DNA from: Pegea sp. RAD2-039 | Lineage: Eukaryota; Chordata; Thaliacea; Salpida; Salpidae | Assembly: GCA_034620365.1 (NCBI GenBank) | Contig: JAQGEQ010000300.1 | Location: 92,281-156,280, forward strand | Reading direction: 5' to 3' | Length of the DNA stretch: 64,000 bases | In this document: piece by piece, positions 1 through 64,000 of the stretch | How positions within the stretch are numbered: position 1 is the first letter of the stretch | How the letters are laid out: each line of letters starts with the position of its first letter | Translations under genes and position numbers: made by a program | The notes under the pieces: model-generated | The model's database searches: none | What the model was told of the DNA's origin: nothing | The model's input: only the letters and a program-made list of their open reading frames with translations

Positions 1-50
1 TTAATAATATAAAAAAATGAAAACATCACAGTTTAGAAATGCAGTGTTGG
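1..50 (-). mobile_element. antisense LINE 3' fragment fused to Q-rich gene A
   Basis: The first 50 bases match 12,718-12,767 and 28,084-28,133 with only about two differences. Those places are the antisense 3' part of a CR1/jockey-like LINE. At about base 51 the match ends and Q-rich gene sequence begins. The fragment contributes the ATG at 17. Confidence 0.75.
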
Positions 51-1801
51 ATATACGAGAGTTTCAAAGCAAAGTGCTACAGATGCCTCAACTTCACCTA
101 AAAAGACAAAGACAACAGGAAATACAAGAGCAGCAACTGCAAGAAAGACTACTGCAACAACGTCTGTGGGATATACGAGCGTATCATCGACAACAGAATC
201 TACAATTACAGCATCATCACCAACATAGACAAGAGAGACCAGAGCAACAACAACAGGAAGAACAACAACATTTGTGGAATATAAAAGAGTATCAAAGACA
301 ATTGATACAATTGCAACAAAGTTACCGACAAAGTCAACAACGTTATCGTGAAAGACAAGAACAACAAGAAATACAAAAAGAGCAGCAGATGGAGCTACAG
401 ATGCAACGAAATCTGTGTGAAATACAAGAGTGTCGACTACATGTGCTACGATTGCAGCAACTGCAAGAAGGACAACAACAAGAAGGACAACAGCAAGAAG
501 AACAACAACAAGAAGGACAACAGCAAGAAGGACAACAGCAAGAAGGACAACAGCAAGAAGAACAACAACAAGAAGGACAACAGCAAGAAGGACAACAGCA
601 AGAAGAACAACAACAAGAAGGACAACAGCAAGAAGGACAACAGCAAGAAGGACAACAGCAAGAAGGACAACAGCAAGAAGGACAACAGCAAGAAGGACAA
701 CAGCAAGAAGGACAACAGCAAGAAGGACAACAGCAAGAAGGACAACAACAAGAAGGACAACAACAAAGTAGTAGGCAGGAAGCTGGACAAAAACAGCGGC
801 AGGAACTACAAGTCTATCAACAATATGTACTACAATTACTACAACATCACCTACAAAAACAAGAACAACAAGAAAGACAAGAACAACAAGAAATACAAAA
901 AGAGCAGCAGATGGAGCTACAGATGCAACGAAATCTGTGTGAAATACAAGAGTGTCGACTACATGTGCTACGATTGCAGCAACTGCAAGAACAGCAAGAA
1001 GGACAACAACAAGAAGGACAACAGCAAGAAGAACAACAACAAGAAGGACAACAACAAGAAGGACAACAGCAAGAAGAAACAGCAAGAAGGACAACAGCAA
1101 GAAGGACAACAGCAAGAAGGACAACAGCAAGAAGGACAACAGCAAGAAGGACAACAGCAAGAAGGACAACAGCAAGAGGACAACAGGACAACAGCAAGCA
1201 ACAGCAAGGACAACAGCAAGAAGGACAACAGCAAGAAGGACAACAGCAAGAAGGACAACAGCAAGAAGGACAACAGCAAGAAGGACAACAGCAAGAAGGA
1301 CAACAGCAAGAAGGACAACAGCAAGAAGGACAACAGCAAGAAGAACAACAGCAAGAAGGACAACAGCAAGAAGGACAACAGCAAGAAGGACAACAGCAAG
1401 AAGGACAACAACAAAGTAGTAGGCAGGAAGCTGGACAAAAACAGCGGCAGGAACTACAAGGCTATCAACAATATGTACTACAATTACTACAACATCACCT
1501 ACAAAAACAAGAACAACAAGGAAGAGAAGAACAACGAAAAAAACGAGAAGAACAAAAAATACAGCAACGTCATCGTGAAAGACGAAAACGACGAGAAAAA
1601 AAAGAACAGCAGAACCAGGAACAACAACTACAACAACTTCTTTTAAAAATACAAGAGTATCAACGACAACAAGAATTGATATTTCAACAACGTCACCGAG
1701 AAAGACAAGAAAACCAACAACAACAACAACAACAACCAGAACAGCAACCAGAACAACAACAACAACAACCAGAACAGCAAGAAAGGCGAGAGCAACCATA
1801 A
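17..1801 (+). CDS. unit A glutamine-rich repeat protein
   Basis: 594-codon ORF of very low complexity. The first 11 residues (ATG at 17) come from a fused LINE fragment; gene sequence proper begins at the motif DIREFQSKV, and an internal ATG at 83 (MPQLHL) is conserved in all other units. Layout: Q/R/H-rich helical stretch, then a module (NLCEIQECR to LLQHHLQ) present twice, each copy carrying an EGQQQ array, then a KR-rich segment, a LLLKIQEYQRQQ coiled-coil-like segment and a PEQQ tail ending ERREQP. Inside the second array the frame changes to RRTTA at about 1,076 and returns to Q by about 1,205, so the ORF survives. The tail and following bases match units D and E, while sequence from about 1,856 matches the intron of B and C, so A is chimeric. 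Trichohyalin-like composition; function unknown. An antisense ORF of similar length is compositional. Confidence 0.5.
   Translation: MKTSQFRNAVLDIREFQSKVLQMPQLHLKRQRQQEIQEQQLQERLLQQRLWDIRAYHRQQNLQLQHHHQHRQERPEQQQQEEQQHLWNIKEYQRQLIQLQQSYRQSQQRYRERQEQQEIQKEQQMELQMQRNLCEIQECRLHVLRLQQLQEGQQQEGQQQEEQQQEGQQQEGQQQEGQQQEEQQQEGQQQEGQQQEEQQQEGQQQEGQQQEGQQQEGQQQEGQQQEGQQQEGQQQEGQQQEGQQQEGQQQSSRQEAGQKQRQELQVYQQYVLQLLQHHLQKQEQQERQEQQEIQKEQQMELQMQRNLCEIQECRLHVLRLQQLQEQQEGQQQEGQQQEEQQQEGQQQEGQQQEETARRTTARRTTARRTTARRTTARRTTARRTTARGQQDNSKQQQGQQQEGQQQEGQQQEGQQQEGQQQEGQQQEGQQQEGQQQEGQQQEEQQQEGQQQEGQQQEGQQQEGQQQSSRQEAGQKQRQELQGYQQYVLQLLQHHLQKQEQQGREEQRKKREEQKIQQRHRERRKRREKKEQQNQEQQLQQLLLKIQEYQRQQELIFQQRHRERQENQQQQQQQPEQQPEQQQQQPEQQERREQP
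466..771 (+). repeat. 15-bp EGQQQ repeat array, unit A first copy
   Basis: About 20 tandem copies of the 15-mer GAAGGACAACAGCAA with CAG/CAA and GGA/GAA variants. It reads EGQQQ in the Q frame, and KDNSK and RRTTA in the other two forward frames; none has a stop. Confidence 0.9.
989..1419 (+). repeat. 15-bp EGQQQ repeat array, unit A second copy
   Basis: Second and longer array of the same 15-mer. It contains irregular units at about 1,076 (GAAGAAACAGC) and 1,171-1,205 that shift the frame away from and back to the Q frame. Confidence 0.9.
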
Positions 1802-2489
1802 AGACAATCAAACTTAAAATGATAACTAATGCTTAGAAATACATTTTTATTTATTTAACAACAACAACTGGTAACATTTAGTTTCACTTCAAATTGAATT
1901 ATTCTTAAAAAATAAACAGATTTTTTAATTGGATTATTTCTTTAAACTTTCTGAGTTTTAAAGAATAATTATTAGAAATGTTTACTGCTAATTTGATATT
2001 TGTAAAATAAATCCAACTGTTTGTCTTGAATAATTATACATTTTTGTGTTTGCTTTTTATAGTTGTATCAGTATTGCTTTTTTTATAATAAAATATTATT
2101 ATATTTTCAACTCTTTTAATTTTGCAGTTTAACTGATAAGAGTGATAATATAATTTGAAATAAATACTGGAAAGTTATTTAAATTATTATTTTATTTATA
2201 ATTTTCTGTTTACAAATTTTTTTAAGCCTTATTTTTTATTAAACTAATTAACAGTTAGTATTTATAAATTGTAAACCTAAAAATTTAATTTGAAATATTT
2301 AATTAAAATAAATTATCTGAATATTTTAATCGATGGTATTTTATAAGTTTATACGAACATGAATATTTTAATATATTTTCTTTTATTACCATTTATTACT
2401 TGCAATTATCGTTTCTAGCAACCTTCTATTGATTATTATAAAATATAGTTCTTATATATTGATTAAATTAATTATTTATTCTTCTACAG
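1802..2489 (+). other. 3' flank of gene A and former intron
   Basis: The first ~55 bases match the 3' flank of Q-genes D and E. From the CTG|GTAACA donor-like site at about 1,870 the sequence matches the B and C intron. It ends with the acceptor TTCTTCTACAG at 2,479-2,489. Very AT-rich; no other coding signal seen. Confidence 0.6.
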
Positions 2490-3017
2490 AACTTTAATTC
2501 AAACTTACTAATGGATTGCGATCAATTAATAAGACTATTGAATGTTTTTTACCAAAAGGAGTCGTCGCCTGTCTTTGACATTTTTTATGCTTCTGATTGT
2601 ACGTGGCAAATAAACCCACCGAAAAATGCTTCTTTTTTTCTTGAAAAAGAAGAAATAAAAGTTTACCTTGAAAGAAATTCAGACAAAAGAAGTCAACCGC
2701 AGTTTTCATTAATTTCTTACAGAGATAATGTTGACAAAGGAATAGCTGTAGACCTGGTTGGATTGCGAGAAACTGAGTTTGGATTGACAGCCTTCCATGA
2801 TTATCTTTATATTGAGAAACACAAGAGTCAATTGAAAGTAGTAGGTATGAGAAGTATTTATACTAAACGTATTGCTGATTTAAAACTGGATCATTTGAAA
2901 GAGCACATTTTGTTTGAAAATGAAGTTGAAGAAGAAACAACTGTTGAAGATGATGAAGGTAATTTGTTGGTTGGAAATTTACCTGATGATTGTAAGAAAG
3001 ACAAACTTAAAGAATAA
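2490..3017 (+). CDS. unit A NTF2-like / truncated RRM exon, G3BP-like
   Basis: Open from the acceptor at 2,489 through the ATG at 2,511 to TAA at 3,017 (168 aa from the ATG). The first ~125 residues fit an NTF2-like domain: helical start with LNVFYQKES, then FYASDCTW, EKEEIKVYLERN, and a strand GIAVDLVGLRE followed by FHDYLYIEK and LKVVGMRSIY. Next comes an acidic linker (EVEEETTVEDDE) and LLVGNLPDDCKKDKLKE, which looks like the RNP2 strand and first helix of an RRM. NTF2, acidic region, RRM is the G3BP/Rasputin order (stress-granule RNA-binding proteins); the family call is inference. The stop stands where unit C has CAA, so A is cut inside the RRM. Seven in-frame codons precede the ATG, which suggests that this is an internal exon. 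In unit A the Q-rich ORF ends before the donor, so the exon looks orphaned. Confidence 0.6.
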   Translation, partial: NFNSNLLMDCDQLIRLLNVFYQKESSPVFDIFYASDCTWQINPPKNASFFLEKEEIKVYLERNSDKRSQPQFSLISYRDNVDKGIAVDLVGLRETEFGLTAFHDYLYIEKHKSQLKVVGMRSIYTKRIADLKLDHLKEHILFENEVEEETTVEDDEGNLLVGNLPDDCKKDKLKE

Positions 3018-3262
3018 TTTTCTTATTATTACCTTTTGAAATTTGTTTTTAAAAAAGTCATCTTAAAAAGACTTTAACTCTTGATTCATCTTGATAAAAC
3101 TAAGTTTATTTTGCGTGAAAGACTTTAGATTTTGTATTGTATATGCCGTATCTTTGATGACAAGGTGGGATTTTAATAAACAAATAAACAATTCTCATGC
3201 AATTGCTTATAATCAAATCTTGCTGCTAGTATTATTGAAATGAATTTTAAGCTTTTAATTAA
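3018..3262 (+). other. spacer between unit A and unit B
   Basis: 3' flank of the NTF2-like exon, repeated at 5,399-5,644 and partly at 8,894-9,090. The Q sequence of unit B is joined at about 3,256 directly behind an in-frame TAA (3,260-3,262), so B lacks the upstream exon boundary seen in D and E. Confidence 0.6.
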
Positions 3263-5398
3263 GGACAAGAACGAGAAGGACAAGAACAAGAAGGACAAGA
3301 ACGAGAAGGACTAGAACGAGAAGGACAAGAACAAGAAGGACAAGAACGAGAACGAGAAGGACAAGAACGAGAAGGACAAGAACGAGAAGGACAAGAACTA
3401 GAAAGACAGCAATGGGAAATACGAGATTTTCAAAGCAAAGTCCTACAGATGTCACAACTTCACCTAGAAAGACAAAAACAACAGGATATACAAGAACAGC
3501 AACTGCAAGAAAGGCTACTGCAACGACGTCTGTGTGATATACGAGCGTATCATCGACAACAGAATCTACAATTACAGCATCATCACCAACATAGACATGA
3601 TCACCAAGAGAGACAAGAACAACAGTACCAGGAAGAACAACAACATTTGTGGAATATAAAAGAGTATCAAAGACAATTGATACAATTGCAACAAAGTTAC
3701 CAACAAAGTCAACAACGTTATCGTGAAAGACAAGAACAACAAGAAATACAAAAAGAGCAGCAGATGGAGCGGCAGATGCAACGAAATCTGTGGGAAATAC
3801 AAGAGTGTCGACTACATGTGCTACGATTGCAGCAACTGCAAGTACAGCAAGAAGGACAACAACAAGAAGGACAACAGCAAGAAGGACAACAGCAAGAAGG
3901 ACAACAGCAAGAAGGACAACAGCAAGAAGGACAACAACAAAGTAGTAGGCAGGAAGCTGGACAAAAACAGCGGCAGGAACTACAAGTCTATCAACAATAT
4001 GTACTACAATTACTACAACATCACCTACAAAAACAAGAACAACAAGAAAGAGAAGAACAACGAAAAAAACGAGAAAAACAAAAAATACAACAACGTCATC
4101 GTGAAAGACGAAAACGACGAGAAAAAAAAGAACAACAGAACCAGGAACAACAACTACAACAACTTCTTTTAAAAATACAACAGTATCAACGACAACAAGA
4201 ATTGATATTTCAACAACGTCACCGAGAAAGACAAGAAAACCAACAACAACTGGTAACATTTAGTTTCACTTCAAATTGAATTATTCTTAAGAAATAAACA
4301 GATTTTTTAATTGGATTATTTCTTTAAACTTTCTGAGTTTTAAAGAATAATTATTAGAAATGTTTACTGCTAATTTGATAATTGTAAAATAAATCCAACT
4401 GTTTGTCTTGAATACTTATACATTTTTGTGTTTGCTTTTTATAGTTGTATCAGTATTGCTTTTTTTATAATAAAATATTATTATATTTTCAACTCTTTTA
4501 ATTTTGCAGTTTAACTGATTAGAGTGATAATAGAATTTTAAATAAATACTGGAAAGTTATTTAAATTATTATTTTATTTATAATTTTCTGTTTACAAATT
4601 TTTTTAAGGCTTATTTTTATTAAACTAATTAACAGTTAGTATTTATAAATTGTAAACCTAAAAATTTAATTTGAAATATTTAATTAAAATAAATTATCTG
4701 AATATTTTAATCGATGGTATTTTATAAGTTTATAGAAACATGAATATTTTAATATATTTTCTTTTATTACCATTTATTACTTGCAATTATCGTTTCTAGC
4801 AACCTTCTATTGATTATTATAAAATATAGTTCTTATATATTGATTAAATTAATTATTTATTCTTCTACAGAACTTTTATTCAAACTTACTAATGGATTGC
4901 GATCAATTAATAAGACTATTGAATGTTTATTACCAAAAGGAGTCGTCGCCTGTCTTTGACATTTTTTATGCTTCTGATTGTACGTGGCAAATAAACCCAC
5001 CGAGCAATAATCCTTTTTTTCTTGAAAAAGAAGAAATAAAAGTTTACCTTGAAAGAAATTCAGACAAAAGAAGTCAACCGCAGTTTTCATTAATTGCTTA
5101 CAGAGATAATGTTGACAAAGGAATAGCTGTAGACCTTGTTGGATTGCGAGAAACTGAGTTTGGATTGACAGCCTTCCATGATTATCTTTATATTGAGAAA
5201 CACAAGAGTCAATTGAAAGTAGTAGGTATGAGAAGTATTTATACTAAACGTATTGCTGATTTAAAAGTAGATCATTTGAAAGAGCACGTTATGTTTGAAA
5301 ATGAAGTTGAAGAAGAAACAACTGTTGAAGATGATGAAGGTAATTTGTTGGTTGGAAATTTACCTGATGATTGTAAGAAAGAGAAACTTAAAGAATAA
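3263..5398 (+). CDS. unit B Q-rich / NTF2-like (G3BP-like) two-exon gene
   Basis: Proposed model: ATG at 3,449 (MSQLHLERQ), Q-rich exon to CTG at 4,252, donor GTAACA at 4,253, acceptor TTCTACAG ending at 4,870, NTF2-like exon 4,871-5,398. The join is phase 0 and gives a 443-residue protein (268 + 175). Without splicing the Q ORF would end LVTFSFTSN at 4,279. The region 3,263-3,448 is open and encodes GQERE repeats but has no ATG. Exon 1 has one Q/R module with a short EGQQQ array (about 3,846-3,945), a KR-rich stretch and the coiled-coil-like LLLKIQQYQRQQ segment. Exon 2 has the NTF2-like domain, acidic linker and a truncated RRM start (TAA at 5,396 where C has CAA). It differs from A and C by conservative changes. 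A Q-rich, prion-like N-terminus on a G3BP-like domain would suit condensate formation; that role is inference. Confidence 0.5.
3846..3945 (+). repeat. 15-bp EGQQQ repeat array, unit B
   Basis: Six to seven copies of the GAAGGACAACAGCAA unit, the shortest array in the window. Confidence 0.85.
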
Positions 5399-5644
5399 TT
5401 TTCTTATTATTACCTTTTGAAATTTGTTTTTAAAAAAGTCATCTTAAAAAGACTTTAACTTTTGATTCATAATGAATAAAACTAAGTTTATTTTGCGTGA
5501 AAAATTTTAGATTTTGTATTGTATATGCCGTATCTTTGATGACAAAGTGGGATTTTAATAAACAAATAAACAATTCTCATGCAATTGCTTATAATCAAAT
5601 CTTGCTGCTAGTATTATTGAAATGAATTTTAAGCTTTTAATTAA
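5399..5644 (+). other. spacer between unit B and unit C
   Basis: Near-identical to 3,018-3,262. No gene signal; it ends in the same in-frame TAA (5,642-5,644) in front of unit C. Confidence 0.6.
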
Positions 5645-6210
5645 GGACAGGAACGAGCAAGACAAGAACAAGAAGGACAAGAACGAGAACGAGAAGGACT
5701 AGAACGAGAAGGACAAGAACAAGAAGGACAAGAACGAGAAGGACAAGAACAAGAAGGACAAGAACGAGAACGAGAAGGACTAGAACGAGAAGGACAAGAA
5801 CAAGAAGGACAAGAACGAGAACGAGAAGGACAAGAACGAGAAGGACAAGGACGAGAAGGACAAGAACGAGGAGGACAAGAACGAGAAGGACAAGAACGAG
5901 AACGAGAAGGACAAGAACGAGAAGGACAAGAACAAGAAGGGCAAGAACGAGAACGAGAAGGACTAGAACGAGAAGGACAAGAACAAGAAGGACAAGAACG
6001 AGAACGAGAAGGACAAGAACGAGAAGGACAAGGACGAGAAGAACAAGAACGAGAAGGACAAGAACAAGAAGGACAAGAACGAGAACGAGAAGGACAAGAA
6101 CGAGAACGAGAAGGACAAGAACGAGAAGGACAAGAACGAGAAGGACAAGAACGAGAAGAACAAGAACGAGGAGGACAAGAACGAGAAGGACAAGAACGAG
6201 AAGGACAAGA
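5645..6210 (+). repeat. 15-bp GQERE repeat array, unit C
   Basis: About 37 units built on GGACAAGAACGAGAA with CGAGAA insertions, reading GQERE/GQEQE. It is open and in frame with unit C but upstream of its first ATG. Short versions precede B (3,263-3,400), D (14,440-14,600) and E (29,790-29,910). Confidence 0.85.
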
Positions 6211-8893
6211 ACTTAAAAGACAGCAATGGGAAATACGAGAATATCAAAGCAAAGTCCTACAGATGCCACAACTTCACCTAGAAAGACAAAAACAACAGGA
6301 TATACAAGAACATCAACTGCAAGAAAGGCTACTGCAACGACGTCTGTGTGATATACGAGCGTATCATCGACAACAAAATCTACGATTACAGTATCATCAC
6401 CAACATAGACAAGATCAACAAGAGAGACAAGAACAACAGTACCAGGAAGAACAACAACATTTGTGGAATATAAAAGAGTATCAAAGACAATTGATACAAT
6501 TGCAACAAAGTTACCAACAAAGTCAACAACGTTATCGTGAAAGACAAGAACAACAAGAAATACAAAAAGAGCAGCAGATGGAGCGGCAGATGCAACGAAA
6601 TCTGTGTGAAATACAAGATTGTAGACTACATGTGCTACGATTACTGCAACTGCAAGTACAACAAAAAGGACAACAGCAAGAAGGACAACAGCAAGAAGGA
6701 CAACAACAAGAAGGACAAAAGCAAGAAGGACAACAGCAAGAAGGACAACAGCAAGAAGGACAACAACAAGAAGGACAAAAGCAAGAAGGACAACAGCAAG
6801 AAGGACAACAGCAAGAAGGACAACAGCAAGAAGGACAACAGCAAGAAGGACAACAGCAAGAAGGACAACAGCAAGAAGGACAACAACAAGAAGGACAACA
6901 GCAAGAAGGACAAAGGCAAGGAGGACAACAGCAAAGTAGTAGGCAGGAAGCTGGACAAAAACAGCGGCAGGAACTACAAGGCTATCAACAATATGTACTA
7001 CAATTACTACAACATCACCTACAAAAACAAGAACAACAAGAAATACAAAAAGAGCAGCAGATGGAGCGGCAGATGCAACGAAATCTGTGTGAAATACAAG
7101 AGTGTCGACAACATGTGCTACGATTGCAGCAACTGCAAGAACAACAAAAAGGACAACAGCAAGAAGGACAACAGCAAGAAGGACAACAACAAGATGGACA
7201 ACAGCAAGAAGGACAACAGCAAGAAGGACAAAAGGAAGAAGGACAACAGCAAGAAGGACAACAGCAAGAAGGACAACAACAACAAGGACAACAGCAAGAA
7301 GGACAACAGCAAAAAGGACAACAGCAAGAAGGACAACAACAAGAAGGACAACAGCAAGAAGGACAACAGCAAAGTAGTAGGCAGGAAGCTGGACAAAAAC
7401 AGCGGCAGGAACTACAAGGCTATCAACAATATGTACTACAATTACTACAACATCACCTACAAAAACAAGAACAACAAGAAAGAGAAGAACAACGAAAAAA
7501 ACGAGAAAAACAAAAAATACAACAACGTCATCGTGAAAGACGAAAACGACGAGAAAAAAAAGAACAGCAGAACCAGGAACAACAACTACAACAACTTCTT
7601 TTAAAAATACAAGAGTATCAACGACAACAAGAATTGATATTTCAACAACGTCACCGAGAAAGACAAGAAAACCAACAACAACAACTGGTAACATTTAGTT
7701 TCACTTCAAATTGAATAATTCTTAAAAAATAAACAGATTTTTTAATTGGATTATTTCTTTAAACTTTCTGAGTTTTAAAGAATAATTATTAGAAATGTTT
7801 ACTGCTAATTTGATATTTGTAAAATAAATCCAACTGTTTGTCTTGAATACTTATACATTTTTGTGTTTGCTTTTTATAGTTGTATCAGTATTGTTTTTTT
7901 TATAATAAAATATTATTATATTTTCAACTCTTTTAATTTTGCAGTTTAACTGATTAGAGTGATAATAGAATTTTAAATAAATACTGGAAAGTTATTTAAA
8001 TTATTATTTTATTTATAATTTTCTGTTTACAAATTTTTTTAAGGCTTATTTTTATTAAACTAATTAACAGTTAGTATTTATAAATTGTAAAACTAAAAAT
8101 TTAATTTGAAATATTTAATTAAAATAAATTATCTGAATATTTTAATCGATGGTATTTTATAAGTTTATAGAAACATGAATATTTTAATATATTTTCTTTT
8201 ATTACCATTTATTACTTGCAATTATCGTTTTTAGCAACCTTCTATTGATTATTATAAAATATAGTTCTTATATATTGATTAAATTAATTATTTATTCTTC
8301 TACAGAGCTTTTATTCAAACTTACTAATGGATTGCGATCAATTAATAAGACTATTGAATGTTTATTACCAAAAGGAGTCGTCGCCTGTCTTTGACATTTT
8401 TTATGCTTCTGATTGTACGTGGCAAATAAACCCACCGAAAAATGCTTCTTTTTTTCTTGAAAAAGAAGAAATAAAAGTTTACCTTGAAAGAAATTCAGAC
8501 AAAAGAAGTCAACCGCAGTTTTCATTAATTGCTTACAGAGATAATGTTGACAAATCAATAACTATAGACCTTGTTGGATTGCGAGAAACTGAGTTTGGAT
8601 TGACAGCCTTCCATGATTATCTTGAAATTGAGAAACACAAGAGTCAATTGAAAGTAGTAGGTATGAGAAGTGTTTATACTAAACGTATTGCTGATTTAAA
8701 AGTGGATCATTTGAAAGAGCACATTTTGTTTGAAAATGAAGTTGAAGAAGAAACAACTGTTGAAGATGATGAAGGTAATTTGTTGGTTGGAAATTTACCT
8801 GATGATTGTAAGAAAGAGAAACTTAAGGAACAATTTTCTTATTATTACCTTTTGAAATTTGTTTTTAATAAAGTCATCATAAAAAGACTTTAA
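5645..8893 (+). CDS. unit C Q-rich / NTF2-like (G3BP-like) two-exon gene
   Basis: Proposed model: ATG at 6,263 (MPQLHLERQ), exon 1 to CTG at 7,687, donor GTAACA at 7,688, acceptor ending at 8,305, exon 2 8,306-8,893; phase 0, 670 residues. The sequence is open from 5,645, where an expanded GQERE array precedes the ATG. Exon 1 carries the Q/R module twice (repeat start near 6,555 and 7,038), each with an EGQQQ array, so the module was duplicated internally as in unit A. Exon 2 starts SFYSNLLMDC, covers the NTF2-like domain and acidic linker and, unlike A and B, reads CAA instead of TAA at 8,831. It therefore continues LKEQFSYYYLLKFVF, the first helix and loop of an RRM, before stopping at 8,893. 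C thus keeps the more ancestral reading, but the rest of the RRM is missing. Confidence 0.5.
6656..6935 (+). repeat. 15-bp EGQQQ array, unit C first copy
   Basis: About 18 units in the Q frame throughout, with CAG/AAG variants giving EGQKQ. Confidence 0.85.
7139..7375 (+). repeat. 15-bp EGQQQ array, unit C second copy
   Basis: About 15 units in the Q frame, more diverged than the first array (DGQQQ, EGQKE and QGQQQ variants). Confidence 0.85.
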
Positions 8894-9871
8894 CTTTTGA
8901 TTCATCATGATAAAACTAAGTTTATTTTGCGTGAAAGACTTTAGATTTTGTAGTGTATATGCCGTATCTTTGATGACAAAGTGGGATTTTAACCCATGCC
9001 CTCAAAATATGATAGATTAGCAGCCAATTATCTTAATTACTCGTCCATCTTGTTGCTAGCATCAACTTTTATTATTGAAATAAATTTTAAGCTTTTGTAA
9101 GTTTAATTCTCATTTAATTACTGGAATTTTCAAATTTCTATTCAAATAAATGATTATCTAAGATTTATTTTATTTCAAATTATAAATAAAATCTCTCATT
9201 TAATAGCTGTAAGATGATTGTCAACTAAATGAGTTGAATTGTGTTAAACTACTAGTTACAATTTTCTTGTATTTCGTTTTGATGTTTCATATTTATATAA
9301 ATTAAACTTGTAAATTAGATACAAGAGATAGATAAAGTTCGATTAATTGTAGCTTTATATCAAGAAAGCTTTTATTGTACCAAATCATTATTCGCTAGAT
9401 ACAAGATAAAAGTTAGATAATTATTTTATTGACAGAAAAAGCCTTGACTTGCATATATACTTGAAAATCTAATTTCTTTTATTCTATTTGGAAAAGAAAA
9501 TACAAATTAAATTTACATATCCTAGTAAAAGTATAAGTTGAATAAGTTTGGCTTTCTATTAAATACAACGTTGTGATATTAATAAATATCTTTATTATGA
9601 AGATTATATTTAAAAAACTGCATCAGAGCTACCTAATATAAAAAGTAATTTGAAAACTGATTCTTCTTGACTCTATCACTAATAAATAGTAATTGTTGTC
9701 GGTTGTTTGTAGAAATAACAACTGTTTGCGTCAGTCTGGAAAATAATACTTCTTAAAAAAGTTTATTAAACTTTTGTATATAAAAAATTCACTTGCCAGT
9801 CACTAACCAGGTAACTTAGAACATTATCGAACATTTAATATATTAATTATTATTAAAGTTGCCAAAATAAA
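8894..9871. other. unit C 3' flank and duplicated tRNA-flank segment
   Basis: To about 9,090 this is the flank of the NTF2-like exon. From about 9,210 it matches 16,880-17,539, 32,245-32,907 and, inverted, 43,591-44,250, so it belongs to the block that travels with the tRNA pair. No coding signal. Confidence 0.6.
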
Positions 9872-9943
9872 CTCCCCGTCGGGGAATCGAACCCCGGTCT
9901 CCCGCGTGACAGGCGGGGATACTCACCACTATACTAACGAGGA
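9872..9943 (-). tRNA. tRNA-Asp (GTC), pair 1
   Basis: 72-nt cloverleaf with anticodon loop CTGTCAC, T-loop GGTTCGATTCC and fully paired acceptor. The minus-strand downstream sequence is TTTATTTT, a Pol III terminator-like T run. Confidence 0.95.
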
Positions 9944-9952
9944 CACAGAACA

Positions 9953-10026
9953 TGGCCAGTACGGGGATTGAACCCGCGACATTCGCGTTATTAGCACGAC
10001 GCTCTAACCAACTGAGCTAACCGGCC
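9953..10026 (-). tRNA. tRNA-Ile (AAT), pair 1
   Basis: 74-nt cloverleaf with anticodon AAT in loop CTAATAA, A box TAGCTCAGTTGG and B box GGTTCAATCC. It lies 9 nt upstream of tRNA-Asp on the same strand. Confidence 0.95.
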
Positions 10027-10340
10027 ACGAAAGATCATCTCAAATTTATTATTTATTCCAAATATTTTTACTTTTAATTGAAACTTATTCTTTCTAGGAA
10101 ATTAAATCGAAAACTTGAAATTATCTTCTTGAAGTTTCTGATTTTATTCAATTTAAAATATTTTTAAGTGACATAAATAAAGAATTATAAGTTTAATAAT
10201 TACATATATTTTATATAAAGTAGATATCTTTATATTATTGAGACAATCTATTTTACTAAATAATATTTTTGAAGTTTATCTTATTCTGTTTCTTATTACT
10301 AAAATATTTCTAATTTATTTTTTAAATTTTATTGAAATCA
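10027..10340. other. conserved 5' flank of tRNA pair 1
   Basis: AT-rich block repeated next to all seven tRNA pairs (for example 17,695-18,010 and 25,032-25,345). No gene. Confidence 0.6.
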
Positions 10341-10344
10341 TCAA

Positions 10345-10900
10345 ATCATTGTCGATAATTATAAACATCGTTTCAGCTTCTTCAAATTAGATACTTTAGA
10401 ATTTGACAGATTAAATACGAGTTAATTCTTATTTTCAAAATTATCCACAATTTAATTGACATTCAGTTTGATGACTTCTTTTCTATTAGTACTTCCCTCA
10501 AGTTATATCAACTCAGAAGACACCCATTACACCTTAATAAGCATATATCACCTGGTACGTTAATCAGAGTAAATTTTTTTTCATATCGCATAATTAATAC
10601 ATGGAACCAGCTGCCATCAGACATTGTCATGTTGGAATCACTCGCGTTGTTTAAGCAGAAGTTGAACCGTTTTAATATTGCGCATTTCTAAACAGTATTG
10701 TTTTCTTTTTTTAATATTACCATAATTCTATGTAATTGTTCACTGTTATATGTTTTGGGGACTACTGAAATGTCATGTGTTACATCTTTTACTTTCTATA
10801 TTTTTGACTATATAGATGTTATTTGTGAGGATGTGTGTTAGCGAGAGGTGCTCTCTTCAGGTACCATCCTTCGCATTTATTGAAATAAATCAATAATAGC
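10345..10900 (+). mobile_element. CR1/jockey-like LINE 3' end
   Basis: Decayed end of a non-LTR reverse transcriptase ORF. A readable stretch ends in INTWNQLPSDIV, then an FKQKLNRF segment and TAA at 10,689; the WNxLP motif is typical of the C-terminus of CR1/jockey-type ORF2. The 3' UTR has GTGTGTTAGCGAGAGGTGCT and ends in an AATAAAT-type tail near 10,897. The 5' part (HRFSFFKLDTLE-like) is shared with the longer copy at 39,335. Confidence 0.75.
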
Positions 10901-12360
10901 AGAGTTAAGAATGTGGGCACTTAAATGGCCAAAGATTCGTTTATAAAAAAATTATCTTTATTAAAGGCAACAGCTGATAGAGCTGATAGAGATTTTAGGA
11001 TAAGAAGAAGACTTTTATCAAGCAGTGACTTTTGAGAATGGCCGGTAGAACGACTAACACTTTGGTGCTGGCCCATCGTTCAAATCTGAAATAGAAGCAG
11101 TAAATTCAATGAAACTTATAGATGAGAACCAAGTGGAACCGATAAATGCAGCCTTTAAGAGTAGAGACTAAAAAGAAGGCCGAAACAAAAAAGCATAATT
11201 TCTACTGCATCAGATATGAGATCAAAAAAAAGATCCATATTTACTGGCTGCAATAAAGATAGCATTGTAGCCTTGAATCTAGCTTTTGAAGAAAGTAGGT
11301 AAAAACCTAATGCTTTCAGTCTGCAGAACAAGAAAAAAATCTTTGCTGACTCTAATCAGAAATTATAAAACAAATCCAGGCGTTCTAATCATGATGAAAA
11401 ATAATTTAGAATTGTCGATTCAGTAAAAGATGATTATTGAAAAAGGATGCTGATTTACGAGCTGCAAAAAAGGGAAAAAAGCAAAGCTAAGATTTTGCTA
11501 AAACTAAAGCTGTGACAAAGAGGAATTTGGAAGCAACCACAAGCCACAACTTGATATAACATCCGGTTGAAGACAGTGCAACCGAAAAACTCACGGATTT
11601 TCATTTAGCTCTTTCTGCCGATTCATCAGTGATCGGATCTGGTAATGACATAATAGTTTTTGGCAAACAAAGTTTTGGTTGGAAGTTCATTTCATCACTC
11701 ACTTCATCAATCTGTTTTAATTATAAGCTTCAGCTTAATACAATTATCTATGATTTCCATTTTCCGCTGAAATAATTTCTTATTTAAACTGTTGCACTGT
11801 TTTCACTCATTTGAAATTGGTTCATATCTAAAAATCGAATGACTTCATAGTTAGTTTGCAAAGGTGATTTGCTTCATGATTGTATCCTGTCCATATCACC
11901 ATTACTCCGTAACACATAAATGAAGCCTTAAAGACAATAGAGCTTGAACTACTTGAAAGACACAGCTTTGGAAGTTTAAAGCAAAAATTTGTTTCAGATA
12001 AACGGAACTGATTATGTTTTTTAACTTAAAAAAAAATATGTTTTGTTTTTGGATTGTAAAACAGCTTTTGCAGCTTATATATACGGCATAATAAAGAAAT
12101 AATTAAGAGAATTAAACTAGTTGAAATATACATTAGAATATCAACGAAGAATAAAGTACAAAATTATTGATCGAGCTAGGAAAAATTGTTTTAAGTAACT
12201 CTATACAAACTTTATATATGAAATTAATTTAATTAAAAAAAATTGTCTGCAAACTGTAAAGCATTTTTATGTCTCAAGTTGTGACTAATAGTAAATACTA
12301 TCCCTTTAAAACTTTGATAAATACAACCCCTTCGGAAAAACAAGTTGTATAGGATTTTAT
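10901..12360. other. duplicated non-genic segment between two LINE 3' ends
   Basis: Matches 25,630-27,720, but lacks about 650 bp present there (break at about 11,157). Short decayed reading frames only; I recognise no domain. It lies between convergent LINE 3' ends and may be an unidentified dead transposon. Confidence 0.4.
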
Positions 12361-12559
12361 TTATTCATTTGTTTATTTCCTACACCAAACGTTATAAGGG
12401 GTTTATGAAACAACCATTTATTCTTAACACATGTTTTCAAAATAACTATAGTATAATAAAAATAAAAATATAGACAAAGATTGATATACTACTTGACAGT
12501 TCATCAGTCTCTATACAATATAGAAGTGCATAATTACATTGCATTTATTAAAATGAATA

Positions 12560-12960
12560 AATAAACTATATGGAGGGTGTCTGAAGAAAACACAATCCGC
12601 TAACACACATTAATACAACATCACAAATAATAGTATTAAATTAGAAATATAGAAAGCAAAAGGTGTAACACATGGCATTTCGGTAGTCCTCAAAGCATAT
12701 AACAATTGTGTGAAATGTTAATAATATAAAAAAATGAAAAAATCGCAGTTTAGAAATGCAGTGTTGGCAATATTATAAAAGTTCAACTTCTTCTTGAACA
12801 ACGCGAGCGACTCCGACATGACAATGTCTGATGGCAACTGGTTTCAAGTACTAATTGTGCAGTATGAGAAAAAATTCAATCTGAATAATGTATCAGGTGA
12901 TATGTAATGTGTGTCCTCTGAGCTGATATAACTTGAGGGAAGGACTAATGGAAAATTATT
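12560..12960 (-). mobile_element. antisense LINE 3' end
   Basis: Reverse-complement relative of 10,520-10,900: tail AATAAATA, the CTAACACACATT block, then the FKQKLNRF and WNQLPSDIV region on the minus strand, ending near the CTCAAGTTATATCAG block. Frame broken. Confidence 0.75.
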
Positions 12961-13080
12961 AAATAACGCTAAATAACGCTAAATAACGTTAAAACCTTGT
13001 AAAATCGTTATAACCGTGTGAGAACCTTAAAATCGTTAGAAAACGTTAAATAACATTAATTAACGTTAAATAACTTGATG
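12957..13080. repeat. short AACGTT-type tandem repeat
   Basis: Degenerate 11-bp units of the TAAATAACGTT type at the LINE junction. The equivalent site at 28,325-28,435 has fewer leading units. Confidence 0.6.
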
Positions 13081-13713
13081 TTTTGGTGATACATAATTAC
13101 AGAAAAATTACATAAAGCATACCTGGCTACTTTGTTTACTGAGATGTGTTTTTGATAGTTGAGTGGTTGTAGAACCTCTCATCTTTCTTTTAATTTTTTT
13201 CTTTATTTTTATCTTACAAATTAGTCAGCAAAGAAAGTAGTTTCAGACATTGCTTCTTGGACAATTTTATAACAACTTGAAAACAGTTTATAAAATTTCT
13301 TTTTAAAACAATTGGACGGTGTATTAAATCAAGCGGTAAGCTTTTGGTTTAGAAAAATATCGTAACAGCAGAAAAATGGTAATATGCTTACTAAACATAT
13401 GATTATTATCCACCCCTGCATTACATTTCATATTAAAGTACAAAAGTAAACTTAGACTTATATATAAAAATCTGTTTGAGCAAAGGTTGAGTAATATAGA
13501 AAGTAATAACTCTATTTATGATATTGCTTTTTTTGTGGAAAAAATCATTTAAGTTACTTTTCACAATATTTAGAAAATATTAATTTAAGCTACAGAGTAT
13601 TTAATTCGACTAACGATTTTGAATACTTGTAAACTCACTTTGTTAGTTTTAAACTCCGTAGATCAAAACTTTTGTTTTTCTGAAAGTTAAGATGTTTTGA
13701 TTTTGAGCATTTT
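13081..13713. other. spacer upstream of FLYWCH-like ORF
   Basis: Near-identical to 28,436-29,069. It may hold promoter or 5' exons of the downstream gene, for example a GTAAGC donor-like site near 13,338, but nothing firm. Confidence 0.4.
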
Positions 13714-13914
13714 ATGAGTTTTTTGCCTACTTTAGCCAAAAAAGGCCATGTATTTATGTTTCAGGGCAAAAATTTTAAAGATTTAGTTATTTCCTATGTA
13801 GATGATTCAACTGGATTCAGATGGACTGATGCTGTAATTTACGGGCGTTGCAGGAGCTGCCAGAAGAAAATTGATCACTATTATTTAAGTTATCTTAAAT
13901 TAAAAGCTTATTAG
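13714..13914 (+). CDS. small FLYWCH-like zinc-finger ORF, copy 1
   Basis: 66-codon ORF. The KKGHVFMFQGKNF start, aromatic FRW and GRCRSC cysteine pair followed by DHYY resemble a FLYWCH-type zinc finger, but the usual final His pair is not clear. It lies 480 bp upstream of the acceptor of Q-gene D and is duplicated at 29,070. Copy 2 reads past this stop, so the exon may really end earlier. It could be the 5' exon of gene D or a transposon remnant. Confidence 0.35.
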   Translation: MSFLPTLAKKGHVFMFQGKNFKDLVISYVDDSTGFRWTDAVIYGRCRSCQKKIDHYYLSYLKLKAY

Positions 13915-15060
13915 TTTTATCAATGTGATGTTAACTTTATAACTTTTTCTATTAAACTTTTTTTATTAACGAATGGTTTGATCAAGCTTACATTCGAAAT
14001 ATTTCATTTTTTAATATTATTTTTTATAATATCTATTAAATGATTTAATATTTTTAAGGTTCACTGTTTGTACCTATGCCTTAGCAAAACTTATTTTAGA
14101 GATTCGATACTAAAGAAATTTTTCTTAACAGATTATTAAAGTTTTAAAGTATTTAAAATTTAAGAACTTTAAAATAACGTCAGTCAAATTTTGTACATCT
14201 ATTTTTTACTGAGAGATAATTAAGAAAAAGATTTAGATAAAGAAAGTGAATTATGTAAGAAAACAAAAACGTTATAAACAAAATCGTTAAACAGTTTTAA
14301 AATATTGATAATTACAATAACTGTTAGTATTGTTACTTTTACTAAGAATTATAGTTTAATAAGTTAAAAATAAATCAATTTTTTTTCTAGGGATGGAAAT
14401 GACTTCCCTCAAACTAGAATAGAAGAAAAGAAGCAAGAAAGACGAGAACTAGAAAGACAAGAACGAGAAAGACAAGGAAGAGAAGGACAAGAACGAGAAG
14501 GACAAGGACGAGAAGAACAAGAACGAGAAGGACAAGAACGAGAAGAACAAGAACGAGAAGGACAAGGACGAGAAGGACAAGGACGAGAAGGACAAGAACT
14601 AGAAACACAAGAACTTGAAAGACAGCAATGGGAAATACGAGAGTTTCAAAGCAAAGTGCTACAGATGCCACAACTTCACCTAAAAAGACAAAGACAACAG
14701 GAAATACAAGAACAGCAACTGCAAGAAAGACTACTGCAACGACGTCTGTGGGATATACGAGCGTATCATCGACAACAGAATCTACAATTACAGCATCATC
14801 ACCAACATAGACAAGATCACCAAGAGAGACAAGAACAACAGTACCAGGAAGAACAACAACATTTGTGGAATATAAAAGAGTATCAAAGACAATTGATACA
14901 ATTGCAACAAAGTTACCAACAAAGTCAACAACGTTATCGTGAAAGACAAGAACAACAAGAAATACAAAAAGAGCAGCAGATGGAGCGGCAGATGCAACGA
15001 AATCTGTGGGAAATACAAGATTGTAGACTACATGTGCTACGATTGCAGCAACTGCAAGTA

Positions 15061-15272
15061 CAACAAGAAGGACAACATCAAGAAGGACAACAGAAGGACA
15101 ACAACAAGAAGGACAACAGCAAGAAGGACAACAGCAAGAAGGACAACAGCAAGAAGGACAACAGCAAGAAGGACAACAGCAGAAGGACAACAGCAAGAAG
15201 GACAACAGCAAGAAGGACAACAGCAAGAAGGACAACAGCAAGAAGGACAACAGCAAGAAGGACAACAACAAA
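15061..15272 (+). repeat. 15-bp EGQQQ array, unit D
   Basis: About 14 units with two frame-changing units (AACAGAAGG at about 15,091; AACAGCAGAAGG at about 15,181). Confidence 0.85.
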
Positions 15273-15587
15273 GTAGTAGGCAGGAAGCTGGACAAAAACA
15301 GCGGCAGGAACTACAAGGCTATCAACAATATGTACTACAATTACTACAACATCACCTACAAAAACAAGAACAACAAGAAAGAGAAGAACAACGAAAAAAA
15401 CAAGAAGAACAAAAAATACAGCAACGTCATCGTGAAAGACGAAAACGACGAGAAAAAAAAGAACAGCAGAACCAGGAACAACAACTACAACAACTTCTTT
15501 TAAAAATACAAGAGTATCAACGACAACAAGAATTGATATTTCAACAACGTCACCGAGAAAGACAAGAAAAACAAGAAAACCACCAAC

Positions 15588-15808
15588 AACAACAACCAGA
15601 AAGGCAACCAGAACAACAACAACAACAACCAGAACAGCAACCAGAACAACAGCAACAACAACCAGAACAGCAACCAGAACCACAACAACAACAACCAGAA
15701 CACCAACCAGAACAACAACAACAACAACCAGAAAGGCAACCAGAACAACAACAACAACAACAACCAAAACAACAACCAGAACAACAACCAGAACACCAAC
15801 CAGAACAA
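15588..15808 (+). repeat. PEQQ repeat, unit D
   Basis: CCAGAACAGCAA / CCAGAACAACAA units coding PEQQ, PERQ, PEHQ and PEPQ; nearly pure CAA/CAG otherwise. Confidence 0.8.
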
Positions 15809-15979
15809 CAACTACAGCAATTTCTTTTAAAAATAGAACAGTTTCAACGACAACAAGAATTGATATTTCAACAACGTGACCGAGAAAGACAAGAAAAACA
15901 AGAAAACCAACAACAACAACCAGAACAGCAACCAGAACAACAACAACCAGAAGAGCAAGAAAGGCGAGAGCAACCATAA

Positions 15980-17539
15980 AGACAATCAAACTTAAAATGA
16001 TAACTAATGCTTAGAAATACATTTTTATTGAACATTTTATCTTCTGAAACTTCAAACTTTGTAACATTGACATTTAGTTCGTCTTATATGAAGATTTTAT
16101 TCAAAACTCTGTTCTATTAATATTTTTTTCGAAAAGTAAATGTAAAAGTTAATAAAATAGAAAATGTAAATTGCAAAACTGAAAAATATTTAATGATTTT
16201 ATATCAATTTATAAAAATATATAAATTTATTTATATTTATATATTTATTTATATTTATTTTAACGACATTTTTCAGCAACTTAAATTGACTTATAATTAA
16301 ATTAATGATTAAAGTGTCTTAACTGAAAAAAATGCTAATATTTACTAATTAAACTACAATTGATACATTTTGAATAGATAGTTAGACGTTTTAGTTCTTG
16401 ACACATACAAATTAACGAAAGAACTAGATAAAGTTTTTTGTTCTCATTTTTGTTATTAACATAACTTGTGTTTTTTGTATTATCAACTTAACTGTCGTGT
16501 TTGCTGATTTCTGATTCTTTAGATGAAACTTCTTATAAAATTGAATTTGGTCTTATGACATTTATGATAACGATTAGAATAATAAATCTAACTTAATATC
16601 AAAACCAAATTTAAGAATAGAAACTACAAATCGTATGAAAACTCATTTAAAAGTTTATAAAAAGTTTTTCATTTTCTTTAAAAAAATTAAATTAAAATTT
16701 GAATTATGAATAGAGATTACAAACAGAAGCATTCATATTAATTATTTGGTGGTTAAATATCTACCATTGAAATAAAGTTTGGAATAAAATTCAATTTTTT
16801 CAGTTTTTCGCAAATTTCTAAAAAAATAATTTTTTTAGATTACTTTTGGAACCAACTTGTTCAACGGACTGATAAGAAAAAGTTGTTTGTCAACTAAATA
16901 AGTTGAATTGTGTTAAACTACTAGTTACAATTTACTTGTATTTTGTTTTGATGTCTCATATTTATATAAATTAAACTTGTAAATTAGAAACAAGAGATAG
17001 ATAAAGTTCGATTAATTGTAGCTTAATATCAAGAAAGCTTTTATTGTACCACATTATTATTCATTAGATACAAGATAAAAGTTAGATAATTATTTTATTG
17101 ACAGAAAAAGCCTTGACTTGCATATATACTTGAAAATCTAATTTCTTTTATTCTATTTGGAAAAGAAAATAGAAAATAAATTTACATATCCTAGTAAAAG
17201 TATAAGTTGAATAAGTTTGGCTTTCTATTAAATACAACGTTGTGATATTAATAAACATCTTTATTATAAAGATTATATTTAAAAAACTGCATCAGAGCTA
17301 CCAAATATAAAAAGTAATTTGAAAACTGATTTTTCTTGACTCTATCACTAATAAATAGCAATTGTTGTCGGTTGTTTGTAGAAATAACAACTGTTTGTGT
17401 TAGTCTGGAAAATAATACTTCTTAAAAAGGTTTATTAAACTATTGTATATAAAAACTCACTTGCCAGTCACTAACCAGGTAACTTAGGACATTATCCAAC
17501 ATTTAATATATTAATTATTATTAGAGTTGACAAAATAAA
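15980..17539. other. 3' flank of unit D and tRNA-flank block
   Basis: AT-rich sequence repeated at 31,330-32,907, partly at 38,126-39,060, and inverted at 43,591-45,160. No coding signal. Confidence 0.6.
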
Positions 17540-17611
17540 CTCCCCGTCGGGGAATCGAACCCCGGTCTCCCGCGTGACAGGCGGGGATACTCACCACTAT
17601 ACTAACGAGGA
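17540..17611 (-). tRNA. tRNA-Asp (GTC), pair 2
   Basis: Same 72-nt sequence as pair 1; intact cloverleaf, followed on the minus strand by TTTATTTT. Confidence 0.95.
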
Positions 17612-17620
17612 CACAGAACA

Positions 17621-17694
17621 TGGCCAGTACGGGGATCGAACCCGCGACATTCGCGTTATTAGCACGACGCTCTAACCAACTGAGCTAACCGGCC
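17621..17694 (-). tRNA. tRNA-Ile (AAT), pair 2
   Basis: Intact; 9 nt upstream of the Asp gene. Confidence 0.95.
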
Positions 17695-18014
17695 ACGAGA
17701 AATCCTCTCAAATTTGTTATTTATTCCAAATATTTTTACTTTTATTTGAAACTTATTCTTTCTAGGAAATCAAATGGAAAAGTAGAAATTGTTTTCTTGA
17801 AGTTTCTGATTTTATTCAATTTAAAATATTTTTAAGTGACATAAATAAATAATTATAAGTTTAATAATTACATATATTTTATATAAAGTAGATATCTTTA
17901 TATTATTGAAACAATCTATTTTAATAAATAATATTTTTTGAAGTTTATCTTATTTTGTTTCTTAATACTAAAATATTTCTAATTTATATTTTAAATTTTA
18001 TTGAAATCATCAAA

Positions 18015-18235
18015 TCATTGTCGATAATTATGAACATCGTCTCAGATTCTTCAACTTAGATACTTTAGAAATTCGACGGATTAAATACGAGTTAATTCTT
18101 ATTTTCAAAATTATTCACAATTTAATTGACCTTCAGTTTGATGATTTATTTTCCATTAGTACTTTCCTCAAGTTATATCAGTTCAGACGACACACATTAC
18201 ATCTTAATAAGCTCATATCACCTGATATTTAGGCT
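18015..18235 (+). mobile_element. LINE RT C-terminal remnant
   Basis: Reads NYEHRLRFFNLDTLEIRRI then ending near HN, matching the RT thumb region of the copy at 39,760-39,850. Truncated at the CTCATATCACCTGA block. Confidence 0.65.
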
Positions 18236-18431
18236 CAAAGGCTTACGCAAATATAGCGATTGAAGATAAATAAGATAGCGCGTCACGAACAATTATTATG
18301 AATGAAGAAATATGAAAGATGGGAAATATTTGATAACAGTAAAGATTTGGTTAAGATTCGTAGTTTTGTGAGTGATATCAAACAATGAAAGTAAGTTACA
18401 AGTAAAAAAGAGGTTAGAAAACGTTCTAAAC

Positions 18432-18600
18432 TCAATAAACATCAAAACTTTTATGTAGTATGTGCGTTGTTCTCAATTTGATATTCAGCTCCTTGATTTT
18501 TTCAAAGTATTTTTTAATGAAGTTTTCAAATTCTTTTGATGTTATTCCTAATGCACCAATCACAAATGGAAGTATTTTAGTATTCACATAAAATAATTAA
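18432..18600 (-). mobile_element. R2-like retroelement C-terminal fragment, copy 1
   Basis: Minus frame reads KILPFVIGALGITSKEFE, then a lysine-rich stretch and RTTHILHKSFDVY before TGA. The VIGALG...THILRK pattern is typical of the C-terminus of R2/endonuclease-type non-LTR RT proteins. It matches 33,798-33,965 and 37,549-37,715. Confidence 0.5.
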
Positions 18601-18885
18601 ACTTTGAATTAACTAATTTATTAAGTTCAATCTGTTTTGAAATTTTTACTTCTTTAAAAACTCGAATTACTTATTTAAATATAAACTGTTTAATCTGCTG
18701 TTTAAAATAAAACAAAAACTTGATAAAATCATAAATATTTTACGAAGAATAACATTTATTTGTAAACGAGAAATCCATTTACAAACAACAATTAACTCGA
18801 CAAAACTTCTCAAAATACAAGAAGTTTGTTTATTTGTTTATCAGCAGATCTAAAAAAATGTTTCCAATTCAGTTCCATCATTCAA

Positions 18886-21800
18886 CTACATCTTCTGAAA
18901 ATAAAAAATTGAATAAATAAACAGAAGTTTTATTTTCATTTAAAATTAAAAAAAATTTTATAAAATGTTTTAAATTGATTTTTAAAATGCTAAAATAATT
19001 TTTCACAAATATAAAGCTTCCAAAATAAAATAATTTTAAAATAAGTAAATCATATAAAATATCAATTTTTAATTTACATTTTCTTACGCATCCAAAAGTA
19101 AAAACTCGAATCAGAAAGTTTCTAACTCTCTTCTTCTTCTGCAAAATAATTCATTAAATTTATTATTTGACTTATTTCATGTTAGAAAATCAAATATTGT
19201 TAATTTAGAAAAATGAAATTCAAAGAAATCAAAATTCTTTCTATAGAAATTAACTACTTTAATTTTCTTTAATTTATATTTAACATCATGTATTAGTATC
19301 AAGTTTTATTGTATAGTGTTATTATTAAATATTTTAATTTATTTTTAACATCATGTATTAGTATCAAGTTTTATTGTATAGTGTTAGTATTAAATATTTT
19401 AATTTATATTTAACATCATGTATTAATCTTCACTTACAGATAATTTTTTGATGGAATCTTTCTTGATTGTGTTAACTACGTTGGCCTGCATTGAACAATT
19501 TACTACTTAATTTGAGAAACATCAAATTTGAATATAAATATTAACTTATTAACAATAATTTCAATCAATTTTATATCTAAATTATAAATATAAATTAAAT
19601 GACAAAACTTACCTTTCTGCTTTCAACATTTATATTCTTAGGTTTTTCATCTGGGATATTTTGAACCTGAATAAAATCGATTAAGATTTATATGAAGGTG
19701 AAAACAAAAATATTAATTTCATTTCGAAGACATACTTTGTAAAAGTTGTCTAAAGTAGTGACAATAATTTTATTAGTTTAATTTTCTTACTGAAATATTA
19801 AATAGGATTAATAATTAAATCAGATTAAAACTTATCAAGTAAAAGTAATATAATATCAAAATTAAATCACAACTAACTGGTTTGCTTTCAACATTTTGAA
19901 TATTTTTATTTTCATCTACGCTTTGTTTCTGAAAAATTAAAATAATAATAATTATTTTTTGCAAACACTAGATTAAAAGCAGCAGAATTACAAACATTAA
20001 AATATTAAATAATATTTTCTTTTAAAATTCAAAAATTTTACTAAAAATGAGAATTAGTTTGATTAATTTAACAACAAATTGAAGTTAAATAAAAATTTAG
20101 ATCAGTAAAAATTATTTCAAATATTTTAATTGAAAGAAAACTATTTTGTATTCAATTTAAATAATTCATAAAAACAAAAGAAATTAGGTTTATATCAAAT
20201 TAATATTTACCAAAACTGGATTCACCAAATTATTGCTGGTTTCTCCGCTATCAGTTTCCTAATAAATATAAGTTTAAGCTTTCAAATTATGTTTTCTTTT
20301 ACGCCAAAAATTTTGATACAAATGAAAGTTTGTTTTAATAAGTTTAGTAAAAATCGAAGTTAAATCTAAAAGTTTTAAATCTGAAAAACTTATTTCAAAT
20401 CATTTAAATGAATAAACTATTTTATCTTCTAATGTATAAATATGACAATTTAGTAAGTTCTTGAAAAGAAATTAAAATGGTTTACTCTTTGTCTGAAAGC
20501 AATCAAACCAGTTTCAATCCAATTATCTTCTGTATCCTACAAAATTTCATTTAATAATTACATCATTAACTGGTATTTAGATCTTTAATAACTAGATTTA
20601 TACCATTCTTAACATTTTAAATCAAAATAAATTTGTTTTTAGATAGAAGAAGAAATGGAAATAATTATTTTTCACTTACTGTATCAGGTTCTGAAAATAT
20701 CGAAGTGACTTCACTTTTTATTTCATCATTTTCAATCTAAAATCATAAATAAATATTTTAAATAAATTGTAAGAAGGCAAAATTATATCTAAAAAACAAA
20801 AGAAATTAGGTTTATATCAAATTAATATTTACCAAAACTGGATTCACCAAATTATTGCTGGTTTCTCCGCTATCGGTTTCCTAAAAATCACAATTTTATC
20901 TTTTATCTTTTGAAAGTAGCAAAAATTGAAACAAATTATTTGATATTTTTACAAGATTATCAATTATTTAATTTAATAATTATAACTTGGAATAAAATTA
21001 TAACTAAAAAAGTATATATTAAACTTAATAAACAAAATGGCTAATTATTTAAATCAAAAAACTGACATTGAATCTTAAATTAAAGTAAACTAAACTTAAA
21101 ATATTTATTTCTTAACACATACTAGCAGAAAGAATTATATTTTTATGTGTTTGAAATATTTTATTTGAATTTTTTATTTTGTGTCTCTGTATATTTGTTA
21201 TAATATTTTGGTCTTAGAAAAACTCATATTATTATTATTTTATACAATAAAAGCGAACGATACTCAAATTAGACAAATGCAAGTGAAGCAGCAAAAGAAG
21301 TAATATTTTGTTTCACATCAATTATTAAAATCAATTTAACAAACAAATGATAACTTGGTAATAGTCTTACCATCGAAGATACTGATGTAAGTGAAGTTGT
21401 CTCACTTGTATTATCTTCTATATTGTCCTGTTACAAATAAATGATTTAAATGAAAGTTTATATTATATTTATTTTATAATTAAATTTTAAAAATCTAATC
21501 TCACCATTAAACCATTTTTATTCTCGTTTATTTTGGCCAATTCTAAAACTGCCTCAATAACCTTAAATAAAATAATTTTAAATTAGAATCAAGAACAGAC
21601 TGAAATTAGAAGAAACAGAAACTCACGCTGGAAGCTATCGAATCATCATCATCTTCCGAATCAGACAACTGAAAGATATTTTTATGTTTAGATTTTTTAC
21701 TTCTACTTTAATTATTTTGTTGTAAAAGTATCGAAACTTTGATAAATATTTGATGTTAAACTGATTTAAATTTAATATGACCATTATTGTTTTCTTAAAG

Positions 21801-23127
21801 ATTAATTATTAAAAATTATAATTTTTTAGTAAATATAGAAAACTAGATAAATATCTTTATAAGTTTTGATATTTTTTATATAATTTATATCAAAGGTAAA
21901 TATTTAGAATTTCATTTTCTTCTTTAATAATTTCAACAACTGATGAGGTTTTCTATAAGAAATTGAGTTAAACAAAAACTGTAATAACTTATTCAGTCAA
22001 CTGTTATCAATTATTAATTTACATTTAAGTATAAGTAAAGATAAATCAAATAATTTCGGATAAAAAGCTAAAAATCTATCTACAATTCAGTCATAAAACT
22101 ACTACAAAAGACAAGCAAGTGTTATCAGTAAAGAAAATGTTGAATTAACTCACTGTATTGCAGTCAATAGCATTTTCAACAATTTCTCCAACAACAACTG
22201 AATTAACAGCTGAAAATAATTTCAATTTTGTATTAACATTTAAAATTCTACAATTTAATTGACAACATAAACAAAATTATAATCATAAAGTAACAAGTTT
22301 AAAAAATCAGCTTAAATTCAATAATTCCGAAAAACAACAAAATTTTTGTCTGCTACACTTACTTAAGTGCTTCATGTATTCCAACTAAAAATAAATTCAT
22401 AAATTAATTTTGCATATTAACAGAATTCCTAAATTATATAAAGCAATTATTCAAAGATTTTTTGAGTTAAACAACTAAATGAACTAAAATAATTATTATT
22501 TATAATTTTAAAAACAGTTTTTAACGTAATAATCAATTAATATTTAAAATAAATCAATTTACCAACAAACATTTCCATTGTTGCAGGTTAAAGATATTTC
22601 GTTCCAAGAATTCTAAAATATTTTATATGTTAATGTAAGAAGTTAGAATCAATTAATTCTCTAACCTGAACATTCTTTTTCTTTAAATTTACCTTAAAAC
22701 AAAAAATTTAGTTTTAAAAACTGACTATCAGTTGCATTAAGACATTTAATATAAAATGTATTCATTTAAAACTAAAAGTAAACTTACCGAACATTGATAT
22801 TTCAAATATTACTAATTTTGGCTGAAAACAATAAAAAATTAGTTAATTTAAACAAAGTAAGCTTGTTATGCATTTTATAATATTTATTTACAAGTGATAT
22901 TAATAAAGTTAACAAGTTTATTTACTTACCAGTTGAAAATAGATTTCATTTAAATGTAGGTGATTCACTACATATAAGTGAACTTCCATAGTATGATCTG
23001 AAATCAAAATAATAACATTTACTCATGAACTACAAAGTGTTAATGTTACTTGTAATTTATTACAAGGTTAAAATAGAAAATGTTAGATTGAAAAATACTT
23101 ACCAAGTAAGTCTAGTCGCTTATTCAT
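18886..23127 (-). CDS. micro-exon gene, copy 1 (inverted-repeat arm 1)
   Basis: Same 20-coding-exon structure as the plus-strand copy at 47,906, read by splicing GT-AG introns by eye. ATG at 23,127, final TAG at 18,888-18,886. Exons 1-7 encode a hydrophobic/aromatic N-terminal part (MNKRLDLLDHTMEVHLY ... EISMFG ... NIFNLQQWKCLL); exons 8-18 an acidic, serine-rich repeat-like part; exons 18-19 a basic tail (KKKRVRNFLIRVFTFGC). Differences from the other copy are mostly amino-acid replacements (E to V in exon 2, D to A in exon 7, one Asp fewer in exon 9). The exon 8 donor is CT instead of GT (21,907-21,906); reading on gives a TGA at 21,890. Because exon 8 is 45 bp and phase 0, skipping it would keep the frame. 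A 5' UTR exon with donor at 23,938 probably precedes it. Not a family I recognise. Confidence 0.6.
19280..19430. repeat. 65-bp tandem repeat in micro-exon gene intron
   Basis: AACATCATG blocks at 19,282, 19,347 and 19,412, i.e. period 65 bp, within the intron between exons 18 and 19. Present also at 34,650-34,800, 39,220-39,310 and 51,600-51,775. Confidence 0.8.
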
Positions 23128-23151
23128 CTCGAAAAATAAATAATTCTATCT

Positions 23152-24080
23152 GATGAAAAGATATTTGTAAATAGCAAGACATAAAATTGATGTTGACAAC
23201 TACTTTTTAATTATAAAGTTTTAAAATTAACTTAGTTAGTTTTAGCGATAAAAGCTATTTAATGTATTTTAATATTTTTGCCGATTTTAAAATAACAGCA
23301 AACTAAAACTGCTTATTAACATTTGAAAGTATTCAAAGAAACAATTTGAGATAACTAATAGTTTTGTTTGCGATTTCAAAATAGCTGAACCAAATATTAA
23401 AATTAAATAGAGTAATTGCATAATTTCCATTTAAATTATAATATAAAGTATAAATCGATATTAAGTTATTCAGTAACTATCTAAATTAATAATTTAATCG
23501 AGAATATTTCATAATTCTCAAATATAATTTAAAACTTTAAACGATTTACTTATTTATTTTAATTTAATTAAGTTTTAAAAGAACGATGTACAAACCTCAA
23601 TAAAGTAGACAACTAAAAGAAAAACTTTCTTACAAGTGAGTTATGAAAAATTGGTTATTACGTCATAAATACTAATATTGTTGTCAAAATAATTCAAGTT
23701 AGCTCGTTATTAACATTAAAAAATTAGTTATCTTGATTAATTGAATATTTATTTATCTTTCAGTGAAATCAATTTTATAAAATCATTTTAAACAACTCAT
23801 TAACCAAAACTCAAAAACAATTTTGTAAAAATATTTAATTAAATAACCTAAAGTGAAGTACTACAATTCTCTCATAATAATAATTAGTAAAAACAAAACT
23901 AACAATGAATTTACAAACAGTTAGTTGAAGAGCTTACCTCTAATCTTAAGATTGCTGGTTCTCAAACTTTTCATAATCAGTCTCTAAGCTGTCTTGAAAT
24001 ACTTTTAGTATAAATAAATTAGCCTAAACCGGTCACCCACAGTGAAGCACCTATATGAGTAGTAAATGAAAGTTTGTTTG
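23152..24080 (-). promoter_or_regulatory. 5' UTR exon, intron and promoter of micro-exon gene copy 1
   Basis: On the minus strand a likely non-coding exon (GACTGATTATGAAAAG ... ATTAGAG) ends at donor GTAAGC (last exon base 23,938). The acceptor TTTTCATCAG lies just upstream of the ATG exon (about 23,150). An AT-rich TATACTAAAAG stretch precedes the exon at about 24,010. Conserved in all copies. Confidence 0.45.
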
Positions 24081-24876
24081 AAAACGGTTGCTGATAATTT
24101 TATTAATAACTGTTTGATTTTCATAGTTATAAACACCAGTAAGTAAATACAAACAGCAACAATTTGGTAAAAGTTTGATAGTTTATAGCTATTATATATC
24201 TAAGATTACATTTTCTAAACAAGCGTCCACCATTCTATAAAAGTAGGTGTTTAGTTGCGTGCTGCTAGCAGCAGAGTTAGTTTGTAAAGACAAGTTTTTC
24301 TGTAGTTGATGGTACTCTGCTTAAAGAATAATATAAAAATAAATAAAATTATTTCAAAAAAAGTTTAATTAAAATATTGATGATTAATTCCTGAAATTAT
24401 ATAAAAGTGCAAAGTACGCCAGAAGAAGAAAGGTTATTGTTGTAAAACCAAAACATGTTGACTCAGTAAAACAAAACAAGAGGTTTAGATGTCGTTTTGT
24501 ATCTTCATTATAACCTTCCACAATTGTTGAGTTTGTTGAAGAATTAAAACATATAAACTGCTGTACAAAGTAAGTTAAGTTGTAATTGATCTATTGTTTG
24601 CTTCCATACTAACTTATTCGATTGGTGGATGAAAATATATATTAATTACAAACAGAATTCCGACCTATTCCATCTCATCTTCTAATTGTTTTGTTGATTA
24701 CAATTTGAATGAATGTACCAGCCAAGAGGTTTAGATGTCATGTACAACTTATTACAACTTATTCAAGTTATTAAACTTTTGTTTATAAAAAACTCCTTTG
24801 CCAGTCATTAACCAGGTAACTTAGGACATTATCCAACATTTAATATATTAATTATAATCATAGTTGCCAAAATAAA
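24081..24876. other. micro-exon gene upstream region
   Basis: Repeated at 35,930-36,658 and inverted at 46,183-46,980. No ORF or RNA gene seen. Confidence 0.5.
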
Positions 24877-24948
24877 CTCCCCGTCGGGGAATCGAACCCC
24901 GGTCTCCCGCGTGACAGGCGGGGATACTCACCACTATACTAACGAGGA
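24877..24948 (-). tRNA. tRNA-Asp (GTC), pair 3
   Basis: Intact 72-nt copy. Confidence 0.95.
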
Positions 24949-24957
24949 CACAGAACA

Positions 24958-25031
24958 TGGCCAGTAAGGGGATCGAACCCGCGACATTCGCGTTATTAGC
25001 ACGACGCTCTAACCAACTGACCTAACCGGTC
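24958..25031 (-). tRNA. tRNA-Ile (AAT), pair 3, decaying
   Basis: Three uncompensated changes: acceptor position 2 G to A (A2-C71 mismatch), D-stem GCTC to GGTC (also in the A box), and T-stem G64 to T (C50-T64). Probably a pseudogene or poorly expressed. Confidence 0.8.
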
Positions 25032-25349
25032 ACGAGAGATCATCTCAAATTTGTTATTTATTCCAAATATTTTTACTTTTATTTGAAACTTATTCTTTTT
25101 AGAAAATCAGATGGAAAAGTAGAAATTATTTTCTTGAAGTTTCTGATTTTATTCAATTTAAAATATTTTTAAGTGACATAAATAAAGAATTATAAGTTTA
25201 ATAATTACATATATTTTATATAACGTAGATATCTTTATATTATTGAGACAATCTATTTTACTAAATAATATTTTTTGAAGTTTATCTTATTCTGTTTCTT
25301 ATTACTAAAATATTTCAAATTTATTTTTTAAATTTTATTGAAATCATCA

Positions 25350-25625
25350 AATCATTGTCGATAATTATGAACATCGTCTCAGATTCTTCAATTTAGATAC
25401 TTTAGAAATTCGACGGATTAAAACCGACTTAACTCTTATTTTTAAATTTTAATATTTTTAATTGTTCGCTGTTATACGTTTTGAGGACTACTGAAATGTC
25501 ATGTGTTAAATCTTTTACTTTCTATATTTTTGACTATATAGATGTTATTTGTGAGAATGTGTGTTAGCGAGAGGTGCTTTCTTCAGGTACCATCCTTCGC
25601 ATTTATTGAAATAAATAAATAAATA
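25350..25625 (+). mobile_element. LINE 3' end, internally deleted
   Basis: RT thumb remnant joined at about 25,450 directly to the LINE 3' UTR (GTTAGCGAGAGGTGC) and an AATAAATA tail; the WNxLP part is missing. Confidence 0.65.
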
Positions 25626-27720
25626 ATAGCTGAGTTAAGAATGTGGGCACTTAAATGGCCAAAGATTTGTTTATAGAAAAATTATCCTTATTAAAGGCAA
25701 CAGCTGATAGAGCTGATAGAGATTTTAGGATAAAAAGCTTTTTATCGAGCAGTAACTTTTGAGAATGGCTGGTAGAACGACTAACACTTTGGTGCTGGCC
25801 CATCGGTCATATCTGAAATAGAAGCAGTAAATTCAATGAAACTTATAGATGAGAACCAAGTGGAACCGATAAATGCAGCCTTTAACCGAATGGCTTTCAT
25901 AATGTCTTTAAATACTGAGGTAGCAACATTGAATATTCTGAAAAATGTTAGATTGATTATGTGCCACAAAAGTGGGAAAAAGGGGACATTATAGCCGGGC
26001 ATTTCGAAAATAGTCTTCCTTAAAATAAATCGGACCAAGATGGATGTCTCTATAGAGGCAAAGTTTTTAATGCACTTATTAACACAAGATTCTTGAAGAT
26101 CTTCTAAAGTAGAAGATCAGAAACTTACTAGATCAGAACTTAATGATTCACAAAGCTCGAGGTCAATTAAAGGTGGCTCAGTTGTGCAATATGTAGAAGA
26201 TAATTGAATTTATCAGAGATAAACTCCATCTGCTATCTTTAATAAAGGTATTGAATGGCGACCACCTCTACGAAATTTAGCAAAGCTAAGCTCCATCTGT
26301 TTAAGAAAAGTATAACGTTAAAAAGCTGCTTTTCATAAAGAATTTTTGCACAGAACTTGGAACTTTTGTAAGATTCCTAAGAAAGTAGTGTTTGAGCCTA
26401 ATTAATCTTCAAAAGGGGTTTTCTGGAAAGTAGTCGGGTATAAAAAGAAAAGATACAGATGCTGCAATGACTACCTAAACTTCTGAGCATGTATGCTCTT
26501 CTTAGCTTATTGAACCCAGATTGCTTATTATTGCAGAGTAGAGACTAAAAAGAAGGCCTAAACAAAAAAGCATAATTTCTACTGCATCAGATATGAGATC
26601 AAGATAAAGATCCATATTTACTGGTTGCAATAAAGATAGCATTGTAGCCTTGAATCTAGCTTTTGAAGTAGGTAAAAACTTAATGCTTTCAGTCAGCAGA
26701 ACGAGAAAAAAACCTTTGCTGACTCTAATCAGAAATTATGAAACAAATCCAGACATTCTAATCATGATGAAAAATAATTTAGAATTGTCGATTCAGTAAA
26801 AGATGAAAATTGAAAAAGGATGCTGATTTACGAGCTGCAAAAAAGGGAAAAAAGCAAAGCTAAGATTTTGCTAAAACTAAAGCTGTGACAAAGAGGAATT
26901 TGGAAGCAACCACAAGCCACAACTTGATATAACATCCGGTTGAAGACAGTGCAACCGAAAAACTCACGGATTTTCATTTAGCTCTTTCTGCCGATTCATC
27001 AGTGATCGGATCTGGTAATGACATAATAGTTTTTGGCAAACAAAGTTTTGGTTGAAAGTTCATTTTATCACTCACTTCATCAATCTGTTTTAACTATAAG
27101 CTTCAGCTTAATACAATTATCTATGATTTCCATTTTTCGCGGAAATAATTTCTTATTTAAACTGTTGCACTGTTTTCACTCATTTGAAATTGGTTCATAT
27201 CTAAAAATCGAATGACTTCATAGTTAGTTTGCAAAGGTGATTTGCTTCATGATTGTATCCTGTCCATATCACCATTACTCCGTAACACATAAATGAAGCC
27301 TTAAAGACAATAGAGCTTGAACTACTTGAAAGACACAGCCTGGGAAGTTTAAAGCAAAAATTTGTTTCAGATAAACAGAACTGATTATGTTTTTTAACTT
27401 AAAAAATATTATGTTTTGTTTTTGGATTGGAAAACAGCTTTTGCAGCTTATATATACGGCATAATAAAGAAATAATTAAGAGAATTAAACTAGTTGAAAT
27501 ATACATTAGAAGACCAACGAAGAATAAAGTACAAAATTGTTGATCGAGCTAGGAAAAATTGTTTTAAGTAACTCTATACAAACTATATATATGAAATTAA
27601 TTTAATTAAAAAAAAACTGTCTGCAAACTGTAAAAGCATTTTTTGTCTCAAGTTGTGCTCATACTAACCATTTAAAACTTTGATAAATACAACCCCTTCG
27701 GAAAAACAAGTTGTATAGGA
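25626..27720. other. duplicated non-genic segment, longer copy
   Basis: Counterpart of 10,901-12,360 with about 650 extra bp (25,884-26,534). A minus ORF of 85 codons at 25,781-26,038 ends IGSTWFSSISFIEF then DGPAPKC; I do not recognise it. Confidence 0.4.
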
Positions 27721-27929
27721 TTTTATTTATTCATTTGTTTATTTCCTACACCAAACGTTATAAGGGGTTTATGAAACAACCATTTATTCTTAACACATGT
27801 TTTCAAAATAACTATAGTATAATAAAAATAAAAATATAGACAAAGATTGATATACTACTTGACAGTTCATCAGTCTCTATACAATATAGAAGTGCATAAT
27901 TACATTGCATTTATTAAAATGAATAAATA

Positions 27930-28325
27930 AACTATATGGAGGGTGTCTGAAGAAAACACAATCCGCTAACACACATTAATACAACATCACAAATAATAGT
28001 ATTAAATTAGAAATATAGAAAGCAAAAGGTGTAACACATGGCATTTCGGTAGTCCTCAAAGCATATAACAATTGTGTGAAATGTTAATAATATAAAAAAA
28101 TGAAAAAATCGCAGTTTAGAAATGCAGTGTTGGCAATATTATAAAAGTTCAACTTCTTCTTGAACAACGCGAGCGACTCCGACATGACAATGTCTGATGG
28201 CAACTGGTTTCAAGTATTATTTGTGCAGTATGAGAAAAAATTCAATCTGAATAATGTATCAGGTGATATGTAATGTGTGTCCTCTGAGCTGATATAACTT
28301 GAGGGAAGGACTAATGGAAAATTAT
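27930..28325 (-). mobile_element. antisense LINE 3' end, copy 2
   Basis: Near-identical to 12,560-12,960. Confidence 0.75.
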
Positions 28326-29069
28326 TAAATAACGTTAAATAACGTTAAAACCTTGTAAAATCGTTATAACCGTGTGAGAACCTTAAAATCGTTAGAAAAC
28401 GTTAAATAACATTAATTAACGTTAGATAACTTGATGTTTTGATAATACATAATTACAGAAAAATTACATAAAGCATGCCTGGCTACTTTGTTTACTGAGA
28501 TGTGTTTTTGATAGTTGAGTGGTTGTAGAACCTCTCATCTTTCTTCTAATTTTTTTCTTTATTTTTATCTTACAAATTAGTCAGCAAAGAAAGTAGTTTC
28601 AGACATTGCTTCTTAGACAATTTTATAACAACTTCAAAACAGTTTATAAAATTCCTTTTTAAAACACTTGGACGGTGTATTAAATCAAGCGGTAAGCATT
28701 TGGTTTAGAAAAATATCGTAACAGAAGAAAAATGGTAATATGCTTACTAAACATATGATTATTATCCACCCCTGCATTACATTTCATATTAAAGTACAAA
28801 AGTAAACTTAGACTTATATATAAAAATCTGTTTGAGCAAATGTTGAGTAATATAGAAAGTAATAACTCTATTTATGATATTGCTTTTTTTGTGGAAAAAA
28901 TCATTTAAGTTACTTTTCACAATATTTAGAAAATATTAATTTAAGCTACAGAGTATTTAATTCGACTCACGATTTTGAATACTTGTAAACTCACTTTGTT
29001 AACTTTAAACTCCGTAGATCAAAACGTTTGTTTTTCTGAAAGTTAAGATGTTTTGATTTTGAGCATTTT
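28326..29069. other. spacer upstream of FLYWCH-like ORF, copy 2
   Basis: AACGTT-type repeat then AT-rich sequence as in 12,957-13,713. Confidence 0.4.
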
Positions 29070-29399
29070 ATGAGTTTTTTGCCTACTTTAGCCAAAAAAG
29101 GCCATGTATTTATGTTTCAGGGCAAAAATTTTAAAGATTTAGTTATTTCCTATGTAGATGATTCAACTGGATTCAGATGGACTGATGCTGTAATTTACGG
29201 GCGTTGCAGGAGCTGCCAGAAGAAAATTGATCACTATTATTTAAGTTATCTTAAATTAAAAACTTTTTATTTTTATCAATGTGATGTTAACTTTATAAGT
29301 TTTTCTATTAAACTTTTTTTATTAACGAATGGTTTGATCAAGCTTACATTCGAAATATTTCATTTCTTAATATTATTTTTTATAATATCTATTAAATGA
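29070..29399 (+). CDS. small FLYWCH-like zinc-finger ORF, copy 2
   Basis: First ~63 codons equal copy 1 (13,714). An indel removes the copy 1 stop and the ORF runs on into AT-rich hydrophobic sequence, which argues that the true coding exon stops before this point or that the copy is dead. Confidence 0.3.
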   Translation: MSFLPTLAKKGHVFMFQGKNFKDLVISYVDDSTGFRWTDAVIYGRCRSCQKKIDHYYLSYLKLKTFYFYQCDVNFISFSIKLFLLTNGLIKLTFEIFHFLILFFIISIK

Positions 29400-30360
29400 T
29401 TTAATATTTTTAAGGTTCACTGTTTGTACCTATGCCTTAGCAAAACTTATTTTAGAGATTCGATACTAAAGAAATTTTTCTTAACAGATTATTAAAGTTT
29501 TAAAGTAATTAAAATTTAAGAACTTTAAAATAACGTCAGTCAAATTTTGTACATCTATTTTTTACTGAGAGATAATTAAGAAAAAGATTTAGATAAAGAA
29601 AGTGAATTATGTAAGAAAACAAAAACGTTATAAACAAAATCGTTAAACAGTTTTAAAATATTGATAATTACAATAACTGTTATTATTGTTACTTTTACCA
29701 AGAATTATAGTTTAATAAGTTAAAAATAAATCAATTTTTTCTAGGGATGGAAATGACTTCCCTCAAGCTAGAATAGAAGAAAAAAAGCAAGAAAGACAAG
29801 AACTAGAAGGACAAGAACGAGAAAGACAAGGAAGAGAAGGACAAGAACGAGAAGGACAAGGACGAGAAGAACAAGAACGAGAAGGACAAGGACGAGAAGG
29901 ACAAGAACTAGAAACACAAGAACTTGAAAGACAGCAATGGGAAATACGAGAGTTTCAAAGCAAAGTGCTACAGATGTCACAACTTCACCTAAAAAGACAA
30001 AGACAACAGGAAATACAAGAACAGCAACTGCAAGAAAGACTACTGCAACGACGTCTGTGGGATATACGAGCGTATCATCGACAACAGAATCTACAATTAC
30101 AGCATCATCACCAAAATAGACAAGAGAGACCAGAGCAACAACAACAGGAAGAACAACAACATTTGTGGAATATAAAAGAGTATCAAAGACAATTGATACA
30201 ATTGCAACAAAGTTACCAACAAAGTCAACAACGTTATCGTGAAAGACAAGAACAACAAGAAATACAAAAAGAGCAGCAGATGGAGCGGCAGATGCAACGA
30301 AATCTGTGGGAAATACAAGATTGTAGACTACATGTGCTACGATTGCAGCAACTGCAAGTA

Positions 30361-30572
30361 CAGAAGGACAACAGCAAGAAGGACAACAGCAAGAAGGACA
30401 ACAGCAAGAAGGACAACAGCAAGAAGGACAACAGCAAGAAGGACAACAGCAAGAAGGACAACAACAAGAAGGACAACAGCAAGAAGGACAACAACAAGAA
30501 GGACAACAGCAAGAAGGACAACAGCAAGAAGGACAACAGCAAGAAGGACAACAGCAAGAAAGACAACAACAA
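30361..30572 (+). repeat. 15-bp EGQQQ array, unit E
   Basis: About 14 units, read as KDNSK in the frame continuing from the exon start. Confidence 0.85.
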
Positions 30573-30892
30573 AGTAGTAGGCAGGAAGCTGGACAAAAAC
30601 AGCGGCAGGAACTACAAGTCTATCAACAATATGTACTACAATTACTACAACATCACCTACAAAAACAAGAACAACTAGAAAGAGAAGAACAACGAAAAAA
30701 AACGAGAAGAACAAAAAATACAACAACGTCATCGTGAAAGACGAAAACGACGAGAAAAAAAAGAACAGCAGAACCAGGAACAACAACTACAACAACTTCT
30801 TTTAAAAATACAAGAGTATCAACGACAACAAGAATTGATATTTCAACAACGTCACCGAGAAAGACAAGAAAAACAAGAAAACCACCAACAAC

Positions 30893-31185
30893 AACAACCA
30901 GAAAGGCAACCAGAACAACAACAACAACAACCAGAACAGCAACCAGAACCACAACAACAACAACCAGAACAACAACAACCAGAACAACAACAACAACAAC
31001 CAGAACAGCAACCAGAACCACAACAACAACAACCAGAACACCAACCAGAACAACAACAACAACAACCAGAAAGGCAACCAGAGCAACAACAACAACAACC
31101 AGAACAACAACCAGAACAACAACAACAACAACCAGAACAGCAACCAGAACAACAACAACAACAACCAGAACAGCAACCAGAACAA
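30893..31185 (+). repeat. PEQQ repeat, unit E
   Basis: CCAGAACAGCAA-type units, longer than in D. Confidence 0.8.
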
Positions 31186-31329
31186 CAACTACAGCAATTT
31201 CTTTTAAAAATAGAACAGTTTCAACGACAACAAGAATTGATATTTCAACAACGTGACCGAGAAAGACAAGAAAAACAAGAAAACCAACAACAACAACCAG
31301 AACAGCAAGAAAGGCGAGAGCAACCATAA

Positions 31330-32907
31330 AGACAATCAAACTTATAATGATAACTAATGCTTAGAAATACATTTTTATTGAATATTTTTTCTTCTGAAAC
31401 TTCAAACTTTGTAACATTGATATTTAGTTCGTCTTATATGAAGATTTTATTCAAAACTCTGTTCTATTAATATTTTTTTCGAAAAGTAAATGTAAAAGTT
31501 AATAAAATATAAAATGTAAATTGCAAAACTGAAAAATATTTAATGATTTTATATCAATTTATAAAAATATATAAATTTATATATATATTTATTTATTTAT
31601 ATTTATCTATTTATAATTATTTATTTTAACGACATTTTTCAGCAACTTAAATTGACTTATAATTAAATTAATGATTAAAGTGTCTTAACTGAAAAAAATG
31701 CTAATATTTACTAATTAAATTGCAATTGATACATTTTGAATAGATAGTTAGACGTTTTTGTTCTTGACACATACAAATTAACGAAAGAACTAGATAAGGT
31801 TTGTTGTTCCCATTTTCGTCATTAACATAACTTGTGTTTTTTGTATTATCAACTTAACTGTCGTGTTTGTTGATTTCTGATTCTTTAGATGAAACTTCTT
31901 ATAAAATTAAATTTGGTCTTATGACATTTATGATAACGATTAGAATAATAAATCTAACTTAATATCAAAACCAAATTTAAGAATAGAAACTACAAATCGT
32001 CTGAAAACTCATTTAAAAGTTTATAAAAAGTTTTTCATTTTCTTTAAAAAAATTAAATTAAAATTTGAATTATGAATAGAGATTACAAACAGAAGCATTT
32101 GTATTAAATCTTTGGTGGTTAAATATCTACCATTGAAATAAAGTTAGGAACAAAAACCAATGTTTTCAGATTTTTGCGAATTTCTAAAAAAATAATTTTT
32201 TTAGATTACTTTTGGAACCAACTTGTTCAACGGACTGATAAGAAAAAGTTGTTTGTCAACTAAATAAGTTGAATTGTGTTAAACTACTAGTTACAATTTA
32301 CTTGTATTTTGTTTTGATGTCTCATATTTATATAAATTAAACTTGTAAATTAGATACAAGAGATAGATAAAGTTCGATTAATTGTAGCTTAATATCAAGT
32401 AAGCTTTTATTGTACCAAATCATTATTCGCTAGATACAAGATAAAAGTTAGATAATTATTTTATTGACAGAAAAAGCCTTGACTTTCATATATACTTGAA
32501 AATCTAATTTCTTTTATTCTATTTGGAAAAGAAAATAGAAAATAAATTTACATATCCTAGTAAAAGTATAAGTTGAATAAGTTTGGCTTTCTATCAAATA
32601 CAACGTTGTGATATTAATAAATATCTTTATTATAAAGATTATATTTAAAAAACTGAATCAGAGCTACCAAATATAAAAAAGTAATTTGAAAACTGATTCT
32701 TCTTGACTCTATCACTAATAAATAGTAATTGTTGTCGATTGTTTGTAGAAATAACAACTGTTTGTGTCAGTCTGAAAAATAATACTTCTTAAAAAGGTTT
32801 ATTAAACTTTTGTTTATAAAAAACTCACTTGCCAGTCACTAACCAGGTAACTTAGGACATTAGCGAATATTTAATATATTAATTATTATTAAAGTTGCCA
32901 AAATAAA
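31330..32907. other. 3' flank of unit E and tRNA-flank block
   Basis: Direct duplicate of 15,980-17,539, with an expanded TATATATTTATTTATT stretch near 31,580. No gene. Confidence 0.6.
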
Positions 32908-32979
32908 CTCCCCGTCGGGGAATCGAACCCCGGTCTCCCGCGTGACAGGCGGGGATACTCACCACTATACTAACGAGGA
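32908..32979 (-). tRNA. tRNA-Asp (GTC), pair 4
   Basis: Intact 72-nt copy. Confidence 0.95.
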
Positions 32980-32988
32980 CACAGAACA

Positions 32989-33062
32989 TGGCCAGTACGG
33001 GGATCGAACCCGCGACATTCGCGTTATTAGCACGACGCTCTAACCAACTGAGCTAACCGGTC
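32989..33062 (-). tRNA. tRNA-Ile (AAT), pair 4
   Basis: One acceptor change (second base G to A, giving A2-C71); the rest is intact. Confidence 0.9.
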
Positions 33063-33384
33063 ACGAGAGATCCTCTCAAATTTGTTATTTATTCCAAATA
33101 TTTTTACTTTTATTTGAAACTTATTCTTTCTAGGAAATCAGATGGAAAAGTAGAAACTGTTTTCTTGAATTCTCTGATTTTATTCAATTTAAAATATTTT
33201 TAAGTGACATAAATAAAGAATTATAAGTTTAATAATTACATATATTTTATAGGAAGTAGATATCTTTATATTATTGAGACAGTCTATTTTACTAAATAAT
33301 ATTTTTGAAGTTTATCTTATTCTGTTTCTTAATACTAAAATATTTCTAATTTATTTTTTAAATCTTATTGAAATCATCAAATCA

Positions 33385-33600
33385 TTGTCGATAATTATGA
33401 ACATCGTCTCAGATTCTTCAAATTAGATACTTTATAAATCGACAGATTAAATACGACTTAATTCTTATTTTCAAAATTATTCACAATTTAATTGACATTC
33501 AGTTTGATGATTTCTTTTCCATTAGTCCTTCCCTCAAGTTATATCAGTTCAGACGACACACATTACACCTTAATAAGCTCATATCACCTGATATATAGGC
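33385..33600 (+). mobile_element. LINE RT C-terminal remnant, copy 3
   Basis: Same RT thumb remnant as 18,015-18,235. Confidence 0.65.
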
Positions 33601-33631
33601 TCAAAGGCTTACGCAAATATAGCGATTGAAG

Positions 33632-33754
33632 ATGAATAAGATAGCGCGTCACGAACAGTTATTACGAATGAAGAAATATGAAAGATGGGAAATATTTGAT
33701 AACAGTAAAGATTTGGTTAAGATTCGTAGTTTTGTGAATGATATCAAACAATGA
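33632..33754 (+). other. short ORF in duplicated block
   Basis: 40 codons starting MNKIARHEQLLRMKKYERWE. The copies at 18,270 and 37,385 lack the ATG (ATA) and the first also has a TGA. Probably part of a dead element. Confidence 0.2.
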
Positions 33755-33797
33755 AAGTAAGTTAGAAGTAAAAAAGAGGTTAGAAAACGTTCTAAAT

Positions 33798-33965
33798 TCA
33801 ATAAACATCAAAACTTTTTTGTAGAATGTGCGTTGTTCTCAATTTGAATTTCAGCTCCTTGATTTTTTCAAAGTATTTTTTAGTGAACTTTTCAAATTCT
33901 TTTGATGTTATTCCTAATGCACCAATCACAAATGGAAGTATTTTAGTATTCACATAAAATAATTA
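33798..33965 (-). mobile_element. R2-like retroelement C-terminal fragment, copy 2
   Basis: ILPFVIGALGITSKEFE ... RTTHILQKSFDVY then TGA on the minus strand. Confidence 0.5.
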
Positions 33966-34250
33966 AACTTTGAATTAACTAATTTATTAAGTTCAATCTG
34001 TTTTGAAATTTTTTCTTTTTTAAAAACTTGAATTTCTTATTTAAATATAAACTATTTAATCTGCTGTTTAAAATAAAACAAAAACTTGATAAAATCATAA
34101 ATATTTTACGAAGAATAACATTTATTTGTAAACGAGAAATCCATTTACAAACAACAATTAACTCGACAATACTTCTCAAAATACAAGAAGTTTGTTTATT
34201 TGTTTATCAGCAGATCAAAAAAATGTTTCCAATTCAGTTGCATCATTCAA

Positions 34251-35636
34251 CTACAGCTTCTGAAAATGAAAAATTGAATAAATAAACAGAAGTTTTATTT
34301 TCAGTTAAAATTAAAAGAAATTTTATAAAATTTTATAAAATGTTTTAAATTGTTTTTTAAATTGCTAAAATAAATTCCACAAATATAAGGCTTCCAAATT
34401 AAAATAATTTTAAAATAAGTAAATGATATAAAATATCAATTTTTAATTTACATTTTCTTACGCATCCAAAAGTAAAAACTCGAATCAGAAAGTTTCTAAG
34501 TCTCTTCTTTTTCTGCAAAATAATTCATTAAATTTATTATTTGACTTATTTCATGTTAGAAAAGCAAATATTGTTAATTTAGAAAAATGAAATTCAGAGA
34601 AATCAAAACTTTTTGTATAAAAATTAACTACTTTAATTTTCTTTAATTTATATTTAACACCATGTATTAGTATCAAGTTTTATTGTATAGTGTTATTATT
34701 AAAAATTTTAATTTATATTTAACATCATGTATTAGTATCAAGTTTTATTGTATAGTGTGGTATTAAAAATTTTAATTTATATTTATCATCATGTATTAGT
34801 GTTCACTTACAGATAATTTTTTGATGGCATCTTTCTTGATTGTGTTAACTACGTTGGCCTGCATTGAACAATTTACTACTTAATTTGAGAAACATCAAAT
34901 TTGAATATAAATATTAACTCATTAACAATAATTTCAATCAGTTTTATATCTAAATGATAAATATAAATTAAATGACAAAACTTACCTGTCTGCTTTCAAC
35001 ATTTATATTCTTAGGTTTTTCATCTGGGATATTTTGAACCTGAATAAAATTGATTTAGATTTATATGAAGGTGAAAACAAAAATATTAATTTCATTTGGA
35101 AGACATACTTTGTAAAAGTTGTCTAAAGTAGTGACAATAATTTTATTAGTTTAATTTTCTTACTGAAATATTAAATAGAATTAATAATTAAATCAGATTA
35201 AAACTTATCAAGTAAAAGTAATATAATATCAACATTAAATCACAACTAACTGGTTTGCTTTCAACATTTTGAATATTTTTATTATCATCTACGCTTTGCT
35301 TCTGAAAAATTAATATAATAATTATTATTTTTTGCAACCACTAGATTAAAAACAGCAGAATTACAAACATTAAAATATTAAATAATATTTTCTTTTAAAA
35401 ATTCAAAAATTTTACAAAAAATGAAAATTAGTTTGATTAATTTAACAACAAATTGAAGTTAAATAAAAAATTTAGATCAGTAAAAATTATTTCAAATATT
35501 TTAATTGAAAGAAAAAACTATTTTGTATTCAATTTAAATAATTCATAAAAACAAAATAAATTAGGTTTATATCAAATTAATATTTACCAAAACTGGATTC
35601 ACCAAATTATTGCTGGTTTCTCCGCTATCGGTTTCC
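34251..35636 (-). pseudogene. truncated micro-exon gene, copy 3
   Basis: Contains exons 20 (TAG at 34,253-34,251), 19, 18, 17 and 16 and one ETDSGETSNNLVNPVL exon with the flank of exon 12. Exons 1-11 and 13-15 are missing: at about 35,720 the sequence jumps to the 5' flank (equivalent of 23,905). The UTR exon donor at 35,785 is intact but cannot reach an ATG exon. Confidence 0.7.
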
Positions 35637-36658
35637 TAAAAATCACAATTTGATCTTTTATCTTTTGAAAGTAGCAAAAATGAAACTAATTATTTGATAT
35701 TTTTACAAGATTATCAATTATTTGAATAAATAAATTTATTAGTATTTTATAATGTATTTACAAACAGTTAGTTAAAGAGCTTACCTCTAATCTTAAGGTC
35801 GCTGGTTCTTAAACTTTTCATAATCAGTCTCTAGGCTCTCTTGAAATACTTTTAGTATAAATAAATTAGCATAAACCGGTCACCCACAGTGAAGCATCTA
35901 TATGAGTAGTAAATGAAAGTTTGTTTGAAAACGGTTGGTGATAATTTTATTAATAACTTTTTGATTTTCAAAATTATAAACACCAGTAAGTAAATACAAA
36001 CAGCAACAATTTGGTAAAATTATGATAGCTTATAGCTATTAAACATCTACGATTACATTTTCTAAACAAGCGTCCGCCATTCTATCAAAGTAGGTAATTA
36101 GTTGCATGCTGCTAGCAGCAGAGTTGGTTTGTAAATACAAGTTTTTCTGTAGTTGATGCTACTCAGCTTAAAAAAAACTCTAAAAATAATTTTAATTGTT
36201 TTTATTTATTTCTGATTTTTGAAATTTTTGGAATTAATTAAACTGAATAAATAAATATAAATTAAAATAAATAAAATTATTTCAAAAAAAGTTTGATTAA
36301 AGTATTGATGATTAATTCCTGAAATTATGTAAAAGTGCAAAGTACGCCAGAAGAAGAAAGGTTATTGTTGTAAAACCAAAACATGTGAACTCAGTAAAAC
36401 AAAACAAGAGGTTTAGATGTCGTTTTGTATCTTCATTATAACCTTCCACGAATGTTGAGTTTGTTGAAAAAATAAAACGTATGAACTGCTGTACAAAGTA
36501 AGTTAAGTTGTAATTGATCTTTTGGAAAATAATACTTCTTAAAAAGGTTTATTAAACTTTTGTATATAAAAAAACTCACTTGCCAGTCACTAACCAGGTA
36601 ACTTAGGACATTATCGAACATTTAATATATTAATTATTATCAAATTTGCCAAAATAAA
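35637..36658. other. micro-exon gene 5' flank copy 3
   Basis: Equivalent of 23,890-24,876, with a small extra AT-rich segment at 36,175-36,260. No gene. Confidence 0.5.
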
Positions 36659-36730
36659 CTCCCCGTTGGGGAATCGAACCCCGGTCTCCCGCGTGACAGG
36701 CGGGGATACTCACCACTATACTAACGAGGA
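36659..36730 (-). tRNA. tRNA-Asp (GTC), pair 5
   Basis: One T-stem change (G65 to A opposite C49); otherwise intact. Confidence 0.9.
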
Positions 36731-36739
36731 CACAGAACA

Positions 36740-36813
36740 TGGCCAGTACGGGGATCGAACCCGCGACATTCGCGTTATTAGCACGACGCTCTAACCAACT
36801 GAGCTAACCGGCC
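36740..36813 (-). tRNA. tRNA-Ile (AAT), pair 5
   Basis: Intact 74-nt copy. Confidence 0.95.
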
Positions 36814-37129
36814 ACGAGAGATAATCTCAAATTTGTTATTTATTCCAAATATTTTTACTTTTATTTGAAACTTTTTCTTTCTAGGAAATCAGATGTAAAA
36901 GTTGAAATTATTTTCTTAAAGTTTCTGATTTTATTCAATTTAAAATATTTTTAAGTGACATAAATAAAGAATTATAGGTTTAATAATTACATATATTTTA
37001 TAGGAAGTAGATATCTTTATATTATTGAGACAATCTATTTTACTAAATAATATTTTTGAAGTTTATCTTATTCTGTTTCTTAATACTAAAATATTTCTAA
37101 TTTATTTTTTAAAAATTATTGAAATCATC

Positions 37130-37360
37130 AAATCATTGTCGATAATTATGAACATCGTCTCAGATTCTTCAACTTAGATACTTTATAAATCGACGGATTA
37201 AATACGAGTTAATTCTTATTTTCAAAATTATCCACAATTTAATTGACATTCAGTTTGATGATTTCTTTTCCATTAGTCCTTCCTTCAAGTTATATCAGTT
37301 CAGACGACACACATTACATCTTAATAAGCTCATATCGCCTGGTATTTAGGTTCAAAGGCT
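37130..37360 (+). mobile_element. LINE RT C-terminal remnant, copy 4
   Basis: Same RT thumb remnant as at 18,015 and 33,385. Confidence 0.65.
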
Positions 37361-37548
37361 TACGCAAATATAGCGATTGAAGATAAATAAGATAGCGCGT
37401 CACGAACGGTTATTACGAATGAAGAAATATGAAAGATGGGAAATATTTGATAACAGTAAAGATTTGGTTAAGATTCGTAGTTTTGTGAGTGATATCAAAC
37501 AATGAAAGTAAGTTACAAGTAAAAAAGAGGTTAGAAAACGTTCTAAAT

Positions 37549-37715
37549 TCAATAAACATCAAAACTTTTATGTAGTTTGTGCGTTGTTCTCAATTTGAAT
37601 TTCAGCTCCTTGATTTTTTCAAAGTATTTTTTAGTGAACTTTTCAAATTTTTTTGATGTTATTCCTAATGCACCAATCACAAATGGAAGTATTTTAGTAT
37701 TCACATAAAATAATT
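37549..37715 (-). mobile_element. R2-like retroelement C-terminal fragment, copy 3
   Basis: Third copy of the VIGALGITSKEF fragment. Confidence 0.5.
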
Positions 37716-37892
37716 AAACTTTGAATTAACTAATTTATTAAGTTCAATCTGCTTTGAAATTTTTACTTCTTTAAAAGTTCGAATTTCTTATTTAAATATA
37801 AACTATTTAATCTGCTGTTTAAAATAAAACAAAAACTTGATAAAATCATAAATATTTTACAAAGAATAACATTTATTTGTAAACGAGAAATC

Positions 37893-38122
37893 CATCAACA
37901 ACAACCAGAACAGCAACCAGAACAACAACAACCAGAACAGCAACCAGAACAACAACTACAGCAATTTCTTTTAAAAATAGAACAGTATCAACGACAACAA
38001 GAATTGATATTTCAACAACGTGACCGAGAAAGACAAGAAAAACAAGAAAACCAACAACAACAACCAGAAAGGCAACCAGAACAACAACAACCAGAATAGC
38101 AAGAAAGGCGAGAGCAACCATA
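37893..38122 (+). pseudogene. Q-rich gene 3' fragment
   Basis: Last part of the D/E-type gene (PEQQ, LLKIEQYQRQQ, QRDRERQEKQ), with TAG where the parent has CAG near the end. Joined at about 37,893 to sequence that normally flanks the micro-exon gene 3' end (GAAATCCAT), so it is a rearrangement product. Confidence 0.7.
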
Positions 38123-39060
38123 AAGACAATCAAACTTAAAATGATAACTAATGCTTAGAAATACATTTTTATTGAACATTTTATCTTCTGAAACTTCAAA
38201 CTTTGTAACATTGATATTTAGTTCATCTTATATGAAGATTTTATTCAAAACTCTCTTCTATTAATATTTTTTTCGAAAAGTAAATGTAAAAGTTAATAAA
38301 ATAGAAAATGTAAATTGCAAAACTGAAAAATAATTAATGATTTTAAATTAATTTATTTATATATATAAATTTATATATTTATTTATATTTATTTTAACGA
38401 CATTTTTCAGCAACTTAAATTGACTTATAATTAAATTAATGATTAAAGTGTCTTAACTGAAAAAATTGCTAATATTTACTAATTAAACTGCAATTGATAC
38501 ATTTTGAATAGATAGTTAGACGTTTTTGTTCTTGACACATACAAATTAACGAAAGAACTAGATAAAGTTTGTTTTTCTCATTTTTGTCATTAACATAACT
38601 TGTGTTTTTTGTATTATCAACTTAACTGTCGTGTTTGCTGATTTCTGGTTCTTTAGATGAAACTTCTTATAAAATTGAGTTTGGTCTTATGACATTTATG
38701 ATAACGATTAGAATAATAAATCTAACTTAATATCAAAACCAAATTTTAAGAATAGAAACTACAAATCTTCTGAAAACTCATTTAAAAGTTTATAAAAAGT
38801 TTTTCATTTTCTTTAAAAAAATTAAATTAAAATTTGAATTGTGAATAGAGATTACAAACAGAAGCATTTGTATGAATTCTTTGGTGGTTAAATATCTACC
38901 ATTGAAATAAAGTTAGGAACAAAAACCAATTTTTTCAGTTTTTCAGGAATTTCTAAAAAATAATTTTTTTGGATTACTTTTGAAACCAACTTGCTCAACG
39001 GACTGATAAGAAAAAGTGGTTTTTGAGTCTTCAAAGAATACCCAAAAAAATTTTTCAAGT
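38123..39060. other. Q-gene 3' flank, truncated copy
   Basis: Matches 15,980-16,860, then joins micro-exon gene exon 19/intron sequence at about 39,062. No gene. Confidence 0.55.
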
Positions 39061-39315
39061 ATATATGTCTCTTCTTTTTCTGCAAAATACTTCATTAAAT
39101 TTATTATTTGACTTATTTCATGTTAGAAAAGCAAATATTGTTAATTTAGAAAAATGAAATTCAGAGAAATCAAAATTCTTTGTATAGAAATAAACTACTT
39201 TAATTTTCTTTAATTTATATTTAACATCATGTATTAGTATCAAGTTTTATTGTATAGTGTTATTATTAAAAATTTTAATTTATATTTATCATTATGTATT
39301 ATTCTTCACTTACAG
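39061..39315 (-). pseudogene. micro-exon gene tail fragment, copy 4
   Basis: Start of exon 19 (TCTTCTTTTTCTGCA), the 65-bp-repeat intron and the donor side of exon 18 (CTTACAG), cut by the LINE at about 39,318. Confidence 0.6.
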
Positions 39316-39329
39316 AGAATTAATTAATT

Positions 39330-40190
39330 CATAAAAAGGGTCCCAGAAACATTGCACTTAACTACAGACCAGTTTCGCTGACTTCAGTTATCTGCAGAAC
39401 TCAAGAGCATATCATTTCAAATTGCTTGAACCAATACTCCATCAATAGATTTATTATTCAACGAATATCTTCGGCCCTAGACCTTAGCATTACTCTATCA
39501 TCTGACTTTAAATGGCGCAATTATTTTTCCAAAATTTTTGGAAATTTTATCAACCTTGTCTTCCTTATTATAAAGACCTTCAATTCTAAGAACCCATGCT
39601 TTTTTATCAATCTTTTCAAATTGTACGTACGTCCAATTCTTGAATACAATGTCAGTGCATGTATGCCATATCAAGTTAGTGATATCAAAAAAATCGAGTC
39701 TGTTCAGGCGACATTTACAAGATTAGTATACAGGAAACTTAATATTAAATATGATAGTTATAAACATCGTCTCAGCTTCTTCAATTTAAATAGTTTGGAA
39801 ATCCGACGGATTAAATACGACTCAATTCTTGTTTTTAAAATTATCCACAACTAAATTGACCTTAAATTCGATTATTTATTTTCTATTAGTCCTTCCCTCA
39901 AGTTATTACAACTCAGACGACACACATTACATCTTAATAAGCCCATATCACCTGCTGATTAAATCAAAGCCAATTTTTTCTCATACCGCACAATTAGTGC
40001 TGAAATCAGCTGTCATCAGACATTGAACTGCCAGGTGTTGCATCTATTTTCTCGATATTTATACCTTTACTATATATAACATTTATATTACTTGTGAGAA
40101 TGTGTGTTAGTGAGACGTGCTTTTTTCAGAAACTCTCTTTCGGGTTTATTCTACTAAATGAATAAATTTAAGTAATAATGAGTTCTTTTT
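39330..40190 (+). mobile_element. CR1/jockey-like LINE with RT palm deleted
   Basis: Frame from about 39,338 reads KKGPRNIALNYRPVSLTSVI (RT finger motif NYRPVSLTS) through NCLNQYSINR. It then passes straight to DLSITLSSDFKWR and the thumb region (LYVRPILEYNVSA, KIESVQATFTRLV, RIKYDSILVFKII) and stops at 39,854. The catalytic palm (the FADD-type box) is absent, so the copy is dead. Its 3' UTR has GTGTGTTAGTGAGACGTGCT and ends in an AATAAAT tail near 40,165. Confidence 0.8.
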
Positions 40191-41550
40191 CCTCCTTAAA
40201 TTTATAATATGCAAATTATAAAGAAGAAAGTAACAAAATATTTTATGAAAAATGAAAAACTTGAATTTGTTTTCAAAATTGAACATTTTATTTGATAAGA
40301 AGCAAAGTTTTTACTATTTGAAAAATAAACCAAATCATCTCTGTTTTTAAACTTAAATCTCATATGTAGCAATAAAACCCGTAACATGAGGTTAAAGATC
40401 TAATAATTCGTTTGATTAGCTTCTACAGGTTTGCTGTCTTTCTTGTCTTTCTACACGTTTTAGTCTGATTTCAAATTCATTAAATAATTTTCTATTTCTA
40501 ATAAAAATTGAAAATATTTAAAACTTTTAATGATTCTTAATTTACCAAAAAGTAGTATTACTTGTTTATCATTTTGATAATTTGGTTAATTGGTAATGTT
40601 CAAACTTTTCGTCAAACTTACACATAGATCTATCTTACCAATGAAGATGTCAACTGCAATAATCAATGAGGCAGCAAATCGTAAGAAGCCTAAAATTTTA
40701 AACTTTCAGTGAAGAACTTACTCAAAGATTTTTAATTTAAATGGAAACAGTTGCCAACCACAACATCTATAAACCAATTTAAAAGTTACAGAAATTGAAA
40801 GTTAATGTTAATTTTATCTATTTAAGTTTTTAAGCTAAAAGTAAACATGATTTTAATAAAATTAGCTGTTAACTTTTCAAAACTTTAGATTTCTCTGAAG
40901 CCCGTCGCAAATAGGTAACAAACTGACTAATTTTAAACTAAAACTTATTTGTTAAAAATTTCAGCTAAAAACCACCTAAAGTAGTAAATTCAGCACCTAA
41001 AACTTTCAAAACTCCTCGCCTAACAACTTGCCTTGAAAAAGTCATCAAGATCTTACACAAATGAAATGACCCAGCCCTAATCTAACCTCTACGAACAACT
41101 TCAATATACAAATGAAGCTAATTGAATCAAGTAACCAAAAATTATCCTTTTTTACAGCGAAATATAAACAAAACATCAAATGAACTGATGATAATCAAAA
41201 CTGAAAATGTCTTCGGCGACATCTACAAACTGAAAGAACATCATTTAGGACTTCTTTATTCGACGATCAGATTTTGAATCAAGGATCATTTTTTTCTGAG
41301 ATCAGCAGTTGGTTGATGCATTGCAGTTGGTTGACGCTTGAGATGACTGAGTAGTGCTGAGACGCGTCGGTTGCTATAACAACAAATCACGCGTGAATGG
41401 TTGTGATGAGAAAATAGGATGCACTTACAATAAGATGCTTAGAATTGACGGAAGTGGCTGTGAGCTGAAAAACTTTCATCTTTTCATCTTTCTCTTCTGT
41501 GATTCGGTCGAGAAGTTATTTTGCGCGAAATATCTGTAATCGAGGCCCTT
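40191..41550. other. single-copy sequence without a clear gene
   Basis: Not duplicated elsewhere in the window. A possible small exon (ATGAAGATGTCAACTGC ... GCAAATC|GTAAG at about 40,643) is too weak to call. GC content rises after 41,200. Confidence 0.4.
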
Positions 41551-41555
41551 GTATC

Positions 41556-41690
41556 AACCAATCAGATTGCGCGATTGTTTACTTACACTTCTATCGTCAT
41601 TGAAATTCCAATCGTACGTGAGCTCATCACGTAACCTTGCTCGTTTCTGGTCTGCACCTATAAAAGATAATGTCCTCTTTGTGGAAGTAG
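41556..41690 (+). promoter_or_regulatory. CCAAT/TATA promoter-like region
   Basis: CCAATCAG at 41,558-41,565 and TATAAAAG at 41,659-41,666, about 100 bp apart, in a less AT-rich stretch immediately upstream of the 21-bp satellite. Transcription would start near 41,690 and run into the array. Confidence 0.4.
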
Positions 41691-41740
41691 CAAGCGGTAG
41701 AGACTCACTTAAAGAGCTGTTCTGTATTTCAAGTCTTTTG

Positions 41741-42787
41741 AGATCGTTACGAACAATAAGTGGTTAGTAACCAGCAACAAGTGGTTAGCAACCAGCAACA
41801 AGTGTTTAGCAGCCAGCAACAAGTGGTTAGCAACCAGCAACAAGTGTTTAGCAGCCAGCAACAAGTGTTTAGCAACCAGCAACAAGTGGTTAGCAACCAG
41901 CAACAAGTGGTTAGCAACCAGCAACAAGTGTTTAGCAGCCAGCAACAAGTGTTTAGCAGCCAGCAACAAGTGGCTAGCAACCAGCAACAAGTGGTTAGCA
42001 ACCAGCAACAAGTGTTTAGCAGCCAGCAACAAGTGGCTAGCAACCAGCAACAAGTGGCTAGCAACCAGCAACAAGTGGTTAGCAACCAGCAACAAGTGTT
42101 TAGCAGCCAGCAACAAGTGGTTAGCAACCAGCAACAAGTGGTTAGCAACCAGCAACAAGTGGTTAGCAACCAGCAACAAGTGGTTAGCAGCCAGCAACAA
42201 GTGGCTAGCAACCAGCAACAAGTGGCTAGCAACCAGCAACAAGTGTTTAGCAGCCAGCAACAAGTGGTTAGCAACCAGCAACAAGTGTTTAGCAGCCAGC
42301 AACAAGTGGTTAGCAACCAGCAACAAGTGGTTAGCAACCAGCAACAAGTGGTTAGCAACCAGCAACAAGTGGTTAGCAGCCAGCAACAAGTGGCTAGCAA
42401 CCAGCAACAAGTGGCTAGCAACCAGCAACAAGTGTTTAGCAGCCAGCAACAAGTGGTTAGCAACCAGCAACAAGTGTTTAGCAGCCAGCAACAAGTGGTT
42501 AGCAACCAGCAACAAGTGGTTAGCAACCAGCAACAAGTGGTTAGCAACCAGCAACAAGTGGTTAGCAGCCAGCAACAAGTGGCTAGCAACCAGCAACAAG
42601 TGGCTAGCAACCAGCAACAAGTGTTTAGCAGCCAGCAACAAGTGGTTAGCAACCAGCAACAAGTGTTTAGCAGCCAGCAACAAGTGGTTAGCAACCAGCA
42701 ACAAGTGGTTAGCAACCAGCAACAAGTGGCTAGCAACCAGCAACAAGTGGTTAGCAACCAGTTAGCAACGATCGTTACGAACAATAA
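41741..42787 (+). repeat. 21-bp satellite with 189-bp higher-order repeats
   Basis: About 48 tandem 21-bp monomers (GTGGTTAGCAACCAGCAACAA and variants GTGTTTAGCAGCC.. and GTGGCTAGC..). The plus frame reads VVSNQQQ, VFSSQQQ and VASNQQQ for 355 codons but has no ATG (TAA directly precedes it); a second plus frame and two antisense frames are also open. From about 42,180 a block of nine monomers repeats three times with a 189-bp period. Both ends carry the direct repeat GATCGTTACGAACAATAA (41,742-41,759 and 42,770-42,787). Confidence 0.85.
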
Positions 42788-43330
42788 TTCTCATACATTT
42801 CAGTTCCAGCTTATCGATCCAGCTTAGCGAAATATCGTAAGTTGGATTCTCTTTTAGTATTTTATACAGCTCAGCGATAGTCTGCAACCAACCAGTAGCG
42901 TCAGTGATGTGTAGGTCACGTAGTGAGGGGGGAGTGCCTCGTCAAGGAGCTGCACCTTGTAGATTCGAACAAATGCATCATCGACTTTTGCTTTGAGGGA
43001 AATCTTTGATTTTGAAGAAGAAAACGTTTGATTTTTGAAGTGTGATCTTCTGAATAAGATCAGTGGATAAGATCCGGGAAAAATTTGCGATAATTGCGAT
43101 TATTTCGGATTTTTCAGAAAAATTGCTTTGATAGAGATTTTGAATCACCTAGAAAATTATGCAAATGAGATGAAAAAGGAAGATTCAAGTAATGAGGAGA
43201 TACTTGATCATTGCAAGAATTGCATAAATTTGTAATTAAAGTGGTGAGCGCTTTAGGAACAGATGAAGCAATACTCCTGCTTTTCAAGGAAATAACATCA
43301 CTAGTTTCAGTTGCTAGTGTGAAGAAACTT
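42788..43330. other. region after satellite
   Basis: A GTAAGT donor-like site at about 42,836 and an acceptor-like GGATTTTTCAG near 43,120. A short open stretch IALIEILNHLENYANEMKK follows near 43,124 and stops at about 43,234. No recognised family; it could be a small gene fragment or an LTR-type remnant. Confidence 0.3.
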
Positions 43331-43435
43331 CAAGAAAACAATTTCTACTTTTCCATTTGATTTCCTAGAAAGAATAAGTTTCAAATAAAAGTAAAAATAT
43401 TTGGAATAAATAACAAATTTGAGATGATCTCTCGT

Positions 43436-43509
43436 GGCCGGTTAGCTCAGTTGGTTAGAGCGTCGTGCTAATAACGCGAATGTCGCGGGTTCGATCCCCG
43501 TACTGGCCA
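43436..43509 (+). tRNA. tRNA-Ile (AAT), pair 6
   Basis: Intact, now on the plus strand; 9-nt spacer to the Asp gene. Confidence 0.95.
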
Positions 43510-43518
43510 TGTTCTGTG

Positions 43519-43590
43519 TCCTCGTTAGTATAGTGGTGAGTATCCCCGCCTGTCACGCGGGAGACCGGGGTTCGATTCCCCGACGGGGAG
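43519..43590 (+). tRNA. tRNA-Asp (GTC), pair 6
   Basis: Intact; followed by TTTATTTT at 43,591-43,598. Confidence 0.95.
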
Positions 43591-45160
43591 TTTATTTTGG
43601 CAACTTTAATAATAATTAATATATTAAATGTTCGATAATGTCCTAAGTTACCTGGTTAATGACTGGCAAGAGAGTTTTTTTATATACAAAAGTTGAATAA
43701 ACTTTTTTAAGAAGTATTATTTTCCAGACTGCCACAAACAGTTGTTATTTCTACAAACAACCGACAACAATTACTATTTATTAGTGATAGAGTCAAGAAG
43801 AATCAGTTTTTAAATTACTTTTTATATTTGGTAGCTCTGATGTAGTTTTTTAAATATAATCTTTATAATAAAGATATTTATTAATATCACAACGTTGTAT
43901 TTAATAGAAAGCCAAACTTATTCAACTTATACTTTTACTAGGATATGTAAATTTATTTTCTATTTTCTTTTCCAAATAGAATAAAAGAAATTAGATTTTC
44001 AAGTATATATGCAAGTCAAGGCTTTTTCTGTCAATAAAATAATTATCTAACTTTTATCTTGTATCTAGCGAATAATGATGTGGTACAATAAAAGCTTTCT
44101 TGATATTAAGCTACAATTAATCGAACTTTATCTATCACTTGTATCTAATTTACAAGTTTAATTTATATAAATATGAGACATCAAAACAAAATATAAGTAA
44201 ATTGTAACTAGTAGTTTAACACAATTTAACTCATTTAGTTGACAAACAACTTTTTCTTATCAGTCCGTTGAACAAGTTGGTTCCAAAAGTAATCTAAAAA
44301 AATTATTTTTTTAGAAATTTGCAAAAAACTGAAAACATTGGTTTTTGTTCCTAACTTTATTTCAATGGTAGATATTTAACCACCAAATAATTAATATGAA
44401 TGCTTCTGTTTGTAATCTCCATTCATAATTCAAATTTTAATTTAATTTTTTTAAAGAAAATGAAAAACTTTTTATAAACTTTTAAATGAGCTTTCAGACG
44501 ATTTGTAGTTTCTATTCTTAAAATTTGGTTTTGATATTAAGTTAGATTTATTATTCTAATCGTTATCATAAATGTCATAAGACCAAATTCAATTTTATAA
44601 GAAGTATCATCTAAAGAATCAGAAATCAGCAAACACGACAGTTAAGTTGATAGTACAAAAAACACAAGTTATGTTAATGACGAAAATGGGAACAACAAAC
44701 TTTATCTAGTTCTTTCGTTAATTTGTAGGTGTCAAGAACAAAAACGTCTAACTATCTATTCAAAATGTATCAATTGCAGTTTAATTAGTAAATATTAGCA
44801 TTTTTTTCAGTTAAGACACTTTAATCATTAATTTAATTATAAGTCAATTTAAGTTGCTGAAAAATGTCGTTAAAATAAATAATTATAAATAGATAAATAT
44901 AAATAAATAAATATATATATAAATTTATATATTTTTATAAATTGATATAAAATCATTAAATATTTTTCAGTTTTGCAATTTACATTTTCTATTTTATTAA
45001 CTTTTACATTTACTTTTCGAAAAAAATATTAATAGAACAGAGTTTTGAATAAAATCTTCATATAAGACGAACTAAATGTCAATGTTACAAAGTTTGAAGT
45101 TTCAGAAGAAAAATGTTCAATAAAAATGTATTTCTAAGCATTAGTTATCATTTTAAGTTT
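43591..45160. other. inverted copy of Q-gene 3' flank block
   Basis: Reverse complement of 31,330-32,907. No gene. Confidence 0.6.
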
Positions 45161-45162
45161 GA

Positions 45163-45422
45163 TTGTCTTTATGGTTGCTCTCGCCTTTCTTGCTGTTCTG
45201 GTTGTTGTTGTTCTGGTTGCTGTTCTGGTTGCTGTTCTGGTTGCTGTTCTGGTTGCTGTTGTTGTTGGTTTTCTTGTTTTTCTTGTCTTTCTCGGTCACG
45301 TTGTTGAAATATCAATTCTTGTTGTCGTTGATACTGTTCTATTTTTAAAAGAAATTACTGTAGTTGTTGTTCTGGTTGCTGTTCTGGTTGTTGTTGTTGT
45401 TTTGGTTGCTGTTCTTCATTCG
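45163..45422 (-). pseudogene. inverted Q-rich gene 3' fragment
   Basis: On the minus strand: PEQQ repeats, QYQRQQELIFQQRDRERQEK and the ERREQP end, fused at about 45,420 to the GTTATTACGAATGAAG block of the tRNA-flank region. Counterpart of 37,893-38,122 with a different breakpoint. Confidence 0.7.
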
Positions 45423-45484
45423 TAATAACTGTTCGTGACGCGCTATCTTATTCATCTTCAATCGCTATATTTGCGTAAGTCTTT

Positions 45485-45715
45485 GAACCTAAATACCAGG
45501 CGATATGAGCTTATTAAGATGTAATGTGTGTCGTCTAAACTGATATAACTTGAAGGAAGGACTACTGGAAAAGAAATCATCAAACTGAAGGGTCAACTAA
45601 ATTGTGGATAATTTTGAAAATAAGAGTTAAGTCGTATTTAATCCGTCGAATTTCTAAAGTATCTAATTTGAAGAAGCTGAGACGATGTTCATAATTATCG
45701 ACAATGATTTGATGA
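45485..45715 (-). mobile_element. LINE RT C-terminal remnant, inverted
   Basis: Reverse complement of the 37,130-37,360 type remnant. Confidence 0.65.
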
Positions 45716-46027
45716 TTTCAAAAAAATTTAAAAAATAAATTTGAAATATTTTAGTATTAAGAAACAGAATAAGATAATCTTCGAAAAATATTATTTAGTA
45801 AAATAGATTGTTTCAATAATATAAAGATATCTACTTCATATTAAGTATATGTAATTATTAAACTTATAATTATTTATTTATGTCACTTAAAAATATCTTA
45901 AATTGAATAAAATCAGAGAATTCAAGAAAATAATTTCAACTTTTCGATTTGATTTCCTAGAAAGAATAAGTTTCAAATAAAAGTAAAAATATTTGGAATA
46001 AATAACAAATTTGAGAGGATTTCTCGT

Positions 46028-46101
46028 GGCCGGTTAGCTCAGTTGGCTAGAGCGTCGTGCTAATAACGCGAATGTCGCGGGTTCGATCCCCGTACTGGCC
46101 A
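46028..46101 (+). tRNA. tRNA-Ile (AAT), pair 7
   Basis: Intact, with one D-loop change (GGTTAG to GGCTAG). Confidence 0.95.
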
Positions 46102-46110
46102 TGTTCTGTG

Positions 46111-46182
46111 TCCTCGTTAGTATAGTGGTGAGTATCCCCGCCTGTCACGCGGGAGACCGGGGTTCGATTCCCCGACGGGGAG
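46111..46182 (+). tRNA. tRNA-Asp (GTC), pair 7
   Basis: Intact; TTTATTTT follows. Confidence 0.95.
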
Positions 46183-46980
46183 TTTATTTTGGCAACTTTA
46201 ATAATAATTAATATATTAAATGTTTGATAATGTCCTAAATTACCTGGTTAGTGACTGGCAAGTGAGTTTTTTTATAAACAAAAGTTTAATAACTTAAATA
46301 AGTTGGAATAAGTTGTACATCTAAACCTCTTGGCTGGTACATTCATTCAAATTGTTATCAACAAAATAATTAGAAAATGAGATGAAATAGGTCGGAATTC
46401 TGTTTGTAATTAATACATATTTTCATCCACCAATCAAATAAGTTAGTATGGAAGCAAACAATAGATCAATTACAACTTAACTTACCTTTTACAGCAGTTC
46501 ATACGTTTTAATTCTTCAACAAACTCAAAAATCGTGGAAGGTTATAATGAAGATACAAAACGACATCTAAATCTCTTGTTTTGTTTTACTGAGTCAACAT
46601 GTTTTAGTTTTACAACAATAACCTTTCTTCTTCTGGCGTACTTTGCATTTTTATATAATTTCTGGAATTAATCATCAATATTTTAATTAAACTTCCTTTG
46701 AAATAAATTTATTTATTTTTAGAGTTTTTTTTAAGCTGAGTAGCATCAACTATAGAAAAACTTGTCTTTACAAATCAACTTTGCTAGCAGCACGCAACTA
46801 ATTACCTACTTTGATAGAATGGTGGACGCTTGTTTAGAAAACGTAATCTTAGATGTTTAATAATATAAACTATCAAACTTTTACCAAATTGTTGCTGTTT
46901 GTATTTACTTACTAGTATTTATAACTTTGAAAATCTAACAGTTATTAATAAAATTATCAGCAACCGTTTTTAACTCATAT
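46183..46980. other. upstream region of micro-exon gene copy 2
   Basis: Reverse complement of 24,081-24,876. No gene. Confidence 0.5.
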
Positions 46981-47881
46981 AGATGCTTCACTGTGGGTGA
47001 CCGGTTTATGCTAATTTATTTATACTAAAATTATTTCAAGAGAGCCTAGAGACTGATTATGAAAAGTTTAAGAACCAGCGACCTTAAAATTAGAGGCAAG
47101 CTCTTCAACTAACTGTTTGTAAATACATTATCAGTTTTGTTTTTACTAATTATGATTATGAGAGAATTGTTGTACTTCACTTTAGGTTATTTAATCAAAA
47201 ATTTTTACAAAAATGTTTTTGAGTTTTGGTTAATGAGTTGTTTAAAATGATTTTATAAAATTGATTTCATTGAAAGATAAATAAATATTCAATTAATCAA
47301 GATAACTAATTTTTTAATGTTAATAACGAGCTAACTGGAATTATTTTGACAACAATACTAGTATTTATGACGTAATAACCAATTTTTCATAACTCACTTG
47401 TAAAAAAGTTTTTCTTTTAATTGTCTACTTTATTGAGGTTTGTACATCGCTCTTTTAAAACTTAATTAAATTAAAATAAATAAGTAAATCTTTTAAAGTT
47501 TCAAATTATATTTGAGAATTATGAAATATTCTTGATTAAATTATTAATTTAGATAGTTACTGAATAACTTAATATCGATTTATACTTTATATTATAATTT
47601 AAATGGAAATTATGCAATTACTCTATTTAATTTTAATATTTGGTTCAGCTATTTTGAAATCGCAAACAAAACTATTAGTTATCTCAAATTGTTTCTTTGA
47701 ATACTTTCAAATGTTAATAAGCAGTTTTAGTTTGCTGTTATTTTAAAATCGGCAAAAATATTAAAATACATTAAATAGCTTTTATCGTTAAAACTAACTA
47801 AGTTAATTTTAAAACTTTATAATTAAAAAGTAGTTGTCAAAATCAATTTTATGTCTTGCTATTTACAAATATCTTTTCATC
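46981..47881 (+). promoter_or_regulatory. promoter, 5' UTR exon and intron of micro-exon gene copy 2
   Basis: AT-rich TATACTAAAAT near 47,025, a non-coding exon ending at 47,095 with donor GCAAGC (GT to GC relative to copies 1 and 3), and acceptor TTTTCATCAG ending at 47,882. GC donors are spliced less efficiently, so this copy may be weaker. Confidence 0.45.
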
Positions 47882-47905
47882 AGATAGAATTATTTATTTT
47901 TCGAG

Positions 47906-50900
47906 ATGAATAAGCGACTAGACTTACTTGGTAAGTATTTTTCAATCTAACATTTTCTTTTTTAACCTTGTAATAAATTACAAGTAACATTAACACTTTG
48001 TAGTTCATGAGTAAATATTATTATTTTGATTTCAGATCATACTATGGAAGTTCACTTATATGAAGTGAATCACCTACATTTAAACGAAATATATTTCCAA
48101 CTGGTAAGTAAATAAACTTGTCAACTTTATTAATATCACTTTTAAATAACTATTGTAAACTAGATAACAAGCTTGCTTTGTTTAAATTAACTAATTTTTT
48201 ATTGTTTTCAGCCAAAATTAGTATTATTTGAAATATCAATGTTCGGTAAGTTTACTTTTAGTTTTAAATGAATATATTTTAAATTAAATGTCTTAATGCA
48301 ACTGATAATCAGTTTTTAAAACTAAATTTTTTGTTTTAAGGTAAATTTAAAGAAAAAGAATGTTCAGGTTAGAGAATTAATTGATTCTAACTTCTTACAT
48401 TAACATATAAAATATTTTAGAATTTTTTGAACGAAATATCTTTAACCTGCAACAATGGAAATGTTTGTTGGTAAATTGATTTATTTTAAATATCAATTGA
48501 TTATTCCGTTAAAAACTGTTTTTAAAATTCTAAATATTAATTATTTAAGTTCATTTAGTTGTTTAACTCAATAAATCTTTGAATAATTACTTTATATAAT
48601 TTAGGGATTCTGTTAATATGCAAAATTAATTTATGAATTTATTTTTAGTTGGAATATATGAAGCACTTAAGTAAGTGTAGCAGACAAAATTTTTGTTGTT
48701 TTTCGGAATTATTGAATTTAAGCTGATTTTTTAAACTTGTTACTTTATGATTATAATTGTGTTTATGTTGTCAATTAAATTGTAGAATTTTAAATCTAAA
48801 TACAAAATTGAAATTATTTTCAGCTGTTAATTCAGTTGTTGTTGGAGAAATTGTTGAAAATGATATTGACTGCAATACAGTGAGTTAATTCAACATTTTC
48901 TTTACTGATAACACTTGCCTGTCTCTTGTAGTAGTTTTATGACTGAATTGTAAATAGACTTTTAGCATTTTAACAGAAATTATTTGATTTATCTTTAGTT
49001 ATACTTAAATGTAAATTAATAATTGATAACAGTTGACTGAATAAGTTATTACAGTTTTTGTTTAACTCAATTTCTTATAGAAAACCTCATCAGTTGTTGA
49101 AGTTATTAAAGAAGAAAATGAAATTGTAAAGATTTACCTTTGATATAAATTATATAAAATATATCAAAACTTTTAAAGATATTTATTTAATTTTTATATA
49201 TATTAAAAAAGGATAATTTTTAACAATTAGTCTTTAATAAAACAATAATGGTTATACTAAATTTAAATCAGTTTAACATCAAATATTTATCAAAGTTTCG
49301 ATACTTTTACAACAAAATAATTAAAGTAGAAGTAAAAAATCTAAACATAAAAATATCTTTCAGTTGTCTGATTCGGAAGATGATGATGATGATTCGATAG
49401 CTTCCAGCGTGAGTTTCTATTTCTTCTAATTTCAGTCTGTTCTTGATTCTAATTTAAAATTATTTTATTTAAGGTTATTGAGGCAGTTTTAGAATTGGCC
49501 AAAATAAACGAGAATAAAAAAGGTTTAAAGGTGAGATTAGATTTTTAAAACTTAATTATAAATAAATATAATATAAACTTTCATTTAAATCATTTATTTG
49601 TAACAGGACAATATAGAAGATGATACAAGTGAGACGTCTTCACTTACATCAGTATCTTCGATGGTAAGACTATTACCAAGATATCATTTGTTTGTTAAAT
49701 TGATTTTAATAATTGATGTGAAACAAAATATTACTTCTTTTTGCTGCTTCACTTGCATTTGTCTAATTTGAGTATCGTTCGCTTTTATTGTATAAAATAA
49801 TAATAATATGAGTTTTTCTAAGATCAAAATATTATAACAATTATACAGAGACACAAAATAAAAAATTCAAATAAAATATTTCAAACACATAAAAATATAT
49901 TTCTTTCTGCTAGTATGTGTTAAGGAATAAATATTTTAAGTTTAGTTTACTTTAAATTAAGATTGAATGTCAGTTTTTTGATTTAAATAATTAGCCATTT
50001 TGTTTATTAAGTTTAATAGATACTTTTTTAGTTATAATTTTATTCCAAGTTATAATTATTAAATTAAATAATTGATAATCTTGTAAAAATATCAAATAAT
50101 TTGTTTCATTTTTGCTACTTTCAAAACATAAAAGATAAAATTGTGATTTTTAGGAAACCGATAGCGGAGAAACCAGCAATAATTTGGTGGATCCAGTTTT
50201 GGTAAATATTATTTTGATATAAACCTGAATTCTTTTGTTTTTAGATATAATTTTGCCTTCTTATAATTTATTTAAAATATTTATTTATGATTTTAGATTG
50301 AAAATGATGAAATAAAAAGTGAAGTCACTTCGATATTTTCAGAACCTGATACAGTAAGTGAAAAATGATTATTTCTATTTCTTCTTCTATCTAAAAACAA
50401 ATTTATTTTGAATTTAAATGTTAAGAGTGGTATAAATATAGTTATTAAAGATCTAAATACCAGCTACTGATGTAATTATTAAATGAAATTTTGTAGGATA
50501 CAGAAGATAATTGGATTGAAACTGGTTTGATTTCTTTCAGACAAAGAGTAAACCATTTTAATTTCTTTTCAAGAACTTACTAAATTGTCATATTTATACA
50601 TTAGAAGATAAAATATTTTATTCATTTAAAAGATTTGAAATAAGTTTTTCAGATTTAAAACTTTTAGATTTAACTTCGATTTTTACTTAACTTATTAAAA
50701 CAAACTTTCATTTGTATCAAATTTTTGGCGTAAAAGAAAACATAATTTAAAAGTTTAAACTTATATTTATTAGGAAACCGATAGCGGAGAAACCAGCAAT
50801 AATTTGGTGAATCCAGTTTTGGTAAATATTAATTTGATATAAACCTAATTTCTTTTGTTTTTATGAATTATTTAAATTAAATACAAAATAGTTTTTTTCA

Positions 50901-52145
50901 ATTAAAATATTTGAAATAATTTTTACTGATCTAAATTTTTTATTTAACTTCAATTTGTTGTTAAATTAATCGAACTAATTCTCATTTTTAGTAAAATTTT
51001 TGAATTTTAAAAGAAAATATTATTTAATAATTTAATGTTTGTAATTCTGCTGTTTTTATTCTAGTGTTTGCAAAAAATAATAATTATTATTTAAATTTTT
51101 CAGAAGCAAAGCGTAGATGATAATAAAAATATTCAAAATGTTGAAAGCAAACCAGTTAGTTGTGATTTAATGTTGATATTATATTACTTTTACTTGATAA
51201 GTTTTAATCTGATTTAATTATTAATTCTATTTAATATTTCAGTAAGAAAATTAAACTAATAAAATTATTGTCACTACTTTAGACAACTTTTACAAAGTAT
51301 GTCTTCGAAATGAAATTATTATTTTTGTTTTCACCTTCATATAAATCTTAATCAGTTTTATTCAGGTTCAAAATATCCCAGATGAAAAACCTAAGAATAT
51401 AAATGTTGAAAGCAGACTGGTAAGTTTTGTCATTTAATTTATGATTATAATTTAGATATAAAATTGATTGAAATTATTGTTAATAAGTTAATATTTATAT
51501 TCAAATTTGATGCTTCTCAAATTAAGTAGTAAATTGTTCAATGCAGGCCAACGTAGTTAACACAATCAAGAAAGATGCCATCAAAAAATTATCTGTAAGT
51601 GAAGACTAATACATGATGTTAAAAATAAATTAAAATATTTAATAATAACACTATACAATAAAACTTGATACTAATACATGATGTTAAATATAAATTAAAA
51701 TATTTAATAATAACACTATACAATAAAACTTGATACTAATACATGATGTTAAATATAAATTAAAGAAAATTAATGTAGTTAATTTTTATACAAAAAGTTT
51801 TGATTTCTCTGAATTTCATTTTTCTAAATTAACAATATTTGCTTTTCTAACATGAAATAAGTCAAATAATAAATTTAATGAATTATTTTGCAGAAAAAGA
51901 AGAGACTTAGAAACTTTCTGATTCGAGTTTTTACTTTTGGTTGCGTAAGAAAATGTAAATTAAAAATTGATATTTTATATGATTTACTTATTTTAAAATT
52001 ATATTAATTTGGAAGCCTTATATTTGTGAAATTTATTTTAGCAATTTAAAAAACAATTTAAAACATTTTATAAAATTTCTTTTAATCTTAACTGAAAATA
52101 AAACTTCTGTTTATTTATTCAATTTTTCATTTTCAGAAGCTGTAG
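47906..52145 (+). CDS. micro-exon gene, copy 2 (inverted-repeat arm 2)
   Basis: Exons (read by eye, all GT-AG): 47906-47930, 48036-48103, 48212-48245, 48341-48367, 48421-48470, 48649-48670, 48824-48879, 49081-49125, 49364-49408, 49474-49530, 49607-49663, 50154-50201, 50297-50353, 50497-50547, 50774-50821, 51104-51154, 51366-51419, 51547-51594, 51894-51944, 52137-52145. They total 903 nt, a 300-residue protein without internal stop. Exons 8-19 are 45-57 bp and all phase 0, so any can be skipped or combined. N-terminal part aromatic and hydrophobic with short conserved exons; middle acidic and Ser/Thr-rich (LSDSEDDDDDS, ETDSGETSNN twice, DTEDNWIETG); end basic (KKKRLRNFLIRVFTFGCKL). The structure resembles flatworm micro-exon genes (MEGs), but exons are somewhat longer and there is no obvious signal peptide. 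Function unknown. Confidence 0.65.
51600..51775. repeat. 65-bp tandem repeat, inverted-arm copy
   Basis: Three ACATGATGTT blocks in the intron between exons 18 and 19. Confidence 0.75.
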
Positions 52146-54262
52146 TTGAATGATGGAACTGAATTGGAAACATTTTTTTTAGATCTGCTGATAAACAAAT
52201 AAACAAACTTCTTGTATTTTGAGAAGTGCTGCCGAGTTAATTGTTGTTTGTAAATGGATTTCTCGTTTACAAATAAATGTTACAAATTGTTTGTAAAATG
52301 TTTATCAATTGTTTAATTTTTGTAAACAAATCAAATCTTTTATATTTAAACTAGTAGTAAAAATGAAGTATTAACGATAAAGTAAAGGAGTAAATTCTGT
52401 AAATGAAATATTAATTCCTAAATGGTTGTTACTTGCAAATGTAAAAAAATTTTATTTTTATCCATTAGAACAAGATAAATTTTATAATTATAAAATATTT
52501 AGAATTAAGCAAGTCAAATATTATTATTGTTTTCTTTGAAGGAGATGAACTTTTATACTTGTAAGTAAAATTATTTTTTTATTTAAGTTTTTATTTATAC
52601 CTTGTTTAAATAGAAACAAATTCGTTTTTCTCTTAGACCGATTTGTAACTAATTTAAGAAAATAATACGAATTAAGTGAGCGTCGACCACAGAAAATTCT
52701 AGAAATGAAAATTCTACTACCTACTTCAATATCAAAGTGAAAGTTATTTTCAGCAAGTAACTTTAACAACTAATTAAATTATAAATAATTAAGTCTATTC
52801 TTATCTCGATTTTTTTATTATTTACAAAAAAAAATCTATTTAAATAAAAATACTAAAAAAAATATATATAGAATAAAATTAAATGAATCAGTTAATATTT
52901 CAACTAATACTTTAAACAATTTTTAATAAGAACTTCATCGTGGTATTATTTTGAGTTTTATCCAAACTTCAAGTTATTGGCCAATAAACCAATAAAAGTT
53001 TTACCAATAAATTCGTTTCTTTAAATCGTGCTTTTAATCATGATTTGATGATTAAATTAGCAAATGATGATTTTACTATTTTTGTATAACTTTTAAGGCT
53101 TTCAATGAAATTTATAAAATTAATTTGATATTGTTAAACTGGCAATATATACTTCAAAAAAATTTACGTTTTGTTTTAATTGATGAACTAATTTATAATA
53201 AAGTTTTAGATAGCTTAGATGCTAACTTATAGTATTAAAATTAAATTTGATATAAATAAAAAAATTTTAAAGTTTTTTTTAAAGAAATAAATCTGTTGAA
53301 GAAAAGTTAAAATAATTTTTTCATAAATTTTTTTTGATTGTTTATAGTGTTTCTGATTGCCTTTTTCAATTATTGTAGACGTAATTTACTTCTTGCAATA
53401 TAAATTGTTTTAATTTTGTTTAGTTTCCTAAAAGTGGATACTGAAGTATAGGAAGAACGTTCTACACATTTTAAAATGAAATTAAAAAAAACTTTCTAAT
53501 TTTTGTTGTAAAGTTTTTCTTCTATAATTTTTATTTTTAAGTTATTGAAATTATTAATTTTAACTGGTATCTAAATTTTCTAATTTCTAAGAATTCTATT
53601 TATGTAAATATTTTCTTTTTGTTGTTGTTTTTGTGAATATTTCTAAAAATCACAAATTTGTGACAAATTTTGTTTTTTCTAAATATTTATTTTAATTGTT
53701 ATTTTCTGTTGACTTGTCAGCTTTTTAAAACAGTTTTTCTCAAAATTATTTACTTTTTTGTGATTTAATCTAATTTATTAAAATATATTTTAGACAAAAA
53801 GCTATAATTTATATATATTTAGAAAATTGTTGATTATATAAAGAATATTTTTCAAATATAGATGATTTCAGTAAAATATTTATACTTTGTTGTTTATATA
53901 AATTATATATGTTAGTGAATATTGACTTATATTTATTAAATTATTTTTAAAACTATTTAATAATAATTTTATTAAATATAAAACATTTCAATTTATCAAT
54001 ATTTTGATTAATAAAATAGTTTTTATTATAAAGATTATTTTACTTTAATATAAGAAATATTATTACTTTGTTGTTTTTAATAATAATATTTGTTGGTTTA
54101 TTTTGTTATTCAAATTATTATTGAAGTTATTATTGTTTTTTCTTGTTATTAAGCTCTTATTTGTGTTTATTTTGTTTCTGTTCTATTTTAAGTGGATTTG
54201 AGGTTATCCAGTTTATTATTTAAGATTTATATTTCATATTTTTAATGAAATTTCTTTTTTAG
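52146..54262. other. intergenic, end of inverted repeat then single-copy
   Basis: Arm homology ends near 52,280. The rest is very AT-rich; a small minus ORF at 52,524-52,769 has no recognisable domain. Confidence 0.4.
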
Positions 54263-54308
54263 TTTGATAAAACTGGTTGTTATTTGAAAGTGCCAACAAC
54301 TGCTTACA

Positions 54309-55502
54309 ATGGGTTTGTATTAAAACTTAATTTTCTATCATAGATAAAAAATTATAAATTTCAGAGAATACTGAAGTTGAACAACAAAATGAAACTTTAT
54401 TTCCAAAATACTCAGCAGAAGAAACTGAAAAACAGATTAATGAAGAATATCAAACTGAATTGGAAAAGGTCTCCATTTTTCTATCATGAAATCTTTTAAC
54501 TTCTATTTGATTTAGATTGAAGAGGAAATAATAACTCTTAAACAAGTTCTTACTGCCAAGGAGCAAAGAGCATCAGAACTCCGCAAATTGCTTGGAATAA
54601 ACACTTTGACTCAACTAAAAGCTGAATTAAATAAAGTTCATTCATCACAAGCGTCAGTTTTCTATTTTCTTTGATATTTAAATTTTTTAATAATTTTTTT
54701 TAGTTTTCAGAAAACATCTGAAACTTTGAAATCAGCTAGACAAGCTACTGCCAGTGTATTTACCTCATTTGGTAATTCAATGTCCAATAAATTCTCTGAG
54801 ATGAAGTAAAGTTTTTACATTTCTCTTTTTTAAATTCAAATTAAAGTTTTGAAATTGAAGAAAATTGTTTTTATAATTCAATATTTTTGTTTTCCAAAAA
54901 GTTACTTTCATGAATATTTAATTAGATTCTTCACTAAGCTTATCATAAAACTGTTATCAGTTATTAAAATAGAAAAAGTTTTTCTTAAAGTTATACATCA
55001 ACTTGTATCTAGTCAAGTTTTTAATTAAATATAATTTATTTAACTAATTAACAAACCAGTAAAAGTTAATAGATTTATTCTAATTGTAGAAATTCGAACA
55101 CTTTTAAAAGTTTTGAAGAGAAAGTTGAAGGCATGGGTTCTACAATAATGGTTAGTTGATGCTGTTGTTCTACTTCAATAAACTTGTTTGAAAATGATAC
55201 TTGAAAAAAAATGATTATTGATTTTCATAGAAACTGTTTTCCACTAATATTGATTTAAAACATTTATCTACAAAATCTTTTACAAAAACGTCAAAAAGTT
55301 TTTCGTCAAAATTAATCAATCTTTTTACTTCAAAGTATTAAAATCAATCTCTAAAAATTATCAGGCTAAAGTTCAAGGAGTTAGAGAAGATGAAGAAGAA
55401 GATGTAGCATCTAATACTACTTCTCATCAACCTGTTGTGGATCAACCTCAAAAAGTAGAAGGTGTCGAAGATTCTACTCAATCTAAAATAATAGGTTTAT
55501 AA
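54309..55502 (+). CDS. TPD52: tumour protein D52 family protein
   Basis: Six coding exons: 54309-54312, 54365-54468, 54516-54652, 54704-54805, 55090-55150, 55365-55502; 181 residues. The D52 hallmark coiled coil is in exon 3 (KIEEEIITLKQVLTAKE, then RKLLGINTLTQLKAELN). It is followed by AFQKTSETLKSARQATASV, SFGNSMSNKF and KNSNTFKSFEEKVEGM, all in family order; the tail is acidic and variable. D52 proteins are metazoan coiled-coil proteins that homo- and hetero-oligomerise and act in vesicle traffic and lipid-droplet biology. The start is a split ATGG|GTTTGT; the donor is weak, but an in-frame TGA lies just upstream and an acceptor at 54,262 suggests a further 5' UTR exon or trans-splice site. 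Confidence 0.88.
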
Positions 55503-56256
55503 ACATGGTGGTAGTAAGAAACCAATCCAACTCTTTGTAACCAATACACAAGTTCCATTTAATTTGTTGCTTTTTCTTGTATCTTATGTAAAAAATCTTT
55601 TTCTGACATTTGCTTCTAGACAAATCTTGGCTTTATTTCAGATTATCTGAACTTATTCTTCTTTTTCTCTCATCATCTCTGACACGTGGTTTGGTTGTAA
55701 CAATAAATTAACAAGAAAAATATATAGTTTTTTCAGAAATTCATAAGACACCGAAGATGTTAGTTACAAAATTTTCTTTTTCTACTTTTTTAGTTTATGT
55801 TAAAAAACTTATCGATTCTGAACTATTCTAAAAGTAAAATAATTTATCGATTTTAAAAGATCAAGATTTTGAGATGTTTTATAAATATCTCTTAGATAAT
55901 GAAACTAAAAGTAGAAAAATCCATTAAACAATCTGTGTGTGAATCTCACAAAAAAGATGAAGTCACATTCAACTTTTTAATAAATTAGATTGTTTTAGAC
56001 TCACATAAAAATCATAATTTTCAACTAGTAGCAACTTCTTCTGTTTAATTAAATGTTAATCTCTACTCGTGGTTTTCTTATGCCAACATGATTAGTTTAT
56101 CTGATTATTAAGAACTTTTAGCCAACTTTTCAGAAGTTTTGCTACCAACTATTAAAAAATTGAAAAAGGAAACGTCTGAAAAACAATTCTTGGAAATTTG
56201 AAAATAACTTTTTTGCAAATTTATTAAATAATTTTCACTGAAAGTTTAATTTTATA
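55503..56256. other. intergenic between convergent TPD52 and MRPS34
   Basis: The two genes converge. No ORF or RNA gene seen. Confidence 0.5.
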
Positions 56257-57826
56257 TCAAATAAGTTCTCCATCTTGAAGACGCTGTCTGTATTTATCAA
56301 AAGGATTTCGATTAATAGTAATCTTCATCAACGGTTGTTCACCTCCTGATGAATTCTCCTTTAAAATTAAAACAAATAAAAACTCTGAATTGAATTTAAA
56401 CAAAACAAAACCTTCATCTTCTCAGATTTCATCATCTTTTCTAATAATGGTGGGAAGCGAACGTAGAGAGGTATTTCAAAATGTTCAAAATCTTCAGGTT
56501 TATAGTTTAAGAAATGATCTTCATCAATTTTAGGAATCAATCTCCAGAGTTGTTCATTTGCCTAAATCAACATCAATTTATAAAAGCACGTGACTTGAAA
56601 GACTTACTTCAGATATTTCTTGTTGAAAACCTGAACTGATTCCTTTTTCATGAAAGATACCGAACGCCACTCCACAATCTAAACTCTGTAAATATTTGAA
56701 GATATTATTGAAACTTTTCTATTTCAACATTAAGAGAATCCTCAAAATACCAAACTTTTCAACCGAACTAAATTTAGTAGACGTCTGCGCTTCTATTCAG
56801 AAAGCAGCGCACGCTGAACCACCTTCACACTATTGAACCTAAACAGTGTCTAGGTTCAATACAGCCCAGTGACCTAGACAGTGGCCTAGGGCAAAAACCT
56901 GGGACAGTGACCTAGGACAGTGGCCTGCGACAGTGGCCTGGGACAGTGACCTGAGAGAGTGGCCTAAGACAGTGACCTGTGACAGGGGCCTAGACAGTGA
57001 CCTGGGGTGGTGACCTGAGAGAGTGGCCTAAGACAGTGACCTGGGACAGGGGCCTAGACAGTGACCTGGGGTGGTGACCAGGGACAGTAACCTGAAACAG
57101 TGACCTGGGACAGCGACCTAGGACAGTGACCTGCGACAGTGGCCTGGGACAGTGACCTGAGAGAGTGACCTGCGACAGTGACCTGCGACAGCGACCTAGA
57201 CAGTGACCTGGGATAGTGACCTGGGACAGTGGCCTGGGACAGGAACAGTTAGGTCAACAAATTATAATTTTTCTGCTTTGAGCTTTTTCTTCTTTCAAAG
57301 CAACTTCAAGTTAAACCCAAAAGTTAGAAAGATGTTTCAACTCCTAGTTTAGTAGAAAATATAATTTAATTGAAATAAGAATTCTGAATTTGAAACTAAA
57401 TTAATAAAAGTAAAAATTGAAAACTTCATAAAAAGATTACTTCAACTGAATGATCAACATGAACTCCTGTAATCCTCCAAAAACTTGGGGCACCTTGAAA
57501 AGGGGGAGAATTATAAGATGCAAAAAGTCTTCCAATCCCCCAATTAGGGAGCTAAAAAAAAGAAGATTTATAAAAAGTCTTGGAAAAGTTGGAGTACTTG
57601 AGATAAGATAGTGAATAGCTTCTTTTCTGTTTGTTGTCTTTCAATCATACTTTTTGAAGGAAGTCTTAAAGATGATTTGAAGTTTGTATGAAGTGGTTCT
57701 AATGGATACTTTTTTTTGATATAATCCTAAAAGATTAAAATAGATATTTACCAACCATTTTGATAAGTTTTCAAATCTACTCACCAACAATTTCCTTTCA
57801 ACTGATGCAAATTTATGTTGAGACAT
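56257..57826 (-). CDS. MRPS34: mitochondrial ribosomal protein mS34
   Basis: Six exons on the minus strand: 57785-57826, 57598-57726, 57442-57551 (last base 57,441), 56608-56685, 56412-56561, 56257-56358; all junctions phase 0; 203 residues, near the usual length of about 200-220. Family features: LPNWGIGRLFASYNSPPF, then FWRITGVHVDHS, SLDCGVAFGIFHEKG, the EQLWRLIPKIDE segment, YVRFPPLLEKMM, and the end EQPLMKITINRNPFDKY. mS34 is an animal-type small mitoribosomal subunit protein and should be imported into mitochondria. The third intron (56,686-57,440) is about 755 bp against 58-249 bp for the others because it holds a 13-bp minisatellite. The last donor is GTTTTG. Confidence 0.9.
56860..57245. 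repeat. 13-bp minisatellite in MRPS34 intron
   Basis: About 30 degenerate units of GGGACAGTGACCT (variants CCTAGGACAGTGG, AGAGAGTGG). Same unit as 59,450-60,136. Confidence 0.85.
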
Positions 57827-59440
57827 TTTAATTATTCTAATGAAAAAAAAAAACTGAAAAATAAAATTTGATTAAAATAAAAACATTGTTTTTATATTTT
57901 CAAGACTTTTGAAAGAAAAAACTTGAATAAAATTAAACTATTCAGCTTTATATAAATTATATATATATAATATTAAATCTAAATAGTTTATATTTATAAT
58001 ATAATATAAATTTAAATAGTTTTATATAATTAAAACTTAAATATGAGTTTATTATAATTTTTAAGAAAATATAAAAAGTTAAAATATAAATGCTAGAAAA
58101 ACAAAATTATACAATAAAATCAATTTCAATAAAATAATAGTTAGAAGAAGAAAATAATGATTATTTAATATTTTGAAATTAAAAAAAAAGCTTTTTGAAA
58201 AAAAAATCATAAAAATAAGCAAATAGAAAAAAATAAACCATCTGTCCAATCAATTTTATGACATTGCAGATATTATGAACAATAATAAAAGAAATAGAAA
58301 TATTAAAACAGAAATTCTGTGAGATATTGAAATTTTACAACAATTTGGCGTTTTACGTTTTTGGTTTGAATAAATGTAAGTTAGGATGAGTAAAATGGAA
58401 CCTAATACAAAAAGATCAGGAATTTTTTTAAATCATAAAATTTATTAATTTTCCAACATAAAATTATTACTGTAAATATATAAATCCAGATATATAAAAG
58501 CTTTCAATTTTACTTATAGACTGAAAATGTTTAGCTGGCAAACGATATTTTACTTCAAATTTCTTTCATCTATCTTTACTGATAGTGCGAACGAAAAATG
58601 GAGAGATTTACTAATTAGTAGCGAGAAGCCAGAAACGTGCCTAAATTAAAATGTAAACTTTCTGAGTTTAACCTTGTCTGTTTAAACATTATTATTTTAA
58701 TCATAGAATAAGTTTCATCTTATTTTAACAATTGTGCAAATATTTTTAGGTTAAGTTTTACTAAACTATTAAAACTTGATAGGATTTAATTATAATCATT
58801 CTTACTTATTAACTCGTTAGTTAGAAAATTTCTGTTCTAACTACATGATTGTTTCGAATAATGAACTATCTAAACTTTAATTAACAAACTAGTCAACATT
58901 TTATAAAACCAATTATTCCAAAAACTTCTGAATTATTTGCTTCGTTTTTTATTTGTTATTAATTTAGAATTAATTGTAAATCTCAAAAAGCAGGATTACT
59001 TTCTGTTGTTGCAAATGAGACAATTTTTCTTTAATTTCATTTTCTTTTCCTTCATCAACAATTATCTTCAAATCTTTCATGAAAAATGTCTTTCTTCTTT
59101 AATCCAAGTATGAAATGAGCCTTTCATCACTCGCTGAGTTCATTGATAAATTCATTCTTTGTTTCAAATCAATAATCGACAAAATGTCTTTTTAATAAAT
59201 TGGATATTTAATTTTTGATTCTTAAATTTTTGATTCAATGATTTCTACTTTTTAATCACTTATTAAAAAAGCTTCAGAATATTATTTGTTTTAAATTGAT
59301 GAGTTGTTTTATTCTGAAGTTGGTTCTTCATCTTCAAATAGATCACAAACAAAGTCATCTCTTTTATCATTTGATGAAAGTTTAATGCAAATTGTCAGGT
59401 TGTTATCAGATCATTAAATTCTCTTCAAAGGTTTTCAACT
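57827..59440. other. intergenic, AT-rich
   Basis: Short 5' flank of MRPS34 then very AT-rich sequence. I see no gene, RNA or repeat family. Confidence 0.4.
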
Positions 59441-59449
59441 TATCCAGAC

Positions 59450-60136
59450 CAGGGACAGTGACCTGGGACAGTGACCTGGGACAGTGACCAGGGACAGTGA
59501 CCTGAAACAGTGACCTGGGACAGTGACCTGGGACAGTGACCTGGGACAGTGACCTGGGACAGCGACCTGAGACAGTGACCCGGGACATTTACCTGGGACA
59601 GTGACATGGGACAGTGACCTGGGACAGTGACCTGGGACAGTGACCTGGGACAGTAACATGGAACAGTGACCTGGGACGGTGACCTAGGACAGCGACCTGG
59701 AACCGTGACCTGGGACAGCGACCTGAAACAGTGACCTGGGACAGTGACCTGGGACAGTGACCAGGGACAGTGACCCGGGACATTTACCTGGGACAGTGAC
59801 CTAGGGACAGTGACCTGGGATAGTGACCAGGGACAGTGACATGGGACAGTGACCTGGGACAGTGGCATGGGACAGTGACCTGGGACGGTGACCTAGGACA
59901 GCGACCTGGGACCGTGACCTGGGACAGCGACCTGAAACAGTGACCTGGGACAGTGACCTGGGACAGTGACCAGGGACAGTAACCAGGGACAGTGACTAGG
60001 GACAGTGACCTGGGACAGCGACCTGGGACAGTGACCTGGGACAGTGACATGAGATAGTGACCAGGGACAGTGACCTGGGACAGTGACCTGGGACAGTGAC
60101 CAGGGACAGTGACCAGGGACAGTGACCTAGGACAGT
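59450..60136. repeat. 13-bp minisatellite, intergenic
   Basis: About 52 units of GGGACAGTGACCT with variants (CCAGGGACAGT, GACCCGGGACATTTA). Because 39 = 3 x 13, minus-strand frames read SLSQVTVPGHCPR-type repeats; these are not genes. Two segments of about 230 bp (near 59,490-59,720 and 59,720-59,945) share the same order of variants, suggesting block duplication. Confidence 0.9.
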
Positions 60137-60193
60137 TAAAAAGGTTAGAAAGGTTTTCAAGTTATCCATATCTTCTTTTCCTTAATTAGGAAG

Positions 60194-60260
60194 GTTCTTG
60201 GTGTGAGGGTTACGCCCACCTGACACATAGAAGGTCTCGGGTTCAAACCCAAGTGGACAC
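60194..60260 (+). tRNA. tRNA-like sequence, probably pseudogene or SINE head
   Basis: Has a near-perfect B box (GGGTTCAAACCC) and a GTGTGAGGG A-box-like start, with CCTGACACA where a Val-type anticodon loop would be. The acceptor, anticodon and T stems do not pair well. Not a convincing functional tRNA. Confidence 0.3.
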
Positions 60261-61200
60261 ATATTTGTGACAAGGAAAAGTTCATAAAAATCCAGATGAA
60301 AAAGCAAAAGTCAACAAAACTTTTTACATTTTATGAAAAGATAAGTTTTTACTTTATTTAAAAACTTCTTTTATTCACTTCTTGTTTTCAACTAAACTTA
60401 TTTTTCAAACCAACTTCAAATTTTATTCAAATTTCTCTAGATATTCATAAATTTATATAATAATAAAATATTTTGCTAAATTAATGAATATTTATTCAAA
60501 AAAGTTAAAAGTTCCGAAGAAATATTCCAAATAAATTAAATTATTTGATCTACATTTACTTTAAACAACTTAAACTGACTATTAATACTAATTAATAGTA
60601 TTTATTAAATTTTTTTTTATTCCTTAGGGAAAGCCCCTAAAACAAAACTGGGAAATAATTTTAATTTTAAATTTTTATTTTCAAAATAGTTTTCTTAAAG
60701 TCATTAAGTAATCAGTCAAATAAAAAATAAATATTTTATTTATTTAATCGTTTTTACGCTATAATTATACGAATGACTTTTTGAGCTAGACTCAAACTTG
60801 TATCAAAAAATTGAATTAATTAATCTTAAATAATTTTAAATCTTACCAACATTTTAGGCTATCTGCTAATTAATTTCATTTTTCTCGTACATTTTCTTCA
60901 ACTTTTATTGCTAAAAATCTTTTGAACATTTATTAAACTTTTAATTTCATTTCAATAATTGATTATTTAAAAAGCGTAATTTAAAGAATTATTTGGCATT
61001 TATATATTATATAGAAGATCTATATTATGCAATAACAACTTAAGTTATTTAATATAAGCTAGTTCAATTTCTGAATGAAATGAATGCTGAAAATGAAACA
61101 CTAATTTTTAAACAAATTAATCATCAACTTGTCTCAAAAACACTGGAGAAAATGGCTTTTAAGCAAAATCTTATCATATCACGTGACTTATCGCAAGCTG
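60261..61200. other. intergenic, AT-rich
   Basis: No feature recognised. Confidence 0.4.
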
Positions 61201-61214
61201 TTTTTTATTTATTT

Positions 61215-61590
61215 CAATAAATGCGAAGGAGGGTACCTGAAGAGAGCACCTCTCGCTAACACACATTCTCACAAATAATATCTATTTAGTCAAAATTATA
61301 GAAAGTAAAAGATTTCGATATCACTCAAAGCATATAACAGTGAACAATTACATTGAATTATAGTAGTATTAAAAAATCACAGTTTAGAAATGACAATGTT
61401 GGCAATATTATAACGGTTCAACTTCTTTTTGAACAATGCGAGCGACTTCGACATGACAATGTCTGATGGCAGCTGGTTCCAAGTACTAATTGTGCGGTAT
61501 GAGAAAAAGTTCAATCTGATTAATGTACCAGGTGATATAGGCTTATTAAGATGTAATGTGTGTCATCTGAGCTGATATAACTTGAGGTAT
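61215..61590 (-). mobile_element. antisense LINE 3' end, copy 3
   Basis: Tail AATAAATG, CTAACACACATT block, and the minus-strand WNQLPSDIV/FKKKLNR region (61,430-61,480), as in 12,560-12,960. A solitary 5'-truncated insertion outside the duplicated field. Confidence 0.75.
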
Positions 61591-63078
61591 ACTGTATAAA
61601 ACACTCAATAATTTAAATAACATAGCATCCAGTGGGCCAGCAGTTTCATCATACAGTTAGAAATATTTTTTCCGACTTCACCACAACATCAAAATTTATT
61701 ACTTCTTTCAAAATTATAAAAGAATATTTTAGTAATTAAAGATTAAAGTAATTTCGTCAACAAGTGACTTATAACTCGTGTTTCTATTTTCTTTTCTACA
61801 TAAAATATGTTAAATAATGCTACTTAAGAACTTATCATTATTATTCTGCAGTCATTTTGTTTAAGGTTCGCTATAAGACTGTAACTGTTTGTCATCTGCA
61901 GACTTACATTGAATAAAAAAATGCAGACAAATATATTTATTTATCTTTAGCTTTATTTACCTGAGTATAACTGTTTACAACGCGTTGTTATTATTATTTT
62001 TATTTTTACAAATCAAAATTGCAACGTAAGCATATTGTGATTATTTAACTTTTTAATCAAAACCAGAATAACAATTTTTACGACAAACATCTAAAAAACT
62101 ATTTCTATTTTTTAAAACTGTCATAAACAAGTTTTATGAAATTTTTTTACAAAATTAAATTTACATATTTCAAACAAATAGTCCATTTTAGAAATAGAAC
62201 TAATAATTCATGTAATATCTTTATATAATGTTTGTGAATTTGAATTAAAAATTTTAATAAAAAGAAACCCGAAATATTTAATTACAAAATATTTATACTT
62301 TATTTTGCATTTAAATCGTAACATTTAAACTTTTCTATTTAAAACTAGAAATATATTTTTTTATTTTATATTTACTCAAAAACGTCATCGTAATAAATTT
62401 CAATGCACAACAATATTTTTTTTCAAATTTTTGTTAGTAGAAACTATTGTAGATTATTTGGTTAATCAGCAAGATACTTTTAAAAACAATAATATTTTTG
62501 TTATTTTTTTTTTTAAATGCATCTTATATAAACTGATGTTTTGTAAATTTCTACACTATACTAATCATTACTATTTCTTCATTTATAATTTTAATAAATT
62601 TATATTAAATATCATATTTATATCTAAAATATTTGTTTACTAAATACTATCTGCAGAATATGTAATTTTAGATGACAACATATTTTTATTTACAATTTTT
62701 TGTTTTGAATTATTATTATTATTTTAATTTACTACTAATACTAATGTTATTAAATTACTAATACTAATATTTGTATTAATTATGTTTTAGCCTTAGTTAT
62801 CTTGTAATTTTATTATTGCAATTTGATAAATGTAAAAAATACAAAAATAAAATACTTGCAGATATTTTTTATTCTTTATAATTCAAATATTTTTATTGAT
62901 TAAAACTTATTTAAAATTTATTAAATTAGTAAAACTTATTTTTATGAATAAAATATGATATGTATTTTAAAAAAGTTATAAAATTTATTACTTTTGTATA
63001 AAAAATTAAAAAGTTTTATGAAATATTTTTTATAGTTTTTTCTGTAATTTATTGTTGTTTGTAAATTTATTTGTAAAA
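61591..63078. other. intergenic upstream of PUDP
   Basis: Extremely AT-rich. The 70-codon ORF at 62,431 is Phe/Ile/Asn-rich and looks accidental. A TTTTTTATAG acceptor-like site at 63,034 may begin the PUDP exon. Confidence 0.4.
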
Positions 63079-63765
63079 ATGAAGCATCATAACATAACTC
63101 ATGTTATTTTTGACATGGATGGTTTATTATTAAATACTGAAGACTTATATACAATTGCATTTCAAAATATCTTTACACCATATGGTAAAGAATTTGATTG
63201 GAAAACCAAATTAGAGATTATGGGGAAAAGATTAGAATATGGGGCTGATTTCATGATAAAAAAATTCAATTTACCTCTTACAGTTGAAGAGTTTAAAAAG
63301 AAGGTAGATAACCAGCTTGAAAAATTATTTTCTCAATCAAAATTAATGCCTGGTGCAAAACAATTGGTTGAACATTTAAAAAAACATAATATTCCAATTG
63401 CTTTATGTACTGGATCATCTTATGATGCATTCTTGATTAAAACTGTCAATCATGATGAAGTGTTCTGTAATTTTGAAGTAAAAGTATTTTGTGGAAGCGA
63501 CGATGAAGTGAAACTTGGGAAACCTTACCCAGATGCATATGAAGTTACTCGTAAACGTTTTAAACCTAATGTACCTCTAGCAGAAAATTGTTTAGTGTTT
63601 GAAGATTCACCAAATGGTGTGTTATCAGCTATTGCTGCTAAAATGAAGTGTGTAATGATACCAGACCCAAGATTAAAGAAAGAGCAATACCCACCTGCTA
63701 GTTTGATTATAAATAGTCTCGTTGATTTTAAACCGGAAGAATTTGGACTGCCAGCATTTTCTTAG
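63079..63765 (+). CDS. PUDP: pseudouridine-5'-phosphatase (HAD hydrolase)
   Basis: 228-residue uninterrupted HAD-superfamily protein. Motif I is VIFDMDGLLLNTE (nucleophile Asp12, acid/base Asp14). The helical cap follows, then motif II LCTGSSYDAF, the GKPYPDAY lysine (motif III) and motif IV CLVFEDSPNGVLSAIAAKM. The cap-to-core order, SLVDFKPEEFGLP end and length match PUDP/HDHD1, which dephosphorylates pseudouridine 5'-monophosphate in the cytosol. Start chosen at the ATG at 63,079; the open frame extends upstream only without an ATG. A related DOG/GPP-type HAD phosphatase is possible but less likely. Confidence 0.9.
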   Translation: MKHHNITHVIFDMDGLLLNTEDLYTIAFQNIFTPYGKEFDWKTKLEIMGKRLEYGADFMIKKFNLPLTVEEFKKKVDNQLEKLFSQSKLMPGAKQLVEHLKKHNIPIALCTGSSYDAFLIKTVNHDEVFCNFEVKVFCGSDDEVKLGKPYPDAYEVTRKRFKPNVPLAENCLVFEDSPNGVLSAIAAKMKCVMIPDPRLKKEQYPPASLIINSLVDFKPEEFGLPAFS

Positions 63766-64000
63766 TTGCTTGAAACTATAGTTGAAAACTTGGTGCTTTT
63801 TGTGTGTTTCCTGTTTCATATCATCTTGCCTTTTTGCTTGAATCATATTTTTTTGTAGAAATTCATTTCTAATATCTGTGAAAATATATTTTTAAACAAA
63901 TTCTTTTTAATTTTAAACTGTGCATATTTCATATTTATGTTTTATTTGAAGATTTTACTGTCAACTAGCTTGTCTATAAGCATGTGCAATTAACAAACTA

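Follow-up and report, generated by a model that had tools for sequence, protein, structure and literature searches.

The gene at 47906..52145 (+ strand) belongs to a family of genes, each of some 20 or more very short exons, with a newly recognized architecture: between a constant head (exons 1-9, E1-E9) and a constant tail (exons 19-20, E19-E20), phase-0 micro-exons form a module that occurs once or several times in tandem. The gene lies in a window of 64,000 nucleotides, which is the whole stretch of DNA that was analysed. It is probably a member of a recently amplified protein-coding family, whose head and tail are kept while the phase-0 micro-exon middle (exons mostly of 45-57 nt) varies. 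Because the middle exons start and end between codons, the head would join the tail in frame whatever single exons or entire modules are added, lost or skipped. The protein would then consist of the head and a basic tail connected by an acidic, Ser/Glu/Asp-rich and probably disordered linker. The length of this linker and the number of its repeated motifs would vary between genes, and between transcripts too if exons are skipped.

The 20-exon model proposed earlier for this gene (copy A) was re-derived over the same span, with 903 nt of spliced sequence encoding 300 aa and a stop. All 19 introns are GT-AG, and exons 8-19 are symmetric as had been stated, each of 45-57 nt with phase 0 at both ends. 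The exons have a GC content of 32% vs 18% in the introns, which are 53-490 nt long. The features of copy A are the following.

47906..47930, + strand, exon 1, 25 nt, phase 0 to 1, start codon
48036..48103, + strand, exon 2, 68 nt, phase 1 to 0, head, highly conserved
48212..48245, + strand, exon 3, 34 nt, phase 0 to 1
48341..48367, + strand, exon 4, 27 nt, phase 1 to 1, symmetric
48421..48470, + strand, exon 5, 50 nt, phase 1 to 0
48649..48670, + strand, exon 6, 22 nt, phase 0 to 1
48824..48879, + strand, exon 7, 56 nt, phase 1 to 0
49081..49125, + strand, exon 8, 45 nt, phase 0-0, weak donor, 12 nt longer in both C26 copies
49364..49408, + strand, exon 9, 45 nt, phase 0-0, acidic, length varying by 3 nt between copies
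49474..49530, + strand, exon 10, 57 nt, phase 0-0, no intact counterpart aligned in L039
49607..49663, + strand, exon 11, 57 nt, phase 0-0, Ser-rich, like the module-opening exons of other clades
50154..50201, + strand, exon 12, 48 nt, phase 0-0, module exon, near-duplicate of exon 15
50297..50353, + strand, exon 13, 57 nt, phase 0-0, module exon
50497..50547, + strand, exon 14, 51 nt, phase 0-0, facultative or dubious
50774..50821, + strand, exon 15, 48 nt, phase 0-0, duplicate of exon 12
51104..51154, + strand, exon 16, 51 nt, phase 0-0, module exon
51366..51419, + strand, exon 17, 54 nt, phase 0-0, module exon
51547..51594, + strand, exon 18, 48 nt, phase 0-0, basic
51605..51764, no strand, 65-bp tandem repeat within intron 18
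51894..51944, + strand, exon 19, 51 nt, phase 0-0, basic-hydrophobic tail exon
52137..52145, + strand, exon 20, 9 nt, two codons and the stop, protein ending Cys-Lys-Leu

The 18 internal exons fall into phases 0, 1 and 2 as 14, 4 and 0, and the weakest donors by score are those of exon 8 (1.2) and exon 14 (5.0). Exon 1 is identical across the five close copies and L039, and its donor is GC in L039 and L050. The tandem repeat of intron 18 has more copies in L009. A scan for phase-0 open exons on both strands of the window returned 28 rows (two pairs overlapping), 27 of which fall in copies of the micro-exon gene, and the same scan on shuffled DNA (5 block shuffles per strand) gave 0 or 1 row per shuffle. 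The phase-0 exon pattern thus exceeds chance, by a scan that is partly circular because this family, with copy A among its members, supplied the training set for its weight matrices.

That the gene belongs to a duplicating family, as its copies in the window had suggested, was borne out at the scale of the genome. A probe made of exon 2 matched 23 genomic places at 94-100% identity, giving 23 gene heads spread over 11 contigs, and 12 of these heads were read. For 22 of the 23 heads, a tail exon lies downstream on the same strand with no other head between, at head-to-tail spans of 3.4-7.4 kb. Exon 17 has at least 40 matches in the genome (40 scored of 67 candidates); between head and tail there are 0-3 exon-17 matches among the matches listed, where 0 for a copy means none among those 40 scored. 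The module of the middle is composed of exon 11-, 12-, 13-, 16- and 17-like exons in one or more tandem copies, and tandem modules were read directly in L048+L051, L045 and L039. From copy to copy, symmetric exons have appeared, disappeared and been doubled with the frame intact. The tail ends with Cys-Lys-Leu or Cys-Lys-Met, and exons 19-20 with the stop are the same in L052 and L053. One diverged copy without exons 1-4, L032 (C191), was in the first alignment and was left out of later comparisons.

Single exons differ in how well they are kept. Exon 14 has no AG acceptor in any of the seven other-clade copies aligned; it is open in 19 and carries a stop in 11 of 30 distinct dispersed copies, and exon 15 is open in 28 of 30. 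Exon 13 is open with AG/GT in all seven distinct dispersed copies of C102 and C247 that cover it. The C102 and C247 copies, among the matches listed, lack a head and lie in both orientations.

Within the window, two complete and two truncated copies had been counted, and the count stands with qualifications. Besides copy A, the copies are:

18712..24032, - strand, copy B with its flanks, 96.3% identical
34040..35660, - strand, headless 3' part of a copy, matching exons 15-20
39057..39321, - strand, 265-bp fragment covering intron 18 with the last part of exon 18 and the first part of exon 19

Copy A is complete. Copy B is complete only without exon 8, because the donor of this exon has changed from GT to CT; leaving exon 8 out would preserve the frame. 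Of the truncated pair, one comprises exons 15-20 and an adjoining 5' flank piece at 35749-36189, and the other is only the fragment of 265 bp.

On the comparison of its copies, this is a real coding gene family. The frame of exons 1-9 is open in all 12 heads examined (of 23), and all 20 exons are open in the five close copies, exon 8 of copy B counted in. Simulated neutral change keeps the frames open with a probability of 0.004-0.06 per comparison, the simulations not being independent tests because ancestry is shared. Splice sites are canonical at 189 of 190 positions over all exons of the five close copies and at 173 of 175 in seven other copies (exons 1-9, 12, 13, 16 and 17 only), where the two non-canonical sites are GC donors. 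In four pairs, all three exonic indels are of 3 nt (possibly one event counted three times), and 59 of 67 intronic indels are not multiples of 3. In 20 of 22 comparisons, identity is higher in exons than in introns; the two exceptions are exons 12-17 of L009 and L010, which are slightly less identical than introns.

The dN/dS between copies, proposed in the earlier note as a check, came to 0.21-0.78 when five pairs of close copies were compared over their whole CDS, and to 0.47-0.91 for exons 1-9 between clades. For exons 12-17 (with 14 and 16, without 15), copy A against five other-clade copies gave 1.2-2.1, values that rest on 3.7-6.7 synonymous changes, and the same exons compared from L026 gave 0.55-0.74. 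Between copy A and L010, exons 12-17 carry 8 nonsynonymous and 0 synonymous changes. Either relaxed constraint or diversification could account for this pattern in exons 12-17.

The reading that comes closest is a functional gene with constitutive splicing, whose symmetric exons are a by-product of the tandem duplication of a phase-0 module. Its chance is a little short of even, and it overlaps the explanation given at the outset, differing only on skipping. Exons 12 and 15 were duplicated together with intron sequence, and whole modules are tandemly repeated in other family members. When a phase-0 block is duplicated, phase-0 runs arise automatically. However, exon 8, whose donor is CT in copy B, and exon 14, which elsewhere lacks its acceptor, suggest that at least some exons are dispensable; these are the only observations that set this reading apart from regulated skipping.

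The predicted protein has a pI of 4.64 as a whole, 4.05 over exons 8-17 and 11.2 over exons 18-20. The head (exons 1-9) is about 124 aa long, and the tail (exons 19-20) is a Lys/Arg-rich hydrophobic stretch. By hydropathy, there is no signal-peptide-like segment (maximum 1.26 for 10 residues within the first 40) and no membrane segment (maximum 0.99 for 19 residues anywhere in the protein). An intracellular role therefore appears more likely than secretion, as far as the hydropathy of a protein predicted from exon 1 can tell. Two upstream segments were considered, and neither was joined to the gene. An open frame at 47603, hydrophobic by eye and a candidate signal-peptide exon, has a one-base insertion in L039 and no good donor by eye. 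The segment near 46713-46880 looks, in both copy A and copy B, like the final exon of a different gene with its stop, and copy A also has a stop inside the upstream part of this segment. The Cys-Lys-Leu/Met C-terminus presumably matches the PTS1 pattern of peroxisomal proteins, a likeness that was given no weight because hydrophobic residues precede it.

The statement that the protein matches no known family was upheld by the profile search proposed with it, in which no significant Pfam or PDB relative appeared. In Pfam, 0 families matched the 300-aa protein at E values of 10 or less; with a second head there was one row, TAFII28, at E 0.1 and under its cut-off. In the PDB, the 300-aa protein gave three rows (E 0.26-1.1) and a 7-row profile of the head gave six rows (E 0.13-0.9), which were retroviral proteases, none of them significant. 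The likeliest product would be an intracellular, acidic and probably disordered protein with a middle whose length depends on the duplication of exon modules and perhaps on splicing as well. As a guess, it might be a tether or a multivalent adaptor with its reach or its number of binding sites tuned by exon number.

The likeness to flatworm micro-exon genes (MEGs) that had been proposed holds for the layout and fails for exon size and, by hydropathy, for the signal peptide. In the consulted part of one study, a MEG is required to have 7 or more exons, of which half or more are micro-exons (shorter than 70 nt, length a multiple of 3) and 4 or more come in a row (PMC7653826); copy A has 20 exons with 14 micro-exons, and the longest run is 13. 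In the consulted part of another, about 80% of the MEG coding region lies in symmetric exons of 6-36 bp (PMC5825161), whereas in copy A 5 of 20 exons, or 117 of 903 coding nt, are of 36 nt or less, and among these five just the exons of 27 and 9 nt have a length that is a multiple of 3. The same parts of the literature describe in Schistosoma and tapeworm MEGs long series of short exons whose lengths are multiples of three, and duplicated family members, and in MEG-26 an exon-length pattern repeated inside the gene, as found here (PMC7653826, PMC5825161, PMC10526429). Unlike MEGs as portrayed there, with exons mostly of 6-36 nt and, in S. mansoni, introns of up to 5 kb, the present gene has middle exons of 45-57 nt and introns no longer than 490 nt, and it has a constant multi-exon head, a two-exon tail and no signal-peptide-like start. 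No description of this family was found in the consulted portions of the micro-exon gene literature (including PMC7653826, PMC5825161, PMC10526429 and PMC9168663).

A classical secreted MEG of a parasitic flatworm, in which the skipping of micro-exons generates protein variants for the interface with the host, is an unlikely reading. The structural rule and a multi-copy family that changes between copies speak for it. The telomere repeat TTAGGG is compatible with flatworms, as are the 0 matches to Col_cuticle_N and Chitin_bind_4, in searches neither of which had a positive control. Against it stand the N-terminus, which by hydropathy is not signal-peptide-like, the few exons of 6-36 bp and a 300-aa protein without a Pfam match. 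No rotifer spliced leader was found within 2 mismatches. A search for COX1 likewise gave no hit in this genome, although it scored in 8 of 14 control genomes, and an 18S locus (L040) was read.

The micro-exon gene families described from parasites and gall insects are credited with producing secreted proteins. The same exon logic with an apparently intracellular protein would put to the test the idea that secretion is what such architectures arise for. It is conceivable, if doubtful, that the family represents a non-secreted class of micro-exon genes, in which module copy number would be a fast-evolving dial, set by genomic duplication together with RNA skipping and giving a ladder of linker lengths or binding-site numbers. 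If true, this dial would correspond, at the level of exons, to a minisatellite in coding sequence. With many close copies differing in module number in one genome, such a family would allow the birth, duplication and loss of symmetric exons to be followed directly.

A decaying duplicated locus or repeat element, with most copies being pseudogenes that segmental duplication or some mobile unit has dispersed, is very unlikely: the headless pieces in both orientations (C102 and C247), a left homology limit near 46700-46717 common to several copies and the 65-bp repeat of intron 18 point to it, but head frames (in the 12 heads examined) and splice sites are kept, exonic indels are of 3 nt only, exons exceed introns in identity in 20 of the 22 comparisons, and no convincing terminal inverted repeat was found between the two ends tested. 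For a mobile element, the end-vs-end comparison gave only matches of 8-15 bases (best E ~0.05).

The amplified family with its variable middle also resembles two other systems. Aphid bicycle genes, including the large 'megacycle' gene, likewise have small internal exons of similar size, nearly all in one phase, and form a large divergent family; the consulted part of the source gives about 17 exons on average, internal exons nearly all in phase 2 and a classifier cutoff of 0.72 (PMC9168663). Here, in contrast, phase 0 prevails in 14 of 18 internal exons and phase 1 in the other 4, and the published coefficients give a logit of -66.8 (PMC9168663). The telomere repeat, TTAGGG here, is counted as another difference from bicycle genes. 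In the PEVK region of titin, repeated in-phase exon modules set the length of the protein. The likeness to it, with no known relation in sequence, is one of architecture, namely tandem duplicated symmetric exons and a disordered middle between fixed ends, whereas the modules of the present family are made of shorter exons and the gene is multi-copy.

The gene at 47906-52145 (plus strand; copy A) is real, constrained and multi-copy, a new variant of the micro-exon gene (MEG) layout with a clear module architecture. Re-placing every exon and re-reading 47400-52700 gave the 20-exon structure that the earlier note had described, with a coding sequence of 903 nt (300 aa) and GT-AG borders at 19 of 19 introns (53-490 nt). 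Exons 8-19 are, as had been claimed, symmetric, each being 45-57 nt long with phase 0 at both ends, and exon 4 is likewise symmetric (phase 1-1). GC content is 18% in introns versus 32% in exons. A two-strand scan of the window for phase-0 exons that are open and have good sites gave 28 rows (two pairs overlapping), of which 27 fell within copies of the gene, and each of five block shuffles per strand yielded 0 or 1 row; the weight matrices were derived from the same family, copy A included, so that this test is partly circular.

Copy A was aligned with 11 others: copy B (18712-24032, minus strand), loci L009 and L010 on the same contig, L026 on contig C31, and seven copies of other clades, L039 and L045-L050, from C26, C90, C165, C272, C70 and C253. 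The alignment covers 12 of the 23 known heads (exons 1-9); L032, a diverged locus without exons 1-4, was aligned at first and then excluded. Identity was higher in exons than in introns in 20 of 22 comparisons, at 84-98% versus 79-97% for exons 1-9 and 84-98% versus 75-98% for exons 12-14, 16 and 17. The latter set is reversed in L009 and L010 (97.3% and 96.9% versus 97.7% in introns), and the margin for exons 1-9 is merely 1-2 points in L045-L049. The reading frame is open in all 12 heads examined and in all five full close copies (A, B, L009, L010 and L026). Under simulated neutral substitution, the probability of frames staying open was 0.059 for B, 0.007 for L026, 0.014 for the L045 clade and 0.004 for the L039 clade, values that are not independent because these lineages have a common history.

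Splice sites are canonical at 189 of 190 positions over all exons of the close copies, and at 173 of 175 in exons 1-9, 12, 13, 16 and 17 of the seven other copies, both exceptions being GC donors. Comparing close copies in four pairs gave three exonic indels, all of 3 nt (perhaps one event seen three times), versus 67 intronic indels, of which 8 are multiples of 3. The dN/dS for exons 1-9 between clades is 0.47-0.91. The whole coding sequence gives 0.21-0.78 (five pairs of close copies). Exons 12-14, 16 and 17 give 1.2-2.1 on just 3.7-6.7 synonymous changes for copy A against five other-clade copies, or 0.55-0.74 when L026 replaces copy A. Between copy A and L010, these exons carry eight nonsynonymous and no synonymous changes. 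We read this, from sequence comparison, as a coding, constrained gene with a probably loosely constrained or diversifying middle.

In the source genome (105.7 Mb, 387 contigs), a 5'-half probe (1090 bases) found 28 matches, and exon 2 found 23 places on 11 contigs (identity 94-100%). Among the best 40 of 54 candidates scored with exon 19, 22 of the 23 heads are paired with a same-strand tail (exons 19-20) 3.4-7.4 kb away, with no head intervening. The remaining head, C159:95584, is unpaired among these 40, and its tail may merely lie outside them. At least 18 of the same best 40 tails are headless: C102 and C247 together carry 13 of them, and the other five are on C171, C31, C165, C159 and C70; those on C165 and C70 are near a contig end, and their heads could sit off the contig. 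Exon 17 counts are minimal, covering the best 40 of 67 candidates: the C171 and C31 members have at least one match each, and of the other 15 paired members nine have two or three and six have one or none, L039 and L045 holding more than listed. Read directly, L045, L048 with L051, and L039 contain modules in tandem, made of exons resembling 11, 12, 13, 16 and 17, and loci L052 and L053 keep the tail, in which exon 19 is followed by a 9-nt exon 20 carrying the stop. Members of the family thus share an invariant head and an invariant tail, between which the array of in-phase exons varies.

Some exons may be dispensable. The exon 8 donor of copy B is CT, and omission of this exon would preserve the frame; exon 14 lacks its AG acceptor in seven of seven other-clade copies; and exons 12 and 15 are duplicates, intron sequence included. 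These are features of the genomic sequence, and skipping in transcripts is putative. In distinct dispersed copies, exon 14 is open in 19 of 30, exon 15 in 28 of 30 and exon 13 in seven of seven. A partial exon 14-intron 14 probe yielded at least 41 matches (best 40 of 74 candidates scored), mostly on C102 and C247, where pieces lie in both orientations and the genome-wide exon 2 search found no head; many of them look like rearranged leftovers. The left homology limit recurs near 46700-46717, and comparison of the two ends revealed no convincing terminal inverted repeat.

The resemblance to flatworm MEGs, which the earlier note called a hallmark, holds for the layout: 14 of the 20 exons are micro-exons, with a run of 13, in agreement with the structural rule in the available part of PMC7653826. 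It does not extend to the narrower description in the corresponding part of PMC5825161, since exons are mostly too long and a signal-peptide-like start was not seen; exons up to 81 bp are given in the part of PMC10526429 consulted. The layout is that of a micro-exon gene, and membership of the schistosome class is not supported. Aphid bicycle genes, as presented in the accessible portion of PMC9168663, also have many small exons, but they are phase 2, unlike this gene, and the published coefficients reject copy A.

As the earlier note had suggested, no related family was found for the protein: Pfam returned none for the 300 aa up to E 10, and sequence and profile searches of PDB gave no significant match. 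A second head gave a single TAFII28 row in Pfam (E 0.1), under the cut-off of that family. The pI is 4.64 for the whole protein, 4.05 for the middle and 11.2 for the end, and by hydropathy nothing in the 300 aa resembles a signal peptide or a membrane-spanning segment. This combination favours an intracellular product with a head and a basic tail joined by an acidic, probably disordered linker, which would vary in its length and in its number of motifs.

The source genome has TTAGGG telomere arrays, and 18S matched at full length in L040 (C27) and with a lower score in L041 (C125), where the match adjoins sequence resembling, by eye, zinc-finger coding. No match was found in it for COX1, nor for Chitin_bind_4 and Col_cuticle_N, neither of which matched in control genomes, and the rotifer spliced leader (sequence from Table 1 in the available part of PMC3795323) was absent within 2 mismatches. 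The neighbour gene at 63 kb matches pseudouridine-5'-phosphatase (E 8e-61) and HDHD1A (E 2e-60) in PDB, followed by the Thermotoga-type phosphatase TM_1254 (E 2e-21). Taken with the size of the genome, its AT-richness and its introns, these matches indicate that the host is probably an animal.

Other features of the window include the following.

9872-10027, tRNA-Ile(AAT)/tRNA-Asp(GTC) pair
17540-17695, same tRNA pair
24877-25032, same tRNA pair
32908-33063, same tRNA pair
36659-36814, same tRNA pair
43435-43590, same tRNA pair
46027-46182, same tRNA pair
17-1801, Gln-rich frame on 15-, 12- or 33-bp tandem repeats
3449-4279, Gln-rich frame, likewise
6263-7714, Gln-rich frame, likewise
14656-15979, Gln-rich frame, likewise
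29965-31329, Gln-rich frame, likewise
2511-3017, one of three near-identical frames (168-188 aa)
4892-5398, second such frame
8327-8893, third such frame

The last of the seven tRNA pairs lies upstream of copy A, inside a block common to copies A and B. Two Gln-rich frames tested had no Pfam family over cut-off. One of the 168-188 aa frames, when tested, showed a weak RRM start at the C-terminus, under the family cut-off, and PDB gave nothing for it up to E 1. A 142-aa frame at 39426-39854, by eye reminiscent of a LINE reverse transcriptase end, matched nothing in Pfam up to E 0.1. At 41754-42761, about 48 head-to-tail 21-bp units encode QQVVSNQ-like repeats in a 355-aa frame. Minisatellite arrays of 13 bp (unit like GACCTGGGACAGT) lie at 56867-57242 and 59447-60136, the latter with a minus-strand frame of 142 aa. 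The conserved stretch 46713-46880 accompanies copies of the micro-exon gene and reads as the last coding exon of another gene, ending ...FDRMVDACLENVILDV* in copy A; the upstream part of the stretch has a stop in copy A, and the L039 version is shortened by a stop.
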